Source: Rhizobium sp. BT03 (GTDB lineage Bacteria; Pseudomonadota; Alphaproteobacteria; Rhizobiales; Rhizobiaceae). Taken from it: 64,000 nucleotides of DNA. Position numbers and translations under genes: made by a program. Below are positions 1-64,000 of this stretch, piece by piece. The notes beneath the pieces are model-generated. The model worked only from the letters and a program-made list of their open reading frames with translations. It had not been told where the DNA came from and ran no database searches. The DNA is taken from contig NZ_CP125640.1 in NCBI RefSeq assembly GCF_030053155.1, positions 3,632,001 through 3,696,000 of the forward strand, read 5' to 3'. Each line of letters opens with the position of its first letter. The first letter of the stretch is position 1.

Positions 1-1
1 C

Positions 2-2770
2 GTCTCCGACGGCGACAATCACGACATCACCTATCTTCGCAATTACGCGACGCTGAATATCAAGGATCGGCTCGCCCGCATCGCAGGCGTCGGGCAGGTG
101 CAGGTCTTCGGCGCCGGCGACTATTCCATGCGTGTGTGGATCGACCCGCAGAAGGCTGCCGAGCACGATCTCGCCGCCAGCGACATCAGCAACGCCATCA
201 GCTCGCAGAACGTTCAGGCGGCCGCCGGCATCATCGGCGCGTCGCCGAGCCAGCCGGGTGTGGACCTGCAGCTGAACGTCAATGCCCAGGGCCGCCTGCG
301 CACGCCCGAGGAGTTCGGCAACATCATCGTCAAGACGGGCGCCAGCGGCGAGATCACCCGCCTTCGCGATGTCGCCCGCATCGAGCTCGGCGCGGCCGAT
401 TATACGCTGCGTTCGCTGCTTGACGGCAAGCCGGCCGTTGCCGTTGCCGTGCTTCAGGCGCCCGGTTCGAACGCGATCGAAATCGCCGACAATGTGCGCG
501 CCACCATGGATCAGCTGCAACTGGCCATGCCCGAGGGCGTCAAATACGAGATCGTCTACGATACGACGAAATTCGTGCGCGCCTCGATCGAGAAGGTCAT
601 CGACACGCTGCTCGAAGCCATTGCGCTCGTCGTTCTCGTCGTCATCCTGTTCCTGCAGACGTGGCGCGCCTCGATCATCCCGCTGATCGCGGTTCCGGTG
701 TCGATCATCGGCACCTTCGCGGTCATGTATGTCTTCGGCTTCTCGATCAACGCGCTCAGCCTGTTCGGGCTGGTGCTGGCGATCGGTATCGTCGTCGACG
801 ACGCGATCGTCGTGGTCGAAAACGTCGAGCGCAATATCGAGCACGGGCTGTCGCCGCGGGCGGCCACCTACAAGGCGATGAAGGAGGTCTCCGGCCCGAT
901 CGTCGCGATTGCGCTGGTCCTCGTCGCGGTCTTCGTTCCGCTCGCCTTCATCTCCGGCCTGTCGGGCCAGTTCTATCGGCAGTTCGCGCTGACGATCGCA
1001 ATCTCGACCGTCATCTCGGCCTTCAACTCGCTCACCCTGTCGCCGGCGCTGGCAGCCCTGCTGCTGAAGAGCCATCATCAGCCGAAGGACTGGCTGACGC
1101 GGTTCATGGACGCCATTTTCGGCTGGTTCTTCCGCGGCTTCAACCGGGTCTTCGGCGCCGGCTCGAATGCCTACGGCAAGGGCGTGGGCGGATTGCTGTC
1201 GCGCAAGAGCATCGTCATGGTGATCTACCTGGCGCTGGTCGGTGCGACCTACAGCCTGTTCAGCACGGTCCCCGGCGGCTTCGTGCCGTCGCAGGACAAG
1301 CAGTATCTGATCGGCTTCGCCCAGCTGCCGGATGCCGCAAGCCTCGACCGCACTGAAGACGTGATCAAGCGCATGACCGACATCGCTCTGGCGCAGCCGG
1401 GCGTCGCCAATGCGATCGCCTTCCCGGGCCTGTCTATCAACGGCTTCACCAACTCCTCGAATGCCGGCATCGTCTTCGTGACACTGAAGGATTTCGAGGA
1501 GCGCAAGACGCCGGATCTTTCGGGCGGCGCCATCGCCATGGCGCTGAACCAGAAATTCGCAGCCATCCAGGATGCCTTCATCGCCATGTTCCCGCCGCCG
1601 CCGGTCAACGGTCTCGGCACGACGGGCGGTTTCAAGCTGCAGATCGAGGATCGTGCCGGCCTCGGCAACCAGGCGCTCGACGAAGCGACCAAGGCCGTGC
1701 TTGCCAAGGCCTATCAGACGCCTGAGCTTGCCGGGCTGTTCTCCAGCTTCCAGATCAACGTGCCGCAGCTCTATGCCGATCTCGACCGTGCCAAGGCCGA
1801 GCAGCTCGGGGTTTCCGTCACCGACGTCTTCCAAACGCTGCAGATCTATCTCGGTTCGCTCTATGTGAACGACTTCAACGCCTTCGGCCGCACTTACAGC
1901 GTCCGGGTGCAGGCCGATGCGAAATTCCGCGCCCAGCCGGAAGATATCGGCCAGTTGAAGGTCCGTTCGGCATCGGGTGAGATGATCCCGCTTTCGGCCT
2001 TGCTGAAGGTGGAGCCGAGCACCGGTCCGGAGCGTGCGAACCGTTACAACGGCTTCCTCGCTGCCGATATCAACGGCGGTCCGGCACCGGGCTTTTCGTC
2101 CGGCCAGGCGCAGGCCGCAATCGAGAAGATCCTGCACGAGACCCTGCCGGCAGGCATCGACTTCGAATGGACGGATCTGACCTATCAGCAGATCCTTGCC
2201 GGCAATTCGAGCATCGTCGTCTTCCCATTGGCGCTATTGCTCGTCTTCCTGGTGCTGGCCGCCCAGTATGAAAGCCTGACGCTGCCCCTTGCGATCATCA
2301 TGATCGTGCCGATGGGTGTGCTGGCCGCGCTGACAGGCGTCTGGCTCACCGGTGGAGACAACAATATCTTCACCCAGATCGGTCTTGTGGTGCTTGTCGG
2401 ACTATCGGCGAAGAACGCGATCCTGATCGTGGAATTCGCCCGCGAACTGGAGTTCGAAGGCCGGACGCCACGGGAAGCTGCGGTGGAAGCCAGCCGCCTT
2501 CGTCTTCGTCCGATCCTGATGACCTCGCTGGCCTTCATCATGGGCGTCGTGCCGCTCGTCGTCTCCACCGGCGCCGGCGCCGAGATGCGCGCGGCCATGG
2601 GTGTCGCGGTCTTCTCGGGCATGATCGGCGTGACCTTCTTCGGCATCTTCATGACGCCTGTATTCTACGTGCTGCTGCGGCGGCTGGCGGGCAACCGTCC
2701 GCTCGTCCAGCACAAGCCGGACGAACACAAGGAAGAAGAGGCGGAGGTCATCCGGCTCGCGGCGGAATAA
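2..2770 (+). CDS. RND (HAE1/AcrB-type) multidrug efflux pump, 5'-truncated by window edge
   Basis: Inner-membrane proton/drug antiporter subunit of a tripartite efflux pump. The reading frame is open from base 2, so the visible part (about 922 residues) lacks only the N-terminal portion of a protein that is usually about 1040-1060 aa; the GTG at 98 is internal. The proton-relay aspartates are visible in GIVVDDAIVVVENVER and the relay lysine in GLSAKNAILIVEFA. A long hydrophobic stretch follows each of the two periplasmic loops. The tail ends in a short charged cytoplasmic stretch. A membrane-fusion partner would be expected upstream, outside the window. It resembles the MexF/BepE/BepG branch more than cation (CusA) pumps, but the substrate cannot be read from sequence. 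Confidence 0.93.
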   Translation, partial: VSDGDNHDITYLRNYATLNIKDRLARIAGVGQVQVFGAGDYSMRVWIDPQKAAEHDLAASDISNAISSQNVQAAAGIIGASPSQPGVDLQLNVNAQGRLRTPEEFGNIIVKTGASGEITRLRDVARIELGAADYTLRSLLDGKPAVAVAVLQAPGSNAIEIADNVRATMDQLQLAMPEGVKYEIVYDTTKFVRASIEKVIDTLLEAIALVVLVVILFLQTWRASIIPLIAVPVSIIGTFAVMYVFGFSINALSLFGLVLAIGIVVDDAIVVVENVERNIEHGLSPRAATYKAMKEVSGPIVAIALVLVAVFVPLAFISGLSGQFYRQFALTIAISTVISAFNSLTLSPALAALLLKSHHQPKDWLTRFMDAIFGWFFRGFNRVFGAGSNAYGKGVGGLLSRKSIVMVIYLALVGATYSLFSTVPGGFVPSQDKQYLIGFAQLPDAASLDRTEDVIKRMTDIALAQPGVANAIAFPGLSINGFTNSSNAGIVFVTLKDFEERKTPDLSGGAIAMALNQKFAAIQDAFIAMFPPPPVNGLGTTGGFKLQIEDRAGLGNQALDEATKAVLAKAYQTPELAGLFSSFQINVPQLYADLDRAKAEQLGVSVTDVFQTLQIYLGSLYVNDFNAFGRTYSVRVQADAKFRAQPEDIGQLKVRSASGEMIPLSALLKVEPSTGPERANRYNGFLAADINGGPAPGFSSGQAQAAIEKILHETLPAGIDFEWTDLTYQQILAGNSSIVVFPLALLLVFLVLAAQYESLTLPLAIIMIVPMGVLAALTGVWLTGGDNNIFTQIGLVVLVGLSAKNAILIVEFARELEFEGRTPREAAVEASRLRLRPILMTSLAFIMGVVPLVVSTGAGAEMRAAMGVAVFSGMIGVTFFGIFMTPVFYVLLRRLAGNRPLVQHKPDEHKEEEAEVIRLAAE

Positions 2771-2800
2771 CGGAATTCAACCTTCCTTTGTCGAGTAAAT

Positions 2801-2830
2801 CGGGCGGGAACTTCGGTTCTCGCCCGTATC
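2801..2830 (+). terminator. Probable terminator of the RND pump gene
   Basis: An 11-bp stem with one G-T pair (2801-2811 with 2816-2826) closed by a TTCG tetraloop lies 30 bp after the stop codon and is followed by a short T-rich run. Confidence 0.7.
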
Positions 2831-2937
2831 GTTTTGCGCATGGTTCGGCATCCGACAAAATGCGCTCCGCCGATTAAAACGATTTGCATTGGTGGGCGAG
2901 GGGACTATCAAAGACTGACAACAGTTGGGAGGACTGA

Positions 2938-3849
2938 ATGACAGGTTCGAGCAGAGGTCATGACGGCAGGCGGATCGCCTTTCTCGGCACCGGGCTGATG
3001 GGCGCGCCGATGGCGCGCCGGCTGCTCGGTGCGGGCTTTGCCGTCACCGTCTGGAATCGCGATCGCGGCAAGGCGGAGGCCCTTGCAGGCGACGGCGCGA
3101 TCTGTGCGGAAACACCCGGGGATGCCGTTTCGGGGGCTGATGTCGTCATCACCATGCTGACCAACGCCGAAGCCGTCGGAAACGTTTTGTTCGACAGCGG
3201 CGTGGCCCATGCGGTGGCGTCCGGCGCTATCGTTATCGACATGAGTTCAATCGCCCCGCATTTTGCCCGTGATCATGCGGCGCGGCTTGCTGAGCGCGGC
3301 ATCGCTCATGTCGATGCGCCGGTTTCCGGCGGCGTCGTCGGAGCGGAGGCCGGTACGCTGGCGATCATGGCGGGCGGCGACGAGGCGGTGATCGAAAAGT
3401 TTCAGGACGTCTTTGCGCCGATGGGGCGTGTCACCCGCGTCGGTCCAAGCGGGGCAGGCCAGCTTGCCAAGCTCGCCAACCAGCAGATCGTCGCGGTGAC
3501 GATCGGCGCCGTCGCCGAAGCGATGATGCTGATTGCGGCCGGCGGCGGCTCGCCGGCAGCCTTCCGCGACGCCATTCGCGGCGGTTTTGCCGAGAGCCGT
3601 ATCCTTGAACTCCACGGCAAGCGCATGGTCGAGCGGCAGTTCACTCCAGGCGGTTCGTCCAGCAATCAGCTGAAGGACCTGAACGCCGCCATGGAGACCG
3701 CCGCCGCGCTGTCGCTGACGCTGCCCCTGACTGCGGCGGTGCACGCCGAATTCAGCGAATTCGTCGCAAACGGCAATGGCGAGAAAGATCATAGCGGCCT
3801 TCTCCTGCATCTCGAAGAGAAGAATGCCCTGCCCGGAGGCAAGAGGTGA
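2938..3849 (+). CDS. NAD(P)-dependent 3-hydroxyisobutyrate dehydrogenase-family reductase
   Basis: A 303-residue beta-hydroxyacid dehydrogenase. The N-terminal Rossmann dinucleotide motif is GTGLMGAPMARRL (about residues 17-29). The family signature around DAPVSGGVVGAEAGTLAIMAGG (residues ~123-144) and the catalytic lysine region GQLAKLANQQIV (~180) are present. The family oxidises or reduces small 3-hydroxy acids (3-hydroxyisobutyrate, tartronate semialdehyde, 2-hydroxy-3-oxoadipate). The gene is translationally coupled to the downstream XylD-like dehydratase (GTGA overlap), which suggests a sugar-acid catabolic unit; the true substrate is inference. Start ATG at 2938 is preceded by GGGAGGA. 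Confidence 0.88.
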   Translation: MTGSSRGHDGRRIAFLGTGLMGAPMARRLLGAGFAVTVWNRDRGKAEALAGDGAICAETPGDAVSGADVVITMLTNAEAVGNVLFDSGVAHAVASGAIVIDMSSIAPHFARDHAARLAERGIAHVDAPVSGGVVGAEAGTLAIMAGGDEAVIEKFQDVFAPMGRVTRVGPSGAGQLAKLANQQIVAVTIGAVAEAMMLIAAGGGSPAAFRDAIRGGFAESRILELHGKRMVERQFTPGGSSSNQLKDLNAAMETAAALSLTLPLTAAVHAEFSEFVANGNGEKDHSGLLLHLEEKNALPGGKR

Positions 3850-5630
3850 CGGACAGCCATTCTCCGAAGCGACGCCTGCGTTCGCAGGATTGGTTCGACA
3901 ATCCCGACCATATCGACATGGCAGCGCTCTATCTCGAGCGTTTCATGAATTACGGTATCACGCCGGAAGAGCTGCGCTCCGGCAAGCCGATCATCGGGAT
4001 TGCCCAGAGCGGCAGCGATCTCACCCCTTGCAACAGGGTGCATGTCGAGCTTGCCAAGCGCGTGCGCGACGGCATTCGCGATGCCGGCGGCATTCCGATC
4101 GAATTTCCCACGCATCCGATCTTCGAGAACTGCAAGCGCCCGACGGCTGCCCTCGACCGCAATCTCGCCTATCTCGGCCTCGTTGAAATCCTCTACGGCT
4201 ATCCGCTCGACGGCGTCGTGCTGACGACCGGCTGCGACAAGACCACGCCTTCGGCGATCATGGCGGCGTCGACGGTCGATATTCCGGCGATCGTGCTCTC
4301 CGGTGGGCCGATGCTCGACGGCTGGCACGAGGGGGAACTGGCGGGCTCCGGCACGGTGATCTGGCGGATGCGGCGAAAATATGCGGCAGGCGAGATCGAT
4401 CGGGAAGAATTCCTGCAGGCGGCGCTCGATTCGGCACCATCCGTCGGTCATTGCAATACGATGGGCACGGCATCGACGATGAACGCCCTTGCCGAGGCGC
4501 TCGGTCTTTCGCTGACCGGCTGCGGCGCCATTCCGGCCGCTTACCGAGAACGCGGCCAGATGGCCTACCGCACCGGGCGGCGCGCCGTCGAGATCGTCTT
4601 CGAGGATCTGAAGCCGTCCGATATCCTGACCCGCGAGGCTTTCCTCAACGCCATCCGCACCAATTCGGCGATCGGCGGTTCCACCAACGCACAGCCGCAT
4701 CTGGCCGCGATGGCCAAGCACGCCGGCGTCGAGCTTCATCCCGACGACTGGCAGGTGCACGGCTTCGACATCCCGCTGCTGGCCAATGTCCAGCCGGCCG
4801 GCGCCTATCTCGGCGAGCGCTATCATCGGGCCGGCGGCACGCCGGCGATCATGTGGGAATTGCTGCAGGCCGGAAAGCTCGATGGCGGCTGTCGGACCGT
4901 GACGGGCAGGACGATGGCCGAGAACCTGCAGGGCAGGGAGGCCCGCGACCGCGAGGTTATCCGGCCATTCGGCGAGCCGCTGAAGGAGCGGGCCGGCTTC
5001 CTCGTTCTCAAGGGCAATCTCTTCGATTTCGCGATCATGAAGATGAGCGTCGTCTCGGAGGATTTTCGCCGGCGCTACCTTCAGGAACCGGGGCGTGAAG
5101 GCGTCTTCGAGGGCAGGGCGGTGGTTTTCGACGGTTCCGAGGACTATCACAAGCGCATCAACGATCCCGACCTCGGCATCGACGAAAATACCATCCTCGT
5201 CATCCGCGGCGCCGGGCCGCTCGGCTGGCCGGGTTCGGCTGAGGTCGTCAACATGCAGCCGCCGGATCACCTGCTGAAACGCGGCATCAGCAGCCTGCCG
5301 ACGATCGGCGATGGCCGCCAATCGGGCACGGCCGACAGCCCCTCGATCCTCAACGCTTCGCCCGAAAGCGCTGCCGGCGGCGGTCTCGCCTGGCTTCGCA
5401 CCGGCGACATTATCCGCATCGACTTTAACCACGGGCGCTGCGACATGCTGGTCGACGAGACGGAGATCGAACGGCGCAAGGGCGACGGAATTCCGCCGGT
5501 GCCGGCGGATGCGACGCCATGGCAGCAGATCTATCGCCGCTCGGTGACGCAATTGTCGGACGGCGCGGTTCTCGATGGGGCGGCGCAATTCCGCCGGATT
5601 GCGAAAAATCCACCGCGGCACAACCATTGA
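3846..5630 (+). CDS. xylD: Xylonate dehydratase (IlvD/Edd family)
   Basis: A 594-residue Fe-S dependent dehydratase, predicted to convert D-xylonate to 2-keto-3-deoxy-xylonate in oxidative xylose breakdown. The three family cysteines lie at SDLTPCNRVH (~61), TTGCDKTTPS (~129) and GHCNTMGTAS (~202). The N-terminus (SQDWFDNPDHIDMAALYLE-like) and the unusual C-terminal PRHNH match what I recall of the Caulobacter XylD protein rather than IlvD or Edd, and the length also agrees. Translation starts at a GTG overlapping the stop of the preceding reductase gene. No xylonolactonase or downstream Weimberg gene is visible in the window. Activity on another sugar acid of this family (arabinonate, gluconate) cannot be excluded. 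Confidence 0.87.
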   Translation: MTDSHSPKRRLRSQDWFDNPDHIDMAALYLERFMNYGITPEELRSGKPIIGIAQSGSDLTPCNRVHVELAKRVRDGIRDAGGIPIEFPTHPIFENCKRPTAALDRNLAYLGLVEILYGYPLDGVVLTTGCDKTTPSAIMAASTVDIPAIVLSGGPMLDGWHEGELAGSGTVIWRMRRKYAAGEIDREEFLQAALDSAPSVGHCNTMGTASTMNALAEALGLSLTGCGAIPAAYRERGQMAYRTGRRAVEIVFEDLKPSDILTREAFLNAIRTNSAIGGSTNAQPHLAAMAKHAGVELHPDDWQVHGFDIPLLANVQPAGAYLGERYHRAGGTPAIMWELLQAGKLDGGCRTVTGRTMAENLQGREARDREVIRPFGEPLKERAGFLVLKGNLFDFAIMKMSVVSEDFRRRYLQEPGREGVFEGRAVVFDGSEDYHKRINDPDLGIDENTILVIRGAGPLGWPGSAEVVNMQPPDHLLKRGISSLPTIGDGRQSGTADSPSILNASPESAAGGGLAWLRTGDIIRIDFNHGRCDMLVDETEIERRKGDGIPPVPADATPWQQIYRRSVTQLSDGAVLDGAAQFRRIAKNPPRHNH

Positions 5631-5761
5631 TCCTGGAAGGCGCCGTGGATTGCAAGTTCTTTGATCCAAAAGGGGAAATCGTAACGGACGGTTCACCTAG
5701 TGACTAGTTCGATCATCGGGACAAGGCTTCATTAATGCCGGCTTGAGACCATATTGCAGTT

Positions 5762-7588
5762 ATGGAAGCTTCTAAGGCTGAGACCGCGTTGCCAGAAAAT
5801 AGACCCACACGATCCGAACAAGAGTTTCAGGATCTTCTGCGCCGGCTCGAACTCGCTCTCGATGCATCCCGGATCGGTGTCTGGGAGCACAGCATCGAGC
5901 AGGACGGGATCTTGTGGGATGCGCAGATGCATCGCCTTTATGAGACTGGGGAGAGCTTCCGCCTGGTGCCGGCATCGCTTTGGTCGAACGCGATCCATCC
6001 CGACGATCGCGAGCAGGCCGAACGCGACTTCGATGAGGCAATTGCAACACGGGGCGCCTATAATTCACAATTTCGGATCGTGCTGCCGAGCGGCGAAATC
6101 CGCCATCTGCGCTCACGCGCGCATTTCTACGTGGATGCGGAGGGGCTGCCCTCCTTCATCGGCGCCGAATGGGATGTCACCGCCGACGTCCTGCTCAACG
6201 CCGAACTCGCGGGCCAGAAGATGGTGGCCGAGGCGAGAGCGCTGGCGCTCGAGGAAAGCAATGCCCGCATCGAGCATGTCGCCGATCACGATTATCTCAC
6301 CGGCCTGCCGAACCGGCGCCTTCTCGACAAGCGGCTCGCCGAGTTGCCGGCCGACAGGAGCATCACGACGCTTGGCGTGCTGCATCTCGACCTCGACCAG
6401 TTCAAGCAGATCAACGACAGCCACGGTCATGCGGCAGGCGACGCCGTGCTCAGGGCCGCGGCCCTTCGCATCACTGCCGCCATTCCCGCAAATGGCATGG
6501 TCGCCCGCGTCGGCGGCGACGAATTCGTCATCGTGCTGGTCAATTTCAGCGATCTCACCGAGCTGAAGCTGATTACCGACGACCTTCAGCGCCGGCTCCG
6601 GAAGAAGATCCGCTTCGGTCAGGAGATGCTGCAATCCGGCGCCTCGATCGGCGTTTCCTGGAGCGGCGATCGGCGGGCGCGCAGCCTGCTTGCCGAATCC
6701 GATCTGGCGCTCTACCAGGCCAAGAAGCTCGGGCGCAACCGCGTCGAATTCTTCACACGGCAACTGCAGGAGGACCTGCGCGCCAAGCGTCGCCTCGCCG
6801 AGGAACTGAAGCTCGGGCTGGAGCGCGGCGAGATCGTTCCCTATTATCAGGTGCAGCTCGACGCCCGGACGCGTGATGTCATCGGCTTCGAGGCTCTGGC
6901 GCGCTGGAAACATCCCGAGAAGGGCGTGCTCGCCCCGGGGGTATTCCTGAAGATCGCCGACGAGCACGGGCTTGCGGCCGAGATCGATGCGGCGATCCTG
7001 AAGAACGTTCTCGAGGACCGGCTGTTCTGGCTGTTGCAGGGCCTGGCGGTTCCGCGCATCGCCGTCAACATCTCGGCATCGCGCCTTGCCGATCCGACGT
7101 TGCTCGGCAAACTGAGGAAACTCGACATTCCGCCCGGCGTGATCGTCTTCGAACTGGTCGAGACGATCTTCCTCGACGACAGCGACGAAAAACTGCTCGA
7201 TCATATCGGCGATATCAAACAGATGGGCATCGACATCGAGATCGATGATTTCGGATCCGGCCATGCCTCGCTCATCGGTCTCGTCAAGCTGCGGCCGAAG
7301 CGGCTGAAGATCGACCGACAGCTCATCGCCGAGGTCGTCACGTCAGCCGAACAGCGGCGCGTGGTGGGGTCGATCGTGGAAATCGCCAAGGCGCTCGATG
7401 TCGAGGTGATCGCCGAGGGCATCGAGACCGAGGCGCATGCCTTCGTGCTGGCGCAGCTCGGCTGCGATGGCCTGCAGGGTTACGCGTTCGGTTATCCCGC
7501 ACCGGCGGCCGAGACGGCTCGCCTTTTTTCACCGATGGCGAGCGGGATCGAAAAGCAGAAGACCGCGATCGGTGGAACGGCCCGGTGA
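5762..7588 (+). CDS. PAS-GGDEF-EAL cyclic-di-GMP signalling protein
   Basis: A 608-residue soluble protein that probably makes and/or degrades cyclic di-GMP. A PAS-like sensor region covers about residues 20-145. The diguanylate cyclase domain carries an intact RVGGDEF at ~248 and no RxxD inhibitory site directly upstream. The phosphodiesterase domain begins around 345 with GFEALARWKHP (~373) and contains later metal and catalytic motifs (ELVETIFLDD, EIDDFGSGHASL, IAEGIETEAH). Both active sites therefore look intact. There is no membrane segment. It appears monocistronic, 130 bp after xylD and without a shared function. Confidence 0.92.
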   Translation: MEASKAETALPENRPTRSEQEFQDLLRRLELALDASRIGVWEHSIEQDGILWDAQMHRLYETGESFRLVPASLWSNAIHPDDREQAERDFDEAIATRGAYNSQFRIVLPSGEIRHLRSRAHFYVDAEGLPSFIGAEWDVTADVLLNAELAGQKMVAEARALALEESNARIEHVADHDYLTGLPNRRLLDKRLAELPADRSITTLGVLHLDLDQFKQINDSHGHAAGDAVLRAAALRITAAIPANGMVARVGGDEFVIVLVNFSDLTELKLITDDLQRRLRKKIRFGQEMLQSGASIGVSWSGDRRARSLLAESDLALYQAKKLGRNRVEFFTRQLQEDLRAKRRLAEELKLGLERGEIVPYYQVQLDARTRDVIGFEALARWKHPEKGVLAPGVFLKIADEHGLAAEIDAAILKNVLEDRLFWLLQGLAVPRIAVNISASRLADPTLLGKLRKLDIPPGVIVFELVETIFLDDSDEKLLDHIGDIKQMGIDIEIDDFGSGHASLIGLVKLRPKRLKIDRQLIAEVVTSAEQRRVVGSIVEIAKALDVEVIAEGIETEAHAFVLAQLGCDGLQGYAFGYPAPAAETARLFSPMASGIEKQKTAIGGTAR

Positions 7589-7855
7589 TCCGTCGGTGGG
7601 GACCGCCGGCGCGCTTTCGCGGCCGCGAAGAGATAATTGGCGCGCAAGTAATTTTCTTGAGCTTGCATCGGCATTGTTTCATGCTAATGCGGAAACGAAG
7701 CTTTCTGCATTGCATCGAAAAATGATTATACGCGTGGTCAAGATCATGAGCGCGGCTTTCCATCATTCGCAGGTGCAATCGGGAAGCCGGGGGCCTGACA
7801 ATTGCTTTGCCGTTGCCGGGATGGACTTGCGGGACATTCAATCTGGGAAAGTCGC

Positions 7856-8704
7856 ATGAATTCGGAATTTGCCGTTCGTTCGATGCGGCCCGGCGAACTG
7901 GAACTCGTGCTCGAATGGGCGCGTCAGGAGGGCTGGAACCCGGGCCTCGACGATTCGCTCGCATTCCTTGAGGCCGATCCGTCGGGTTTTTTCGTCGGCG
8001 CCGTCGGTGAAGTTCCCGTCGGTTCGATCTCGGTCGTCAAATACGGCGAGAGTTTCGCCTTCCTCGGCCTCTACATCGTCCATCCCGATTTCCGCGGCAA
8101 GGGTTACGGCAAGGCGATCTGGGAGACGGGCATATCAAGCGCGGGGGACCGTACGATCGGCCTCGACGGCGTCGCCGCCCAGCAGGACAACTATCGCAAG
8201 GCCGGCTTCGAACGCGCCTATTCCACCATTCGCTACGGCGGCGTCGCCACCACCTTGCCGGTCTCGGCGCTTGCCGCGCAGCCGGTCATGGATTCGCGTC
8301 TCGAAGGCCTGCAGCGTTATGATTCGGCGATCTTTCCGCAGCCGCGGGATGGCTTCCTTGCCGCCTGGTGCACCGCTCGCAAGGGCCGTCGCTCGGCGGT
8401 GGTGCGCAAGAGCGGCAAGATCCGCGGTTACGGCACGATCCGCCGCTGCTACGAGGGTTACAAGATCGGGCCGCTCTTTGCCAACGATGCCGACAGCGCC
8501 GCAGCGCTGCTTGCCGAATTGATCCCCGAGGCGAAGGGGGCTGCTCTCTTCATCGATATCCCCGCGGAGAACCAGGAGGCGGTGGCGCTTGCCGAAGGCC
8601 TCGGCCTTCGACCGGTGTTCGAGACGGCGCGCATGTATCGCGGGCCGGCGCCGGCCACTCCGCTGAAGCACGTCTTCGGCGTGACGACGCTGGAGCTTGG
8701 TTAG
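7856..8704 (+). CDS. GNAT-family N-acetyltransferase (two-lobed)
   Basis: A 282-residue acetyltransferase. The acetyl-CoA binding signature is LGLYIVHPDFRGKGYGKAIW (near residues 64-83). The C-terminal half looks like a second, GNAT_C-type lobe (LLAELIPEAKGAALFIDIPA). I chose the ATG at 7856 because upstream codons in frame do not look like protein and the family motif then sits at the usual distance from the start. The substrate is unknown; amine, aminoglycoside or peptide acetylation are all possible. It is a single gene, convergent with the EamA exporter that follows. Confidence 0.8.
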   Translation: MNSEFAVRSMRPGELELVLEWARQEGWNPGLDDSLAFLEADPSGFFVGAVGEVPVGSISVVKYGESFAFLGLYIVHPDFRGKGYGKAIWETGISSAGDRTIGLDGVAAQQDNYRKAGFERAYSTIRYGGVATTLPVSALAAQPVMDSRLEGLQRYDSAIFPQPRDGFLAAWCTARKGRRSAVVRKSGKIRGYGTIRRCYEGYKIGPLFANDADSAAALLAELIPEAKGAALFIDIPAENQEAVALAEGLGLRPVFETARMYRGPAPATPLKHVFGVTTLELG

Positions 8705-8713
8705 AGCGATGCG

Positions 8714-9631
8714 TCAATCCACGGGTGAGGCCGGAACGGTCGGAGCCGAGGCTTTCGGCCGGCCCTTTTCGGCGATGGCGATGCCGCCCAAGGTCAGTGC
8801 CAGCGCGATCATGTGGAAGGACTGCAGCCTCTCGCCGATCAGGGCGACGGAGAGCAGGGTTCCGAACACCGGCACGAGATTGATGAACAGGCCGGCCCGA
8901 TTGGCGCCGATCGCCTCGACACCCTTGATATAGAGGATCTGCGCCAGCAGCGACGGGAAGGTTGCTGTGTAGAAAGTGATGACCCAGCCGGCCTGATCCG
9001 GCCATTGCGCGGCGCCCCGGCCTGCCTCCCAAAGGAGCAGCGGCACCGAGGTCAGCATGGCGCCGAGCGCGGGGAACGCCATGAGCGTGCGCCAGTCGAC
9101 GGGCGGCTTCCAGCGCAGGAAGATCGTATAGACCGAATAGGCGGCAATGGCGATCAGCATCAGCCCGTCGCCGCGGTTGAGGCTTAATTGCAGCAGCGTT
9201 GTCAGGTCGCCGTGAGCGGCGGTCAAAGCGACGCCGATCAGCGTCATGCCGAAGCCGAGACATTGCGCCAGCGAGATGCCGGTACGGAAGAACATGAAGT
9301 TCAACAGGAAGATCAGCATCGGGATGCCGGCCTGCTCGATGGCGACATTGATCGCCGTCGTGTACTGCACGGCGGAATAAAGCATGGCGTTGAAGAGCGT
9401 GTAGCCGATGACGCCGTAGAAGAACAGCAGCGGCAGGTTCTTCCTGGCCACCGGCCAGTCCCGCTTGAGCTGCGGCACCGAGATCAGGGCGATCAGCGCC
9501 ACGGCGATGAACCAGCGCAGGAAGGTCAGCATCATCGGGCTGATATGGCCGACTGCGAGCTTGCCGGCGACGGAGTTGCCGCCCCAGCAGAGGGTGGCGA
9601 CAACGAGGCAGATGTAGGCCGTGGCTTGCAA
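8714..9631 (-). CDS. DMT-superfamily EamA transporter
   Basis: A 305-residue inner-membrane protein with about ten hydrophobic segments arranged as two EamA repeats (typical length ~300). It begins with a membrane segment, YICLVVATLCWGGNSVAGKL, where the WGGNSV motif is characteristic of the family. Members export metabolites such as amino acids or purines; the substrate cannot be read. It ends 9 bp from the convergent GNAT gene and is divergent from purA. No cotranscribed partner. Confidence 0.88.
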   Translation of the reverse strand: MQATAYICLVVATLCWGGNSVAGKLAVGHISPMMLTFLRWFIAVALIALISVPQLKRDWPVARKNLPLLFFYGVIGYTLFNAMLYSAVQYTTAINVAIEQAGIPMLIFLLNFMFFRTGISLAQCLGFGMTLIGVALTAAHGDLTTLLQLSLNRGDGLMLIAIAAYSVYTIFLRWKPPVDWRTLMAFPALGAMLTSVPLLLWEAGRGAAQWPDQAGWVITFYTATFPSLLAQILYIKGVEAIGANRAGLFINLVPVFGTLLSVALIGERLQSFHMIALALTLGGIAIAEKGRPKASAPTVPASPVD

Positions 9632-9822
9632 GAGCGCTTTTCCCGTCTTTCCGCGACCGCCGAGCGGCGTTTTGTGACGGGCAATAGCCTGCCGGCTGCT
9701 GATTTGTCACGTAAAAAGCCCAATCACCTGTGACAACAGGGTCGCTTTCCCAAAAACAAAGCTTTATAGATGCGCGGGTTTGAGCAGGTGCGCGGTTTTC
9801 CGCCGGTAACAGGAAGAGTTGG

Positions 9823-11121
9823 ATGACGAACGTAGTCGTGGTCGGTTCGCAATGGGGTGACGAAGGCAAGGGCAAGATTGTCGACTGGCTTTCAGAGCGC
9901 GCGGATATCGTTGTGCGCTATCAGGGCGGACATAATGCCGGCCATACGCTCGTCATCGACGGCACGAGCTACAAGCTGTCGCTGCTGCCGTCCGGCGTCG
10001 TGCGCCCGGGCAAGATGGCGGTGATCGGCAACGGCGTCGTCGTCGACCCGCATGCGCTGATCGCCGAGATCGGCCGGCTGGAGGCCCAGGGCGTGACGGT
10101 GACGCCTGACAATCTGCGTATCGCCGACAATGCGACGCTCATTCTGTCGCTGCACCGCGAGCTCGACGCGATGCGCGAGGATGCGGCGTCGAACAGCGGC
10201 ACCAAGATCGGCACGACACGCCGCGGCATCGGCCCTGCCTATGAAGACAAGGTCGGCCGCCGCGCCATCCGGGTGATGGATCTTGCCGATCTCGACAGCC
10301 TTGCCGGCAAGGTCGACCGTATTCTGACGCATCACAATGCGCTTCGCCGCGGCCTCGGCGTCGCCGAAGTCAGCCACCAGACGATCATGGACGAACTGAC
10401 CTCGATCGCCGATCGGGTCCTGCCGTTCCGTGACACCGTCTGGCTCTTCCTCGACAAGGAGCGCCGCAAGGGCTCCCGCATCCTCTTCGAAGGCGCGCAG
10501 GGCAGCCTGCTCGACATCGACCACGGCACCTATCCTTTCGTGACCTCGTCGAACACCGTGGCCGGTCAGGCTGCGGCCGGTTCCGGCATGGGGCCGGGCT
10601 CGCTCGGCTATATCCTCGGCATCACCAAGGCCTATACGACGCGCGTCGGCGAAGGCCCGTTCCCGACGGAGCTGAAGGATGCGATCGGCGAGTTCCTTGG
10701 CGAAAAAGGCCATGAATTCGGCGTGGTGACCGGGCGCAAGCGGCGCTGCGGCTGGTTCGATGCCGCGCTGGTGCGCCAATCGATCGCCACCAACGGCATC
10801 ACGGGCATCGCGCTCACCAAGCTCGACGTGCTCGACGGCCTCGAGGAACTGAAGATCTGCGTCGGCTATATGCTCGACGGCGAACAGATTGATCATCTTC
10901 CCGCAAGCCAGGGAGCACAAGCTAGGGTCGAACCGGTCTATATCACGCTGGAAGGCTGGAAGGAATCGACCGTCGGCGCCCGCAGTTGGGCGGACCTGCC
11001 GGCACAGGCGATCAAATATGTTCGCCAGGTCGAAGAGCTGATCGGGGCGCCTGTCGCGCTCCTTTCCACCAGCCCGGAGCGGGATGACACGATACTTGTG
11101 ACCGATCCGTTTGAGGATTAA
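9823..11121 (+). CDS. purA: Adenylosuccinate synthetase
   Basis: A 432-residue cytosolic enzyme (normal length) that joins IMP and aspartate using GTP in the first committed step of AMP synthesis. The GTP-binding loop [15 protein letters not shown] opens the protein; the IMP/GTP motifs [23 protein letters not shown] and [10 protein letters not shown] are all present. The start ATG at 9823 follows a GGAAGAG ribosome site. It is monocistronic in appearance; the following gene starts 60 bp later on the same strand and may be read through. Confidence 0.98.
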
Positions 11122-11181
11122 GCTCACGGGTCACTGTGGAGGATAGTTCGGTCGGGTGCCGGACTTCTTGAGAAAGTACTG

Positions 11182-13686
11182 ATGGCGGATTTTATTGCAG
11201 TTATTCGGCGGGCCGTTGACGGCCTGGCTGAAAATACCCCCGAGATGCGGGTGAAAGTCTACGAACGTGCCCGCGGCGCAGTGCAGCGGCAGCTCGAGAA
11301 CATGAAGCCGCGTCCGCCGGAAGCCATGCTGCAACGCCAGCTCGAAAAGCTCGAGGCCGCCATCCGCGAAGTGGAGGGCGAACATTCCGAGGCGCTGCCG
11401 CTCGATGAGACGGTTGCTGCCGTCGCCGCGCCGGAATTCGCCGAAGAACAAGCGGCTCACGACGAAGGCGAACCGGCGTCTGCATCGGAGACCGTCGTCG
11501 AAGAGCCTGTCGACGAAGCCGATGCGGAACCGCAGGCGGCCGACGCCGCCGGCGAGCCCGATCACGTAGAAGCTGGTGCGCCGCAGGAGCCCCAGGAAGA
11601 GCTCGCGGACGAGGAACCTCTCTCCGAGGAAGCACCCAGCCTCCCCACGTCCGTTGCGGCCGAAGCCACCGCTCCCGCGCAGGCAGAGACACCGGCTCCT
11701 GCCGAAACATACTGGCATCCCTCGCATGAAGAGGAAGGGCCGGCCGAGGAATGGCATTCCGGCGAGCGACGCGACGTCGCTGCCGAGGCTTGGCCTGCAG
11801 ATGATGAGCGCTGGCAGCAGCCCGTCGAGCATCGCAACGACGAAGCCGACGAATATCATGCCGACGAGCAGCATGCCGCGGAAGAGACCGCGGCCGAACC
11901 GCCGGTGGTGGAAAGCCAAGAGCCGGAGGCCGAAGAGGCTTACGAACCCGTCGCGCCGCTCCAGCCGATCACTCGCGGCATAGAGCACGCTTCCAACCGT
12001 CTGGTGGAGCCGGTCGCCGATTTCGATCGTCCGCAGGAATTCGTCGAGCACAGCCGCGAGGAGCCGCTGCAGGCTGACGCGGCTGGCCATTTCGATCCCG
12101 TATGGGCCGAGCCCGCCGCCGAAACACCGGCTCCGGCGCCGAAGGACGCGGAAACCGAATGGGCGGAAGAGGAGCTCCGGCAATATTCGCAGACGGCGCC
12201 GACCACCCCGGATACCTCGGCGCGCGCCTTCGAGGAGGTGATATCGAGCCTCGAAAAAGCGGCACCTGCGGCCGTCATGCCGGCGGCCAAGGAAAGTTTC
12301 TCCTGGGAGACCGCAGCCTTCGACGATCTGCCGCCGATCGAGGCCGGCAGCAATAAGAAGGCGCCGGTCGCCTCGCATTTCGATGATGTCGATATTTTCG
12401 CGGAAGTGCACAACGGCAAGCCGGCGGCTGCCGGCGGCGCGCCGAGCGAGGACTGGCGCGAGGCGAAGGCGCTGCGCGGCTACGACCGCCGCGGCTCGGT
12501 CGCGGCTGACGACGACGACGCCAATCCGGCGATGGATATCGACCAGATGGTCGCTTCCAAGCTGCAGGGCAAGAATTTCCGGATGGAGCCGAAGCGCCGC
12601 CGCTTCGGCATCGGCACCGTCATCACCCTCATCTTCGCGCTCATCCTGATCGGTGGCGGCGCCTATGCCGGCTGGATGAACAGAGAAGCGCTGGTGGCGA
12701 TGGTCGATGGTCTCGTCAGTTCGGCACCATCGCAAGCGACCAGGAACGAGGCAGCGACACCGCCAGCCAGTTCCGCGACGCCTGCCGAGCCCGGCGCGGC
12801 AACGCCGGCCCAGCCGACCACGCCGGAAGCGCAGAATACGCCAGCGGCGCCTGCGCAGCCGAACCCGCAGGTGGCGTCAATGAACAATGACGGCGCCGCG
12901 GCCAATTCGAAATTCACCCAGCGGCTGCTGACGGATGGGACCGAGGTCGACAGCGGACCGGCGACGGCGCCGGGAACGCCGACTGCGGAAGGAAAATCGG
13001 TCGCCGAACAGAATGTCGCGGCAGCGGACACGCCGCCTGCGACCGCGCAGGGCGATGTCGCGCCGGCCGAAACGCCGACGCCGAACGGCCCGGTGGCTTC
13101 GCCCCAGCAGAGCGCTCCCGTCGGCTCGTCGCAGAAGATGTTCCTCTACGAGGAGCGTATCGGCCAAAGCTCGCCGACGGCGATCGAGGGATCGGTCGTC
13201 TGGAGCTTGCAGCACGAGGCCGGCCAGGGCGGCCGGCAGGAGGCGACGGTACAGGGCAACATCACCGTGCCGGAGCGCAATCTCTCGGCTCTGGTCACCT
13301 TCAAGCGCAATTCCGATCCGTCGCTGCCGGCAAGCCATCTCGTCGAGATCGTCTTCTCGCTGCCGCCGAATTTCGAAGGCGGCAGCATCGACAGCGTCCA
13401 GCGCATCTCGATGAAGCGCACCGAGCAGGATCGCGGCGACGCGCTGATCGCGGTTCCGGCCAAGATCACCGACGATTTCCACATGATCGCGCTCAACGAC
13501 TATCCCGATGCGCGCAAGGCCAATCTCGACCTGATGTCGACCCGCAGCTGGATCGATATTCCCGTCACCTACCGCAACGGCCGCCGCGCGCTGCTGACTA
13601 TGGAAAAGGGCAATACGGGAACGGATGCCTTCAATACCGCAATCAAGGAATGGACCGCGCTCGGGGATGTGTCGACGAGCCAGTGA
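11182..13686 (+). CDS. Large acidic/proline-rich single-pass membrane protein, conserved hypothetical
   Basis: An 834-residue protein of unknown function. Residues 1-70 form a charged helical region (RAVDGLAENTPEMRVKVYERAR). Residues ~75-465 are low-complexity, rich in Glu, Ala and Pro. One membrane segment lies at ~474-497 (IGTVITLIFALILIGGGAYAGW), preceded by basic residues, so the acidic part should be cytoplasmic. A second Ala/Pro/Thr linker (~510-650) leads to a folded C-terminal domain of about 180 residues (from KMFLYEERIGQSSPTAIEG) that should be periplasmic. Position between purA and rpoH appears to be a rhizobial arrangement. I recognise no enzyme motif; an envelope scaffolding role would be speculation. 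Confidence 0.85.
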   Translation: MADFIAVIRRAVDGLAENTPEMRVKVYERARGAVQRQLENMKPRPPEAMLQRQLEKLEAAIREVEGEHSEALPLDETVAAVAAPEFAEEQAAHDEGEPASASETVVEEPVDEADAEPQAADAAGEPDHVEAGAPQEPQEELADEEPLSEEAPSLPTSVAAEATAPAQAETPAPAETYWHPSHEEEGPAEEWHSGERRDVAAEAWPADDERWQQPVEHRNDEADEYHADEQHAAEETAAEPPVVESQEPEAEEAYEPVAPLQPITRGIEHASNRLVEPVADFDRPQEFVEHSREEPLQADAAGHFDPVWAEPAAETPAPAPKDAETEWAEEELRQYSQTAPTTPDTSARAFEEVISSLEKAAPAAVMPAAKESFSWETAAFDDLPPIEAGSNKKAPVASHFDDVDIFAEVHNGKPAAAGGAPSEDWREAKALRGYDRRGSVAADDDDANPAMDIDQMVASKLQGKNFRMEPKRRRFGIGTVITLIFALILIGGGAYAGWMNREALVAMVDGLVSSAPSQATRNEAATPPASSATPAEPGAATPAQPTTPEAQNTPAAPAQPNPQVASMNNDGAAANSKFTQRLLTDGTEVDSGPATAPGTPTAEGKSVAEQNVAAADTPPATAQGDVAPAETPTPNGPVASPQQSAPVGSSQKMFLYEERIGQSSPTAIEGSVVWSLQHEAGQGGRQEATVQGNITVPERNLSALVTFKRNSDPSLPASHLVEIVFSLPPNFEGGSIDSVQRISMKRTEQDRGDALIAVPAKITDDFHMIALNDYPDARKANLDLMSTRSWIDIPVTYRNGRRALLTMEKGNTGTDAFNTAIKEWTALGDVSTSQ

Positions 13687-13808
13687 GGTGTTGCGCGAGG
13701 GGTATTTCATTGCCCTTCGCTTGCGCTCTCCTTCGGTTGCCGCCGCTTTTCCCGGTTGGGTGAAGAATATGCTTGGCGGCATCCGTTCCTCCGGGCAAGC
13801 GGCTTGGT

Positions 13809-13971
13809 TCCCCTCTGCTCCCCAGCGGGGAGAAGGTGGCCCGAAGGGTCGGATGAGGGGGCCGCACGGCACACCCGTCACGATTGCCCTTCGCTTTCGC
13901 TCAGCGCATTCGCTCTGCCGCTCACCCCCTCATCTGCCTGCCGGCATCTTCTCCCCGCTGGGGAGAAGGGG
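13809..13971. repeat. RIME-like palindromic intergenic repeat pair
   Basis: Two inverted copies of a ~50-bp GC-rich unit face each other: 13809-13861 and 13924-13971. The cores CCCCAGCGGGGAGAAGGTG (13820-13838) and CATCTTCTCCCCGCTGGGG (13945-13963) are reverse complements with one mismatch, and the outer arms GGATGAGGGGG / CCCCCTCAT also pair. The pair sits between two convergent genes and fits the rhizobial RIME class of mosaic elements. The whole 388-bp gap (13687-14074) otherwise holds only the rpoH terminator. Confidence 0.75.
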
Positions 13972-14017
13972 AAATGCCGCGACGCCGCGTCCTTCTCAAA
14001 CGCTCACAACACAAACC

Positions 14018-14053
14018 AAAAACGCCACCTCCCGCGTAAGGAGATGGCGTTTC
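14018..14053 (-). terminator. rpoH terminator
   Basis: A 13-bp stem (14020-14032 with 14040-14052, one G-T pair) and a 7-nt loop; read on the minus strand it is followed by a TTTTTGGTTT run. It lies 22 bp past the rpoH stop. Confidence 0.8.
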
Positions 14054-14074
14054 AATTCTTAAAGTTCAGCCCTA

Positions 14075-14983
14075 TCAGGCCGTGGCTTCGACGACGCGGA
14101 CGGCCTTGGCGCGTTCCTGGGCTTCCTTGCGGACAGCGTCCTGCACCTTTTCGAAGGCGCGGACCTCGATCTGGCGGACGCGTTCGCGGCTGATGTCGAA
14201 TTCCGTCGACAGGTCCTCCAGGGTCACCGGATCCTCGGCGAGACGGCGAGCCTCGAAGATACGGCGTTCGCGTTCGTTCAGCACGCTCATCGCTTTCGCC
14301 AGCATGCGCCGGCGGGTGTCGAGCTCGTCCTGTTCGATCAGTACGTCTTCCTGGCTGTCATGGTCGTCCACCAGCCAATCCTGCCATTGGCCGCTGTCGC
14401 CTTCCGCCGCCTTGATCGGCGCGTTCAGCGAGGCGTCGCCGGACAGGCGGCGGTTCATCGAAATGACCTCCTCCTCCGAGACGTTCAGCTTGGTGGCGAT
14501 TTCGGAGACGTGCTCCGGCTTCAGGTCGCCGTCATCGATCGCCTGAATGCGGCCTTTCAGCCGGCGCAGGTTGAAGAACAGGCGCTTCTGATTGGCGGTC
14601 GTGCCCATTTTCACGAGCGACCACGAACGCAGAATATATTCCTGGATCGAGGCCTTGATCCACCACATGGCATAGGTGGCAAGGCGGAAGCCGCGCTCGG
14701 CATCGAACTTCTTGACGGCCTGCATCAGCCCGACATTGCCCTCGGAGACGACTTCGCCGATCGGAAGTCCGTAGCCGCGATAGCCCATCGCGATCTTGGC
14801 GACGAGGCGAAGATGGCTGGTGACGAGCTTATGGGCGGCGTCGCGATCGCCATGCTCGGCATAACGCTTGGCGAGCATGTATTCCTGCTGCGGCTCAAGC
14901 ATCGGGAATTTGCGGATTTCGTCGAGGTAACGATTGAGACCGGCTTCGCCGGCGGTAATGGACGGCAAGGTATTTCGGGCCAT
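14075..14983 (-). CDS. rpoH: RNA polymerase sigma-32 (heat-shock) factor
   Basis: A 302-residue sigma factor of the RpoH group that directs RNA polymerase to heat-shock promoters. Region 2 is typical, with ATYAMWWIKASIQEYILRSW (2.3/2.4, about residues 105-125). The RpoH box region around QKRLFFNLRRLK follows. Region 4 has the helix-turn-helix DLSTEFDISRERVRQIEVRA near the C-terminus. I placed the start at ATG 14983 (MARNTLPSI) because an AGGAGG ribosome site sits 7 bp upstream. Rhizobia usually carry two rpoH paralogues; which one this is cannot be settled here. Confidence 0.96.
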   Translation of the reverse strand: MARNTLPSITAGEAGLNRYLDEIRKFPMLEPQQEYMLAKRYAEHGDRDAAHKLVTSHLRLVAKIAMGYRGYGLPIGEVVSEGNVGLMQAVKKFDAERGFRLATYAMWWIKASIQEYILRSWSLVKMGTTANQKRLFFNLRRLKGRIQAIDDGDLKPEHVSEIATKLNVSEEEVISMNRRLSGDASLNAPIKAAEGDSGQWQDWLVDDHDSQEDVLIEQDELDTRRRMLAKAMSVLNERERRIFEARRLAEDPVTLEDLSTEFDISRERVRQIEVRAFEKVQDAVRKEAQERAKAVRVVEATA

Positions 14984-15165
14984 AGTGCACCCTCCTAAAG
15001 TGAATTCCGGTTCCCGTTGGAAACGCGTCCCCGCGTTAAAAATGGCAAACCGGGACATGCGGCTCTACTGCGAGCCCGCACTAAGTCAATATACAGATAA
15101 GTGTGGCGAAACGGCGGTTCAAGGTGCCGCTCACGCAGCTGTGAGAGGGGTCGGAGACGACGCCT

Positions 15166-16191
<1,026 letters not shown>

Positions 16192-16234
16192 GACGCTTCT
16201 TCTCCGACGTATTTTTTTAGAACGGGACGCACAG

Positions 16235-16618
16235 ATGACAGCAATCGAGCCAGACGACCAGGAAGAGAAGCCCCTTGATCCGGCGATGGAAAGTGTCCGG
16301 CGCAAGATGGTCCGCCTGCAGATCGTTTCCGGCGCCATCATGTTCGTGAGCCTTATGGCGGTCTTCGGTGCGGTTGTCTACAAGACGATGCGCGAGCCGA
16401 AGCAGACGGCGGCAGCCGTTTCCGCCGCCGGTGTGCCTTCGGATGCGCCGCTGGCGGCGACAGTTTCGTTGCCGTTTGGCTTCAAGGTGCAGTCCACTTC
16501 GTTTTCGGCAGGGCAGATCCTGTTTTACGGCGAAACGGCCGAGGGCAAGAGCAAGGCGCTGGTCTTCGACCTCGCGACCGGCCGCACCGTCGCCGACGTC
16601 AGCGTCGCGGGCAATTGA
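16235..16618 (+). CDS. Small single-pass membrane protein, conserved hypothetical
   Basis: A 127-residue protein starting 43 bp from the divergent rluD gene. A charged cytoplasmic N-terminus (TAIEPDDQEEKPLDPAMESV) is followed by one membrane segment at residues ~30-50 (LQIVSGAIMFVSLMAVFGAVV). The rest is a small periplasmic domain ending in a strand-rich stretch (LVFDLATGRTVADVSV) of the kind found in fimbrial/PQQ-like beta folds. It is 7 bp upstream of the TrmH-family gene and probably cotranscribed. No function is recognised. Confidence 0.8.
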   Translation: MTAIEPDDQEEKPLDPAMESVRRKMVRLQIVSGAIMFVSLMAVFGAVVYKTMREPKQTAAAVSAAGVPSDAPLAATVSLPFGFKVQSTSFSAGQILFYGETAEGKSKALVFDLATGRTVADVSVAGN

Positions 16619-16625
16619 GGCCGGC

Positions 16626-17450
16626 ATGGCCGCCGTCCCGATCGTCATCGACAGCGCCGATGATCCGCGCATTGCCGAATTCCGCAATATCCGCGAGCGC
16701 GATCTGACGGGCCGGGAAAACCGCTTCATCGCCGAAGGCACCGTCGTGCTGCGCATGCTCGCAGAAGCGCATGCGCAAGACCGCGGCTTTTTTGCCGAAA
16801 AGGTCCTGCTACTGCGCAACCGCGTCGACGGCGTGCTGCCGATCCTGGAGCGGCTGCCGGCCGATGTGCCGGTCTATGTCGCCGAGGCCGATGTGCTGGA
16901 CGGCGTCGTCGGATTCCATCTGCATCGCGGCGTTCTGGCGCTCGGCCGGCGGGAGGATCGCGGTGAGGCGGCCCTTCTCGACGCACTGCCGGAACGGGCG
17001 CTGGTGCTCGTCGGCTGCGGCATTTCCAATCATGACAATGCCGGCTCGATGTTCCGCAATGCGGCCGCTTTCCGGGCGGATGCGGTGCTTCTCGACGAGA
17101 CCTGCTGTGACCCGCTCTACCGCAAGGCGCTGCGTGTCTCGGTCGGTTCGGTGCTGAGCGTTCCGCACAGGCGCGGCGGCAAGGCGCTGGATGTGCTGCT
17201 GTCGCTTGCCGAAAGAGGCTTTGCCATCTGGACGCTTTCGCCGCACGGCAAGACCGATATCCGCGCCATTCCCGCCTCACCACGCATGGCGCTCGTCGTC
17301 GGCACGGAGGGGGAGGGGTTGCCGGAGGCGCTGCTTTCGCGCTTCCAGAGCGCGCGCATCCCGCAGTCGGAGGAGCTCGACAGCCTCAACGCCGCGACGG
17401 CAACGGGCGTCGCGCTGTTCTCCATGGCGTCGGCGATGGGCCGGATTTAA
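16626..17450 (+). CDS. TrmH/SpoU-family RNA methyltransferase
   Basis: A 274-residue 2'-O-ribose methyltransferase for rRNA or tRNA using S-adenosylmethionine. The three SPOUT-knot motifs are visible: motif 1 SNHDNAGSMFRNAAAFRADA, motif 2 ALVVGTEGEGLPEALL, and motif 3 IPQSEELDSLNAATATGVAL at the C-terminus. The N-terminal ~110 residues form the substrate-binding SpoU domain. I chose ATG 16626, seven bases after the stop of the preceding small membrane protein gene. The target nucleotide is not readable. Confidence 0.92.
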   Translation: MAAVPIVIDSADDPRIAEFRNIRERDLTGRENRFIAEGTVVLRMLAEAHAQDRGFFAEKVLLLRNRVDGVLPILERLPADVPVYVAEADVLDGVVGFHLHRGVLALGRREDRGEAALLDALPERALVLVGCGISNHDNAGSMFRNAAAFRADAVLLDETCCDPLYRKALRVSVGSVLSVPHRRGGKALDVLLSLAERGFAIWTLSPHGKTDIRAIPASPRMALVVGTEGEGLPEALLSRFQSARIPQSEELDSLNAATATGVALFSMASAMGRI

Positions 17451-17462
17451 ATTGCGATCGTA

Positions 17463-17500
17463 AAGCGCGTCGCATCGACCTTGATTGATACGACGCGCTT
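17463..17500. terminator. Bidirectional terminator between convergent genes
   Basis: A perfect 10-bp stem, AAGCGCGTCG (17463-17472) with CGACGCGCTT (17491-17500), lies between the converging methyltransferase and coiled-coil protein genes. The loop is 18 nt. Confidence 0.55.
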
Positions 17501-17563
17501 CAGTCCTTTGTTCGGATGCATGCCGCTACCCCGGAACCACGTCACACTTCCGAGCGACATGCA

Positions 17564-18724
17564 TTAGCGCTGGGGATCGGCGATGATTGCTGCTGCTCTG
17601 TCGGCAAGGCTGACGCGATCGTTTTGGTTCTTTTCCCCACCGTCGGCGAGAAGCGTGCGGATCGGCGAGGAGGGCCCCTCGTTGAGTGCGGTCAGCGCCA
17701 CCATGTTGGCGGCGATCGAGGCGATCTCCTCACGGATCGCGCCATCGCGTCCGGTCACAGTCTTTGCCTTCTGCAGACGCTCGGCAAGGGCGGCGCTGCG
17801 CTTGCGCACATCCTCGCCGATCTCCGCCGTGACAACGGCGGTGTCGGGCATGGATGTTGCCGGGTCTTCGGCCGTCGGTTCCGCCGGCAGCTCCGCGGCC
17901 ATCCCGGCAAGGCCGGCGTCGCGCAGGGCGCGGTTGACCTTGCGGATCTCGGCATTGGCGGCCTTCAACTGCTCCTTCAACTTGGCGATCTCCTGCTGGC
18001 GGCGAGCGACCAGTGTTTCCTTTTCGGCGGCGGAAGCGCTGTCGCGCGCGGCCTTGTCCTCCAGGCGGATCACCATGTGCTGCTGCTGCGTCAGTTTCTG
18101 TTCGGCATCCTTGGCGCGCTTCTGCAGCAGGTTGACGTCCTGGCGCAACGTGTCTCGTTCGTCGCGCAGCGCGTTGGCGCGGAATTTCAGGCTCTCCGCC
18201 TCGGTTTCGCGTGCGGCCAGATCGATCTTCAGCCCATCGGTCTGCTCACCAAGCTTGCTCAGCCGCGTCCTCATCGCCGCCAATTCGCTCTCTTTGTTGG
18301 CCACGGACTGTTCTGCAATATGGAGATTGGTCTTCAGCTGGCTGATATAATTTTCGTCCTTGCGCAGGCGCGAGCGCTGCTCGGCCGCGTCGACATGCAT
18401 CTCGCCGATCTGGGCCTGCAATTCGCCGATCTCGGCGGCAAGCCTGCCGGCATCGACGGCGAGCGCGTCATGGCGAAGCTGGAGCGACAGGGATTTCTCG
18501 CGCTCACGCAGCAGGTCCTGAGTGGTCCGGGCATTCTCGGCGGCATAGAGGGCGCGCACCATATCCTTCTGGGCGCGAACCTCCTGCGGGGTGAGCGGCA
18601 TGGTCGCCTTCAGGCGGTTCTCGGTATACCAGACGATACGGCGGTGAACGGCGGGCGAGACCAGAAAGACGAGGAAGGCCGCGGTCAGGAAGCCCAATCC
18701 GAACAAGAGAGCATATTCGATCAC
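17564..18724 (-). CDS. N-terminally anchored coiled-coil protein, conserved hypothetical
   Basis: A 386-residue protein. One N-terminal membrane segment (residues ~3-24, YALLFGLGFLTAAFLVFLVS) is followed by a basic stretch and then about 230 residues of predicted coiled coil with dense Glu/Lys/Gln/Arg heptads (~55-285). A short Ala/Pro/Thr spacer precedes a C-terminal helical part. The topology (anchor plus long cytoplasmic rod) resembles RmuC- or DUF1043-like proteins, but no nuclease motif is present. It is read away from eipA's end, 117 bp downstream of that gene on the same strand. Confidence 0.82.
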   Translation of the reverse strand: MIEYALLFGLGFLTAAFLVFLVSPAVHRRIVWYTENRLKATMPLTPQEVRAQKDMVRALYAAENARTTQDLLREREKSLSLQLRHDALAVDAGRLAAEIGELQAQIGEMHVDAAEQRSRLRKDENYISQLKTNLHIAEQSVANKESELAAMRTRLSKLGEQTDGLKIDLAARETEAESLKFRANALRDERDTLRQDVNLLQKRAKDAEQKLTQQQHMVIRLEDKAARDSASAAEKETLVARRQQEIAKLKEQLKAANAEIRKVNRALRDAGLAGMAAELPAEPTAEDPATSMPDTAVVTAEIGEDVRKRSAALAERLQKAKTVTGRDGAIREEIASIAANMVALTALNEGPSSPIRTLLADGGEKNQNDRVSLADRAAAIIADPQR

Positions 18725-18841
18725 GGCGCGGCCATCGATTCGAAGGTTGATAAGAGGTCAGCCGCGATGATTAAGCACGCATGACGCATATGGGCAAGGC
18801 CGCCGATGCGGGCGGCGGCGCTTTCCAGCGGCTTTGCGGCC

Positions 18842-19429
18842 TCAGAAGGGGTTCCAGGTCGGCGCCTGGGTGATCTTGAGGTAGCCGACATTGACACCGA
18901 GGCGGGCGCCGACGCCGGTGCGGATCGGCACGACCAGCACGTCATTGTTCTTGAGCAGCGTCATGCCGAAACCGGCGATCACATAGGCCGAGCCGCTGAC
19001 GCCGCCGAAGCGGGCATAGATGCCGTTGACCGAGGGCAGGTCGTAGACCAGCATCATCACGCGGGAGCCCTGGCCGCCGTAGTCGAGGCCGAGCGAAGGG
19101 CCCTGCCAGTAGAGGTTATGTTCGCCGGCATTCTTGGTGTTCAGCTGGCCTTCGCCGTAGGTAAGGCCGGCGATGAAGGCGCCGCCGCCTTCCTGCCCGA
19201 GAATGTAGCCATTCGGCAGGCCGTATTTCTGGAAGGCACTTTCGACGACTTTGGCAAGCCCGCCGCTGGCGGACCCGAAGAAGGAGTGGCCGGCATCGAC
19301 GATTTCCTGCATCGTGTACTGGCCGTTGTCCTGGGCGGAGGCAGGTCCGGCGACCATCAGCGAGGAAAAGACGAGGGCCGAAAGCAACCTGCAGAAGCCG
19401 ATCAATCGGTGCGGAAATCGAGGGCGCAT
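18842..19429 (-). CDS. eipA: DUF1134 periplasmic envelope-integrity protein EipA
   Basis: A 195-residue secreted protein. A signal peptide is clear (RLIGFCRLLSALVFSSLMVA, cleavage after PASA). The mature part contains the DUF1134 pattern: FFGSASGGLAKVVE, PNGYILGQEGGGAFIAGLTYGEG and GGVSGSAYVIAGFGMTLL. In Brucella the DUF1134 protein EipA is periplasmic, needed for envelope integrity and cell division, and controlled by CtrA. Here the gene is divergent from chpT with a CtrA-box-like sequence between them. Start ATG 19429 places the signal peptide at the N-terminus. Confidence 0.87.
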   Translation of the reverse strand: MRPRFPHRLIGFCRLLSALVFSSLMVAGPASAQDNGQYTMQEIVDAGHSFFGSASGGLAKVVESAFQKYGLPNGYILGQEGGGAFIAGLTYGEGQLNTKNAGEHNLYWQGPSLGLDYGGQGSRVMMLVYDLPSVNGIYARFGGVSGSAYVIAGFGMTLLKNNDVLVVPIRTGVGARLGVNVGYLKITQAPTWNPF

Positions 19430-19502
19430 GGTGTCATCCGTTCGTCGTTTGGCTGGAGCGGGCAACCGCTCGCGGCGATTGGTGCATTTTGCGCCGATGA
19501 TC

Positions 19503-19517
19503 TTAACAATCGGTTTA
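19503..19517. promoter_or_regulatory. Candidate CtrA-binding site (eipA-chpT intergenic)
   Basis: TTAA-N7-TTTA differs from the CtrA consensus TTAA-N7-TTAA at one base. It lies 74 bp upstream of the eipA start and about 104 bp upstream of chpT. A one-mismatch match is expected by chance fairly often in AT-rich intergenic DNA, so this rests mainly on context. Confidence 0.4.
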
Positions 19518-19620
19518 CCAAATATGGTGTCATTATGGCACCGAGTCCGATCGCAAACTTCGCGCAATTTTGATGAAGCATATTCCCGGGCGCGATGAAA
19601 TTGCCGCCCCTCAGGAGACG

Positions 19621-20271
19621 ATGATGTCCAAGAACCCCAATCTTACCTTGTCCGGCCCGGATCTGGCCGCGCTTCTTTGCAGCCGCGTTTGCCACGATGT
19701 CATTTCACCGGTCGGTGCGATCAATAACGGGCTGGAACTCTTGGATGAGGGTGGTGCCGACGCCGATGCGATGGACCTGATCCGTACCAGCGCGCTGAAT
19801 GCTTCCGTCCGCCTGAAATTCGCACGCCTTGCCTTCGGCGCTTCGGGTTCTGTCGGCGCTTCGATCGATACAGGCGAGGCCGAGCGCGCAGCCAAGGATT
19901 TCGCCATCGCCGAGAAGAAGACCGAGGTGATCTGGAACGGGCCGCGCGCCATCGTCGCCAAGAACCGGGTCAAGCTGCTGCTCAACCTCTTCCTCGTTGC
20001 CTATTCCGCAATTCCGCGCGGCGGCGTGCTCGAGGTGACGCTTGAGAATCCCGAGTTCGACGCCAGGTTCAAGCTGACGGCCAAAGGCAAACTGATGCGC
20101 CTGCCGCCGAAATTCGTCGAGATATCGACCGGCACGATCGAGGAAGCGATCGACGCGCATTCGATCCAGCCCTATTACACCGTGCTTCTGGCGCAGGAGT
20201 GCGGAATGACGCTTGATCACAGCGCCAGCGCCGAGGAACTGGTGTTCACGGCGGTGGCCGCGGCGGCCTGA
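19621..20271 (+). CDS. chpT: Histidine phosphotransferase ChpT
   Basis: A 216-residue member of the ChpT/DUF2328 family, which carries phosphate from the hybrid kinase CckA to CtrA and CpdR. The H-box LLCSRVCHDVISPVGAINNG places the phospho-accepting His at residue 25. The second half is the degenerate ATPase-like fold (KNRVKLLLNLFLVAYSAIPRGG) that binds the receiver domain. The start at 19621 (ATGATG) follows AGGAG; the second ATG is equally possible. ctrA lies 0.7 kb downstream on the other strand, so donor and acceptor of the relay are neighbours. Confidence 0.92.
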   Translation: MMSKNPNLTLSGPDLAALLCSRVCHDVISPVGAINNGLELLDEGGADADAMDLIRTSALNASVRLKFARLAFGASGSVGASIDTGEAERAAKDFAIAEKKTEVIWNGPRAIVAKNRVKLLLNLFLVAYSAIPRGGVLEVTLENPEFDARFKLTAKGKLMRLPPKFVEISTGTIEEAIDAHSIQPYYTVLLAQECGMTLDHSASAEELVFTAVAAAA

Positions 20272-20391
20272 TTTCGCACGGGAACGGGTGTCGGTGCCCG
20301 TCCGGTAACGATTCCTTAGCCTGATGGACCTATCCTCCAGGGTTGTAAGAGGCCTCTCGCTGCGACGAATGCGGGGGGCAAAGGAGCGCCC

Positions 20392-20754
20392 ATGCAAAGG
20401 TTCATGATCACCGATAATTCGGATATCGTCCGCAAGGTCGGCAAGCGCATTCTCTCCGAACTCGATTTTCTCGTCAGCGAGGCCTCCAACGCCGGCGAAG
20501 CGCTGCAGCGCTGCCAGACGGAGCTGCCGGAATATCTGATCGTCGATTCCGGCATGGAAGGCGCTCTCGACCTCATCGCCGCCATTCGCGCCATGGACGG
20601 TGGCAAAGAGGTCAAGATCTATTACTGCGTCGTCGAGGCGGATCTGAAGAAGCTGATGGCGGGCAAACGGGCCGGCGCCACCGATTTCCTGCTGAAGCCG
20701 TTCGACCGCAAGATCCTGACCGCCGTCTTCGGAAACCGCGCGATCGCAGCCTGA
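20392..20754 (+). CDS. Stand-alone receiver-domain protein with an incomplete active site
   Basis: A 120-residue single-domain CheY-like protein. The phospho-acceptor Asp is D52 (LIVDSGMEG) and the conserved lysine is K102 (FLLKPFD). Departures from the consensus are visible: the N-terminal acidic pair has become T7-D8 (MITDNSD), and the conserved Thr/Ser of strand 4 is occupied by V80 or C79 (KIYYCVVEAD). Phosphorylation is still possible, but the output switch is probably unusual. It lies between chpT and ctrA on the plus strand, which suggests a cell-cycle or motility role. It does not look like CpdR or DivK, which keep the full acidic site. Confidence 0.85.
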   Translation: MQRFMITDNSDIVRKVGKRILSELDFLVSEASNAGEALQRCQTELPEYLIVDSGMEGALDLIAAIRAMDGGKEVKIYYCVVEADLKKLMAGKRAGATDFLLKPFDRKILTAVFGNRAIAA

Positions 20755-20885
20755 CGGCAGGTCTCCTCTTCCCATGCAGCCTCGCCGGCACTCCGTTTTC
20801 TTGATCGAAACGGAGAAGGTTCGACCGCTGATCCAGCCCCAGATCCCTTCTATTGAGGCGGCTTCTCATGGGCCAGGCAGAAACG

Positions 20886-20914
20886 AAAAATCCCGCCGGA
20901 AGGGCGGGATCTTC
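20886..20914 (-). terminator. ctrA terminator
   Basis: An 8-bp stem (20890-20897 with 20903-20910) lies about 30 bp past the ctrA stop. Read on the minus strand it runs into TTTTTCGTTT. Confidence 0.8.
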
Positions 20915-20940
20915 GTTATCCGATAAGGGGGACCGGAAAA

Positions 20941-21642
<702 letters not shown>

Positions 21643-22077
21643 AATTATCCCCTTTACCGCCGCCGAAAGGTGGTCTGGCCCCCTACACGATACCGAACAC
21701 GCTACGTGATTTGGAAGCTGCCACGAAATGGTTAACAAATTCTAATTCACTCTGGCAAGGAGTATCGAATTTATTAAATATTTTTTCCATTTCTCTGTTT
21801 TCCAATAGGAATCTCAAATGGCGCTTCTAATCTTCTACATTAGGAAAAAGCGCTAAGTGATTCATCCGACTCGCCAATGAAAAGGTTCGAACTTAATGCC
21901 GCGGCATTTACCGACCCTTAAATCATCGGGCCTATCATTAACGATGCCCGTAAACGAAAGGTTACCAGCGGTAGGTATTTGTTAATATCGCAGGAAATTT
22001 TTTAGCAAACCGTGTCAAAGCGGCGCGCAGGGCGGTTTCAAGTTGAGCCGGGGTCTCGCATCACGGGAGTAATGCGT
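21643..22077. promoter_or_regulatory. ctrA-fliJ divergent intergenic region with a CtrA-box-like site
   Basis: This 435-bp AT-rich gap separates the divergent ctrA and FliJ-like genes. TTAA-N7-TAAT occurs at 21732-21746, about 90 bp upstream of the ctrA start; two of eight consensus bases differ. Several isolated TTAA half-sites follow (21917, 21937, 21990 area). No open frame or RNA gene is apparent. In other alphaproteobacteria the ctrA promoter region is long and has several CtrA-controlled promoters. Confidence 0.45.
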
Positions 22078-22428
22078 ATGAAGTCGCGAGAGAGTCTCGT
22101 TCGCCTGAAAGAGTTCCAGGTGAACGAAAAACGACGTCAATTGCAGCAATTGCAGATGATGATGTCCGAATTCGAACGGATGACGAAGGATCTGGAGAGC
22201 CAGATCGTCGTCGAGGAAAAGAAGTCCGGTATCTCGGATCCGAATCACTTTGCGTATCCGACCTTCGCCAAGGCCGCGCGTCAGCGTGCCGACAACCTGC
22301 AGGTTTCGATCAAGGAACTGAAGATGCAGGAAGAGTCGCTGGAAATGGCGCTCGAAGAGATGCAGGCGGAATATGCAAGGGCGACGGCGCTGGAAGAACG
22401 TGACACCAGCGCCCGCGCAAGGGCTTAA
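22078..22428 (+). CDS. FliJ-like coiled-coil protein
   Basis: A 116-residue, almost entirely helical protein with the sequence style of FliJ, the export-chaperone stalk of the flagellar type III ATPase: SRESLVRLKEFQVNEKRRQLQQ at the N-terminus, then two long amphipathic helices. ATG 22078 is preferred over 22072 because GGGAG lies 8 bp upstream of it. It is divergent from ctrA, which fits CtrA control of flagellar genes in this class. No other flagellar gene is in the window, so the function stays tentative. Confidence 0.72.
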   Translation: MKSRESLVRLKEFQVNEKRRQLQQLQMMMSEFERMTKDLESQIVVEEKKSGISDPNHFAYPTFAKAARQRADNLQVSIKELKMQEESLEMALEEMQAEYARATALEERDTSARARA

Positions 22429-22472
22429 AAAACGGCGGGCGCCGGCTTCGGCGCCCTGGGATCGCCACTGAG

Positions 22473-22515
22473 AAGCCATGTATGACGGGCGCGCTGTCCG
22501 TCATACATGGCTTTT
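22473..22515 (+). terminator. Strong terminator after the FliJ-like gene
   Basis: A perfect 16-bp inverted repeat (22473-22488 with 22498-22513), 9-nt loop, ending in TTTT on the plus strand, 45 bp past the stop. Confidence 0.85.
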
Positions 22516-22568
22516 GGTGTTTGCGCCGTGGTGTGTCGTCCGCCTGAAGCCGCCGCTTCAGGCCAGAA

Positions 22569-22847
22569 TCAGTTCACCACATCCTGCCATTCCGGATGGC
22601 GCTGCGCCTGCGCCTTGAAGAAGGGGCAGAGCGGGATGATCTTCCAGCCGCCGGCGCGGGCCGCCTCGACCGCGTGCAGCGCCAATGCCTGGCCGACGCC
22701 CTTGCCGCGCAGCGCATCGGGAACGGCGGTGTGATCGACGATGACGAGTTTCGCCGATGTGCGCGAATAGGTCATCTCGGCCTGATGCCCTTCGACCTCG
22801 GCCGCATAACGGCCGCCGGAAGCGCCTTCCTCGTTTCGAATGTCCAT
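22569..22847 (-). CDS. Small GNAT/YjdJ-type acetyltransferase
   Basis: A 92-residue minimal GNAT protein of the Yjdj-type family. The acetyl-CoA loop is VPDALRGKGVGQALALHAV (about residues 42-60), and the C-terminus carries the family pattern IPLCPFFKAQAQRHPEW. Its length is typical of this subfamily, which lacks the N-terminal GNAT strands. The substrate is unknown. It is a single gene, divergent from the PqiA-like gene. Confidence 0.88.
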   Translation of the reverse strand: MDIRNEEGASGGRYAAEVEGHQAEMTYSRTSAKLVIVDHTAVPDALRGKGVGQALALHAVEAARAGGWKIIPLCPFFKAQAQRHPEWQDVVN

Positions 22848-22987
22848 TGTCTTTCCTCGCAGAGGGATGGGGATATTGTCGTCGGCGACGGTGACATGGG
22901 GACGCGATCATGCCAAGCCGGCAAGGCAATCGCTGGAGGAGACGGAGTGTTCATGAAAAATGTCGAGTCGGCGCGAGGTTCGGGCCT

Positions 22988-23455
22988 ATGAGCGCGCTTT
23001 CGATGATCCGCCCCGTTCTGCTCGTCGCCGCGCCGTTCCTCCTGGCGCTCGGTCTCATCCTGCCGCTGGTCCGTTTCGAAACGCTGTATTTCTTCGATCG
23101 GACCCCGTCGCTCATCGAAATCGTCGTCTCGCTCTGGCAGGGCGGGGATGGGCTGCTGGCGGCGATCGTCGCATTGGTCTCGATCGTGCTTCCGTTTCTG
23201 AAGATGATCGGGATCTCCGCGGAAGCAGCGGGTGCCGGCGGCGGGGCCGGCAGCCTGTTTTATCGTCGCGTCGTGCCGCATCTGTCCAAGTGGTCAATGA
23301 TGGACGTGCTGCTGGTCGCGATCGTCATTGCGGCGGCGAAGACAACGGGGCTGGCGGATGCCTTCACGCAGCCGGGCCTCTGGTGCTACGCGGCCTCGTC
23401 AATGATTTCGGGCCTTCTTCATTCCCTTATGGGAGATGCGTCCGGCCCGAAATAA
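22988..23455 (+). CDS. PqiA-like (paraquat-inducible protein A) membrane protein
   Basis: A 155-residue inner-membrane protein with four hydrophobic segments, one PqiA domain. The family pattern is visible in LPLVRFETLYFFDRTPSLIE and in PHLSKWSMMDVLLVAIVIAA (SKWSMxDV is the signature). PqiA proteins work with MCE-type PqiB in envelope lipid traffic, but no PqiB is adjacent. The start ATG 22988 directly precedes the first membrane segment. It is convergent with sciP, 20 bp apart. Confidence 0.87.
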   Translation: MSALSMIRPVLLVAAPFLLALGLILPLVRFETLYFFDRTPSLIEIVVSLWQGGDGLLAAIVALVSIVLPFLKMIGISAEAAGAGGGAGSLFYRRVVPHLSKWSMMDVLLVAIVIAAAKTTGLADAFTQPGLWCYAASSMISGLLHSLMGDASGPK

Positions 23456-23475
23456 ATCTCGATGATGGCGTGCGA

Positions 23476-23751
23476 TCAGTGACGATATTGCTGGATGCGC
23501 GTCGTGCGCAGGCCGGCGAGACCGTGGCTGTTGATCGACGATTGCCAGGAGAGGAACTCTTCGACCGTGAGCGTATAACGCTCGCAGGCCTCTTCCAAGC
23601 TCAACAGGCCACCGCGAACAGCCGCGACAACCTCTGCCTTCCGCCGGATCACCCAGCGCCGCGTATTGGGCGGCGGAAGATCCGCGATCGTCAGGGGGCT
23701 GCCATCGGGGCCGATGACATATTTCACTCGGGGACGTATCATTTCGGTCAT
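23476..23751 (-). CDS. sciP: CtrA inhibitory protein SciP (DUF1153)
   Basis: A 91-residue helix-turn-helix protein. The DUF1153 core is unmistakable: RVKYVIGPDGSPLTIADLPP followed by TRRWVIRRKAEVVAAVRGGL and SLEEACERYTLTVEEFLSWQ. In Caulobacter SciP binds CtrA at promoters and blocks activation in G1. I chose ATG 23751 (MTEMIRP), the standard family N-terminus. With chpT and ctrA 2-4 kb away, three parts of the CtrA circuit are together. A CtrA-box-like sequence lies upstream. Confidence 0.92.
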   Translation of the reverse strand: MTEMIRPRVKYVIGPDGSPLTIADLPPPNTRRWVIRRKAEVVAAVRGGLLSLEEACERYTLTVEEFLSWQSSINSHGLAGLRTTRIQQYRH

Positions 23752-23802
23752 TGGACTCTCTACACAACGCAAGACCACGGACGCCACTCTAGCCTGCCAC
23801 AT

Positions 23803-23817
23803 TTAAAAATTGCCTAA
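23803..23817. promoter_or_regulatory. Candidate CtrA-binding site upstream of sciP
   Basis: TTAA-N7-CTAA, one base off consensus, sits 52-66 bp upstream of the sciP start codon. In Caulobacter CtrA activates sciP, so the position is plausible; by sequence alone the match is weak. Confidence 0.35.
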
Positions 23818-24747
23818 GCCCATCGTAAGACTTTGATAACAAATTTAGACGCCCCACCGGACCGGCGATCTGCCGCCCCGCGATCTTGCCGCGACCCGCA
23901 AATGGGGGCTTGCAAATATGACTGATGTCCCGAGAAGAGCTTTGTCGAGCCTGACATAGGGATGAGCGTCAGATCTCTCTCTGTTCTTCCCGCTCTATTA
24001 GGCCGGCTTGCTTGATGTCCTCGACATGCCGAGCAAAAGCCGTGTTTGCCGAGCTCCGGCACGCAACCTCTCGCTGCCGGCGGCGAGGTCCGGCGAAGCA
24101 GGCGACACGTCGTATGAAGATGAAAAAATGCGAGCATGCGCGCGGCGATTGCATTGAGGATGCTGGATTTTTTGCCTTCGCGGACCGGTCGCGCGACATC
24201 TCGTCGAGTGCGGCAAGGAACGGCTCGGCGAGATCGCAAAGTTTGCGGGCTTCAACTTTTATCGGCTGCCGGCTTTCCCCCGAAAGCGGTTCATCAGCAG
24301 CCGGCCGGAAAGCCTTCGGTTCTTTCCGGCCGGCGATTTTCCTTTCCTGCAGCCGATTGCTGACCGCGATGAAGCGGACGATCGGGCCGATCTTCGGTGA
24401 GGGGCGTTTGCGGGCGGCGGCGCCAAAACAACCGCCGCTTCACCCCGCTTTTTCAGATGCATACGCTGAAGAATTTTTCGTCTGTGCGCTCGCACGACGC
24501 TGATCTGAAACAATACACATTCGCCTTCTCAGTGCCCGCACTGATGCAGGCGATGGCACGCGACGCGAAATCGCATGCGGCTCAGCGAAGCAGCGACGAG
24601 ATTGCGATCATTCTCGGTCTCGTCGCATAGGGTGGGGAGTTGTCCAAAGAGCGCGACGCGCAAGCTCGATGCGGTCAGCCGCGGGAGGCGGCCGGCAGAG
24701 CATTCGGGTACCGGCCGCCTTGAGGCAGCCGGTCCCTTCTCAAATTC
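23818..24747. other. Long stretch without a convincing gene
   Basis: About 930 bp where no frame looks like a conserved protein. The best small candidate is ATG 24457-24630 (+, 57 aa, with FAFSVPALMQAMARDAKSHA), which I do not recognise. The region holds one strong hairpin (separate entry, 24300-24334) and another stem at 24686-24695/24711-24720, near the end of the minus-strand sugar transferase. It may contain a small RNA or decayed coding DNA. Confidence 0.5.
24300..24340 (+). terminator. Orphan terminator-like hairpin
   Basis: A perfect 13-bp GC-rich inverted repeat (24300-24312 with 24322-24334), 9-nt loop, followed by GATTTTCC on the plus strand. There is no recognised gene upstream on this strand. 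Confidence 0.5.
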
Positions 24748-25473
24748 TTAGAAGCCTTTTCCGCGAGTCAGCTCGGACACGACGGTTCCGGCAATGATGC
24801 GGATATCCATCACGATCGAGAAATTGGCGACGTAATAGAGATCGCTGACGATGCGGGCACGCGCCTTGGCCGGACGATCGGTCGGGCCGCGCAGGCCGCG
24901 CATCTGGGCAAGACCCGTCATGCCGGGGCGCATGGCGTGGCGCTGATGGTATTCCGGGACGAGCTCTTCGTAGAGCATGCCGCCGGCGCGCATGCCGATC
25001 GCATGGCAGCGCGGGCCGACGACGGACATGTGACCCATCAGCACGTTCAGCAGCTGCGGCAGCTCATCGACGTTCGTGCGGCGCAGGATGGCGCCGACCC
25101 GGGTGATGCGCGGGTCGTTCTTCACCGTCTGGGCAATACCCGAGACATCGCAGAGATCGGTGCGCATCGAGCGGAACTTGTAGACCTTGATGGCCTTGCA
25201 GTTCTTGCCCCAGCGGGTCTGCTTGAAGAGCACCGGTCCCGGGCTGTCGAGCTTGATCAGCAAAGCGACGAACAGCAGGAAAGGGGCAAGGACGAGGAGG
25301 GCGCTCAACGACGAAACGATGTCGAACGCCCGCTTCAGGACAAGATCCATCCACGGCGCCTGCGGCGCATCGCTATGGATAACAGGGGTCTGGATCTTCA
25401 GGCTCGGCAGCTCGCGGCGGCTCGGCCGGAAGGCCTCATTCGAAATGGTGTTGTTTAGTTCCGTGATGCTCAA
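24748..25473 (-). CDS. Exopolysaccharide priming sugar transferase (ExoY/PssA-like)
   Basis: A 241-residue polyprenyl-phosphate hexose-1-phosphate transferase, which attaches the first sugar to the lipid carrier in polysaccharide synthesis. A hydrophobic hairpin at ~47-72 ([21 protein letters not shown]) precedes the catalytic core: [42 protein letters not shown] with the catalytic Asp-Glu pair, and [13 protein letters not shown], then [12 protein letters not shown]. Length matches small ExoY-type enzymes. It stands alone with no polymer-assembly genes nearby. The sugar (glucose or galactose) is not readable. Confidence 0.9.
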
Positions 25474-26010
25474 GGATCGTACTCTGTTGTCTTCGAGGGG
25501 CGCGGCGGCAATAGGCGATCAATGGTTAACCCTGTCACCAGGGCTGCACTCAGGTCTTGGTAACCCTACTAAAACGGAAAAATGCGACAATTGTGTAATG
25601 GTGTCCAGAGAAATATCGCATCGCAATAAATCTTTCGCATCTGCGTTAAGTTGAGGCAAGCTCATGATATTTCGTTAATAATTGGAATTTCGTCAAGGTT
25701 TCTAGGCCTTTGGCGAGGGCTTCCGGGGGGCGTCGGACGCGTTGGTTCGGCACGCGACCGACGGTCGTCAGGGGGTATTTTTAACCAATTTCGACGCGAA
25801 TTTTTTTTGGCCGGGATGCTTGGTCGTTCCCAAACTGTGTCAGAATATGACAAAATCAAGGCGGGATCGGTGACAATCCGGCGCGGGAAAAGTGGAAAAA
25901 CGGGTTCAGGCCGAGAATCAGCTGATCCGGTTGGGTGTTTGCGAATCGCTCGCCGACTGTCTGCCGAGGCTTCGGTCGCGCGCCGCATGTTCAGGGATTG
26001 ATGCGGGTGG
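25474..26010. other. Intergenic region upstream of the sugar transferase
   Basis: This 537-bp stretch carries AT-rich sequence near 25640-25870 that could hold the promoter of the minus-strand sugar transferase. I see no plausible gene, RNA or paired repeat in it. Confidence 0.4.
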
Positions 26011-26808
26011 TTACGCCGGTTCGAGGACGCGTTTCGTGCCGCCCCAGGAGATGAAGTTCGGGTTGGCGAAGTCGAAATCGGCTGCGGCGCCCGTCTTGCC
26101 ATAGGTCAGCGGCGCTCCGTCGAGCGTCACCGTCGAACCGCCGGCGGCGCGCAACACCGCGTCGCCGGCCGCCGTGTCCCATTCCATCGTGCGGGTAAAG
26201 CGCGGATAGACGTCGGCCTTGCCTTCGGCCAGCAGGCAGAATTTCAGCGAAGAGCCGATATTGGTGCATTTGGAGATGGCGTGGTGGGCGAGGAAGCTTC
26301 CGGTCTCGGGGCTGTTGTGGCGAAGGCTGGCGAGTGCCAGCCTGTCGTCCGGCTGTTCGCGCACGGTGATGGCGCTGCGCGCACCGACGGTGAAATCGTC
26401 GGTGACGACGAGCCTTTCGGCGTGGCCGCGTTCGCCCGAGAAGGCAAGACCGAGTGCCGGGGCGTAGACGATGCCGGCCACCGGGGCGCCATTCTCTATA
26501 TAAGCGATGTTGACAGTGAATTCCTGCCGCCCATCGACGAATTCTCGCGTGCCGTCGAGAGGATCGACCAGGAAGAAGCTGCGACCGGCGATGTCGGGCA
26601 CTTTTCCGGCGGCGACCGATTCTTCGGCTACGACGGGTATTTCGGGATAATCTCCGGCGAGATGAGCGAGGATGATGCGTTCGGCCTCCTCATCGGCGAC
26701 CGTGACCGGACTTGCATCCGCTTTCATGGCGACCGGGAAGCCTTGGCGCAGGACCGTGATAATGGCCTTGCCGGCTTCGAGCGCCGCCCGTTCAAATGTC
26801 CTCAGCAT
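26011..26808 (-). CDS. cysQ: 3'(2'),5'-bisphosphate nucleotidase CysQ
   Basis: A 265-residue inositol-monophosphatase-fold phosphatase that removes the 3'-phosphate from PAP/PAPS, a by-product of sulfate assimilation. The metal-binding motifs are present: VAEES (~61), VDPLDGTREFVDGRQEFTVN (~82-101) with the DPxDGT core, and EWDTAAGDAVLRAAGG (~209). The REF insertion after the DGT favours CysQ over inositol monophosphatase. ATG 26808 gives a normal length. No sulfur gene is adjacent. Confidence 0.92.
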   Translation of the reverse strand: MLRTFERAALEAGKAIITVLRQGFPVAMKADASPVTVADEEAERIILAHLAGDYPEIPVVAEESVAAGKVPDIAGRSFFLVDPLDGTREFVDGRQEFTVNIAYIENGAPVAGIVYAPALGLAFSGERGHAERLVVTDDFTVGARSAITVREQPDDRLALASLRHNSPETGSFLAHHAISKCTNIGSSLKFCLLAEGKADVYPRFTRTMEWDTAAGDAVLRAAGGSTVTLDGAPLTYGKTGAAADFDFANPNFISWGGTKRVLEPA

Positions 26809-27345
26809 TGTCCTTTTGCCGTTCGCCACGCGGGCCGAGCACCCCACTGTCGCTCGTCCGCAAACCATCCCTGTCACCAGATACTTGATATGGTGTTTCG
26901 CATCGCGCTCTGCATCCCCTAACGCAGTTCCACGAAGCTACCATAAGTTTTCAGCCTTGTCAGACGAAGAAGAGGCATTTGCTCGTGAAATGCTATTCGC
27001 AAAAGTCGTGGGCTCGGGGTCTGAATTTGCGCCAACTTCCAATTCTATGGAATAGCTTACGCGGCAGGCAACTCAGGGAAATCGTCGGCGATATCTCCGA
27101 ATCGTTAAGTCAGTGGCAGTTTCTGATCAAAAACAGGCCTTTCTTTGCCGATTTTCTGTGGATTTTGGTTCAAAATGCGCCATTTAGGCCTGTTCTGACA
27201 AGAATTTGTCGGAGTAAATCCTTTTTGTCTTCACATTTCCAACGAAACCGGTATGCATTCGGCCTATGAGGTTCTCTGAAACGGGGAACCGAAGAACCAA
27301 AAAGAGATGCAGCCTGTTCGGTTCGCATCCAGGGGAAAACGACAT
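26809..27345. other. Gene-free region upstream of the liv operon
   Basis: A 537-bp AT-rich gap between the divergent cysQ and livH genes. It must contain the liv operon promoter and leader. An 8-bp inverted pair ACAGGCCT/AGGCCTGT is spaced by roughly 45 bp near 27135-27195. I could not identify a riboswitch, sigma-54 site or open frame. Confidence 0.4.
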
Positions 27346-28248
27346 ATGGAGTATTTCGTCCAGCAGCTCTTCAACGGGCTGACGCTTGGATCCATCTATG
27401 GCCTTGTGGCTATTGGCTATACGATGGTCTACGGCATTATCGGCATGATCAATTTCGCCCATGGCGATATCTTCATGCTCGGTGGTTTCGCCGCTCTTAT
27501 CGTCTTTCTCGTCCTCACATCCATCTTCGCAGGTCTCCCGGTGGCAATTCTGCTGCTGGCGATGCTTGTCGTTGCGATGCTGATGACGAGTTTGTGGAAT
27601 TGGACGATCGAGCGCATCGCATACCGCCCGCTGCGCGGTTCCTTCCGCCTGGCGCCGCTGATCACGGCGATCGGCATGTCGATCGTATTGTCCAATTTCA
27701 TCCAGGTGACGCAGGGTCCGCGCAACAAGCCGATCCCGCCGATGATCAGCTCGGTCTATCAGTTCGGCAACATCTCGGTGTCGCTGAAACAGATCGTCAT
27801 CATCGTGATCACGGTCGTGCTGCTCGCCGTCTTTTGGTACATCGTCAATCGTACCGCACTCGGCCGTGCCCAGCGCGCCACGGAGCAGGATCGCAAGATG
27901 GCGGCGCTGCTCGGCGTCAATGTCGACCAGACGATTTCCATCACCTTCGTCATGGGTGCGGCGCTGGCTGCCGTCGCCGGCACGATGTATCTGATGTATT
28001 ATGGCGTCGCTTCGTTCGCCGACGGCTTCACGCCGGGGGTGAAGGCCTTTACTGCAGCCGTTCTCGGCGGCATCGGCTCATTGCCGGGCGCCGTTCTCGG
28101 CGGGCTGATGATCGGCCTGATCGAATCGCTGTGGTCGGCCTATTTCACCATCGCGTACAAGGATGTCGCGACCTTCGCCATCCTCGCTTTCGTGCTGATC
28201 TTCAAGCCGACGGGTATCCTCGGACGGCCGGAAGTCGAGAAGGTATAA
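27346..28248 (+). CDS. livH: Branched-chain amino acid ABC transporter permease LivH
   Basis: A 300-residue inner-membrane permease with about eight membrane segments. The family opening [20 protein letters not shown] and the glycine-rich coupling region [15 protein letters not shown] are characteristic. It is the first gene of a tightly spaced livHMGF operon; livM starts 4 bp later. ATG 27346 is chosen because it begins directly at the conserved N-terminus. In rhizobia this class of transporter (Bra/Liv) has broad amino-acid specificity. Confidence 0.95.
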
Positions 28249-28252
28249 CGTC

Positions 28253-29644
28253 ATGGCAAACATTGAAAATTCTGCAGGCAAGCCCGATGCCGGACTTGTC
28301 CGTAAAGGCCTTACCGAAGCCCTTTTCGCCGCCGTCCTTTCGTTCGGTATGTTTGTTCTCTATGTCGGCCTCAAGACCGACCAGAACATCAACAACGAGC
28401 TGATCATCGTCCAACGCTGGGGGCTGCTTGCGATCTTCGTCGCTGTCGCTGCGATCGGCCGCTTCGCCACGGTGGTTTTCCTGCGGCCGCATCTCGACAG
28501 CCGCAAGCTGGCAAAGGCGAGACAGGGCGAACTCGCCATCTCAACCGAGAAGAGCTTCTTCCACCGGCATTTCCTAAAGATCGCGCTGATCGCCCTGCTG
28601 CTTTATCCCATGGTGGTGGTGGCGATCAAAGGCCCGCAGGGTTCGCTGACATATGTCGACAATTTCGGCATCCAGATCCTGATCTACGTGATGCTCGCCT
28701 GGGGGCTGAACATCGTCGTCGGCCTCGCCGGTCTGCTCGATCTCGGCTATGTCGCCTTCTATGCGGTCGGCGCCTATTCCTATGCGCTGCTTTCGAGCTA
28801 TTTCGGCCTGTCGTTCTGGGTTCTCCTGCCGCTTTCCGGCATTTTCGCCGCACTCTGGGGCGTCATCCTCGGCTTCCCGGTGCTGCGCCTGCGCGGCGAC
28901 TACCTCGCCATCGTCACGCTCGCCTTCGGTGAAATCATCCGCCTCGTCCTCATCAACTGGACGGATGTCACCAAGGGGACTTTCGGTATCTCGAGCATTC
29001 CCAAGGTGACGCTCTTCGGCATTCCCTTCGACGCGACGGCCGGCGGCTTTGCCAAGATTTTTCACCTGTCGATGTCCTCGGCTTACTACAAGATCTTCCT
29101 TTTCTACCTCATCCTGGCGCTCTGCATGCTGACCGCCTACGTCACCATCCGGCTGCGCAGCATGCCGATCGGGCGTGCCTGGGAAGCGTTGCGTGAAGAC
29201 GAGATCGCCTGCCGCTCGCTCGGCATCAATACGGTGACGACCAAACTCACAGCCTTTGCGACGGGGGCGATGTTTGCCGGTTTCGCCGGCTCCTTCTTTG
29301 CTGCTCGTCAGGGCTTCGTTTCGCCGGAATCCTTCGTCTTCTTGGAATCTGCTGTCATCCTCGCCATCGTCGTCCTCGGCGGCATGGGTTCTCTGACAGG
29401 CATTGCGATCGCCGCAATCGTCATGGTCGGCGGCACCGAGGCGTTGCGCGAAATGGACTTCCTGAAAGTGATTTTCGGGCCGACTTTCACGCCAGAATTG
29501 TATCGCATGCTGATCTTCGGCCTCGCCATGGTCGTGGTCATGCTGTTCAAGCCGCGCGGTTTCGTCGGTTCGCGTGAACCGACCGCCTTCCTCAAGGCGC
29601 GCAAGGCAATATCCGGAAGCTTCATCAAGGAGGGCCACGGTTGA
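28253..29644 (+). CDS. livM: Branched-chain amino acid ABC transporter permease LivM
   Basis: A 463-residue permease, longer than the ~320-residue core because of an N-terminal extension with two or three extra membrane segments (residues ~25-125), as in LivM proteins with the DUF3382 region. The core carries the conserved [32 protein letters not shown] segment and the EAA-like loop [20 protein letters not shown]. Its stop overlaps the livG start (TGATG), so translation is coupled. Confidence 0.95.
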
Positions 29645-30519
29645 TGAGCCCCGTTACCAACACGATGTCCAGCGATACGCTGCTCAAGGTCGAGCACCTG
29701 TCGATGAAGTTCGGCGGCCTGATGGCCATCAACGACTTCTCCTTCGAAGCCAAGCGCGGCGACATCACCGCGCTGATCGGGCCGAACGGTGCCGGCAAGA
29801 CCACCGTCTTCAACTGCATCACCGGCTTCTACAAGCCGACGATGGGGATGATCACGCTCAACCAGAAGAGCGGCAAGCAGTATCTGCTGGAGCGTCTGCC
29901 GGACTTTCGCATCACCAAAGAAGCCAAGGTGGCACGCACCTTCCAGAACATCCGGCTGTTTTCCGGCCTGACGGTCCTCGAAAACCTGCTCGTCGCCCAG
30001 CACAACAAGCTGATGAAGGCGTCGGGTTATACGATCCTCGGCCTCATCGGCATTGGTCCCTACAAACGGGAGGCGGCTGCATCGATCGAGTTGGCCCGCC
30101 ATTGGCTCGAGAAAGCCGATCTGATCGACCGCGCTGACGATCCGGCAGGCGATCTGCCCTATGGCGCCCAGCGGCGTCTCGAGATCGCCCGCGCCATGTG
30201 CACCGGCCCCGAGCTGCTTTGCCTGGACGAACCGGCTGCCGGCCTGAACCCGCGGGAATCGGCAACGCTCAATGCGCTGCTGCAGAACATCCGCGCCGAA
30301 ACCGGAACATCCATCCTGCTCATCGAGCATGACATGTCGGTGGTCATGGAAATCTCCGACCACGTCGTCGTGCTCGAATACGGCCAGAAGATTTCCGATG
30401 GCACGCCGGATCACGTCAAAAACGATCCGAAGGTCATCGCGGCCTATCTCGGTGTCGAGGATGAGGAAGTGGAAGAGGTGATCGCAACCGTCGAGCAGCT
30501 CGAAGGAGGCGCAAACTGA
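29644..30519 (+). CDS. livG: Branched-chain amino acid ABC transporter ATPase LivG
   Basis: A 291-residue ATP-binding subunit. Walker A is GPNGAGKTTVFN, the signature region is LPYGAQRRLEIARAM, Walker B is LLCLDEPAAGLN, and the switch His is in LLIEHDMSVVME. The signature is the divergent YGAQR form common in LivG proteins. The start ATG overlaps the livM stop; its own stop overlaps livF. A TTG one codon earlier is in frame but less likely. The C-terminal acidic extension (EDEEVEEVIATVEQLEGG) is longer than in E. coli. Confidence 0.95.
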   Translation: MSPVTNTMSSDTLLKVEHLSMKFGGLMAINDFSFEAKRGDITALIGPNGAGKTTVFNCITGFYKPTMGMITLNQKSGKQYLLERLPDFRITKEAKVARTFQNIRLFSGLTVLENLLVAQHNKLMKASGYTILGLIGIGPYKREAAASIELARHWLEKADLIDRADDPAGDLPYGAQRRLEIARAMCTGPELLCLDEPAAGLNPRESATLNALLQNIRAETGTSILLIEHDMSVVMEISDHVVVLEYGQKISDGTPDHVKNDPKVIAAYLGVEDEEVEEVIATVEQLEGGAN

Positions 30520-31262
30520 TGGGCGATGAAGTAATGACCGGTCAATCGCTCCTTCAGGTGAATGGCGTCGAAACCTATTATGGCAATATCCGTGCGCTGG
30601 CCGGCATCGATGTCCACGTCAACAAGGGTGAGATCGTCAGCCTGATCGGCGCCAACGGCGCCGGCAAGTCGACACTGATGATGACGATCTGCGGCAGCCC
30701 GCAGGCCCGGACCGGCTCGGTCATCTTCGAGGGCCGCGACATCACCCATATGCCGACCCACGAAATCGCCCGCCTGCGCATCGCGCAGTCGCCTGAGGGA
30801 CGCCGCATCTTCCCGCGCATGACGGTTCTGGAAAACCTCCAGATGGGCGCCGGCCTCGACAATCTCAAATATTTCGCCGAGGACGTCGAGAAGATCTTCG
30901 CGCTCTTCCCGCGTCTGAAAGAACGCCACGCCCAGCGCGGCGGCACGCTTTCGGGCGGCGAGCAGCAGATGCTGTCGATCGGCCGCGCACTGATGGCGCG
31001 CCCGAAGCTCTTACTTCTCGACGAACCTTCGCTCGGCCTTGCGCCATTGATCGTCAAGGGTATCTTCGAGGCGATCCGCAAGCTCAATGAGCAGGAAGGC
31101 CTTACCGTGTTCCTGGTCGAGCAGAATGCCTTCGCGGCGCTCAGGCTTTCGCACCGCGCTTACGTGATGGTGAACGGCAAGGTAACGATGAGCGGCTCCG
31201 GCAAGGAACTGCTCGCCAATCCCGAGGTCCGCGCCGCCTATCTCGAAGGCGGAAGACACTAG
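30519..31262 (+). CDS. livF: Branched-chain amino acid ABC transporter ATPase LivF
   Basis: A 247-residue ATP-binding subunit pairing with LivG. Walker A GANGAGKSTLMM, signature LSGGEQQMLSIGRAL and Walker B LLLLDEPSLGLAP are intact. The start overlaps the livG stop (TGATG) with GAAGGAGG 11 bp upstream; a second ATG at 30534 is possible. LivF proteins end soon after the D-loop, as here. Confidence 0.95.
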   Translation: MGDEVMTGQSLLQVNGVETYYGNIRALAGIDVHVNKGEIVSLIGANGAGKSTLMMTICGSPQARTGSVIFEGRDITHMPTHEIARLRIAQSPEGRRIFPRMTVLENLQMGAGLDNLKYFAEDVEKIFALFPRLKERHAQRGGTLSGGEQQMLSIGRALMARPKLLLLDEPSLGLAPLIVKGIFEAIRKLNEQEGLTVFLVEQNAFAALRLSHRAYVMVNGKVTMSGSGKELLANPEVRAAYLEGGRH

Positions 31263-31281
31263 GTCGAAGGAGGAGTTTGAT

Positions 31282-31635
31282 ATGCAGGGACTTTTCTTCG
31301 AAAGCGATAACGGCGCCCGGGTGGTAATCCGTGCGCTGGTCGTGCTGATTGGCTTCTGGACGGCCTGGCGGGCCGGCAAGGCGGTTGCCGATGGCTGGAA
31401 CAACTATCCGCTGGTGGTCGTCTATACCTTCCTGCTGGCCTGGGCGATGCAGTTTCTGCATCATGCCCTGTTCAATGGGCCGATGCTCAGTGCTCTCTAT
31501 TACGGCATTGATTTCGTGACGCTGCTGGTCTTCGCGACGGCTGGCTTCCGCCATCGCCGCACCAATCAGATGGTCAACAACTATTACTGGCTGTACGAAA
31601 AAACTTCCGCGTTTTCGTGGAAGGACAAACATTGA
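31282..31635 (+). CDS. Small three-helix membrane protein in the liv operon
   Basis: A 117-residue protein with three membrane segments (about 13-36, 43-64 and 72-92) and a basic C-terminus (RHRRTNQMVNNYYWLYEKT). It follows livF by 19 bp with GAAGGAGG upstream and precedes livK, so it is probably cotranscribed with the transporter. I think it belongs to the DUF6867-type family found in rhizobial liv clusters, but that number is from memory. An accessory role in the transporter is inference. Confidence 0.78.
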   Translation: MQGLFFESDNGARVVIRALVVLIGFWTAWRAGKAVADGWNNYPLVVVYTFLLAWAMQFLHHALFNGPMLSALYYGIDFVTLLVFATAGFRHRRTNQMVNNYYWLYEKTSAFSWKDKH

Positions 31636-31755
31636 CAGTCCGTTGAAACTAGGCATGAATTGCCTTCAGAGTGGAACAGCTTTCCTGGCGCAGTCAATGG
31701 TGGGTAATGCGTTGGGCCTTGGACCGGAACCCGCCCAAAAATTGGGAGTAACAAT

Positions 31756-32880
31756 ATGAAGAAGTCTCTTCTGTCGGCAGTGGCTCTGACGGCGATGGTC
31801 GCCTTCAGCGGCAACGCATGGGCCGACGTTCTCATCGCTGTCGCTGGTCCGCTGACCGGCCCGAACGCCGCGTTCGGCGCTCAGCTCCAGAAGGGCGCCG
31901 AGCAGGCGGCCGCCGACATCAACGCTGCTGGCGGCATCAACGGCGAGCAGATCAAGATCGAGCTCGGCGACGACGTCTCCGACCCGAAGCAGGGCATCTC
32001 GGTTGCCAACAAATTCGTTGCTGACGGCGTCAAGTTCGTCATCGGCCACTTCAACTCGGGCGTTTCGATCCCGGCTTCGGAAGTCTATGCCGAAAACGGC
32101 ATCCTCGAAATCACCCCGGCTGCTACGAACCCGAAGTTCACCGAACGGGGCCTCTGGAACACGTTCCGTACCTGCGGCCGTGACGACCAGCAGGGCGCCA
32201 TCGCCGGCAAGTATCTTGCCGATCACTTCAAGGACGCCAAGATCGCCGTCGTTCACGACAAGACCCCTTACGGTCAGGGCCTTGCAGACGAAACCAAGAA
32301 GGCGATGAATGCCGCCGGTGTGACGGAAGTCATGTACGAAGGCATCAATGTCGGCGACAAGGACTTCTCGGCCCTCATCGCCAAGATGAAGGAAGCCGGC
32401 GTCTCGATCATCTATTGGGGCGGTCTGCACACTGAAGCCGGTCTCATCATCCGCCAGGCGGCCGATCAGGGCCTGAAGGCAACGCTGGTTTCGGGCGACG
32501 GTATCGTTTCGAACGAACTGGCCTCGATCGCTGGTGACGCTGTCGCCGGTACGCTCAACACCTTCGGCCCCGATCCGACGCTGAACCCGGCGAACAAGGA
32601 GCTCGTCGAAAAGTTCAAGGCCGCCGGTTTCAACCCGGAAGCCTACACGCTCTATTCCTACGCTGCGATGCAGGCGATCGCCGGTGCTGCCAAGGCTGCC
32701 GGTTCGGTGGATCCTGAAGCCGTTGCCACGGCCATGAAGGAAAAGGGTCCGTTCCCGACGGTTCTCGGCGACATTTCGTTCGACGAAAAGGGCGACCCGA
32801 AGATTCCTGGCTACATCATGTACGAATGGAAGAAGGGCGCGGACGGCAAGTACACCTACGTCCCGCAGGAAGCTAAGTAA
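31756..32880 (+). CDS. livK: Branched-chain amino acid ABC transporter substrate-binding protein LivK
   Basis: A 374-residue periplasmic binding protein of the Leu/Ile/Val family. The signal peptide is clear ([22 protein letters not shown]). The mature protein begins [20 protein letters not shown], the characteristic opening, and includes [19 protein letters not shown] and the hinge region. A GGGAGT ribosome site and a 120-bp spacer precede it, so it may have its own promoter in addition to operon read-through. A terminator follows directly. Confidence 0.95.
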
Positions 32881-32910
32881 GCTTAGCCTCCCTTTTTGAC
32901 AGATGAGATT

Positions 32911-32941
32911 GAAGCCCGGTTCCGACCGGGCTTCTTTGCTT
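32911..32941 (+). terminator. livK terminator
   Basis: A perfect 10-bp stem (32911-32920 with 32925-32934) with a TCCG loop, followed by TTTGCTTT, 30 bp after the livK stop. Confidence 0.85.
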
Positions 32942-33008
32942 TACCGAGGTTTCAAATTCCGTCCTCCGCGGCGGCGCTTATCTGCTGCCGACGGTTTCCC
33001 GGTATCAT

Positions 33009-33926
33009 TCACATTTCGTGCAGCACATGCGTGGCTTTTACCGCGGCCGAGGCGCGGTTCTCGACGCCGAGCTTCACGTAGATCTGTTCGAGGTGCTTGT
33101 TCACGGTGCGCGCCGACAGTCCCAATATTTCGCCGATGTCGCGGTTGGCCTTGCCTTTGGCGATCCAGAGCAGCACTTCGGATTCGCGCTGGGTCAGCGA
33201 AAAGCGCTGGCGCAGCATCTCGTCGTCGCTGCGCTGGTTGGCGGCGGTGAGACGGAAGAGATATTCGTCGGGGCCGATCGCGCCGAGGAAGGCGAGCTGC
33301 AGCGCCGCCTGGCCGGCATGGGCGATCGAGATGATGCCGTCGCGCACGGCGGCTGCGCGGTCGCGCATCCAGCCGGCGATATGGCGGACGACGATTTCCA
33401 TGCCGTCGTCGCTGCCCATGGCGGCATTGACCAGCCGTGTCGCCTGCGGAGTCGACCAGTGGATCGCGCCGTCGCCTTTGACCGCCAGCAGATGGCGGCC
33501 GGCGGCGTCGAGCGCCACGCGGGCGCTCTGCGCCGAGCGGGCGTTGCGCAGATGGACACGGATGCGGGCGCGCAATTCGTCGATATTGATCGGCTTGGCG
33601 AGATAGTCGACACCGCCGGATTCCAGCGCGTGGACGACATGCTCGGTCTCCGTCAGACCGGTCATGAAGATGACGGGCACTTGCGCCACCGCCGCATTCG
33701 CCTTCAGCCGGCGGCAGGTCTCGAAGCCATCCATGACGGGCATGACGGCGTCGAGCAGGATGAGATCGGGCGTGATGCGCTCTACGATGCCAAGGGCTGC
33801 GGTGCCCGAGGTGGCAATCAGCACGGAGAAGCCGGATTGCTCGAGCGCGTCGGTCAGGAAGCCCAGCGCTTCGGGCGAGTCGTCGACAAGCAGAACGATG
33901 TCGCGGGGGAGGGCCGGCTCAGCCAA
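33009..33926 (-). CDS. LuxR/NarL-type response regulator, partner of the NCS1-like hybrid kinase
   Basis: A 305-residue regulator. The receiver domain (residues ~8-125) has the acidic patch VLLVDDSPEALGF, acceptor Asp in LILLDAVMPVMDG and lysine in DYLAKPINIDEL. A central linker of about 110 residues is of unknown fold. The C-terminal LuxR helix-turn-helix includes LTQRESEVLLWIAKGKANRD and LSARTVNKHLEQIYVKLGV. Its start overlaps the end of the kinase gene by 8 bp, so the two are a translationally coupled pair. Proximity to the urt-ure cluster suggests control of nitrogen-compound uptake, but this is inference. Confidence 0.9.
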   Translation of the reverse strand: MAEPALPRDIVLLVDDSPEALGFLTDALEQSGFSVLIATSGTAALGIVERITPDLILLDAVMPVMDGFETCRRLKANAAVAQVPVIFMTGLTETEHVVHALESGGVDYLAKPINIDELRARIRVHLRNARSAQSARVALDAAGRHLLAVKGDGAIHWSTPQATRLVNAAMGSDDGMEIVVRHIAGWMRDRAAAVRDGIISIAHAGQAALQLAFLGAIGPDEYLFRLTAANQRSDDEMLRQRFSLTQRESEVLLWIAKGKANRDIGEILGLSARTVNKHLEQIYVKLGVENRASAAVKATHVLHEM

Positions 33927-36900
33927 TGGATTCCACCTTTTCGTCGAAGTCGTGCAGGAAAGTCATGAAGCCGGCGAGATCGAAGGCGGCGACATAGGCG
34001 CGAAGTTCTTCGGTGAATGGCTGATTTGCCTCCACCTTGGCAAGGTCCGAAAGCTTGGCTTCGATGCCTCTGATATAGCCGATCTCGCCGAGCCGCAGCA
34101 ATTCCTGCACATGGGCAGCACCCGGGCTCCGCATCGGCGCTTCGGTTTTGACAGGAATAGCGGGCGAGGCGTCGGCATAGACCCATTTCAGCCCAAGGTG
34201 CAAAGCGAGCTTGTCGCGCAGCTGACGGATGTCCACCGGCTTGCCGATCGCATCGTTGTGGCTGTCGTCGCTGTCGCCGAGAACGGCGGCATCGCCGATA
34301 TTGGCCGAAAGCATCACTATAGGCGCTGTCTGGCCGGCCTCGCGCAGGCGCGAGACCAGCTGCCAGCCGCTCATGCCGGGCATCAGGATATCGACGAGGA
34401 AAAGATCAGGCATGATGCCCTCGATCAGCGTCAGGCATTCGCCGCCGCCTGCTGCCGTCAGAACGATGAAATCGAGAGGCGCCAGGATTTCGCGCATCAT
34501 CTCGCGATGGTCTTCGTTATCGTCGACGACGACCACCGTGCGGCGCGGGCCGTCATAACCCACGATGCGCTTTTCTTGCGGCGCGGCGGCCACGGCGCGC
34601 ATGACGGCCGACAGCATGAGGCGGACGCGGAACGTCGAGCCCTCGTCCTTGACGCTCGAAACCGCAATCTCGCCGCCGAGCGTGTTGGTCAGAAGCCGGG
34701 TGATGGTAAGGCCGAGGCCAAGACCCGGCATCGGCCTCACGCTGTCGGCCTCGCCGCGCTGGAAGGGTTCGTAGATGCGCGTTAGATCCTTTTCAGCGAT
34801 GCCGCGGCCGGTATCGGCAACGGTGAAGGTCGCGACCTGGCTGCGATAGCCGACATCGAAGGTGACGCTGCCCTCGTCGGTGAATTTGATGGCGTTGGAG
34901 AGCAGGTTGACGAGGATCTGGCGCAGCCGCTTTTCATCGGTGCGGACAAATTGCGGCAAGGCCGGCGAGCGCTCGTGCAGGAAGGCAAGCCCCTTCGCCT
35001 GCGCCTGCGGGCGGAACATGTCGACGATCTGGTCGAGGAAATCCTGGATATTGATCTCATTGGAATAGACCTGCAGGCGGCCGGCTTCGATCTTGGAAAT
35101 ATCGAGCAGGCCGTCGATCAGCCCGGAGAGGTGTTCGGCGCTGCGGCGGATGACCTTGATCGAGGATTGGCGCGGCGCCGGGATGGTCTCGTCGCGCTCG
35201 AGGATCTGGGCATAACCGAGCACGGCGTTGAGCGGCGTGCGCAACTCGTGGCTGAGGCCGACGACGTAGCGGCTCTTGGCGCGGTTGGCGGCTTCGGCGG
35301 TCTCCTTGGCGTTCTGCAGGGCGGTGTCGGTCTTCTTGTGGGCGGCGATCTCCTTGAGCAGCAGCGTGTTCTGGCGCGAGGATTCCTCCTCGGCGACGAC
35401 GCGGCTGTCATGGGCGAGCACGTAGAACCAGCAGACGATGCCTGATATTACCGAGAAGACGAAGAAGACGATGAGGATGGTGCGGTTGACCACCTCCGCC
35501 GTCTCGGGTGAGGCGGCGGCGACCTGGTGGGCGATCATCGCCAGGATCGCGCCGATAGCGGTCAACGCCAGCGCGACGGCGATGCCATAGCGGCCGAGGC
35601 GCGTCGTCAGCTTGCTGAGAACGGTTTCCGGCAGCAGCACCTTGGCGACGGTGCCGACCTGCGCGTTGAAACGGGCGGCGGGCTTGCACATGTCGTGGCA
35701 ACGGCTATCGAGCGAGCAGCAGAGCGAGCAGATCGGCGCGGCATAGGCCGGGCACCAGGCCATGTCCTCCGGCTCGAAGGGATGTTCGCAGACGGAGCAG
35801 GTGATGCTCGTCAGGTTCTTCCAGCTGTGGCGCGGCTTGCGGGCGAGATAGAACTTGCCTTTCGTCGCTGAGGCAAGTGCCGGCGAGGCGATCAGCGCGA
35901 TGACGAGGGTGATATAGGGAGCGAGCGAGGCGGCGGTCGCGCCGAAGGCGCCGAAATGGGCAATCAGCGAGACCGTCGCCGACAGCGTCATGGCGCCGAG
36001 GCCGACCGGATTGATGTCGTAGAGATGGGCGCGCTTGAACTCGATGCCGGGCGGAGCGAGGCCCAGCGGCTTGTTGATGAAGAGATCGGCGGAGATCGTG
36101 CAGAGCCAGGCCATGGCGATGATCGAGAAGATGCCGAGCGTCTCCTCCAGCAGCCGGTAGATGCCGAGCTCCATCAACAGCAGGGCGATCGCGACGTTGA
36201 AGACCAGCCAGATGACGCGGCCGGGATGGCTGTGGGTCAGCCGCGAGAAAAAGTTCGACCAGGCGAGTGAGCCGGCATAGGCATTCATCACGTTGATCTT
36301 CAGCTGCGAGACGACGACGAAGGCGGCCATCAATAGCAGCGCGGCATTCTGCCAGGGCACCATATAGCCGAAAGCGGTCAGATACATCTGCGCCGGATCG
36401 GCGGCACGATCGACCGGCACGCCCGAGGCCAGGGTCAGCACGACGAGGAAGGAGCCGGCCAGCAGCTTTGGCGCGCCGATGACGACCCAGCCGGGTCCGG
36501 CAAGGAAGACGGCCAGGCGATGGCGCCACTTGCGCCGCGGCTCCGGCGGCAGGAAGCGCAGGAAGTCGGCCTGCTCGCCGATCTGCGACATCAGCGCCAG
36601 AATGACGGCCGAGGCGGCGCCGAACTGCACGAGATCGAATTCGGCGACGGTGCCGGGCGGGCCCGAGGCATGGCGGATGCCGGCAAAGGCGCGCCAGAGA
36701 TCGAACTTTTCCCAATCCATGAAGGCGATGAAAATGAAGGGCAGGATGTTCAGCACGATCCAGAAGGGCTGGGTGATCAGCTGGAACTTGCTGATCAGCC
36801 GCACGCCGTGCGTGACCAGCGGGATCACCATGACGGCGCTGAGGATGTAGCCGATCCAGAGCGGAATGCCGAGGGTGAGCTCCAGCGCCCCGGACATGAT

Positions 36901-37305
36901 CGAGGCCTCGATCGCAAACAGCATGAAGGTGAAGCTCGCATAGATCAGCGAGGTGATGGTTGAGCCGATATAGCCGAAGCCGGCGCCGCGGGTCAGAAGG
37001 TCGATATCGACGCCGTGGCGGATGGCATAGCGGCTGATCGGCAGGCCGATCGCCAGCATGGCGATCGAAGCGACGATAATGGCATAGAAGGCGTTGGTGG
37101 TGCCGTAGGAGAGGGTGATGGCGCCGCCGATCGCCTCGAGCGCCAGGAAGGAGATCGCGCCGATCGCCGTCTGCGCGATACGCTGCGAGGAGAAATGGCG
37201 GGCGCTCTTTGCGGTGAAGCGCAGCGCATAATCTTCCAGCGTCTGGTTGGCGACCCAGCGATTATATTCGCGTCTTACCGGAATGATGCGTTGGCGCGCT
37301 GCCAT
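33919..37305 (-). CDS. NCS1 permease-like / Cys-cluster hybrid sensor histidine kinase
   Basis: A 1128-residue fusion. Residues ~15-480 resemble an NCS1 (cytosine/uracil/allantoin type) permease with about twelve membrane segments (for example AIGAISFLALEAIGGAITLS). A cysteine-rich stretch follows at ~499-537: CSVCEHPFEPEDMAWCPAYA then CSLCCSLDSRCHDMC. Two more membrane segments (~570-640) lead to a coiled coil, the H-box GLSHELRTPLNAVLGYAQIL (~683), an ATPase domain with ILVNLLSNAIKFTDEG, and a receiver domain (~917-1035, VVVDDNEDHREMM and LVDILMPGMSG). The architecture parallels CbrA-type symporter-kinases but with a different transporter family. The Cys cluster could bind a metal. A nucleobase- or urea-like ligand is inference. 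Confidence 0.88.
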   Translation of the reverse strand: MAARQRIIPVRREYNRWVANQTLEDYALRFTAKSARHFSSQRIAQTAIGAISFLALEAIGGAITLSYGTTNAFYAIIVASIAMLAIGLPISRYAIRHGVDIDLLTRGAGFGYIGSTITSLIYASFTFMLFAIEASIMSGALELTLGIPLWIGYILSAVMVIPLVTHGVRLISKFQLITQPFWIVLNILPFIFIAFMDWEKFDLWRAFAGIRHASGPPGTVAEFDLVQFGAASAVILALMSQIGEQADFLRFLPPEPRRKWRHRLAVFLAGPGWVVIGAPKLLAGSFLVVLTLASGVPVDRAADPAQMYLTAFGYMVPWQNAALLLMAAFVVVSQLKINVMNAYAGSLAWSNFFSRLTHSHPGRVIWLVFNVAIALLLMELGIYRLLEETLGIFSIIAMAWLCTISADLFINKPLGLAPPGIEFKRAHLYDINPVGLGAMTLSATVSLIAHFGAFGATAASLAPYITLVIALIASPALASATKGKFYLARKPRHSWKNLTSITCSVCEHPFEPEDMAWCPAYAAPICSLCCSLDSRCHDMCKPAARFNAQVGTVAKVLLPETVLSKLTTRLGRYGIAVALALTAIGAILAMIAHQVAAASPETAEVVNRTILIVFFVFSVISGIVCWFYVLAHDSRVVAEEESSRQNTLLLKEIAAHKKTDTALQNAKETAEAANRAKSRYVVGLSHELRTPLNAVLGYAQILERDETIPAPRQSSIKVIRRSAEHLSGLIDGLLDISKIEAGRLQVYSNEINIQDFLDQIVDMFRPQAQAKGLAFLHERSPALPQFVRTDEKRLRQILVNLLSNAIKFTDEGSVTFDVGYRSQVATFTVADTGRGIAEKDLTRIYEPFQRGEADSVRPMPGLGLGLTITRLLTNTLGGEIAVSSVKDEGSTFRVRLMLSAVMRAVAAAPQEKRIVGYDGPRRTVVVVDDNEDHREMMREILAPLDFIVLTAAGGGECLTLIEGIMPDLFLVDILMPGMSGWQLVSRLREAGQTAPIVMLSANIGDAAVLGDSDDSHNDAIGKPVDIRQLRDKLALHLGLKWVYADASPAIPVKTEAPMRSPGAAHVQELLRLGEIGYIRGIEAKLSDLAKVEANQPFTEELRAYVAAFDLAGFMTFLHDFDEKVESIG

Positions 37306-37483
37306 GTCTTCCTTCCGGCATTCCGGTTGGGCCTATCGTCTCGAAACAGTTTTGGCGGGATGCGTGAGAAAGGCAAGGGCGGAGCACTGGCAGATTCACG
37401 GAACCGCCATATTTTTGAAGCCGGTCTGTCACACTGGGCCTCTAACTCTCCCGCCGTTCCCTCAACCATTTCAGGTATCACCC

Positions 37484-39388
37484 ATGTCTGTTTCAAGCCT
37501 TTTCCGCCTGAGCACCGCCCTCGTCTGCCTCGTTTCGATCGTGCCGTCGCTTGCCGGCGCCGAGCAGGCCACGGCGGCGAAAGCGCCTTATGTCGAGACC
37601 GGAAACACCAACAAGCGCGGGGAGGCCTGCTTCTCGACGGTGGACACCAATGCTGCCGTTCATCTTCTCTCCGGTTTCCTCGAAATCTGGACCCCGCGCA
37701 CGCCCTTCGTCGATGCGGGCGTGGAAGCCCCGGCCAAGGACAATTGCCCGGCGGTCGCCAAGACGGATTGGGATGGCATTCCCCTCAGCACGACCGATGG
37801 TCAGGTCGTCAACAAGCTGGTCCATGATGCGAACATCGCCTATGTCGTCAAGGCGACGCGGGCGCGGACGGCCGAGCAGGCGGTCGCCGCCTATCTCGAC
37901 GACCGGCGCGGCAAGAATGCCAGTATCGTCGATGGCCTCGGCCCGCTGACGGCTGCCTGGAAGGCCGGTTCCAAGCAGACCACCACGATCACCGAGGTGG
38001 CGGCCGATGCGACGACGGTCAAATATGACGACAAGGGCAACAATCGCGGCGCCGGCAGCAAGCCGGACACGGAAAACAAGACCGATGCCAACCCGGACAT
38101 GGGTCTTGCGATCGACTTCATCAACGCCGCCAGCGGTGACGGCTCGACGGAGCCCGCCAAGCGCTATTTCAAATATGGCCGTCCCTATCGCTGGAGCCAG
38201 GACGTGTCGGTTGTCCCGACCTTGGTGCCTGCCAAGAGCGGCAAGCCGGTCGAGGATGGCGGTTTCCCGAGCGGCCATACGGCGGAAGCCTGGCGGGATG
38301 CGCTCGCCATGGCCTATCTCGTGCCGCAGCGTTTCCAGGAAATGATCACGCGCGCCAGCGAGCTGGGTGAAGACCGCATCCTTGCCGGCATGCATTCTCC
38401 GCTCGATGTGATGGGCGGCCGCATGCTCGGCACCGCGACGGTCGTCTACAATCTGAACAAGGCCGACAATACAGCGTTGAAGAGCGACGCCTACGCCCAG
38501 GCGCAGTCTTGGCTCATCGCCAAATCCGGCGTTGCCGATGCGGGCGCGCTCGAAGTGGCGGCGCATGCGGCGCCGATCGGCGCGGACCGCTTCGCCGATC
38601 ATGCCGCCAACCGTGCCTATGTGCTGCAGCGTCTGAGCTACGGACTGCCGACCATCCATGCGACCGACCAGCCGGCGCGCGTGCCGGAGGGCGCCGAAGC
38701 GCTTCTCGAAACGCGCCTGCCCTATCTCGACGGCGAACAGCGCCGCGAGGTGCTTGGCACAACGGAGATCGCTTCCGGCTATCCGCTTCTCGATGATGCG
38801 GAAGGCTACGGCCGCCTCAACCTGTTTGCCGCCGCCGATGGTTACGGCGCCTTCGACCAGGACGTGGGCGTGACGATGGACGCAGCAAAGGGCGGCTTCA
38901 ATGCGATCGACAGCTGGCGCAACGACATCGGCGGCAAGGGCAGGCTGGTGAAGCGCGGCAGCGGCATTCTCGGCCTTTCCGGTGCCAACAGCTATGCCGG
39001 CGGCACCGTGCTCGAAGAGGGCGCTCTGCTGGCCGGGTCGTCTTCGGCTTTCGGCACCGGCGGCCTGACGGTCAATGGCGGTTCGCTCGTGGTGGCGGCC
39101 GACAAGCCGTTGACCGTCGGCGGCGACTACCAGCAACTCGCCAACGCGACGGCAAAGCTGGCGCTCGGCACGAACGGCGCCGGCACGCTTGTTGTCGCGG
39201 GCAAGGCGGCGCTCGCCGGCGATCTCGACGTGACGCTTGCCGATGGCTTTGCCCCGGCACCCGGCACGAAGATCGAGATCCTGAAGGCCGGCAGTGTCGC
39301 CGGCGCCTTCGGCAAGGTCACCGTTTCCGGCCACAAGGCCAGCCTTTCCTATGGCCCGACATCGGTCACCCTGACGATCGACGGATAA
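37484..39388 (+). CDS. Secreted PAP2-type acid phosphatase with autotransporter-type beta-repeat tail
   Basis: A 634-residue exported protein. The signal peptide is SLFRLSTALVCLVSIVPSLAGA. The phosphatase part has the three PAP2 motifs: KYGRPYRW (~228), FPSGHTAEAW (~263) and RILAGMHSPLDVMGG (~301), so the catalytic Arg/His residues are present. From about residue 480 the sequence becomes glycine-rich beta repeat typical of autotransporter passengers (GLSGANSYAGGTVLEEGALL, GTGGLTVNGGSLVVAA) and ends without a 12-strand barrel domain. Export across the outer membrane is therefore unclear. It is divergent from the kinase gene and separated from urtA by a hairpin. Confidence 0.87.
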   Translation: MSVSSLFRLSTALVCLVSIVPSLAGAEQATAAKAPYVETGNTNKRGEACFSTVDTNAAVHLLSGFLEIWTPRTPFVDAGVEAPAKDNCPAVAKTDWDGIPLSTTDGQVVNKLVHDANIAYVVKATRARTAEQAVAAYLDDRRGKNASIVDGLGPLTAAWKAGSKQTTTITEVAADATTVKYDDKGNNRGAGSKPDTENKTDANPDMGLAIDFINAASGDGSTEPAKRYFKYGRPYRWSQDVSVVPTLVPAKSGKPVEDGGFPSGHTAEAWRDALAMAYLVPQRFQEMITRASELGEDRILAGMHSPLDVMGGRMLGTATVVYNLNKADNTALKSDAYAQAQSWLIAKSGVADAGALEVAAHAAPIGADRFADHAANRAYVLQRLSYGLPTIHATDQPARVPEGAEALLETRLPYLDGEQRREVLGTTEIASGYPLLDDAEGYGRLNLFAAADGYGAFDQDVGVTMDAAKGGFNAIDSWRNDIGGKGRLVKRGSGILGLSGANSYAGGTVLEEGALLAGSSSAFGTGGLTVNGGSLVVAADKPLTVGGDYQQLANATAKLALGTNGAGTLVVAGKAALAGDLDVTLADGFAPAPGTKIEILKAGSVAGAFGKVTVSGHKASLSYGPTSVTLTIDG

Positions 39389-39402
39389 TTCTTCTCGAAC
39401 CA

Positions 39403-39435
39403 AGAGGGCATTCCCAATTGCGGGGATGCCCTTTG
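39403..39435 (+). terminator. Probable terminator of the PAP2 gene
   Basis: A roughly 13-bp imperfect stem (39403-39415 with 39422-39434, two G-T pairs), 6-nt loop, 15 bp after the stop; the T-run is short. Confidence 0.55.
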
Positions 39436-39575
39436 CCTTCCGCTGTGTCCGTTTGCCCCCTGCGCCTACGTCATTTTGCGTATGTGTTTTTGCGATGCAG
39501 CACCCGATAGTCCCTTCGGCAACAGTTAAATTCCGTTTCCGGCCTGTTGCGGAACAAGAAGAGGGGCTCAACCAG

Positions 39576-40868
39576 ATGAATCTCAGATCCACGATCACCG
39601 GCGCTGCGCTCGGTGCCGTCATGGCGGCATCGGCCGCTTTCCACGGCGCGGCTGCCGCCGACGACACGATCAAAGTCGGCGTATTGCATTCGCTTTCCGG
39701 CACGATGGCGATTTCCGAAACCACGCTGAAAGACGCCATGCTGATGCTCATCGACGAGCAGAACAAGAAGGGCGGCCTTCTCGGCAAGAAGCTCGAGGCC
39801 GTCGTCGTCGATCCGGCTTCCGACTGGCCGCTGTTTGCCGAAAAGGCTCGCGAGCTGATCCAGAAGGACAAGGTTGCCGCCGTCTTCGGTTGCTGGACGT
39901 CCTCGTCGCGCAAGTCCGTTCTGCCGGTTTTCGAAGAGCTGAATTCGCTGCTCTTCTACCCCGTGCAGTATGAGGGCGAAGAATCCTCGCGCAACATCTT
40001 CTACACCGGTGCTGCTCCGAACCAGCAGGCAATTCCGGCCGTCGACTACCTGATGGAAAAAGAAGGCGTCAAGCGCTTCGTGCTCGAAGGTACAGACTAC
40101 GTCTATCCGCGCACGACCAACAAGATTCTCGAGGCATACCTGATTTCGAAGGGTATTCCGAAAGAAGACATCATGACCAACTACACGCCGTTCGGCTTCT
40201 CCGACTGGCAGACCGAAGTTGCCAAGATCAAGGAATTCGGTTCGGCCGGCAAGAAGACCGCCGTCGTCTCGACGATCAACGGCGACGCCAACGTTCCGTT
40301 CTACAAGGAACTGGGCAATAAGGGCATCAAGGCAACCGACATTCCTGTAGTCGCCTTCTCGGTCGGTGAAGAAGAGCTTGCCGGTCTCGACACCAAGCCG
40401 CTTGTCGGCCATCTCGCTGCCTGGAACTATTTCGAGTCGGTCGAAAGCCCGGCCAACAAGAAGTTCATCAAGGACTGGCACGCTTACACCAAGAACGACA
40501 AGCGCGTGACGAACGACCCGATGGAAGCTGCGTATATCGGCTTCAATGCATGGGTTAAGGCCGTCCAGGCTGCCGGCACGACCGATACCGACAAGGTTCT
40601 CGACTCCATCATCGGCGTCAGTGTTCCAAACCTCTCCGGCGGTTATGCGACCGTCATGCCGAACCACCACATCACCAAGCCCGTGCTGATCGGTGAAATC
40701 CAGGCCAACGGCCAGTTTGAAATCGTCCAGCAGACGCCCGCCGTCGTCGGCGACGAATGGTCCGATTACCTGCCTGATTCCAAGGACCTGATCTCCGATT
40801 GGCGTAAGCCGATGTCCTGCGGCAACTTCAACGTTGCCACCGGCAAGTGCGGCGGCAAGGGTTCCTGA
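39576..40868 (+). CDS. urtA: Urea ABC transporter substrate-binding protein UrtA
   Basis: A 430-residue periplasmic binding protein for urea. The signal peptide runs to AAFHGAAAADD. The mature protein starts DTIKVGVLHSLSGTMAISET and contains family sequences FGCWTSSSRKSVLPVFEE and LLFYPVQYEGEESSRNIFYT that distinguish UrtA from LivK. ATG 39576 follows GAAGAGGGG. It heads the urt operon, upstream of urtB by 115 bp with an intervening hairpin that probably stabilises urtA mRNA. Expression under nitrogen limitation is expected from the family, but no clear sigma-54 site is visible. Confidence 0.96.
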   Translation: MNLRSTITGAALGAVMAASAAFHGAAAADDTIKVGVLHSLSGTMAISETTLKDAMLMLIDEQNKKGGLLGKKLEAVVVDPASDWPLFAEKARELIQKDKVAAVFGCWTSSSRKSVLPVFEELNSLLFYPVQYEGEESSRNIFYTGAAPNQQAIPAVDYLMEKEGVKRFVLEGTDYVYPRTTNKILEAYLISKGIPKEDIMTNYTPFGFSDWQTEVAKIKEFGSAGKKTAVVSTINGDANVPFYKELGNKGIKATDIPVVAFSVGEEELAGLDTKPLVGHLAAWNYFESVESPANKKFIKDWHAYTKNDKRVTNDPMEAAYIGFNAWVKAVQAAGTTDTDKVLDSIIGVSVPNLSGGYATVMPNHHITKPVLIGEIQANGQFEIVQQTPAVVGDEWSDYLPDSKDLISDWRKPMSCGNFNVATGKCGGKGS

Positions 40869-40899
40869 GCACGCCCCCGATCAGATGATTGCTTGAAGA

Positions 40900-40929
40900 C
40901 TTCCGTCCGGGTTCGATCCCGGGCGGAAG
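40900..40929 (+). repeat. Intercistronic hairpin between urtA and urtB
   Basis: A 12-bp stem with one G-T pair (40900-40911 with 40918-40929) and a TTCGAT loop, with no T-run after it. Placement after a highly expressed binding-protein gene suggests mRNA stabilisation or partial attenuation. The centre resembles a tRNA T-arm, but no cloverleaf surrounds it. Confidence 0.65.
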
Positions 40930-40983
40930 CTCCGTCCCAGCGATTACGCCGCAAGGCCAACACTATCCAGGGCGAGAAAGCCG

Positions 40984-42636
40984 ATGTATCGCGCTATAAA
41001 AATTTTCCTCATCACGCTCTGCCTCACATTTTCGGGGCTGGCATTCTCGGGCCTCGCATTTACGGGCTTGGCAACATCGAGCGAAGTTCGGGCAGAGAAT
41101 GATATCCACCTGCTTATCGATGCGCTCGGCGTCGGCGACTTCCCGGAACGCGAGGCGGCCATCAAGGCGCTGGTCGCCTCCAAGGACCCGCATGTCAGCC
41201 AGATCCTGCAACAGCTGAGCGACGGCCTTCTCTACGTCAATTCCGATGGCGGCCCGGTGCTCCTCCAGGGCGGCACCGATGACGAACCGACCTATTCCGA
41301 TCCGATCAGCGGCGAAGCCGCTGCCGATGTCGATCCTGACATGATGACCAAGGTCAAGATCAACAATGCACTTCGCGGCGTCATCAGCGCCGCCACCAGC
41401 CAGCTGACGCTGATGAGCCCGGATCGTTCGGCGCGGCTTGCCGCGGCACAGGGACTGCTGAAAGATGCCGATCCCGCCAATCTCGACCTGCTGAACGCGG
41501 CGCTTGCGGCTGAAAAGGACGCCGAGATCAAGAATACGATGGAAGCGGCGCGCGCGGTGCTGCTGCTGAAGACGGATGCGAGCGTCGAAGACAAGAAAGC
41601 TGCGATCGATACGATCGCGGCTCGCGGCAATCGTGATGCTCTGACCATTCTCACGACCACACTCGAAACCGCGCCTGATGACCTCAAGCCGGCGATCCAG
41701 GCAGATATCAGCACCATCAATCGCAGCCTGGCGCTGTGGGATATCGTCCAGAACGTCTGGTACGGATTGTCGCTCGGCTCGGTGCTGCTGCTTGCGGCGA
41801 TCGGCCTTGCCATCACCTTCGGCGTCATGGGCGTCATCAACATGGCACATGGCGAAATGGTGATGATCGGCGCCTATACGACCTACGTGGTGCAGGAAAC
41901 GATTACCTCGGCCTATCCCTCGCTTGCCGATTATTCGCTGGCCTTTGCGGTCCCGGCCGCCTTCGTCTTCACCGGCCTCGTCGGCCTCGTCATCGAACGA
42001 TCAGTCATCCGCTATCTCTACGGCCGGCCGCTCGAAACGCTGCTCGCCACCTGGGGCGTGTCGCTGATCCTCCAGCAGGCCGTGCGCAGCATCTTCGGCC
42101 CGACCAACCGTGAGGTCCGCAATCCGACCTGGATGTCCGGCGTCTTCGATCTCGGCGGGCTCTCCATCACCTGGAACCGGCTATGGATCATCGTCTTTTC
42201 GATGGTTGTCTTCGTGACACTGCTCCTGCTGCTCAAGCGCTCAGCCTTCGGCCTGCAGATGCGCGCCGTCACGCAGAACCGCCGCATGGCATCGTCGATG
42301 GGCATCCGCACCGGCTGGGTCGACGCCTTCACCTTCGCGCTCGGTTCGGGCATTGCCGGTATTGCCGGCGTGGCGCTCAGTCAGATCGACAACGTCTCGC
42401 CGAATCTCGGCCAATCCTACATCATCGACAGCTTCATGGTCGTCGTCTTCGGCGGTGTCGGCAACCTCTGGGGCACGCTGGTCGGCGCGCTCTCGCTCGG
42501 CGTCGTCAACAAATTCCTCGAGCCCTTCGCCGGCGCCGTGCTCGGCAAGATCCTGGTGCTCGTCCTCATCATTCTCTTTATTCAGAAGCGTCCGCGCGGG
42601 CTCTTCGCACTCAAAGGAAGGGCGGTGGAAGCATGA
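40984..42636 (+). CDS. urtB: Urea ABC transporter permease UrtB
   Basis: A 550-residue permease. Unlike LivH it has a signal peptide followed by a ~220-residue periplasmic helical domain (residues ~35-250), a layout usual for proteobacterial UrtB. The permease core starts near YGLSLGSVLLLAAIGLAITF and includes ALGSGIAGIAGVALSQIDNV. The signal peptide contains a threefold repeat of F-[ST]-GLA. Its stop overlaps the urtC start (ATGA). Confidence 0.95.
   Translation: MYRAIKIFLITLCLTFSGLAFSGLAFTGLATSSEVRAENDIHLLIDALGVGDFPEREAAIKALVASKDPHVSQILQQLSDGLLYVNSDGGPVLLQGGTDDEPTYSDPISGEAAADVDPDMMTKVKINNALRGVISAATSQLTLMSPDRSARLAAAQGLLKDADPANLDLLNAALAAEKDAEIKNTMEAARAVLLLKTDASVEDKKAAIDTIAARGNRDALTILTTTLETAPDDLKPAIQADISTINRSLALWDIVQNVWYGLSLGSVLLLAAIGLAITFGVMGVINMAHGEMVMIGAYTTYVVQETITSAYPSLADYSLAFAVPAAFVFTGLVGLVIERSVIRYLYGRPLETLLATWGVSLILQQAVRSIFGPTNREVRNPTWMSGVFDLGGLSITWNRLWIIVFSMVVFVTLLLLLKRSAFGLQMRAVTQNRRMASSMGIRTGWVDAFTFALGSGIAGIAGVALSQIDNVSPNLGQSYIIDSFMVVVFGGVGNLWGTLVGALSLGVVNKFLEPFAGAVLGKILVLVLIILFIQKRPRGLFALKGRAVEA
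41029..41073 (+). repeat. Three tandem 15-bp units inside the urtB signal peptide
   Basis: Three consecutive in-frame 15-bp units encode FSGLA-FSGLA-FTGLA. The copies differ mostly at third codon positions, so the duplication is not very recent. It lengthens the hydrophobic core of the signal peptide. Confidence 0.8.
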
Positions 42637-43796
42637 TAACGGCCTTCCTTCTCCGGTCTCTCGATCGCAGGATCTCGATCGCCGTCGCCTTGTTGCTGGC
42701 GGCCGCCATTCTGGTGCCGGCGCTGAACCTTGCGACCGGACCCACCCATCCGCTGCATATCCCCACCTATATCATGGCGCTGTTCGGCAAGTATCTGACC
42801 TATGCGCTGCTGGCGCTGGCGCTCGATCTCGTCTGGGGTTTCTGCGGCATCCTCTCGCTCGGCCATGGCGCCTTCTTCGCCCTCGGCGGCTATGCGATGG
42901 GCATGTATCTGATGCGTCAGATCGGCTCGCGCGGCGTCTATGGCGACCCGGTGCTGCCGGATTTCATGGTGTTCCTGAATTGGAAGGAACTGCCCTGGTT
43001 CTGGTACGGTTTCGATCAGTTCTGGTTCGCGGCGCTGATGGTGCTTGCCGTGCCCGGCCTGCTCGCCTTCGTCTTCGGCTGGTTCGCCTTCCGCAGCAGA
43101 GTCAACGGCGTCTATCTCTCGATCATCACCCAGGCGATGACCTATGCGCTGCTGCTCGCCTTCTTCCGCAACGACATGGGTTTCGGCGGCAATAACGGCA
43201 TGACCGACTTCAAGGACATTCTCGGCTTCAATGTCCAGGCTGACGGCACGCGTGCGGCCCTCTTTGCGGCAACCGCGGTCTTCCTGGGGCTATCGCTGAT
43301 TGTTGCGTCGGCGATCGTGCGCTCGAAGTTCGGCAAAGTGCTGGTCGGCGTACGCGATGCCGAAAGCCGCACGCGCTTTCTCGGCTACCGCGTCGAGCAC
43401 TTCAAGCTCTTTACCTTCGTCGTCTCGGCGATGATGGCGGGCATTGCCGGCGCGCTCTACGTGCCGCAGGTCGGCATCATTAATCCCGGCGAATTCGCTC
43501 CTGCCAACTCGATCGAAGTCGTCATCTGGACGGCGGTCGGCGGGCGGGCGACGCTGATCGGGCCGATTATCGGCGCGATCCTCGTCAATGGCGGCAAGAC
43601 GATCTTCACCGGTCTCTTCCCGGAGTTCTGGCTATTTGCGCTCGGCGGTCTCTTCGTCGCCGTCACGCTGTTTCTGCCGAAGGGCGTGGTCGGCACGATC
43701 GCCCACTATCTCGGCAAACGGAAAACCGCTTCCGCTGTGATGCCGCCGGCGGCGCAGGAAGACGGCATCGAGCCGAAAATCCAGGCAGCGGAGTGA
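42633..43796 (+). CDS. urtC: Urea ABC transporter permease UrtC
   Basis: A 387-residue LivM-type permease with about nine or ten membrane segments. Conserved stretches are ALDLVWGFCGILSLGHGAFF, FRNDMGFGGNNGMTDFKDIL (the GGNNGLTDF motif is diagnostic of UrtC) and the coupling loop VRDAESRTRFLGYRVEHFKL. ATG 42633 overlaps the urtB stop, and its own stop overlaps the urtD GTG. Confidence 0.95.
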   Translation: MITAFLLRSLDRRISIAVALLLAAAILVPALNLATGPTHPLHIPTYIMALFGKYLTYALLALALDLVWGFCGILSLGHGAFFALGGYAMGMYLMRQIGSRGVYGDPVLPDFMVFLNWKELPWFWYGFDQFWFAALMVLAVPGLLAFVFGWFAFRSRVNGVYLSIITQAMTYALLLAFFRNDMGFGGNNGMTDFKDILGFNVQADGTRAALFAATAVFLGLSLIVASAIVRSKFGKVLVGVRDAESRTRFLGYRVEHFKLFTFVVSAMMAGIAGALYVPQVGIINPGEFAPANSIEVVIWTAVGGRATLIGPIIGAILVNGGKTIFTGLFPEFWLFALGGLFVAVTLFLPKGVVGTIAHYLGKRKTASAVMPPAAQEDGIEPKIQAAE

Positions 43797-44557
43797 GCAC
43801 CATGATTCCCGACGTCAAACCCAACAGCGTGCTTTATCTCAATGGCGTTTCGGTTTCCTTCGACGGCTTCAAGGCATTGAATTCGCTGTCGATCGTCATC
43901 GAACCCGGCGAACTGCGCGCCATCATCGGCCCGAACGGCGCCGGCAAGACGACGATGATGGACATCATCACCGGCAAGACCAGGCCCGATGAGGGCGAAG
44001 TGTTCTTCAACGGCACTGTTGATCTCACCAAGAAGGACGAGGCCGATATCGCTGAGCTCGGCATCGGCCGCAAATTCCAGAAGCCGACGGTCTTCGAAAG
44101 CCACACGGTGTGGGACAATCTGGAGCTGGCGCTGAACCGCCGCCGCGGCGTGTTCTCTACGCTGTTCTATCGGCTTTCGGGCGAGGACAGAGCGCGTATC
44201 GAGGAAATCCTCGACACGGTGCGGCTGACGCACCGCCGTAACGAACTGGCCGCCAACCTGTCGCATGGGCAGAAGCAGTGGCTGGAGATCGGCATGCTGC
44301 TGGCGCAGGAGCCGAAGCTCTTGCTCGTCGACGAACCGGTGGCCGGGATGACCGATGCGGAAACGGCGGAGACGGCGATCCTGCTCAAGGACATCGCCAG
44401 GACCCGCTCGGTCGTCGTCGTCGAGCACGACATGGGCTTCATCCGCGACCTCGGCGTCAAGGTGACATGCCTGGCGGAAGGCTCGGTGCTGGCTGAGGGA
44501 TCGATCGATTTCGTCAGCTCGGATCCGAAGGTGATCGAGAACTATCTGGGGCGGTGA
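43793..44557 (+). CDS. urtD: Urea ABC transporter ATPase UrtD
   Basis: A 254-residue ATPase. Walker A GPNGAGKTTMMD, signature LSHGQKQWLEIGML (the SHGQKQWLEI form is typical of UrtD) and Walker B LLLVDEPVAGMT are intact. Translation may start at the GTG overlapping the urtC stop or at the ATG three codons later (43802). The protein pairs with UrtE to energise urea import. Confidence 0.95.
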   Translation: MSTMIPDVKPNSVLYLNGVSVSFDGFKALNSLSIVIEPGELRAIIGPNGAGKTTMMDIITGKTRPDEGEVFFNGTVDLTKKDEADIAELGIGRKFQKPTVFESHTVWDNLELALNRRRGVFSTLFYRLSGEDRARIEEILDTVRLTHRRNELAANLSHGQKQWLEIGMLLAQEPKLLLVDEPVAGMTDAETAETAILLKDIARTRSVVVVEHDMGFIRDLGVKVTCLAEGSVLAEGSIDFVSSDPKVIENYLGR

Positions 44558-44633
44558 TCCATGCAACTTAGAGGCTTGAACCTGACAAAAGAAAACGCTC
44601 TAAAACGGGCGGGTTTTATTGTGGGGTTTCATC

Positions 44634-45152
44634 ATGGCTTTTCTCGGTATTCTGGTCGCGGCGATCAGCGGCGCGGTCATCTGGTATTGGCGTTTTAAGA
44701 TGGTGCGTGAGGCGGGAAGCGAGATCATCGATTCCGTCGAGCGCATGCGGGGCACTTACAGGCGCGGAAAGCGCCGCAAGCAGGCGGAGGCGGCGCCGCT
44801 CGCCTCGATCGCCGATCCGGCGATTGCGGCGGTGGCTTTCTTCTTCTGCCTTGCCAAGGAGAAGCCGATGTATCTCGACGCGGCCAAGGATGTCATTCGC
44901 AGCCGCATGAAGGGCATCATCCGGCCTGGCGATATGGACGAGGTGCTGGTTTTCGGCGAATGGGCGTCCAAGAACGTCACCAGTGCCGAAGACCCGATCC
45001 GCCGGTTCCGGGATCTCTGGTTAAAGGCGCTCGACATGCAGGAGCGCCGGCAACTGATTGATATTGCCGAGGACGTGGCCGCGGCCGGCGGCGAAAGAAC
45101 GAAAGAACAGGAGTACGCCCTGCTGATGCTGAGGCGTACGCTGATGAACTGA
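44634..45152 (+). CDS. Unknown membrane-anchored protein between urtD and urtE
   Basis: A 172-residue protein with one N-terminal membrane segment (AFLGILVAAISGAVIWYWRF), a basic linker (RRGKRRKQ) and a helical cytoplasmic domain. The end of that domain (DMQERRQLIDIAEDVAAAGG then ERTKEQEYALLMLRR) has the look of a TerB/DjlA-type helical bundle, but this is a guess. It ends 6 bp before urtE, so it is in the same transcript and interrupts the usual urtDE order. Confidence 0.78.
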   Translation: MAFLGILVAAISGAVIWYWRFKMVREAGSEIIDSVERMRGTYRRGKRRKQAEAAPLASIADPAIAAVAFFFCLAKEKPMYLDAAKDVIRSRMKGIIRPGDMDEVLVFGEWASKNVTSAEDPIRRFRDLWLKALDMQERRQLIDIAEDVAAAGGERTKEQEYALLMLRRTLMN

Positions 45153-45158
45153 TGGGGA

Positions 45159-45866
45159 ATGGGTGAACGGATGCTGACAGTCGAAAACGCAAATCTGCAT
45201 TATGGCGCGGCGCAGGCGCTGCGCGGCGTCTCCGTCAAGGCGGAGATGGGCAAGATTACCTGCGTGCTGGGGCGCAACGGCGTCGGCAAGAGTTCGCTTC
45301 TGCGTGCGGTGACCGGCCAGCATCCGCTGTCGGCCGGCACCGTCATCTTCAACGATACCAGGCTGAACGGCCTGCCGCCCTTTGCCCGCGCCAAACAGGG
45401 CATCGGCTATGTGCCGCAGGGGCGGGAAATTTTCCCGCTGCTGACGGTCAAGGAAAATCTCGAAACCGGCTTTGCTCCGCTCGGCCGCCGCGACCGCAAC
45501 ATCCCCGACGATATCTTCAGTCTTTTCCCGGTGCTCAAGTCGATGCTGTCACGCCGCGGCGGCGATCTTTCCGGCGGGCAGCAGCAGCAGCTGGCGATCG
45601 GCCGGGCGATGGTGACGCGGCCGAGGATTCTCGTGCTCGATGAGCCGACCGAAGGCATTCAGCCGTCGATCATCAAGGATATCGGCCGGGCAATCCGTTA
45701 CCTGCGTGATTCCACCGGCATGGCGATCCTGCTCGTCGAACAATATCTCGATTTCTGCCGGGAGCTTGCCGACTACGTCTACATCATGGATCGCGGCGAA
45801 ATCGTCCATGAAGGCCTTGCCGAGACGCTGGATACGCCGGAGGCCCGCCGTCATTTGACCGTCTGA
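45159..45866 (+). CDS. urtE: Urea ABC transporter ATPase UrtE
   Basis: A 235-residue ATPase. Walker [14 protein letters not shown], signature [15 protein letters not shown] and Walker [14 protein letters not shown] are intact, and the [15 protein letters not shown] stretch is typical of UrtE. ATG 45159 is six bases after the preceding stop; an internal ATG at 45171 would give the usual [12 protein letters not shown] start. It closes the transporter set; ureD follows after about 150 bp. Confidence 0.95.
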
Positions 45867-46018
45867 CCGGCAAATGCCGTATTTTTCGGCAACTGGCGGA
45901 GCTTCTTTCAAATCTGCCGGGTCCGTTGCGGCTATCCTTGGACGGCATGGGAATTGCTTGCTTTCCGTTACCCGCGCGATTGAAATGGAAAACCGGTGGC
46001 GCGACCGAGAGGCACGAT

Positions 46019-46840
46019 ATGGTGATTGCGGCGGCAGGCACGAGACCGCAAAGAGCGGAAGGACGCGGGCATCTGGCGGCAAAGCTGCTCGACGGCCGCA
46101 CGCGTCTGCGTGAGCTCTATCAGGAAGGGGCGGCGAAGATCCGGCTGCCGGATACGTTCGATGCTTCGATGGAAGCCGTCATCATCAACACTGCAGGCGG
46201 GCTGACCGGCGGCGACCGGATGGACTGGAGCATCGTTGCCGGTGCCGGCACGAAGATCGACGTCACCACCCAGGCTTGCGAAAAGATCTACAAGGCATCG
46301 GCCGGCACGGCCGAGGTGACGACCAGCATCAAGGTCGGAGCCCAAGCCCGCGTCGACTGGCTGCCGCAGGAAACGATCCTTTTCGATCGCGCCGCACTTT
46401 TTCGCCGGCTGGATGTCGATCTAGATGAGAGCGCCGAGTTTCTGGCCGTCGAAGCCATACTGCTCGGCCGCAAGGCGATGGGCGAGATGGTGGAGACCGG
46501 GCTTTTCCGCGACCGCTGGCGCATCCGCCGCTCCGGCCAGTTGATCCACGCCGAGGAGCTCAGGCTTTCAGAAGGGGTGGCGGCGCTGGCGGCACGTCAG
46601 GCGGTACTCGGGGGACAGGTGGCCTTTGCGACGCTGCTTTATGCCGGGCCGCTTTCGGAAGCCTATCTCGGCAAGGTGCGACCGCTCGTCGAAGGCTCGA
46701 TGGGCGGTGCGAGCGCCTGGGACGGCAAGCTCGTCGTCCGCCTTGCGGCAGCCGACGGCTTTTCGCTCAGAAAAATCCTGATCCCGGTCATTTCCGCCTT
46801 GCGCAATGGTGCGCCCGTGCCGAAAGTCTGGAATCTATAA
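46019..46840 (+). CDS. ureD: Urease accessory protein UreD
   Basis: A 273-residue chaperone that binds apo-urease and, with UreF and UreG, helps load nickel. Family motifs are visible: [32 protein letters not shown] and [19 protein letters not shown]. The ATG at 46019 ([12 protein letters not shown]) is preferred over upstream starts because GAGAGG precedes it and the length matches rhizobial UreD. It begins the urease operon proper, 20 bp before ureA. Confidence 0.95.
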
Positions 46841-46860
46841 GTTCAATAAGCAGGTAGATG

Positions 46861-47163
46861 ATGAACCTCACTCCGAGAGAAAAAGACAAGCTGCTGATAT
46901 CCATGGCGGCGATGGTGGCGCGGCGGCGGCTGGAGCGCGGCGTCAAGCTGAACTACCCGGAAGCGATTGCGCTGATCAGCGATTTCGTCGTCGAAGGCGC
47001 CCGTGATGGCCGCCCGGTCGCCGAGCTGATGGAGGCCGGCGCCCATGTGATCGGCCGCGACCAGGTGATGGAAGGCGTTGCCGAGATGATCCACGACGTG
47101 CAGGTGGAGGCGACCTTCCCGGATGGAACCAAGCTCGTCACCGTTCACGAACCGATCCGGTAA
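46861..47163 (+). CDS. ureA: Urease gamma subunit UreA
   Basis: A 100-residue structural subunit of urease. The sequence is typical throughout: [40 protein letters not shown] and [20 protein letters not shown]. Two adjacent ATG codons (46858, 46861) are possible; the second gives the standard N-terminus. In rhizobia the gamma and beta subunits are separate genes, as here, with one small gene inserted between them. Confidence 0.97.
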
Positions 47164-47173
47164 GGAGACGGAT

Positions 47174-47425
47174 ATGCTCGAGCTCAGGCCCAATTGCGAA
47201 TGCTGCGACAAGGATCTGCCGCCGGAAAGCAGCGAGGCACGGATCTGCACCTATGAATGCACCTTCTGCGCCGATTGCGTCGATGGCGTGCTCAAGGGCG
47301 TCTGCCCGAATTGCGGCGGCAATCTTGTTGCCAGACCCATCCGGCCGGCGGCGATGCTCGCCAAACATCCGGCGTCGACGAAGCGTGTGCTGAAGGCCGA
47401 GGGCTGCGCGCCCAGGGCGGCTTAA
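47174..47425 (+). CDS. DUF1272 small Cys-rich protein in the urease operon
   Basis: An 83-residue protein with a probable zinc-binding fold. Cysteines are arranged as CECCDKDLPP, then ICTYECTFCADC and CPNCGG, the DUF1272 pattern. It lies 10 bp after ureA with an AAGGAGA ribosome site, so it is cotranscribed. No function is established for the family. A metal-related role beside urease is tempting but unproven. Confidence 0.87.
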   Translation: MLELRPNCECCDKDLPPESSEARICTYECTFCADCVDGVLKGVCPNCGGNLVARPIRPAAMLAKHPASTKRVLKAEGCAPRAA

Positions 47426-47434
47426 GGAGATAAG

Positions 47435-47740
47435 ATGATTCCGGGTGAGATCATTGCCGCCAGCGGCGACATCGAACTGAATGCCGGCGCGCCGACGGTG
47501 ACGCTGGAGGTTTCCAATACCGGCGACCGGCCGGTGCAGGTCGGCAGCCACTATCATTTCGCCGAGACCAATGCCGGGCTCTCCTTCGACCGGGCGGCGG
47601 CGCATGGCAAGCGGCTGGATATTCCGGCGGGAACGGCGGTGCGCTTCGAGCCGGGACAGACGCGCTCGGTGACGCTGATCCCGCTTTCCGGCAAGCGCGA
47701 AGTCTATGGCTTCCGTCAGCTGGTGATGGGCAAGCTTTAA
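47435..47740 (+). CDS. ureB: Urease beta subunit UreB
   Basis: A 101-residue structural subunit. Typical stretches are [40 protein letters not shown] and [28 protein letters not shown] precedes the ATG. It lies 9 bp after the DUF1272 gene. Confidence 0.97.
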
Positions 47741-47751
47741 CGGAGGGATGC

Positions 47752-48159
47752 ATGCGTTTGAATATCTGCCTCATCGGGGCGGCGATGCTGCTGATGGCCG
47801 ATGGCGGTTCCGCTCAGGATATCGATTGCCAGAATCCCAAGACGCAATCGGATATGACTTCTTGCGAAGCGGCGCGCCACGAGACCGCCGACAAGGCGTT
47901 GAATGCGCAATACAAGAAGACCCGTGCCGCTCTTGCCGCGGTCGACAAGGATCTCGACGGCGACATGAAGGGCGCGGAGCAGGCGCTGGTCAAGGCGCAG
48001 CGCGCCTGGATCGATTATCGTGACGCCGAGTGCGACGCCTTCGGTTTCCAGGCCCGCGGCGGCACGATGGAGCCGATGCGGGTTGCCGGCTGTCTCGCCA
48101 ATATCACCGACAAACGCACGAAAGAGCTGAAAGAACTCGAAGACACGATGAGCAATTAA
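47752..48159 (+). CDS. LprI-like (DUF1311) secreted protein in the urease operon
   Basis: A 135-residue exported protein. A signal peptide (NICLIGAAMLLMADGGSAQ) is followed by a helical domain with the LprI/DUF1311 cysteine pattern: CQNPKTQSDMTSCEAARHE, KAQRAWIDYRDAECDAFG and VAGCLANITDKRTKELKEL. Family members include lysozyme inhibitors, though most are uncharacterised. It sits between ureB and the GT29-like gene with 11-bp and 1-bp gaps, clearly in the operon. Confidence 0.87.
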   Translation: MRLNICLIGAAMLLMADGGSAQDIDCQNPKTQSDMTSCEAARHETADKALNAQYKKTRAALAAVDKDLDGDMKGAEQALVKAQRAWIDYRDAECDAFGFQARGGTMEPMRVAGCLANITDKRTKELKELEDTMSN

Positions 48160-48160
48160 G

Positions 48161-48799
48161 GTGATCAAGAAGATCGTGATCGTCGGCAATGGCGAGGTCG
48201 CAGAGGCGGAAGCAGGCGTGATCGATGCCGCCGATTTCGTCATCCGCTTCAACGATTGCCGTTCCTACGGGACCGGCGGCACCCGGACGGATGCCGTTGC
48301 GGTCTGCAATACCGGCCGGCCGGCAAAAGCGATGCTCGGCGCGCCGCAATGGCGTGCCCATCCCGGCGTCGTTTCGGCCCGCGAAATCTGGAGCGTGCGC
48401 GACCCGGAAAAATTCGCCGCGATGCGGGCGCCGCTTGCCGTCTCGCATCCCGATCTCGACGATTTCTGCGACGATTATACGGACGCGTTCGCTGCCTTCT
48501 GCGCGGAGACCGGTAAGACGCATGTCGTCATCGGCAAGGCGGTCCACGAAGCGGTTGACGCCTCGCTTTCGGCCTTTGCGCCGGCGCCCTATGTGGTGCC
48601 GAGCAGCGGCACGATCGTCATCGCCGAAGTGCTGGACAAATATGCCGAGGCCGAGGTGATGCTGGCTGGCTTCGGTCACGCCGGCTGGGAATGGCATCCG
48701 TTTGCGGCCGAAAGGCAGCTTGTCGATACCTATGTTGCCGCCGGCCGCCTCTCGCGGCTTAGCGGAAAAATGTTTTTCTCTTCCTCCCATGGAGCTTGA
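48161..48799 (+). CDS. Urease-operon accessory protein with GT29-like N-terminus
   Basis: A 212-residue protein of the kind annotated in rhizobia as urease operon accessory protein. The N-terminus (KKIVIVGNGEVAEAEAGVID then DFVIRFNDCRSYGTGG) resembles the sialyltransferase (GT29) L-motif, which has an NG...G..ID..D.VIRFN pattern. Downstream, VPSSGTIVIAEVLDKY and GFGHAGWEWHPFAAERQL may match the short motifs of the same fold. It starts at GTG 48161, immediately after the LprI-like stop, and ureC starts 3 bp after it. Its biochemical role is unknown. Confidence 0.8.
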   Translation: MIKKIVIVGNGEVAEAEAGVIDAADFVIRFNDCRSYGTGGTRTDAVAVCNTGRPAKAMLGAPQWRAHPGVVSAREIWSVRDPEKFAAMRAPLAVSHPDLDDFCDDYTDAFAAFCAETGKTHVVIGKAVHEAVDASLSAFAPAPYVVPSSGTIVIAEVLDKYAEAEVMLAGFGHAGWEWHPFAAERQLVDTYVAAGRLSRLSGKMFFSSSHGA

Positions 48800-48802
48800 T
48801 GA

Positions 48803-50515
48803 ATGCCCTACAAGATCTCCCGCGCCGCCTATGCCGGCATGTTCGGACCGACGACCGGCGACAAGGTGCGCCTTGCCGATACGGAACTCTTCATCGAGAT
48901 CGAGAAGGATTTCACCACCTATGGCGAGGAGGTGAAGTTCGGCGGCGGCAAGGTGATCCGTGACGGCATGGGCCAGAGCCAGGTGACACGGGCGGACGGC
49001 GCGGTCGATACCGTCATCACCAATGCGGTGATCGTCGATCACTCCGGCATCTACAAGGCCGATATCGGGCTTAAGGACGGTCGCATCGTTGCGATCGGCA
49101 AGGCGGGCAATCCCGATATGCAGCCCGGCGTCAATATCATCGTCGGCCCGGGCACGGAGGCGATCGCCGCCGAAGGCAAGATTATCACTGCCGGCGGCAT
49201 GGACAGCCATATCCACTTCATCGCGCCGCAGCAGATCGAGGAAGCGCTGATGTCGGGCATGACCTGCATGCTCGGCGGCGGCACGGGGCCGGCGCATGGC
49301 ACGCTTGCCACCACCTGCACGCCCGGGCCCTGGCATATCGCGCGGATGATCGAAGCGGCCGATGCCTTCCCGATGAACCTCGCCTTTGCCGGCAAGGGCA
49401 ATGCCTCGCTGCCGGGCGCCTTGACCGAAATGGTGCTGGCCGGCGCCACCTCGCTGAAGCTGCACGAGGATTGGGGCACGACGCCTGGCGCCATCGACTG
49501 CTGCCTGTCGGTCGCCGACGAATACGACGTGCAGGTGATGATCCACACCGATACGCTGAACGAAAGCGGCTTCGTCGAGGATACGATCGGCGCCATCAAG
49601 GGCCGCACCATCCATGCCTTCCACACCGAAGGGGCGGGCGGCGGGCACGCGCCCGATATCATCAAGATCTGCGGGCAGCCGAACGTCATTCCCTCGTCCA
49701 CCAATCCGACCCGACCCTATACGGTCAATACGATTGCCGAGCATCTCGACATGCTGATGGTCTGCCATCACCTGTCGCCGTCGATCCCCGAGGATATCGC
49801 CTTTGCCGAAAGCCGCATCCGCAAGGAGACGATCGCCGCTGAAGATATCCTGCACGATATCGGCGCCTTCTCGATCATCTCATCCGACAGCCAGGCCATG
49901 GGCCGTGTCGGCGAGGTGGCGATCCGCACCTGGCAGACGGCCGACAAGATGAAGCGCCAGCGCGGCCGGCTGAAGGAGGAAAAGGGCGACAACGACAATT
50001 TCCGCGTCCGCCGCTATATCGCCAAATATACGATCAACCCGGCGATCGCCCATGGGCTCAGCCACGAGATCGGCTCTGTCGAAGTCGGCAAGCGCGCCGA
50101 CCTCGTGCTCTGGAACCCGGCCTTCTTCGGGGTGAAGCCCGACATGGTGCTGCTCGGCGGCTCGATCGCCGCCGCGCCGATGGGCGATCCGAACGCCTCG
50201 ATCCCAACGCCGCAGCCGGTGCATTACCGGCCGATGTTCGCCTCCTACGGCAAGAGCCTCACCAATTCCTCCGTCACCTTCGTCAGCCAGGCCTCGCTCG
50301 ATGCCGGCCTGAAGGGCCGGCTCGGGGTCGCCAAGCAGCTCGTGGCGGTGAAGAATACCCGCGGCGGCATCTCCAAGGCGTCGATGATCCACAACGACCT
50401 GACACCGGAGATCGAGGTCGATCCGGAGACCTACGAGGTCAGGGCGAACGGCGAATTGCTGACCTGCGAGCCGGCGACGGTGCTGCCGATGGCGCAGCGC
50501 TATTTCCTGTTTTAG
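48803..50515 (+). CDS. ureC: Urease alpha (catalytic) subunit UreC
   Basis: A 570-residue nickel enzyme subunit hydrolysing urea to ammonia and carbamate. The active-site set is complete: [10 protein letters not shown] (HxH), [14 protein letters not shown] with the carbamylated Lys, [26 protein letters not shown], the mobile-flap [19 protein letters not shown] with Cys and His, and [12 protein letters not shown] with the metal-binding Asp. The length is standard. It lies 3 bp after the accessory gene and 14 bp before the DUF2459 gene. Confidence 0.98.
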
Positions 50516-50529
50516 GCACACGGCCCTCT

Positions 50530-51219
50530 GTGCGACGGATGGCTCCGATGATGACAGGCATCCGCTGGCTGTTGCGGACCGTATTCCTGCTCGTGTTTCT
50601 GGCGGTCTGCGGAACCTTCATTCCCCGCCCGCTGATTGCCCCGGTCAAGGCGTCGTCGTCGGCGGCGGCGCATCGGATTCTGCTGCTGTCCGGACCGATC
50701 CATACCGATATCGCCATTCCGCTCGACGAGGAGACGCGGGCTGCCTTTTCCTTTCTCGCCGAGACCGGTTTTCCGCTCGGTCATCCGGATGCGGAATGGC
50801 TCATTGTCGGCTGGGGCGGCCGCGCCTTCTATCTGGAAACCCCGAGCTGGTCGGAGCTGAAGCCGCTGCCGGTGCTGCGGGCGCTGACGATCGACCGTTC
50901 GGTGCTGCATGTGGACCTTGCCGGTAATATCGTTGAGCCGCAGCCGAGCGTTGCGGCATTCGATGTCAGTGACGATCAATTGGCGCGGCTGCGCAATTTT
51001 ATCGCGGACAGCTTCATTCGCGACGCGGGCGTGGTGACGCCGATCGCGGATGCGGGTTACGGCGAGATCGACCGGTTCTTTGAGGCCAAGGGATATTTCA
51101 ACGCCCTCTTCGGCTGCAACACCTGGACGGCTGCCGCACTCCGCTCGGCGGGGCTCCGGACCGGCTTATGGAACCCGCTTCCACAATCATTGCGATTGTC
51201 TATGGGTGTCTACAATTGA
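50530..51219 (+). CDS. DUF2459/TIGR02117-family membrane-anchored protein
   Basis: A 229-residue protein (or 226/223 if an ATG at 50539 or 50548 is used) with one N-terminal membrane segment (IRWLLRTVFLLVFLAVCGTF). The exported domain carries the family pattern: ILLLSGPIHTDIAIPLDEET, WLIVGWGGRAFYLETPSWSE and LFGCNTWTAAALRSAGL. The Cys and His residues in these motifs resemble those of papain-like (NlpC-like) folds, which would allow a hydrolase role; that is inference. It directly follows ureC. Confidence 0.85.
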   Translation: MRRMAPMMTGIRWLLRTVFLLVFLAVCGTFIPRPLIAPVKASSSAAAHRILLLSGPIHTDIAIPLDEETRAAFSFLAETGFPLGHPDAEWLIVGWGGRAFYLETPSWSELKPLPVLRALTIDRSVLHVDLAGNIVEPQPSVAAFDVSDDQLARLRNFIADSFIRDAGVVTPIADAGYGEIDRFFEAKGYFNALFGCNTWTAAALRSAGLRTGLWNPLPQSLRLSMGVYN

Positions 51220-51549
51220 ACCAGCCGCCGGTCGGTCTGCTCTTAAGGTGAATTGTAAAATTCACTCTCCACTCGGTTGTAAAAATCGGTGGAGAAACCG
51301 ATATTTCCCCCAGTTAGACCATTCTGGAACAGCCGCGCGGCGCGGCCTGATAAAGCTGTTTTAAATCAAACGTCTAAGTGTCTCTCTGCACTGTCCGATT
51401 CAGGGATAGGAAAGCTGCATCTCCTGCTAGAAAAAATCTGTCCACCGAAAGGTCCGAAACCGTTCGAATTTTAACGACTGGATTAAGACACCCGCAGCAA
51501 TTGGGCTCCTATCAATGCCTTGAAACGCCGGGCAGGAAGGTCGATTCTC
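51220..51549. other. Intergenic region before the GGDEF gene
   Basis: A 330-bp gap inside the urease region. It contains a perfect 7-bp hairpin (51248-51254 with 51259-51265, GTAA loop) and an AT-rich stretch around 51240-51370 that could contain a promoter for the GGDEF-ureEFG part. I see no gene in it. Confidence 0.4.
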
Positions 51550-52413
51550 ATGAGAAACTGGATGTCGCTGCAGGCCGATTTCGGCGATTTTCAATATCGC
51601 GGGAATGTCTATGTCTTTGCCTTGAAGATGAGCTTTCTCACTATCATTCTCTCCGGCGTCATCATGGCGCTGACCATACCGACGCTCGGGTTTTTCGGGC
51701 TGCTGCCGGTGACGCTCTGGCACGCGATCGGTTTCGGCGCTATTTTTTCCTGGCTCGTCGGCGGCACGGTTTCCGGCATGCTGTCGCTGGCCGCCGGTTT
51801 TGCCCTGCATGAGCTGACGCTGTCGCGGGCCGAGTTCGAAAAGCTCAGCCGCACGGACACGCTTTCGGGCCTGTTGAACCGCCGCGCCTTCACAGAGGCG
51901 CTCGAGAACACCGAGGGCAATGCCTCGCTGGTTATTTTCGATGTCGACCGCTTCAAGGCGATCAACGATCGCTTCGGTCACGGCTGCGGCGATGCCGTCA
52001 TCACCGCGGTTTCGGCCATACTCATATCCGCCTTCGATGAAATGTCCGTTGTCGCAAGGCTGGGTGGGGAGGAGTTCGGCGTCATCGTCTCCGGCGAGCC
52101 GCTGGAGGCGCGGATGGAGCGCATCGAAGGCGTCCGGGCCCGGATCGCAAACGATGCCATCGCGGCCGAAGGGCACGATATACGCATCACCGTTTCCGGC
52201 GGTATTGCCGATCTCGCCGCCGGGCGCAGCAAGCAGGCGGTCTATGCTTCGGCAGACCGGGCGCTCTACCTCGCCAAGGCGCTGGGACGCAATCGCGTCG
52301 TACACGAGCGGGAAGGCCTGCATCATGCCTGGCACGGAATGGCCGATAATGGCCTCGATGCCAAGGGCAGGGGAGCCGAGAGCGACAACGTGATGCAGGC
52401 TTACGGAATATAA
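51550..52413 (+). CDS. Membrane-bound diguanylate cyclase inside the urease region
   Basis: A 287-residue protein. Two or three membrane segments lie at the N-terminus (SFLTIILSGVIMALTIPTLG and WHAIGFGAIFSWLVGGTVSG, about residues 23-88). A coiled linker (ELTLSRAEFEKLSRTDTLSG) leads into a GGDEF domain with intact VARLGGEEFGV; no RxxD inhibitory site is visible upstream of it. It should make cyclic di-GMP at the inner membrane. The ATG at 51550 is used; an upstream TTG (51520) is possible. It is placed between ureC/DUF2459 and ureE. Confidence 0.9.
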   Translation: MRNWMSLQADFGDFQYRGNVYVFALKMSFLTIILSGVIMALTIPTLGFFGLLPVTLWHAIGFGAIFSWLVGGTVSGMLSLAAGFALHELTLSRAEFEKLSRTDTLSGLLNRRAFTEALENTEGNASLVIFDVDRFKAINDRFGHGCGDAVITAVSAILISAFDEMSVVARLGGEEFGVIVSGEPLEARMERIEGVRARIANDAIAAEGHDIRITVSGGIADLAAGRSKQAVYASADRALYLAKALGRNRVVHEREGLHHAWHGMADNGLDAKGRGAESDNVMQAYGI

Positions 52414-52500
52414 AAACCCGACGCGGGCATAAAGGCCATTGGTGCTTGCATCGGGAAAGGCTATTTTGCATGGTCGTCGTCTCATCAAAACGGACATATC

Positions 52501-53100
52501 ATGCAGCGCGTCACCTCCTATCTTCCCGCCGGAACCCCGTCCTCCCATCCGACCGCCCAGGTCAAGCTGCCGCACGATCTGCGCCATCTGCGCCGCAAGC
52601 TACTGCATCTGGAAAATGGCGAGATGGTCATGCTCGATCTCAAGGATCCGGTGCTTTTCGCCAATGGCGACCTGCTGGTGCGCGACGATGGCGAGCTGAT
52701 CGAGATTCTCGCGGCCGATGAGAAACTCTTCGAGGTCCGCGGCCGCGACCGTACGCATCTGGTCGAGCTTGCCTGGCATCTCGGCAATCGTCATCTCGCG
52801 GCCCAGATCGAGGAAGACCGGATCGTCATCCTGCGCGACCACGTCATTCGCAGCATGCTGCAGGGGCTCGGCGCCACCGTCCTCGACATCGATGAGCCCT
52901 TCCAGCCGGCGCGCGGCGCCTATCATTCCCACGGCGCGCATTCGCACGATCACGGTCATGCGGCGCATGACCACGGGCATACCGCGCATGACCACGGGCA
53001 TGAGCACAAACATGATCACGGCCACGACCATGTGCATGGGCCGGGATGTAGTCATGACCATGATCACGACCACGGGCATCACGGCCACAAGCACGACTGA
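52501..53100 (+). CDS. ureE: Urease accessory nickel chaperone UreE
   Basis: A 199-residue nickel metallochaperone. The N-terminal peptide-binding and metal-binding domains are standard ([20 protein letters not shown] and [20 protein letters not shown]; the latter includes the conserved HxxxRH-like metal site GNRHL). The last ~60 residues are extremely His-rich, with repeated HDHGH units and one Cys (GPGCSHDHD), a nickel storage tail. ureF follows after 6 bp. Confidence 0.96.
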
Positions 53101-53106
53101 GGCTCG

Positions 53107-53778
53107 ATGACTGGGGATTACGAGCTGCAGGCATTGCTGCGCCTGACGGCATGGCTCTCGCCGGCCTTTCCGATCGGCAGCTTTGCCTATTCGGGCGGGC
53201 TGGAGCGGGCCGTGGCCGATGGGCTGGTCACGGATGCCGCCTCGCTTGCGGGCTGGATCGGCACGCTGATCGGCCATGGTTCGGTCTGGAACGATGCGGT
53301 GCTGCTGGCCGAAAGCCACAGGTGTCCCGGAGAACCAGCGCGGCTTGCCGAGATCGCTGCCCTTGCCGCCGCACTTGCCGGATCGCGCGAGCGCCATCAG
53401 GAAACCATCCTGCTCGGCGAGGCCTTCCTGGCGGCGGCACGCGCCTGGCCGGATGGCGTGTTCGAGAGGCTGCCCGACAAGGTGGCCTATCCCGTCGCGG
53501 TCGGGGCGGTGACCGGCGCGCATGGCATAGGGCCTGAGAAGGCGCTCGCCGCCTTTCTGCATGCCTATGCCTCGCAGGCGGTTTCCTCAGGCATCCGCCT
53601 CGGCGTCACCGGTCAGCGAGACGGTGTTGCCGTGCTTGCCGGTCTCGAAGAGCAGATCACCGAGATCGCCCTGCGGGCGGCGGCCTCGACGCTCGACGAT
53701 CTCGGCTCGGCGGCGGTGCAGGCCGATATTGCCGGCCTGCGCCATGAGACACAGGCGACGCGGCTGTTCCGTTCGTAA
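53107..53778 (+). CDS. ureF: Urease accessory protein UreF
   Basis: A 223-residue helical accessory protein that bridges UreD and UreG. Motifs include [20 protein letters not shown] near the N-terminus, [15 protein letters not shown] and [19 protein letters not shown]. The length is typical. It starts 6 bp after ureE and is followed by ureG after about 90 bp. Confidence 0.95.
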
Positions 53779-53866
53779 CGGCATAAATTATCCGAGCATC
53801 TGCGTCATTTGACGGTGGCGCCCATCCGCGGCGCCGCTATCATCGGGTTCGATTGGAGTAAGACAT

Positions 53867-54478
<612 letters not shown>

Positions 54479-54529
54479 CGATCCGACCTGCCGCCGCGGA
54501 CCGACGCCGCGCATGGCGGCGAGAACGGC

Positions 54530-54573
54530 AAAATGAAACGGGCCGGGAGATCGCTCCCGGCCCGTTTCATTTT
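54530..54573. terminator. Bidirectional terminator between ureG and the RND pump
   Basis: A perfect 20-bp inverted repeat (54530-54549 with 54554-54573) with a 4-nt loop. A-run on one side and T-run on the other make it work for both converging transcripts. Confidence 0.9.
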
Positions 54574-54584
54574 CGGGGCTTTGC

Positions 54585-57500
54585 TTATTCCGCCGCAAAC
54601 GGCGGCAGGCGCAGCACGTTGGTGTCGTTGCCTTTGGTGTTCTTGCGCTTGCTTTCCGGCGTTTCGATTGCGGTCAGACGCTCCTCCAGCGAGTCGATGT
54701 CTTCGCGGTTTTCGCGGGTGACACGGGTGAGATCCTCGCGCGACAGCGGCAGCTCCTCCTCGTCTTTCCGGCCGACCAGGCGACCGAACATCCAGCCGAG
54801 CAGGCGGGACAGATCGTCCATGATCAGGAAGAAGGACGGCACGACGACGAGCGAGAGCACCGTCGAGACGATGATGCCGCCGATCACCGCGATCGCCATC
54901 GGCGCGCGGAACGAGCCGCCTTCGCCGACGCCGAGCGCGGACGGCAGCATGCCTGCCGACATGGCGATCGAAGTCATGATGATCGGCCGGGCACGCTTTC
55001 GGCCGGCTTCGACCATGGCCTCGACGCGGGCCATGCCCTGATGGCGCATCTCGATCGCGAAATCGACGAGCAGGATGGCGTTCTTGGTGACGACACCCAT
55101 CAGCATCAGGATGCCGATCATCACAGGCATCGACAGCGGATTGCTGGTGATGATCAGCGCCGCCGCGACGCCGCCGATGGCGAGCGGCAGCGAGAGCAGG
55201 ATGGTGAAGGGCTGAATCACGTCCTTGAAGAGCAGGATCAGCACCGTCAGCACCAGCAGCAGGCCCATCAGCATGGCGTTGACGAAGCTCTGCTGCATCT
55301 CGGACTGCACCTTGGTGTCGCCGCTTTCGGCAAGATGCACCGTGGCCGGGATATTGGCCGCCTTGACGATCTCGCGGAAGCGGGCCGAAGCCGTGTCGAG
55401 GGCTACGCCCTGCGGCAGATCGGAGCCGATCGCCACGACGCGGTAGCGGTTGTTGCGCTTGATCGAGCTTACGCCTTCCGAGTAGTCGATATTGGCGACG
55501 CTTGCGAGCGGAACGGTGCCGCCGCTGGCGGTCTGGATCTTCAATGCGCGGATGGCAGAGAGATCGCGGCGCATGTCGACTGCCGCCTGGACCCGGATCG
55601 GGATCTGGCGATCGTCGAGCGAGATCTTGGCAAGGGCCGCATCGACATCGCCGATGGTGGCGACACGGATCGTCTCGGAGATCTGCTGCGGCGTGATGCC
55701 GAGGCGTGCGGCCTCATCCTTGCGTGGATAGACCTGCAGTTCCGGACGGGGCAGGGCGCCGTCGGCGCTGACATTGGCAAGCAGCGGATCGGCGCGGAGC
55801 TTGGATTCCAGGATGCCGACGGCGTCGTTCAGGTCCTTCTCGTTCTTGGAGAGGAAGTTGAAGGAGAGGTCGCGTTCGCCGCGGTCGTTGAGCTTCAGGA
55901 TATGGACGTCGGGAATGTCGCGTAGCTTGGCGAAGACTTCCTTTTCGATATCCCATTGCGGACGTTCACGGCCGTGGACTTCCACCTTTGGCAGCATCGG
56001 GCCGATGAGGGGGATGCGGCCGAGCCCGTCATTGACCATCTTCTTGATCAGCGATTGGTCGAGCTTGTGGAGGGCGAGCGTAATGGTTGCGCGGCGCAGT
56101 TCGAGATCGCCCTTCGGCGATGCGCCGCCGAGGACGAAGACGCTTTCGACGCCGTTGATATCCTTGACCCTTTCATAGATCGCATCGGTCGTCTTCTCAG
56201 TATCGTCAAGGCGTGCATTGGGCGGCAGCTCAACGGAGAGCACGATGCGCGAGGCATCTTCCGGCGGCAGGAAGCTGCCGGGCACGAACATGAACAGCGA
56301 GATGACCGAACCTACCGTGAAGACGAAGGCGACGATCAGGGTCGTATAACGCCAATACCACTTGCGGGTCGTGCCTGTGACGAGGCGCGTATAGCCCTTC
56401 ATCAGCAGGCCGTCATTGTCGTGATGATCGTCGACGCCGTCTTCCGCACGCATCAGATAGGCGGCCATCATCGGGGTGATGAGGCGTGCGACCATCAGCG
56501 AGAAGAAGACGGAGAAGGCGACGGTCAGGCCGAACTGGATGAAATACTGGCCCGGAATGCCCGGCATGAAGGAAACCGGCACGAAGACGGCGATGATGGT
56601 GAAGGTGGTGGCGATGACGGCAAGGCCGATTTCATCCGCCGCCTCGATCGCTGCCCGATAGGGCGTCTTGCCCATCTTGATATGGCGGGCGATGTTCTCG
56701 ATTTCGACGATCGCGTCGTCGACCAGGATGCCGGTCGCGAGCGTCAAGGCGAGGAAGCTGACGAGGTTCAGCGAGAAGCCCATCATGTCCATGACCCAGA
56801 AGGTCGGGATCGCCGACAGCGGCAGGGCGATGGCCGAGATCAGCGTCGCGCGCCAGTTCCGCAGGAACAGAAGGACGACGATGACGGCGAGCAGCGCGCC
56901 TTCGAGCAGTGTATGGATAGCGGCTTCGTAGTTGCCATAGGTGAAATAGACCGAATCGTCGATCAGTTCGATCTTTACGTTCGGGTTTTCGCTGCGAACC
57001 TTGTCGAGGCTCTGCGCCACGGTTTCGGCGACGCTGACTTCGCTGGCACCCTTCGAGCGGAAGACGCCGAAGGTGACGACAGGCGTATCGTTGAAGCGCG
57101 AGAAGGATTTCGGCTCTTCATAAGTGTCCTTGATGACACCGAGATCGGACAGCTTGACGAAGCGGCCGTTCGGCAGCGCAATCGTGGTGTCTGCGAGCTC
57201 GGCGACATTGCGTGCATCGCCCAGAACACGGATCGCCTGTTCGCTGCCGGCCACCTGGCCGCGGCCGGAGCCGAGGTCGATGTTGGTGCCGCGCAGCTGC
57301 TGGTTGACGCTGGCCGCGGTGATGCCATAGGCATCGAGCTTGCCGGGGGTGAGTTCGATGCGCACCTCGCGCTCGGCGCCGCCGTACCGGTCGACGCGGC
57401 CGATGCCGGCCTGTCCCTGCAGCGATCGCTTGACGGTATCGTCGACGAACCAGGAAAGTTCTTCCAGCGACATGTCGGGCGAGGACACGGCGAAGGTCTG

Positions 57501-57914
57501 GATCGCCTGGCCCTCGACATCGACCTTGGTGACAATAGGCGTTTCAGCCGTCGCCGGCAGATCGCTGCGGATGCGGTCGATCGCATCCTTGACGTCCTGC
57601 ACGGCCTGTTCCGTCGGCACTTCCATGCGGAACATGACGTTGGTCTGCGAGCTGCCGTCGGTCACCGTCGACTGGATTTCGTCGATGCCGGTAATCGAGG
57701 CGATCGCGTCCTCGATCTCTTTCGTCACCTGCATTTCGAGTTCGGCGGGCGAAGCGCCGCTCTGCGTCACGCTGATCGAAACGAGGGGAACGTCGATGTT
57801 CGGGAAGCGCGTGATCGGCAGCTTGTTGAAGGACTGCATGCCGATGAATATCAACAGGCAGAAGGCCAGCAGCGGCGCGATCGGGTTTCGAATGGACCAG
57901 GCTGAAAAATTCAT
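54585..57914 (-). CDS. RND (HAE1-type) efflux pump, inner-membrane subunit
   Basis: A 1109-residue pump with the usual two-halves layout and 12 membrane segments. The N-terminus is SIRNPIAPLLAFCLLIFIGM. Proton-relay motifs are GILVDDAIVEIENIARHIKM (Asp-Asp) and GVVTKNAILLVDFAIEMR (Lys). An extra C-terminal cytoplasmic tail of about 70 charged residues (DDLSRLLGWMFGRLVGRKDE and on) is longer than in AcrB. It is encoded 12 bp downstream of its membrane-fusion partner. No outer-membrane component is adjacent. Confidence 0.94.
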   Translation of the reverse strand: MNFSAWSIRNPIAPLLAFCLLIFIGMQSFNKLPITRFPNIDVPLVSISVTQSGASPAELEMQVTKEIEDAIASITGIDEIQSTVTDGSSQTNVMFRMEVPTEQAVQDVKDAIDRIRSDLPATAETPIVTKVDVEGQAIQTFAVSSPDMSLEELSWFVDDTVKRSLQGQAGIGRVDRYGGAEREVRIELTPGKLDAYGITAASVNQQLRGTNIDLGSGRGQVAGSEQAIRVLGDARNVAELADTTIALPNGRFVKLSDLGVIKDTYEEPKSFSRFNDTPVVTFGVFRSKGASEVSVAETVAQSLDKVRSENPNVKIELIDDSVYFTYGNYEAAIHTLLEGALLAVIVVLLFLRNWRATLISAIALPLSAIPTFWVMDMMGFSLNLVSFLALTLATGILVDDAIVEIENIARHIKMGKTPYRAAIEAADEIGLAVIATTFTIIAVFVPVSFMPGIPGQYFIQFGLTVAFSVFFSLMVARLITPMMAAYLMRAEDGVDDHHDNDGLLMKGYTRLVTGTTRKWYWRYTTLIVAFVFTVGSVISLFMFVPGSFLPPEDASRIVLSVELPPNARLDDTEKTTDAIYERVKDINGVESVFVLGGASPKGDLELRRATITLALHKLDQSLIKKMVNDGLGRIPLIGPMLPKVEVHGRERPQWDIEKEVFAKLRDIPDVHILKLNDRGERDLSFNFLSKNEKDLNDAVGILESKLRADPLLANVSADGALPRPELQVYPRKDEAARLGITPQQISETIRVATIGDVDAALAKISLDDRQIPIRVQAAVDMRRDLSAIRALKIQTASGGTVPLASVANIDYSEGVSSIKRNNRYRVVAIGSDLPQGVALDTASARFREIVKAANIPATVHLAESGDTKVQSEMQQSFVNAMLMGLLLVLTVLILLFKDVIQPFTILLSLPLAIGGVAAALIITSNPLSMPVMIGILMLMGVVTKNAILLVDFAIEMRHQGMARVEAMVEAGRKRARPIIMTSIAMSAGMLPSALGVGEGGSFRAPMAIAVIGGIIVSTVLSLVVVPSFFLIMDDLSRLLGWMFGRLVGRKDEEELPLSREDLTRVTRENREDIDSLEERLTAIETPESKRKNTKGNDTNVLRLPPFAAE

Positions 57915-57926
57915 CGGATGGTCTCT

Positions 57927-59117
57927 TTAGTTGGAAGCCGGGGGCTGTTCACGCACCGGCGTGATGTGGTCGCCGTCACGGACATAAGCGCCCGCCTTGG
58001 CCACGACCTCGTCGCCGCTCTTCAATCCATCGACGATTTCGACATAGGCGCCGTCCTGGATGCCGGTCTCGACCTTGGCGAATTTCACTACGCCATCCTC
58101 CACCTTGCGGGCCGACGAGCCTTCGTTGCCTGTCAGTACGGCGGTCAGGGGAAGCGATACGCCCTCCGTCTCGCGAACGATGATCTCGGCGCTGCCATAC
58201 ATGCCGGAACGCGCCTTGCTGTCGTCGTCGATGGAGATATGGACGAGGCCGAGGCGGGTGGTGGGATCGACGGTCGGCGACACCAGGCGCACGGCGCCGG
58301 ACAGCTTCTCGCGGCTGCCGGACAGCGAAATCGTCGCCTTCTGGCCGGCCACGACCCTGACGATGTCGCTTTCGGCGACCTCGGCGACAAGCTCGACATC
58401 GCCGTCGCGGATGAGGGTGAACAGCGGATCGCCGTTGCCGGCGGCAATGGCGCCGACCTTGGCGTTCTTCGCCGAGACCGTGCCGGCCACCGGCGTCTTT
58501 ACATCGGTGCGCGCCAGCTTCAGATCCGCATCGGCGATCTGGCTGTCGAAGACCTTGAGATCGGCTTCGGCGACCTCGATCGCCTGTTCGGCGGAGACGA
58601 CGCGGGCATTGGCGGCGGCGGCCGTTGCATCGGCCTGCTCGACCTGGGCGGTGGAAACCGTGCCCTTCTTGACCATTTCCTGGGCGCGGGCCTGCTGCTG
58701 CCTTGCCTGTTCGGCATTGGCCTGCGCCTCGATGAGCTGGGCGCGCAACTGGGCGAGGCTTGCCTCGCCCTTGGCTTTCGTCGCCATCATCTGGCTCTTC
58801 TCCAGCACCAGCGCGTCATCGTTGAGCGTCGCCAAGGTGCTTTCCGCCTCAACCTTGTCGCCGATATCGGCCTTCAGCGTGCGGATCGACAGACCTTCCA
58901 CCTGCGGCTGAATATAAACTTCCTCGACAGGCTTGATCGTTCCCGTGCCGATGACCCGGTCGACGAGTGTCCGATTCACAGCCTTTGTGACGACGATCGC
59001 CGGCAGGTTCTGCTGCGGTTTTTCGACCGGCTTTTCCTGCGAAAATGCGGTGGATGCAGCGAGAGCCGCTGCAAAAAGGGTAACGGCGCCTAGAATTCCA
59101 ATCGGCTTGCGTGCCAT
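57927..59117 (-). CDS. RND efflux periplasmic adaptor (membrane-fusion protein)
   Basis: A 396-residue adaptor. A signal peptide (GAVTLFAAALAASTAFSQ) is followed by the biotinyl-lipoyl half-motif (VEEVYIQPQVEGLSIRTLKA), a ~110-residue coiled-coil hairpin (rich in Ala/Gln, ~85-200), the second half-motif (VKTPVAGTVSAKNAKVGAIA), and the beta-barrel domain. Paired with the RND pump immediately downstream. It lacks a lipobox Cys, so it is anchored or soluble. Confidence 0.93.
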   Translation of the reverse strand: MARKPIGILGAVTLFAAALAASTAFSQEKPVEKPQQNLPAIVVTKAVNRTLVDRVIGTGTIKPVEEVYIQPQVEGLSIRTLKADIGDKVEAESTLATLNDDALVLEKSQMMATKAKGEASLAQLRAQLIEAQANAEQARQQQARAQEMVKKGTVSTAQVEQADATAAAANARVVSAEQAIEVAEADLKVFDSQIADADLKLARTDVKTPVAGTVSAKNAKVGAIAAGNGDPLFTLIRDGDVELVAEVAESDIVRVVAGQKATISLSGSREKLSGAVRLVSPTVDPTTRLGLVHISIDDDSKARSGMYGSAEIIVRETEGVSLPLTAVLTGNEGSSARKVEDGVVKFAKVETGIQDGAYVEIVDGLKSGDEVVAKAGAYVRDGDHITPVREQPPASN

Positions 59118-59461
59118 GCGTCTTCGTCCAATCTTGTAACAAGCTTAGCCGAACTCGCGCGTCTGCCACTCAGCTCGCGATTAGGCCACTGCCTTCCTGC
59201 ATTCTCAGGGGTATCCGCACATCATTGCCGTCTTCGTCCCTCGCCGGCAAATCGGCTCTTAGTTGGTATCGATTTGCTCGATATGCAAGCCCGGCGGAAA
59301 ACAATTCCCCATGAACCGATAATAATTACCATCGAAACCTGAATCAATCACCGGAGGGTTATGCGAACATGACGATGATTGATCCTGCTTCTTCCCCATG
59401 ACGTTTGACACCCAATAAGTGCGACAGCTGCAAGGCGTTTTTTTCATCGGCGCGGAAAAAA
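59118..59461. other. Intergenic region upstream of the RND operon
   Basis: About 340 bp holding the presumed promoter of the adaptor-pump operon. A nearly 10-codon frame after GGAGGG near 59352 is too short to judge. I see no gene, and no adjacent TetR-type regulator. Confidence 0.35.
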
Positions 59462-59492
59462 GAAACGCGCGGGGAGATCTCCCGCGCGTTTC
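59462..59492 (-). terminator. Terminator of the NMT1/THI5-type transporter operon
   Basis: A 14-bp, nearly perfect stem (one bulged G) around GGGAGATCTCCC, followed on the minus strand by TTTCTTTTTT, 22 bp past the binding-protein stop. Confidence 0.85.
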
Positions 59493-59513
59493 GCTTCGCA
59501 TTGTTTGCCGCGA

Positions 59514-60485
59514 TTATTTGGACGCGGCGTCGGTGATGTCGTGCGTCCAGGCGCCGGAGGGCTCCTTGCTGATGATCTTCTGGTCGAGAAGCGCCTTTGC
59601 CGTGCGGGCATAGAGCGCTTCGTCCAGCTTGCCGGAGCCGTCGCCGACGAGCTTGGCGACTTCGCCCATCATGCGCTTCTGGTGGTTCTCGTCCTGGCCG
59701 CCATTGTCCATGACGATCTCGGCGGCTTCGTCGGGGTTTTCGGTCGCGTACTTCCAGCCCTTCATCGAGGCGCGGACGAATTTGACCATCTTCTCCTTGA
59801 AGGCCGGGTCCTTCAGCTTGTCTTCCATCGCGTAAAGGCCGTCTTCCAAGAGGTCGTTGCCCATCTCGGTATAGTTGAAGACCGTCAGCTCCTCCGGCTT
59901 GAAGCCGGCATCGATCGCCTGCCAGTATTCATTATAGGTCATGACGGAGATGCAGTCGGCCTGCTTCTGGACGAGCGGCTGCACGTCGAAGCTCTGCTTC
60001 AGCACGGTGACGCCGTTCGCGCCGCCTTCGGTGGAGAGGCCGAGCTTGTTCATCCAGGCGAAGAAGGGATATTCGTTGCCGAAGAACCAGACGCCGAGCG
60101 TATGGCCCTTGAAGTCGGCTTCGGTCTTGACCGGGCCATCCTTGCGGCAAATCATTTCCAGGCCCGATTTCTGGTAGGGCTGGGCGATGTTGACGAGCGG
60201 AACGCCCTTTTCGCGGGCAACCAGGGCGCCGCCCATCCAATCGACGATGACATCGGCGCCGCCGCCGGCGATCACCTGCTCGGGGGCGATATCGGGGCCG
60301 CCCGGCTTGATATCGACGTCGAGACCTTCTTCCTTATAGAAGCCCTTGTCCTTGGCGACGTAATAACCGCCGAACTGGCTCTGCGTGACCCATTTCAGCT
60401 GCAGCACCACCTTGTCGGCGGCCATCGCCTGGGCAGCAGCCAGCGTCATCGCGCTTGCCATCATTGCAACCATCAACTTTTTCAT
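59514..60485 (-). CDS. NMT1/THI5-like ABC transporter substrate-binding protein
   Basis: A 323-residue periplasmic binding protein. The signal peptide is KKLMVAMMASAMTLAAAQAMA. The mature part opens with KVVLQLKWVTQSQFGGYYVA then KDKGFYKEEGLDVDIKPGGP, the NMT1/THI5 family pattern shared by proteins binding thiamine precursors, pyrimidines, riboflavin or related heterocycles. It is the last gene of a four-gene transporter operon. Which heterocycle it binds cannot be told; the adjacent cupin gene is the only further clue. Confidence 0.9.
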   Translation of the reverse strand: MKKLMVAMMASAMTLAAAQAMAADKVVLQLKWVTQSQFGGYYVAKDKGFYKEEGLDVDIKPGGPDIAPEQVIAGGGADVIVDWMGGALVAREKGVPLVNIAQPYQKSGLEMICRKDGPVKTEADFKGHTLGVWFFGNEYPFFAWMNKLGLSTEGGANGVTVLKQSFDVQPLVQKQADCISVMTYNEYWQAIDAGFKPEELTVFNYTEMGNDLLEDGLYAMEDKLKDPAFKEKMVKFVRASMKGWKYATENPDEAAEIVMDNGGQDENHQKRMMGEVAKLVGDGSGKLDEALYARTAKALLDQKIISKEPSGAWTHDITDAASK

Positions 60486-60544
60486 TTTCTTGTCCTTACC
60501 CTCTGAAGTTATGCCCGAACCCCATTTGCGAGGCCCGCGCGCGT

Positions 60545-61672
60545 CTAGCCACCACGGATAGACGGATGCCAGAATGTCACCGCCCGTTCGGTCAGGGCGA
60601 TGATGCCATAAAAGATCGATCCGGCCAGCGCCGCGATGGCGATTTCCGCCCAAACCATGTCGACATTCATGCGGCCGATCTCGGTGGAGATGCGGAAGCC
60701 CATGCCGACGATCGGCGTCCCGAAGAATTCGGCAACGATGGCACCAATCAGCGCCAGCGTCGAGTTGATCTTCAGTGCGTTGAAAATGAAGGGCATGGCG
60801 GCCGGTAGCTTGAGCTTGAGCAGCGTCTGCCAGTCGCTCGAGGCATAGGTGCGCATCAGATCGCGCTCCATGCTGCCGGAGGCGGCAAGGCCGGCGACGG
60901 TATTCACCAGCATCGGGAAGAAGGTCATGATGATGACGACGGCGGCTTTCGACGGCCAGTCGAAGCCGAACCACATAACCATCACGGGTGCCACGCCGAT
61001 GATCGGCAGGGCCGACACCATGTTGCCGATCGGCAGCAGGCCGCGGCGCAGGAAGGTGATGCGGTCGGCCAGTACGGCGACGACAAAGCCGCTGAGGCAG
61101 CCGACGATGTAACCGATCAGCACCGCCTTGAAGATCGTCTGCCTGACGTCGGCACCGAGGATCGGCAGGGAGGCCACGATACGGGCGCCGATGGCGCTCG
61201 GCGGCGGCAGGATGATGAAGGGAATGCCGGCGCCGCGCGTCGCGGCTTCCCAGAGGATGAGGATCCAGGCGCCGAAGATCGCCGGGATCAGCAGCTGGAG
61301 CGCCGATTTGCCGAAAGCAGTGACTGGCTGCAGTTTCGACAGTTCGGTGACGCATCGCCAGGCAAGCAGCCAGCAGGAAAACAGCAGCAGGAAATAAGCC
61401 CGCGTTGCCATGCCCTCATTGCCGGAGAGAGCGGAAAGCAGCATCCAGGCGGCGCCATGCGCGCCGATGAACAGTACGGTGGCGCGATAGGCCGGAGGCT
61501 GCGGTGCAAAGGACAGCAGGGCCGCCGCAACGACGATGGTGAAGACAAGGCTTGCCGTGCCGTCGGTGAAGGGCTGCGCCGCGCCTTCGGCCAAAAGCGG
61601 CAGGGTGACAAGCGCTGCCATGCAGAAGAGGAGGGCGGTCACGCCCTGCCAGGAGAAGGTCAGGTGTCTCAT
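60545..61672 (-). CDS. ABC transporter permease with N-terminal membrane extension
   Basis: A 375-residue permease. The standard binding-protein-dependent permease domain (six segments, with the EAA-like loop around TYASSDWQTLLKLKLPAAMPF) occupies residues ~130-375. Before it lie about 120 residues with four extra hydrophobic segments (for example FSWQGVTALLFCMAALVTLP), absent from most permeases of this family (~260 aa). Its start overlaps the end of the upstream permease gene by 4 bp. Confidence 0.9.
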   Translation of the reverse strand: MRHLTFSWQGVTALLFCMAALVTLPLLAEGAAQPFTDGTASLVFTIVVAAALLSFAPQPPAYRATVLFIGAHGAAWMLLSALSGNEGMATRAYFLLLFSCWLLAWRCVTELSKLQPVTAFGKSALQLLIPAIFGAWILILWEAATRGAGIPFIILPPPSAIGARIVASLPILGADVRQTIFKAVLIGYIVGCLSGFVVAVLADRITFLRRGLLPIGNMVSALPIIGVAPVMVMWFGFDWPSKAAVVIIMTFFPMLVNTVAGLAASGSMERDLMRTYASSDWQTLLKLKLPAAMPFIFNALKINSTLALIGAIVAEFFGTPIVGMGFRISTEIGRMNVDMVWAEIAIAALAGSIFYGIIALTERAVTFWHPSIRGG

Positions 61673-62613
61673 GCTGGCCTCCCGCCCATGGCGCGATCGA
61701 CGATCTTCGCCGCAAGGCCGACGATCGCAACCAGGATGCCCGCCAGCAGCGAGCCGGCGACGAGAGCCGCCCAGATATCGATGGTCTGGCTGTAATAGGA
61801 GCCGGCAAGCAGCTTCGAGCCGATCCCGGCAACCGCACCGGTCGGCAGCTCGCCGACGATGGCGCCGACGAGGCTGGCGGCGATCGCCACTTTCATCGAG
61901 GTGAAGAGGAAGGGGATCGAGGCCGGAACCCGCAACTTCCAGAAGGTCTGCGTCGGGCTGGCATAATAGGTGCGCATCAGGTCGAGATGCATGAGTTCGG
62001 GTGACCGCAAGCCCTTCACCATGCCGACGGCGACGGGGAAGAAGGAGAGGTAGGTGGAGATCAGCGCCTTAGAGACGAGGCGGGAAGCGTCGGAATCGAG
62101 GTTCAGGAGATGCGCAAGCGCATTGTCGCCGGTCAGTACATTGTAGGAGATGATGACGATCATCGGCGCGATGGCCAGGATCGGTATGGTCTGGCTCGCC
62201 ACCAGCCAAGGCATCAGCGAGCGGTCCATGGCGCGGTTATGCACGATCAGCACCGCAAGAAGAATGCCGAGCAGCATGCCGAAGCCGAAGCCGAGCAGGG
62301 TGGAGGAGAGGGTTACCCAGCTGTGATAGACGAGGCTGCGATTGCTCGAAAGGCTGCGCAGCACGGTGTTCTCATAGACGTTCTGCGCCACCTGATGCGG
62401 CGCCGGCAGGATCGGTTTCGGCTGCGCCAGCGTCTTGCCGATGAATTCGAGCGTCGTCGGTGTGGCGCCGGCGCGGCTGTCCATGTCACGCTGGAACGGT
62501 GCGTTCATCAGCACGGCGGCGACATACCAGATGGCGATAAGGGCGAGCAGGATGGTGGTGACGGGGATGATCTTGTTTTTGAGGGTGTCGGATTTCACAG
62601 CGACTGCCCCCAT
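61669..62613 (-). CDS. ABC transporter permease (NMT1/THI5-type system)
   Basis: A 314-residue permease with six membrane segments in the core and a longer periplasmic loop after the first (residues ~35-95). The EAA-like loop is around TYYASPTQTFWKLRVPASIP. ATG 62613 is used; a GTG at 62598 would shorten it by five residues. The region upstream is a palindromic repeat, so longer starts are unlikely. It pairs with the following permease as a heterodimer. Confidence 0.9.
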   Translation of the reverse strand: MGAVAVKSDTLKNKIIPVTTILLALIAIWYVAAVLMNAPFQRDMDSRAGATPTTLEFIGKTLAQPKPILPAPHQVAQNVYENTVLRSLSSNRSLVYHSWVTLSSTLLGFGFGMLLGILLAVLIVHNRAMDRSLMPWLVASQTIPILAIAPMIVIISYNVLTGDNALAHLLNLDSDASRLVSKALISTYLSFFPVAVGMVKGLRSPELMHLDLMRTYYASPTQTFWKLRVPASIPFLFTSMKVAIAASLVGAIVGELPTGAVAGIGSKLLAGSYYSQTIDIWAALVAGSLLAGILVAIVGLAAKIVDRAMGGRPA

Positions 62614-62634
62614 TTGAGGTCGAATGCGCAGCCA

Positions 62635-62809
62635 CCCCCCTCTGCCCTGCCGGGCATCTCCCCCACAGGGGGGGAGATCGACATGCGGAAACGGCCTCCC
62701 CAAACAACGAAAGGCCCCTGATCCAGCGTGGAATCAGTGAGGACCGACATGCTATCCTCTTGCCGATCTCCCCCCTTGTGGGGGAGATGCCCGGCAGGGC
62801 AGAGGGGGG
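62635..62809. repeat. Inverted 46-bp repeat pair (RIME/REP-like) in the transporter operon
   Basis: Two 46-bp units in opposite orientation, 62635-62680 and 62764-62809, match at 45 of 46 positions by eye and are separated by 83 bp. Each unit is itself palindromic, with the core TCTGCCCTGCCGGGCATCTC. The pair lies between the ATPase gene and the permease gene of the same minus-strand operon. Confidence 0.85.
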
Positions 62810-62829
62810 TAAGCCTCGAACTCAACCGC

Positions 62830-63615
<786 letters not shown>

Positions 63616-63709
63616 CAATGCGACCGTTCTTGTTTTCGCCGCGGGGAGGCGGTTTGCGTGTTACCATCGCCGCAGGCCCTGCCGGCGGCACATTTCATGG
63701 AGGAAGAGA

Positions 63710-64000
63710 ATGGACGCGACATCACAACCCACCTGCCACATCGTTCGGCCCAACCATGCCTATGACGGCAAGCAGGGGCTCAGCTATTTCGAAGGGATAG
63801 CGGCCGAGACGGTCGGCGCCAAGGGCATCTGCATGCATCTCCTGACGATCCCGCCCGGCGTGCGCGCCAAGGCGCATCTGCATGAGGCGCATGAAACGGC
63901 GATCTACATGCTCTCCGGCGAGGCCCATACCTGGTACGGCGACCGGCTCGAACACCACATCGTCGTCCATGCCGGCGAACTTTTCTATATCCCGGCCGGC
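63710..64000 (+). CDS. Cupin-domain protein, 3' end beyond the window
   Basis: The first 97 codons of a cupin protein. The metal-binding motif 1 pattern is visible in PPGVRAKAHLHEAHETAIYM then SGEAHTWYGD, followed by the second strand HIVVHAGELFYIPAG. AGGAAGAG precedes the ATG. It is divergent from the heterocycle-type ABC transporter by 94 bp, so it may act on the imported compound. Function cannot be assigned from this fragment. Confidence 0.87.
   Translation, partial: MDATSQPTCHIVRPNHAYDGKQGLSYFEGIAAETVGAKGICMHLLTIPPGVRAKAHLHEAHETAIYMLSGEAHTWYGDRLEHHIVVHAGELFYIPAG

Follow-up and report, generated by a model that had tools for sequence, protein, structure and literature searches.

What does a protein that joins a transporter to a histidine kinase sense, and which genes does it control? 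The question is raised by a kinase gene in a 64,000-nucleotide stretch of Rhizobium sp. BT03 (hereafter the window). An initial reading of the bare sequence (the original prediction) described one polypeptide made of an NCS1-like permease, a cysteine cluster, a kinase core and a receiver, encoded beside urea genes. Kinases built on a transporter have been described with SSS and Amt domains, and our searches of the open-licence literature brought up no paper on an NCS1 transporter-kinase. Product names at JGI already pair 'histidine kinase' with 'purine-cytosine permease-like protein'. As a whole, the original interpretation is partly supported by the analysis reported here.

Architecture of the kinase and its homologues

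The single open reading frame was correctly placed in coordinates and strand by the original prediction (Table 1). HisKA, HATPase_c and Response_reg all scored above their Pfam cut-offs, bearing out the proposed kinase core and receiver. These three domains, with H686 (in SHELRTPLN) and D972 (in VDILMPG), both invariant in alignment A3, identify a hybrid histidine kinase. Hydropathy predicts two helices (residues ~575-590 and ~610-626) with the cysteine module on one side and the kinase on the other, an element absent from the original prediction. In the kinase, a sub-threshold match to DUF6526 (residues 582-656) is the sole Pfam signal for the stretch between transporter and kinase, and the Pfam and NCBIfam scans gave the sensor domain no name.

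Homologues of residues 1-650 comprise at least 8000 proteins at E ≤ 0.001, the best 120 of which were examined. Excluding our own genome and a 50-residue fragment in genome G503, 57 places were of the histidine-kinase (HK) type; 47 were taken and 10 near relatives left out. Many of these 47 loci are closely related, and therefore the counts given below overstate their independence. Because a contig end truncates its kinase, locus L182 was left out of the alignments, so that 46 loci plus the window make up the 47 homologues. Alignments A1, A2 and A3 contain 41, 34 and 35 of them. The start codon of the response-regulator (RR) gene overlaps the stop codon of the kinase gene by 8 nt, and a relative of this regulator was found in 45 of the 47 kinase loci, as befits the coupled LuxR regulator of the original prediction.

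Table 1. Features of the kinase locus, in window coordinates
Feature	Position	Strand	Basis
NCS1 permease / eight-cysteine / hybrid histidine kinase, 1128 aa	33919..37305	-	ORF, Pfam, homologues
NCS1-type permease domain, residues 17-482	35860..37257	-	hhalign 99.8%, 429 columns; 41% identity to PF02133-passing permease
Eight-cysteine module, residues 503-540	35686..35799	-	8 Cys invariant in 47/47 homologues
Predicted two-helix membrane hairpin, residues 575-626	35428..35583	-	Alignment-averaged hydropathy
HisKA, residues 677-742, H686	35080..35277	-	Pfam PF00512; H686 invariant
HATPase_c, residues 789-898	34612..34941	-	Pfam PF02518
Receiver domain (Response_reg), residues 924-1033, D972	34207..34536	-	Pfam PF00072; D972 invariant
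Response regulator, receiver + LuxR-type HTH, 305 aa, TTG start	33009..33926	-	Pfam PF00072, PF00196
Predicted operator TACGTCATTTTGCGTA	39467..39482	.	93 bp before urtA ATG; match to TACGYN6RCGTA
urtA, urea ABC transporter substrate-binding protein, predicted target	39576..40868	+	TIGR03407 557.5 bits, cut-off 492.75
urtB-urtE, predicted target operon	40984..45866	+	BPD_transp_2 in first two ORFs; urtD/urtE by position
Urease region	45926..50515	+	Clusters 10, 13-15
ureC, urease alpha	48803..50515	+	TIGR01792 990 bits
ureD-like ORF	45926..46840	+	Name from position and clustering only

Genes around the kinase

Across the 47 kinase loci the neighbours include urtA (37 loci), fmdA (27), amiE (9) and ureC (7), and in 43 loci either a urt gene or a hydrolase gene of this set (fmdA, amiE, ureC) lies nearby. 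The usual arrangement, fmdB-fmdA-urtEDCBA divergent from HK-RR, is also found on annotated Methylobacterium and Paracoccus plasmids. The kinase occurs in 29 of 30 FmdA-positive genomes, as against 38 of 299 genomes overall. Four loci have no urea or amide neighbours in the stretch examined (L143, L145 and L146, all of one genus, and L150); at L143 and L150 the neighbours scanned were a P-loop/APH-like protein, AHSA1, GNAT and MCP, and gave no clue to function. We note that transfer of the whole cassette would keep such genes together regardless of the signal sensed. In the window, the start of urtA was set from the sequence, the start in the ORF list (39426) being too early, and the ORFs called urtD and urtE correspond in position to the annotated urtD and urtE of L272.

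The original prediction named the urt-ure or liv genes as targets, and urea, a nucleobase or allantoin as signals. Comparison among loci points to urt. Control of liv is not supported by synteny, since liv genes adjoin the kinase in only two of the 47 loci (the window and one relative). As for the signal, the conserved neighbours encode urea uptake, formamidase, aliphatic amidase and urease and suggest urea or a related amide; a nucleobase or allantoin is not favoured.

Judging from sequence comparison, the protein is likely to be a transporter-derived ('transceptor-like') sensor of urea or short-chain amides (formamide or acetamide, the three not being separable here) that controls neighbouring uptake and hydrolysis genes. 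The NCS1-type domain would bind the amide on the outer side or during its passage, and a conformational change would pass through the cytoplasmic cysteine module and the two-helix hairpin to the kinase core. By way of H686 and D972, which lie in recognizable domains, the LuxR regulator, whose translation is coupled to that of the kinase, would then be phosphorylated. This regulator would bind the palindrome TACGYN6RCGTA, a site located by comparison, upstream of urtA and, elsewhere, in the intergenic region shared with fmdA, with amiE or with a stand-alone permease gene in other species, and would activate the uptake and hydrolysis genes. In this Rhizobium it would act on urtABCDE and probably on the urease genes that follow.

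The transporter domain is of the NCS1 kind

Profile comparison establishes the N-terminal ~480 residues as a permease of the NCS1 kind, an assignment that holds because of bridging through stand-alone permeases and not by a direct Pfam match: PF02133 matched neither the kinase nor 41 homologous N-termini at E ≤ 1. With hhalign, the domain aligned to A4, a set of 10 stand-alone NCS1 permeases, at 99.8% (E 8.6e-30, 429 columns). Nine of the 10 were scanned with PF02133, which matched five, four of them above the cut-off, and the profile of these ordinary NCS1 permeases connects to CodB and Mhp1. Another stand-alone permease, P0122, is 41% identical over 528 amino acids (kinase residues 20-533) and passes PF02133 with 38.1 bits (cut-off 23.5). 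The same comparison with a presumed SSS set (17 ORFs chosen by length and composition from PF00474-matching loci) gave 6.3% over 124 columns, and Pfam found no PF00474 match on the kinase or the homologous N-termini. The contrast with 99.8% over 429 columns speaks against the SSS family and supports the original choice of NCS1 over SSS, although the profile search proposed with it finds NCS1 through the bridge and not directly. Nor is the N-terminus an ordinary 7TM or MASE sensor. Its hydropathy segments, some of them merged or split, span residues 50-475 and give no firm count to set against the 12 helices of the 5+5 inverted-repeat fold. Searched against PDB sequences, the sensor-domain profile gave nothing at E ≤ 1, and that of the stand-alone relatives a chance match to LolA alone (E 0.38).

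In one tree, with a midpoint root for drawing, the kinases and stand-alone relatives of the P0122 family (free permeases) are separated from other NCS1 permeases with support 100/99. By this comparison, the permease domain belongs with those free permeases, in one clade, whose genes adjoin ones for urease, formamidase and amidase. The kinases form a single group with support 89/55 and the free permeases with 50/46, values at which the tree does not decide the HK/free branching or fix the order of four-cysteine and eight-cysteine forms.

The sensor may have kept its transport activity, in which case it would be a true bifunctional transceptor that still moves urea or amides and whose transport cycle drives the kinase. 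Conservation of the permease domain is strong, with a mean column identity of 65% across the 41 sequences of A1, versus 50% over the entire protein in the 35 sequences of A3, and many residues invariant in free permeases are also kept in the sensors. For instance, the polar residues invariant across 14 sensors and 14 permeases include T126, E133, Q241, E244, Q245, D247, K336, N338 and N341, a finding that also counts towards the amide-sensor reading. The SSS kinase CbrA is itself a histidine transporter (PMC7918813). We nonetheless regard this as possible but unlikely. The first helix differs in an acidic residue: of 121 free permeases examined, the motif was located in 119, all with Asp56, whereas the sensors have Leu, Cys or Met there and Glu57 in 47 of 47; a urt-type ABC transporter is encoded nearby in 37 of the 47 loci; and Ks-Amt5 offers a precedent for the loss of transport on becoming a sensor (PMC5764959).

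A conserved cysteine module

The module contains exactly eight cysteines (503, 506, 518, 526, 529, 530, 536 and 540), arranged as one CxxC, one CxxCC and three singles. The original prediction counted eight or more cysteines at residues ~499-537, with two CxxC-type pairs and a CxxCC group. It proposed a check of their invariance, and all eight proved unvarying in the whole set of 47 full-length homologues, a diverse one; the remaining cysteines of the protein (402, 625 and 957) are kept in 2, 2 and 28 of the 47. A profile of the module found 42 places in these kinases among 299 genomes, and one weak place elsewhere (E 1e-3).

The conserved paired cysteine ligands resemble those of zinc-ribbon and RING-type modules, and the module is probably cytoplasmic and zinc-binding. 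Assignment to a named zinc-finger family was rejected: the best Pfam matches were sub-threshold (FYVE, E 0.015 in one of 34 members; Prok-RING_1, E 0.17 in three), and the best PDB matches were zinc fingers that aligned solely around the first CxxC. In a phage collection, two Acinetobacter records carry the module under a gene named 'arcB'.

C503, C506, C526 and C529 also form the C-terminal tail of the free permeases, and this CxxC..CSLC tail is present in 120 of 121 of them (query included; the best listed of 4777 matches). The site that had been proposed as an addition between transporter and kinase is conserved, but half of it is shared with proteins that have no kinase. The other four cysteines (518, 530, 536 and 540) are not in the tail pattern. 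Their presence, and the strict conservation of all eight in the sensors, would suit a module that senses an internal state (redox, zinc or ammonium) with the permease as a mere membrane scaffold. We consider this improbable, given that, among 25-residue windows across the whole protein, the two with the highest conservation fall inside the permease domain, that half of the module exists in kinase-less permeases, and that the neighbouring genes are substrate-specific.

A palindrome upstream of the predicted targets

The predicted operator is the sole exact TACGYN6RCGTA in the window and one of five in the 6.9-Mb genome. The other four lie near or inside a transglutaminase-like gene (named from a scan), a flagellin-like and an acyl-CoA-dehydrogenase-like gene (both named from reading their translations) and an unassigned region of C4; being away from pathway genes, they were not counted as targets. 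The motif was derived from upstream sequences that afterwards also entered its counts, and two sets are free of this circularity: 80 rhizobial loci, close relatives of one another and of the window, which all have the palindrome 90-98 bp before urtA, and six later HK loci outside the motif-defining set, which have it in six of six cases. In the counts that share sequences with the derivation, 27 of 47 loci have an exact palindrome ≤400 bp upstream of HK, 16 of 47 (window included) have none there even with one mismatch, and 9 of 35 urtA loci are without an exact palindrome ≤1.5 kb upstream of urtA.

Of 20 urtA promoters from HK-free genomes, none had the palindrome, even with one mismatch allowed. 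None of six free-permease stretches without HK had it in exact form. It was present in 2 of 20 unlinked urtA promoters in genomes that have HK. Loci L143, L145 and L146 have an exact palindrome upstream of HK although they are without urt. HK-RR and a free permease are transcribed divergently in one A. baumannii record, and sites lie between the two. In Methylovirgula the free permease comes after HK-RR and is preceded by a one-mismatch site, while exact sites precede fmdA/HK and amiE.

Could HK and RR be merely co-located with these genes, the palindrome serving another urt or fmd regulator? The absence of the palindrome from urtA promoters of HK-free genomes, its occurrence in all six independent HK loci and its position upstream of HK in the urt-less loci make this very improbable, even though binding by our regulator is a prediction and four of the five exact sites in its own genome are away from pathway genes.

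Stand-alone relatives

Free permeases adjoin urease, formamidase (fmdA) or amidase (amiE) genes in six of seven annotated contexts (18 rows listed, H41-H58, of which eight were examined). PF02133 matched 2 of 15 Cys-tailed permeases. A search of 21 genomes with a free permease returned only kinases, one distant permease and one weak partial match. A sensor of the classic NCS1 substrates that feed into urea (a nucleobase, hydantoin or allantoin) is very improbable, despite the domain's NCS1 membership, the database names of its free relatives ('cytosine permease', 'allantoin permease', 'purine-cytosine permease') and, in one Paracoccus record, a xanthine dehydrogenase cluster at ~10 kb from HK. 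In the seven annotated contexts, no gene for purine or pyrimidine catabolism was seen beside the permease, and neither formamidase nor aliphatic amidase is known to use those compounds.

Returning to a sensor of urea or short-chain amides, a broader proposal has, in our estimate, an even chance of being correct. The widespread Cys-tailed (CxxC...ICSLC) NCS1 clade would consist of urea and short-chain-amide transporters, one lineage of which fused to a hybrid kinase while its four-cysteine tail became an eight-cysteine, two-metal joint. This lineage would be the missing inducer-sensor of fmd, urt, amidase and urease cassettes across Pseudomonadota, acting via the palindrome.

Comparison with known systems

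The SLC5/STAC kinases (CbrA, CrbS/MxtR and RpuS) likewise combine a transporter-like N-terminus with a kinase, CrbS being a hybrid too; LuxR-family regulators are described for CrbR and both NGR234 systems, and CrbR works via an imperfect palindrome upstream of assimilation genes (PMC7918813, PMC9100948, PMC5715377). Our kinase differs in having an NCS1 and not an SSS transporter, in the eight-cysteine module and two predicted helices that separate transporter and kinase, in a palindrome unlike the ACTU sequences shown in those papers, and in its link to urea and amides instead of the acetate, histidine or pyruvate that they discuss. Ks-Amt5 is also a nitrogen-compound transporter domain turned kinase sensor but belongs to another transporter family; no linker of the PAS, HAMP or STAC sort is described for it, and its response regulator is given as not yet identified (PMC5764959).

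To NCS1 permeases such as CodB (7qoa) and Mhp1 (2jln), the kinase shows profile homology over ~430 columns via the ordinary-NCS1 bridge. Its sensor domain is too divergent for a direct Pfam match, carries a C-terminal cysteine module and has gene contexts that suggest urea or amides. The P0122 family shares these contexts, half of the module and, for P0122, 41% identity across nearly the whole permease. Its members have no kinase, four module cysteines against eight, and Asp56, mostly followed by Phe57, where our kinase has Leu56-Glu57.

The Methylophilus fmd system has one putative positive regulator, which we take to be FmdB. Its fmdCABDEF genes encode formamidase, a porin and binding-protein-dependent uptake of amides and urea, and formamide and urea induce their expression; apart from the regulator, the available text of that review mentions no sensor kinase (PMC10781810). 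If our proposal is true, it would supply the sensor and operator for the induction of fmd and urt operons by urea and formamide, and a large set of permeases named after nucleobases would be reassigned. The ~41% identical sensor and permease would also allow the conversion of transport into signalling to be traced to single residues. Plasmids are carriers too: pSymB of several Sinorhizobium meliloti strains has the sensor domain, and either this domain or a free relative occurs on 521 plasmid records, 340 of them from Klebsiella.

Sensor domain and family

The hybrid histidine kinase (HK) has HisKA, HATPase_c and receiver domains that all exceed the Pfam cut-offs, with both H686 and D972 present. 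Pfam found no transporter in HK or in 41/41 homologous N-termini, and a profile built from these 41 matched no PDB chain. Among 10 low-identity stand-alone permeases scanned, six matched PF02133, five of them above the cut-off. An alignment of 10 such permeases (nine of them among those scanned) reaches CodB (7qoa, E 2.5e-33) and Mhp1 (2jln, E 2.7e-17). The NCS1-type N-terminus of the original prediction is borne out by hhalign, which matched the sensor profile to this alignment at 99.8% over 429 columns, versus 6.3% over 124 columns for 17 ORFs from SSS loci. A Cys-tailed stand-alone permease without kinase ("free permease") from a Klebsiella record shares 41% identity with the sensor over 528 aa and passes PF02133 (38.1 vs a cut-off of 23.5 bits), as do 2 of the 15 Cys-tailed permeases scanned. 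In the tree, HKs and free permeases grouped together against other NCS1 permeases (support 100/99), and the HKs formed one group (89/55). Judged by sequence, the sensor domain is NCS1.

The family is large, with at least 8000 proteins at E ≤ 0.001. HK-type matches occurred in 20/289 genomes of the class and 38/299 of the phylum sample (own genome included; weaker matches to ordinary permeases and one fragment left out). Genomes of named species contained 466 HK-like stretches; the best 80 of the 466 were retained, labelled Rhizobium, Agrobacterium or Ferirhizobium, with 13 labelled Rhizobiales only. The sensor domain matched 521 plasmid records, of which 340 are labelled Klebsiella and 304 are predicted to be conjugative; the matches listed are mostly kinases, with some free permeases or fragments. 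Two short kinases (885-894 aa) lack the receiver and the LuxR regulator. Their surroundings include fmdA, a protein with receiver and kinase parts, and a regulator of OmpR type (identified by scan in L175 and by clustering in L155); they are rewired forms of this sensor.

Coordinates of the features discussed
Feature	Record	Position	Strand	Remark
HK ORF	window	33919-37305	minus	intact, 1128 aa
Receiver-LuxR response regulator (RR)	window	33009-33926		overlaps HK by 8 nt
Predicted operator	window	39467-39482		only exact site in window; before urtA start read at 39576
liv-type ABC operon	window	27307-32880		two permeases, two ATPases, binding protein; converges on RR
PAP2-phosphatase protein	window	37247-39388		PATR (autotransporter-like) repeat; between HK and urtA
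Palindrome TACGTCATTCGACGTA	own genome (G000:C1)	418168-418183		~300 bp upstream of transglutaminase-like gene
Exact operator	L148	9220		near porin gene
Exact operator	L151	11605		near porin gene
Short kinase	L155	8859-11516
Short kinase	L175	8877-11561
Free permease	L271	8944-10551
Free permease	L276	7959-9566
Free permease	L278	7959-9602
Free permease	L280	7941-9617
Free permease	L281	7959-9647
Cys module in arcB	CAKLQH020000001.1	263034-263207
Cys module in arcB	CAKLQF020000001.1	263044-263217

The cysteine module

The predicted cysteine site between transporter and kinase holds up: C503, C506, C518, C526, C529, C530, C536 and C540 are invariant in 47/47 diverse homologues. Over 299 genomes, with at most 19 first-look candidates scored in most of them, the module profile hit 42 places inside HKs in 38 genomes, the same 38 that have HK; outside HKs it gave a single weak match (E 1e-3). 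Kinases are not alone in having the site, because free permeases end in half of the module, CxxC...ICSLC (120 of 121 examined, query included, from 4777 matches). We infer that the module grew from the transporter's own tail, C518, C530, C536 and C540 arriving with the kinase fusion. Alternatively, free permeases may have lost half of it; the tree supports neither order. The module may hold two metal sites; known zinc families gave no match to it above threshold. In a phage collection, it also appeared in genes named arcB on two large Acinetobacter 'phage' records, probably as host or plasmid DNA.

Gene neighbourhood

The neighbourhoods of 47 HKs were compared, those of 46 fetched loci and of the window. 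In 43 of them there is a urt gene or a hydrolase for amides or urea: urtA in 37 loci, the formamidase gene fmdA in 27, an aliphatic amidase gene in 9 and ureC in 7. RR is present in 45. The common layout, fmdB-fmdA-urtE-D-C-B-A divergent from HK-RR, recurs in annotated Methylobacterium and Paracoccus plasmids. Klebsiella plasmid L272 (NZ_CP089326.1) carries HK, RR, urtABCDE and a 335-codon gene annotated as formamidase, whose tblastn match is an aliphatic amidase, not FmdA. In the 299-genome sample, FmdA exceeds its cut-off in 30 genomes, and all of these but G387 (29) also have HK; nine HK genomes lack FmdA (Fisher p 2.7e-31, inflated by shared ancestry). UrtA exceeds the cut-off in 92/299 genomes; urea uptake genes are therefore much more widespread than HK. 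Control of the adjacent liv genes, also proposed originally, is disfavoured, livH occurring in just 2 of the 47 loci.

In three loci of one genus (L143, L145, L146), HK and RR are present and an exact operator precedes HK, with urt, fmd, amidase and urease genes all absent from the stretch fetched; their target probably lies elsewhere in the genome. The PAP2/PATR protein had no match of ≥200 bits in 47 other loci.

Seven annotated free-permease contexts were read. The permease stands by ureDABCEG in Klebsiella (ureF is not among the genes listed), by ureEFG-J-DABC in Acinetobacter ursingii and by fmdA-fmdB in Moraxella osloensis. Methylovirgula has HK-RR-permease divergent from fmdBA, with an amidase, no annotated urt gene and a partial UrtA-like match. 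Arthrobacter has permease-amidase, the Tsukamurella permease has fmdA and a zinc-ribbon gene in its vicinity, and the Streptomyces context contains no relevant genes. In an unannotated Acinetobacter baumannii record, HK-RR and the permease are divergently arranged, and the region separating them holds overlapping operator sites. By their neighbours, free permeases point the same way as the HK loci. The five tabulated ones adjoin urease, formamidase or amidase genes; annotated as cytosine/allantoin permease or hypothetical, they probably carry the former names by misannotation. The nitrogen-starvation genes listed for Mycobacterium smegmatis in PMC4222082 include two with consecutive numbers, msmeg_3402, named 'cytosine permease', and msmeg_3403, named 'formamidase'.

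A predicted operator

Reading upstream regions revealed the palindrome TACGYN6RCGTA. In the 400 bp preceding HK it is exact in 27/47 loci (31/47 with at most one mismatch), and in the 1.5 kb preceding urtA it is present in 26 of 35 urtA loci. Because the motif was defined on these sequences, other sets weigh more. An exact site lies 90-98 bp before urtA in all 80 rhizobial loci (the best 80 of 466), and between HK and its divergent neighbour in 6/6 later-fetched loci (L272-L275, L279, L282). Allowing one mismatch, it was found at 0/20 urtA promoters of HK-free genomes; unlinked urtA promoters in HK-bearing genomes gave 2/20 exact sites and a third with one mismatch. Exact sites were absent from all six HK-free stretches with free permeases (0/6), although three of these match the motif with one mismatch at another place. 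The own genome (6.9 Mb) contains five exact sites, versus 36 for the reversed control pattern; a second strong palindrome is tabulated.

Proposed signalling

Many polar residues of the predicted core are invariant in sensors and permeases alike (14 + 14 sequences). The first helix differs by class, with Asp56 in 119/119 permeases where the motif could be located and Glu57 in 47/47 sensors. The sensor may thus retain the binding pocket of a urea/amide permease, with an altered coupling residue. Its signal would pass through the Cys module, with its putative metal, and a hairpin to the kinase, then by phosphotransfer to the LuxR regulator, whose binding to the palindrome would control uptake and hydrolysis genes. 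The sequence comparison establishes the order of domains, the invariant cysteines, the synteny and the palindrome, whereas ligand, transport, metal, phosphotransfer and binding are predictions.

Relation to known systems

The kinds nearest to HK, from the portions of the papers available, are the SSS/STAC kinases (PMC7918813, PMC9100948, PMC5715377) and Ks-Amt5 (PMC5764959). The main text on the CbrA structure (PMC13022988) contains none of the terms NCS1, nucleobase or purine, and none of the papers listed by searches of the open-licence literature deals with an NCS1 kinase. The fusion is already annotated, since JGI product names combine histidine kinase and permease domains; as far as we have seen, it is unstudied in the open-licence literature searched. 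The Methylophilus fmd cluster, in the part of PMC10781810 seen, is induced by formamide/urea and has one putative positive regulator. In L148 and L151, the porin gene near the exact operator stands by urtA or HK; the L148 porin is ExtI-like, below the model cut-off, and that of L151 belongs to the same cluster. This arrangement recalls the Methylophilus fmd genes, which likewise include an amide porin.
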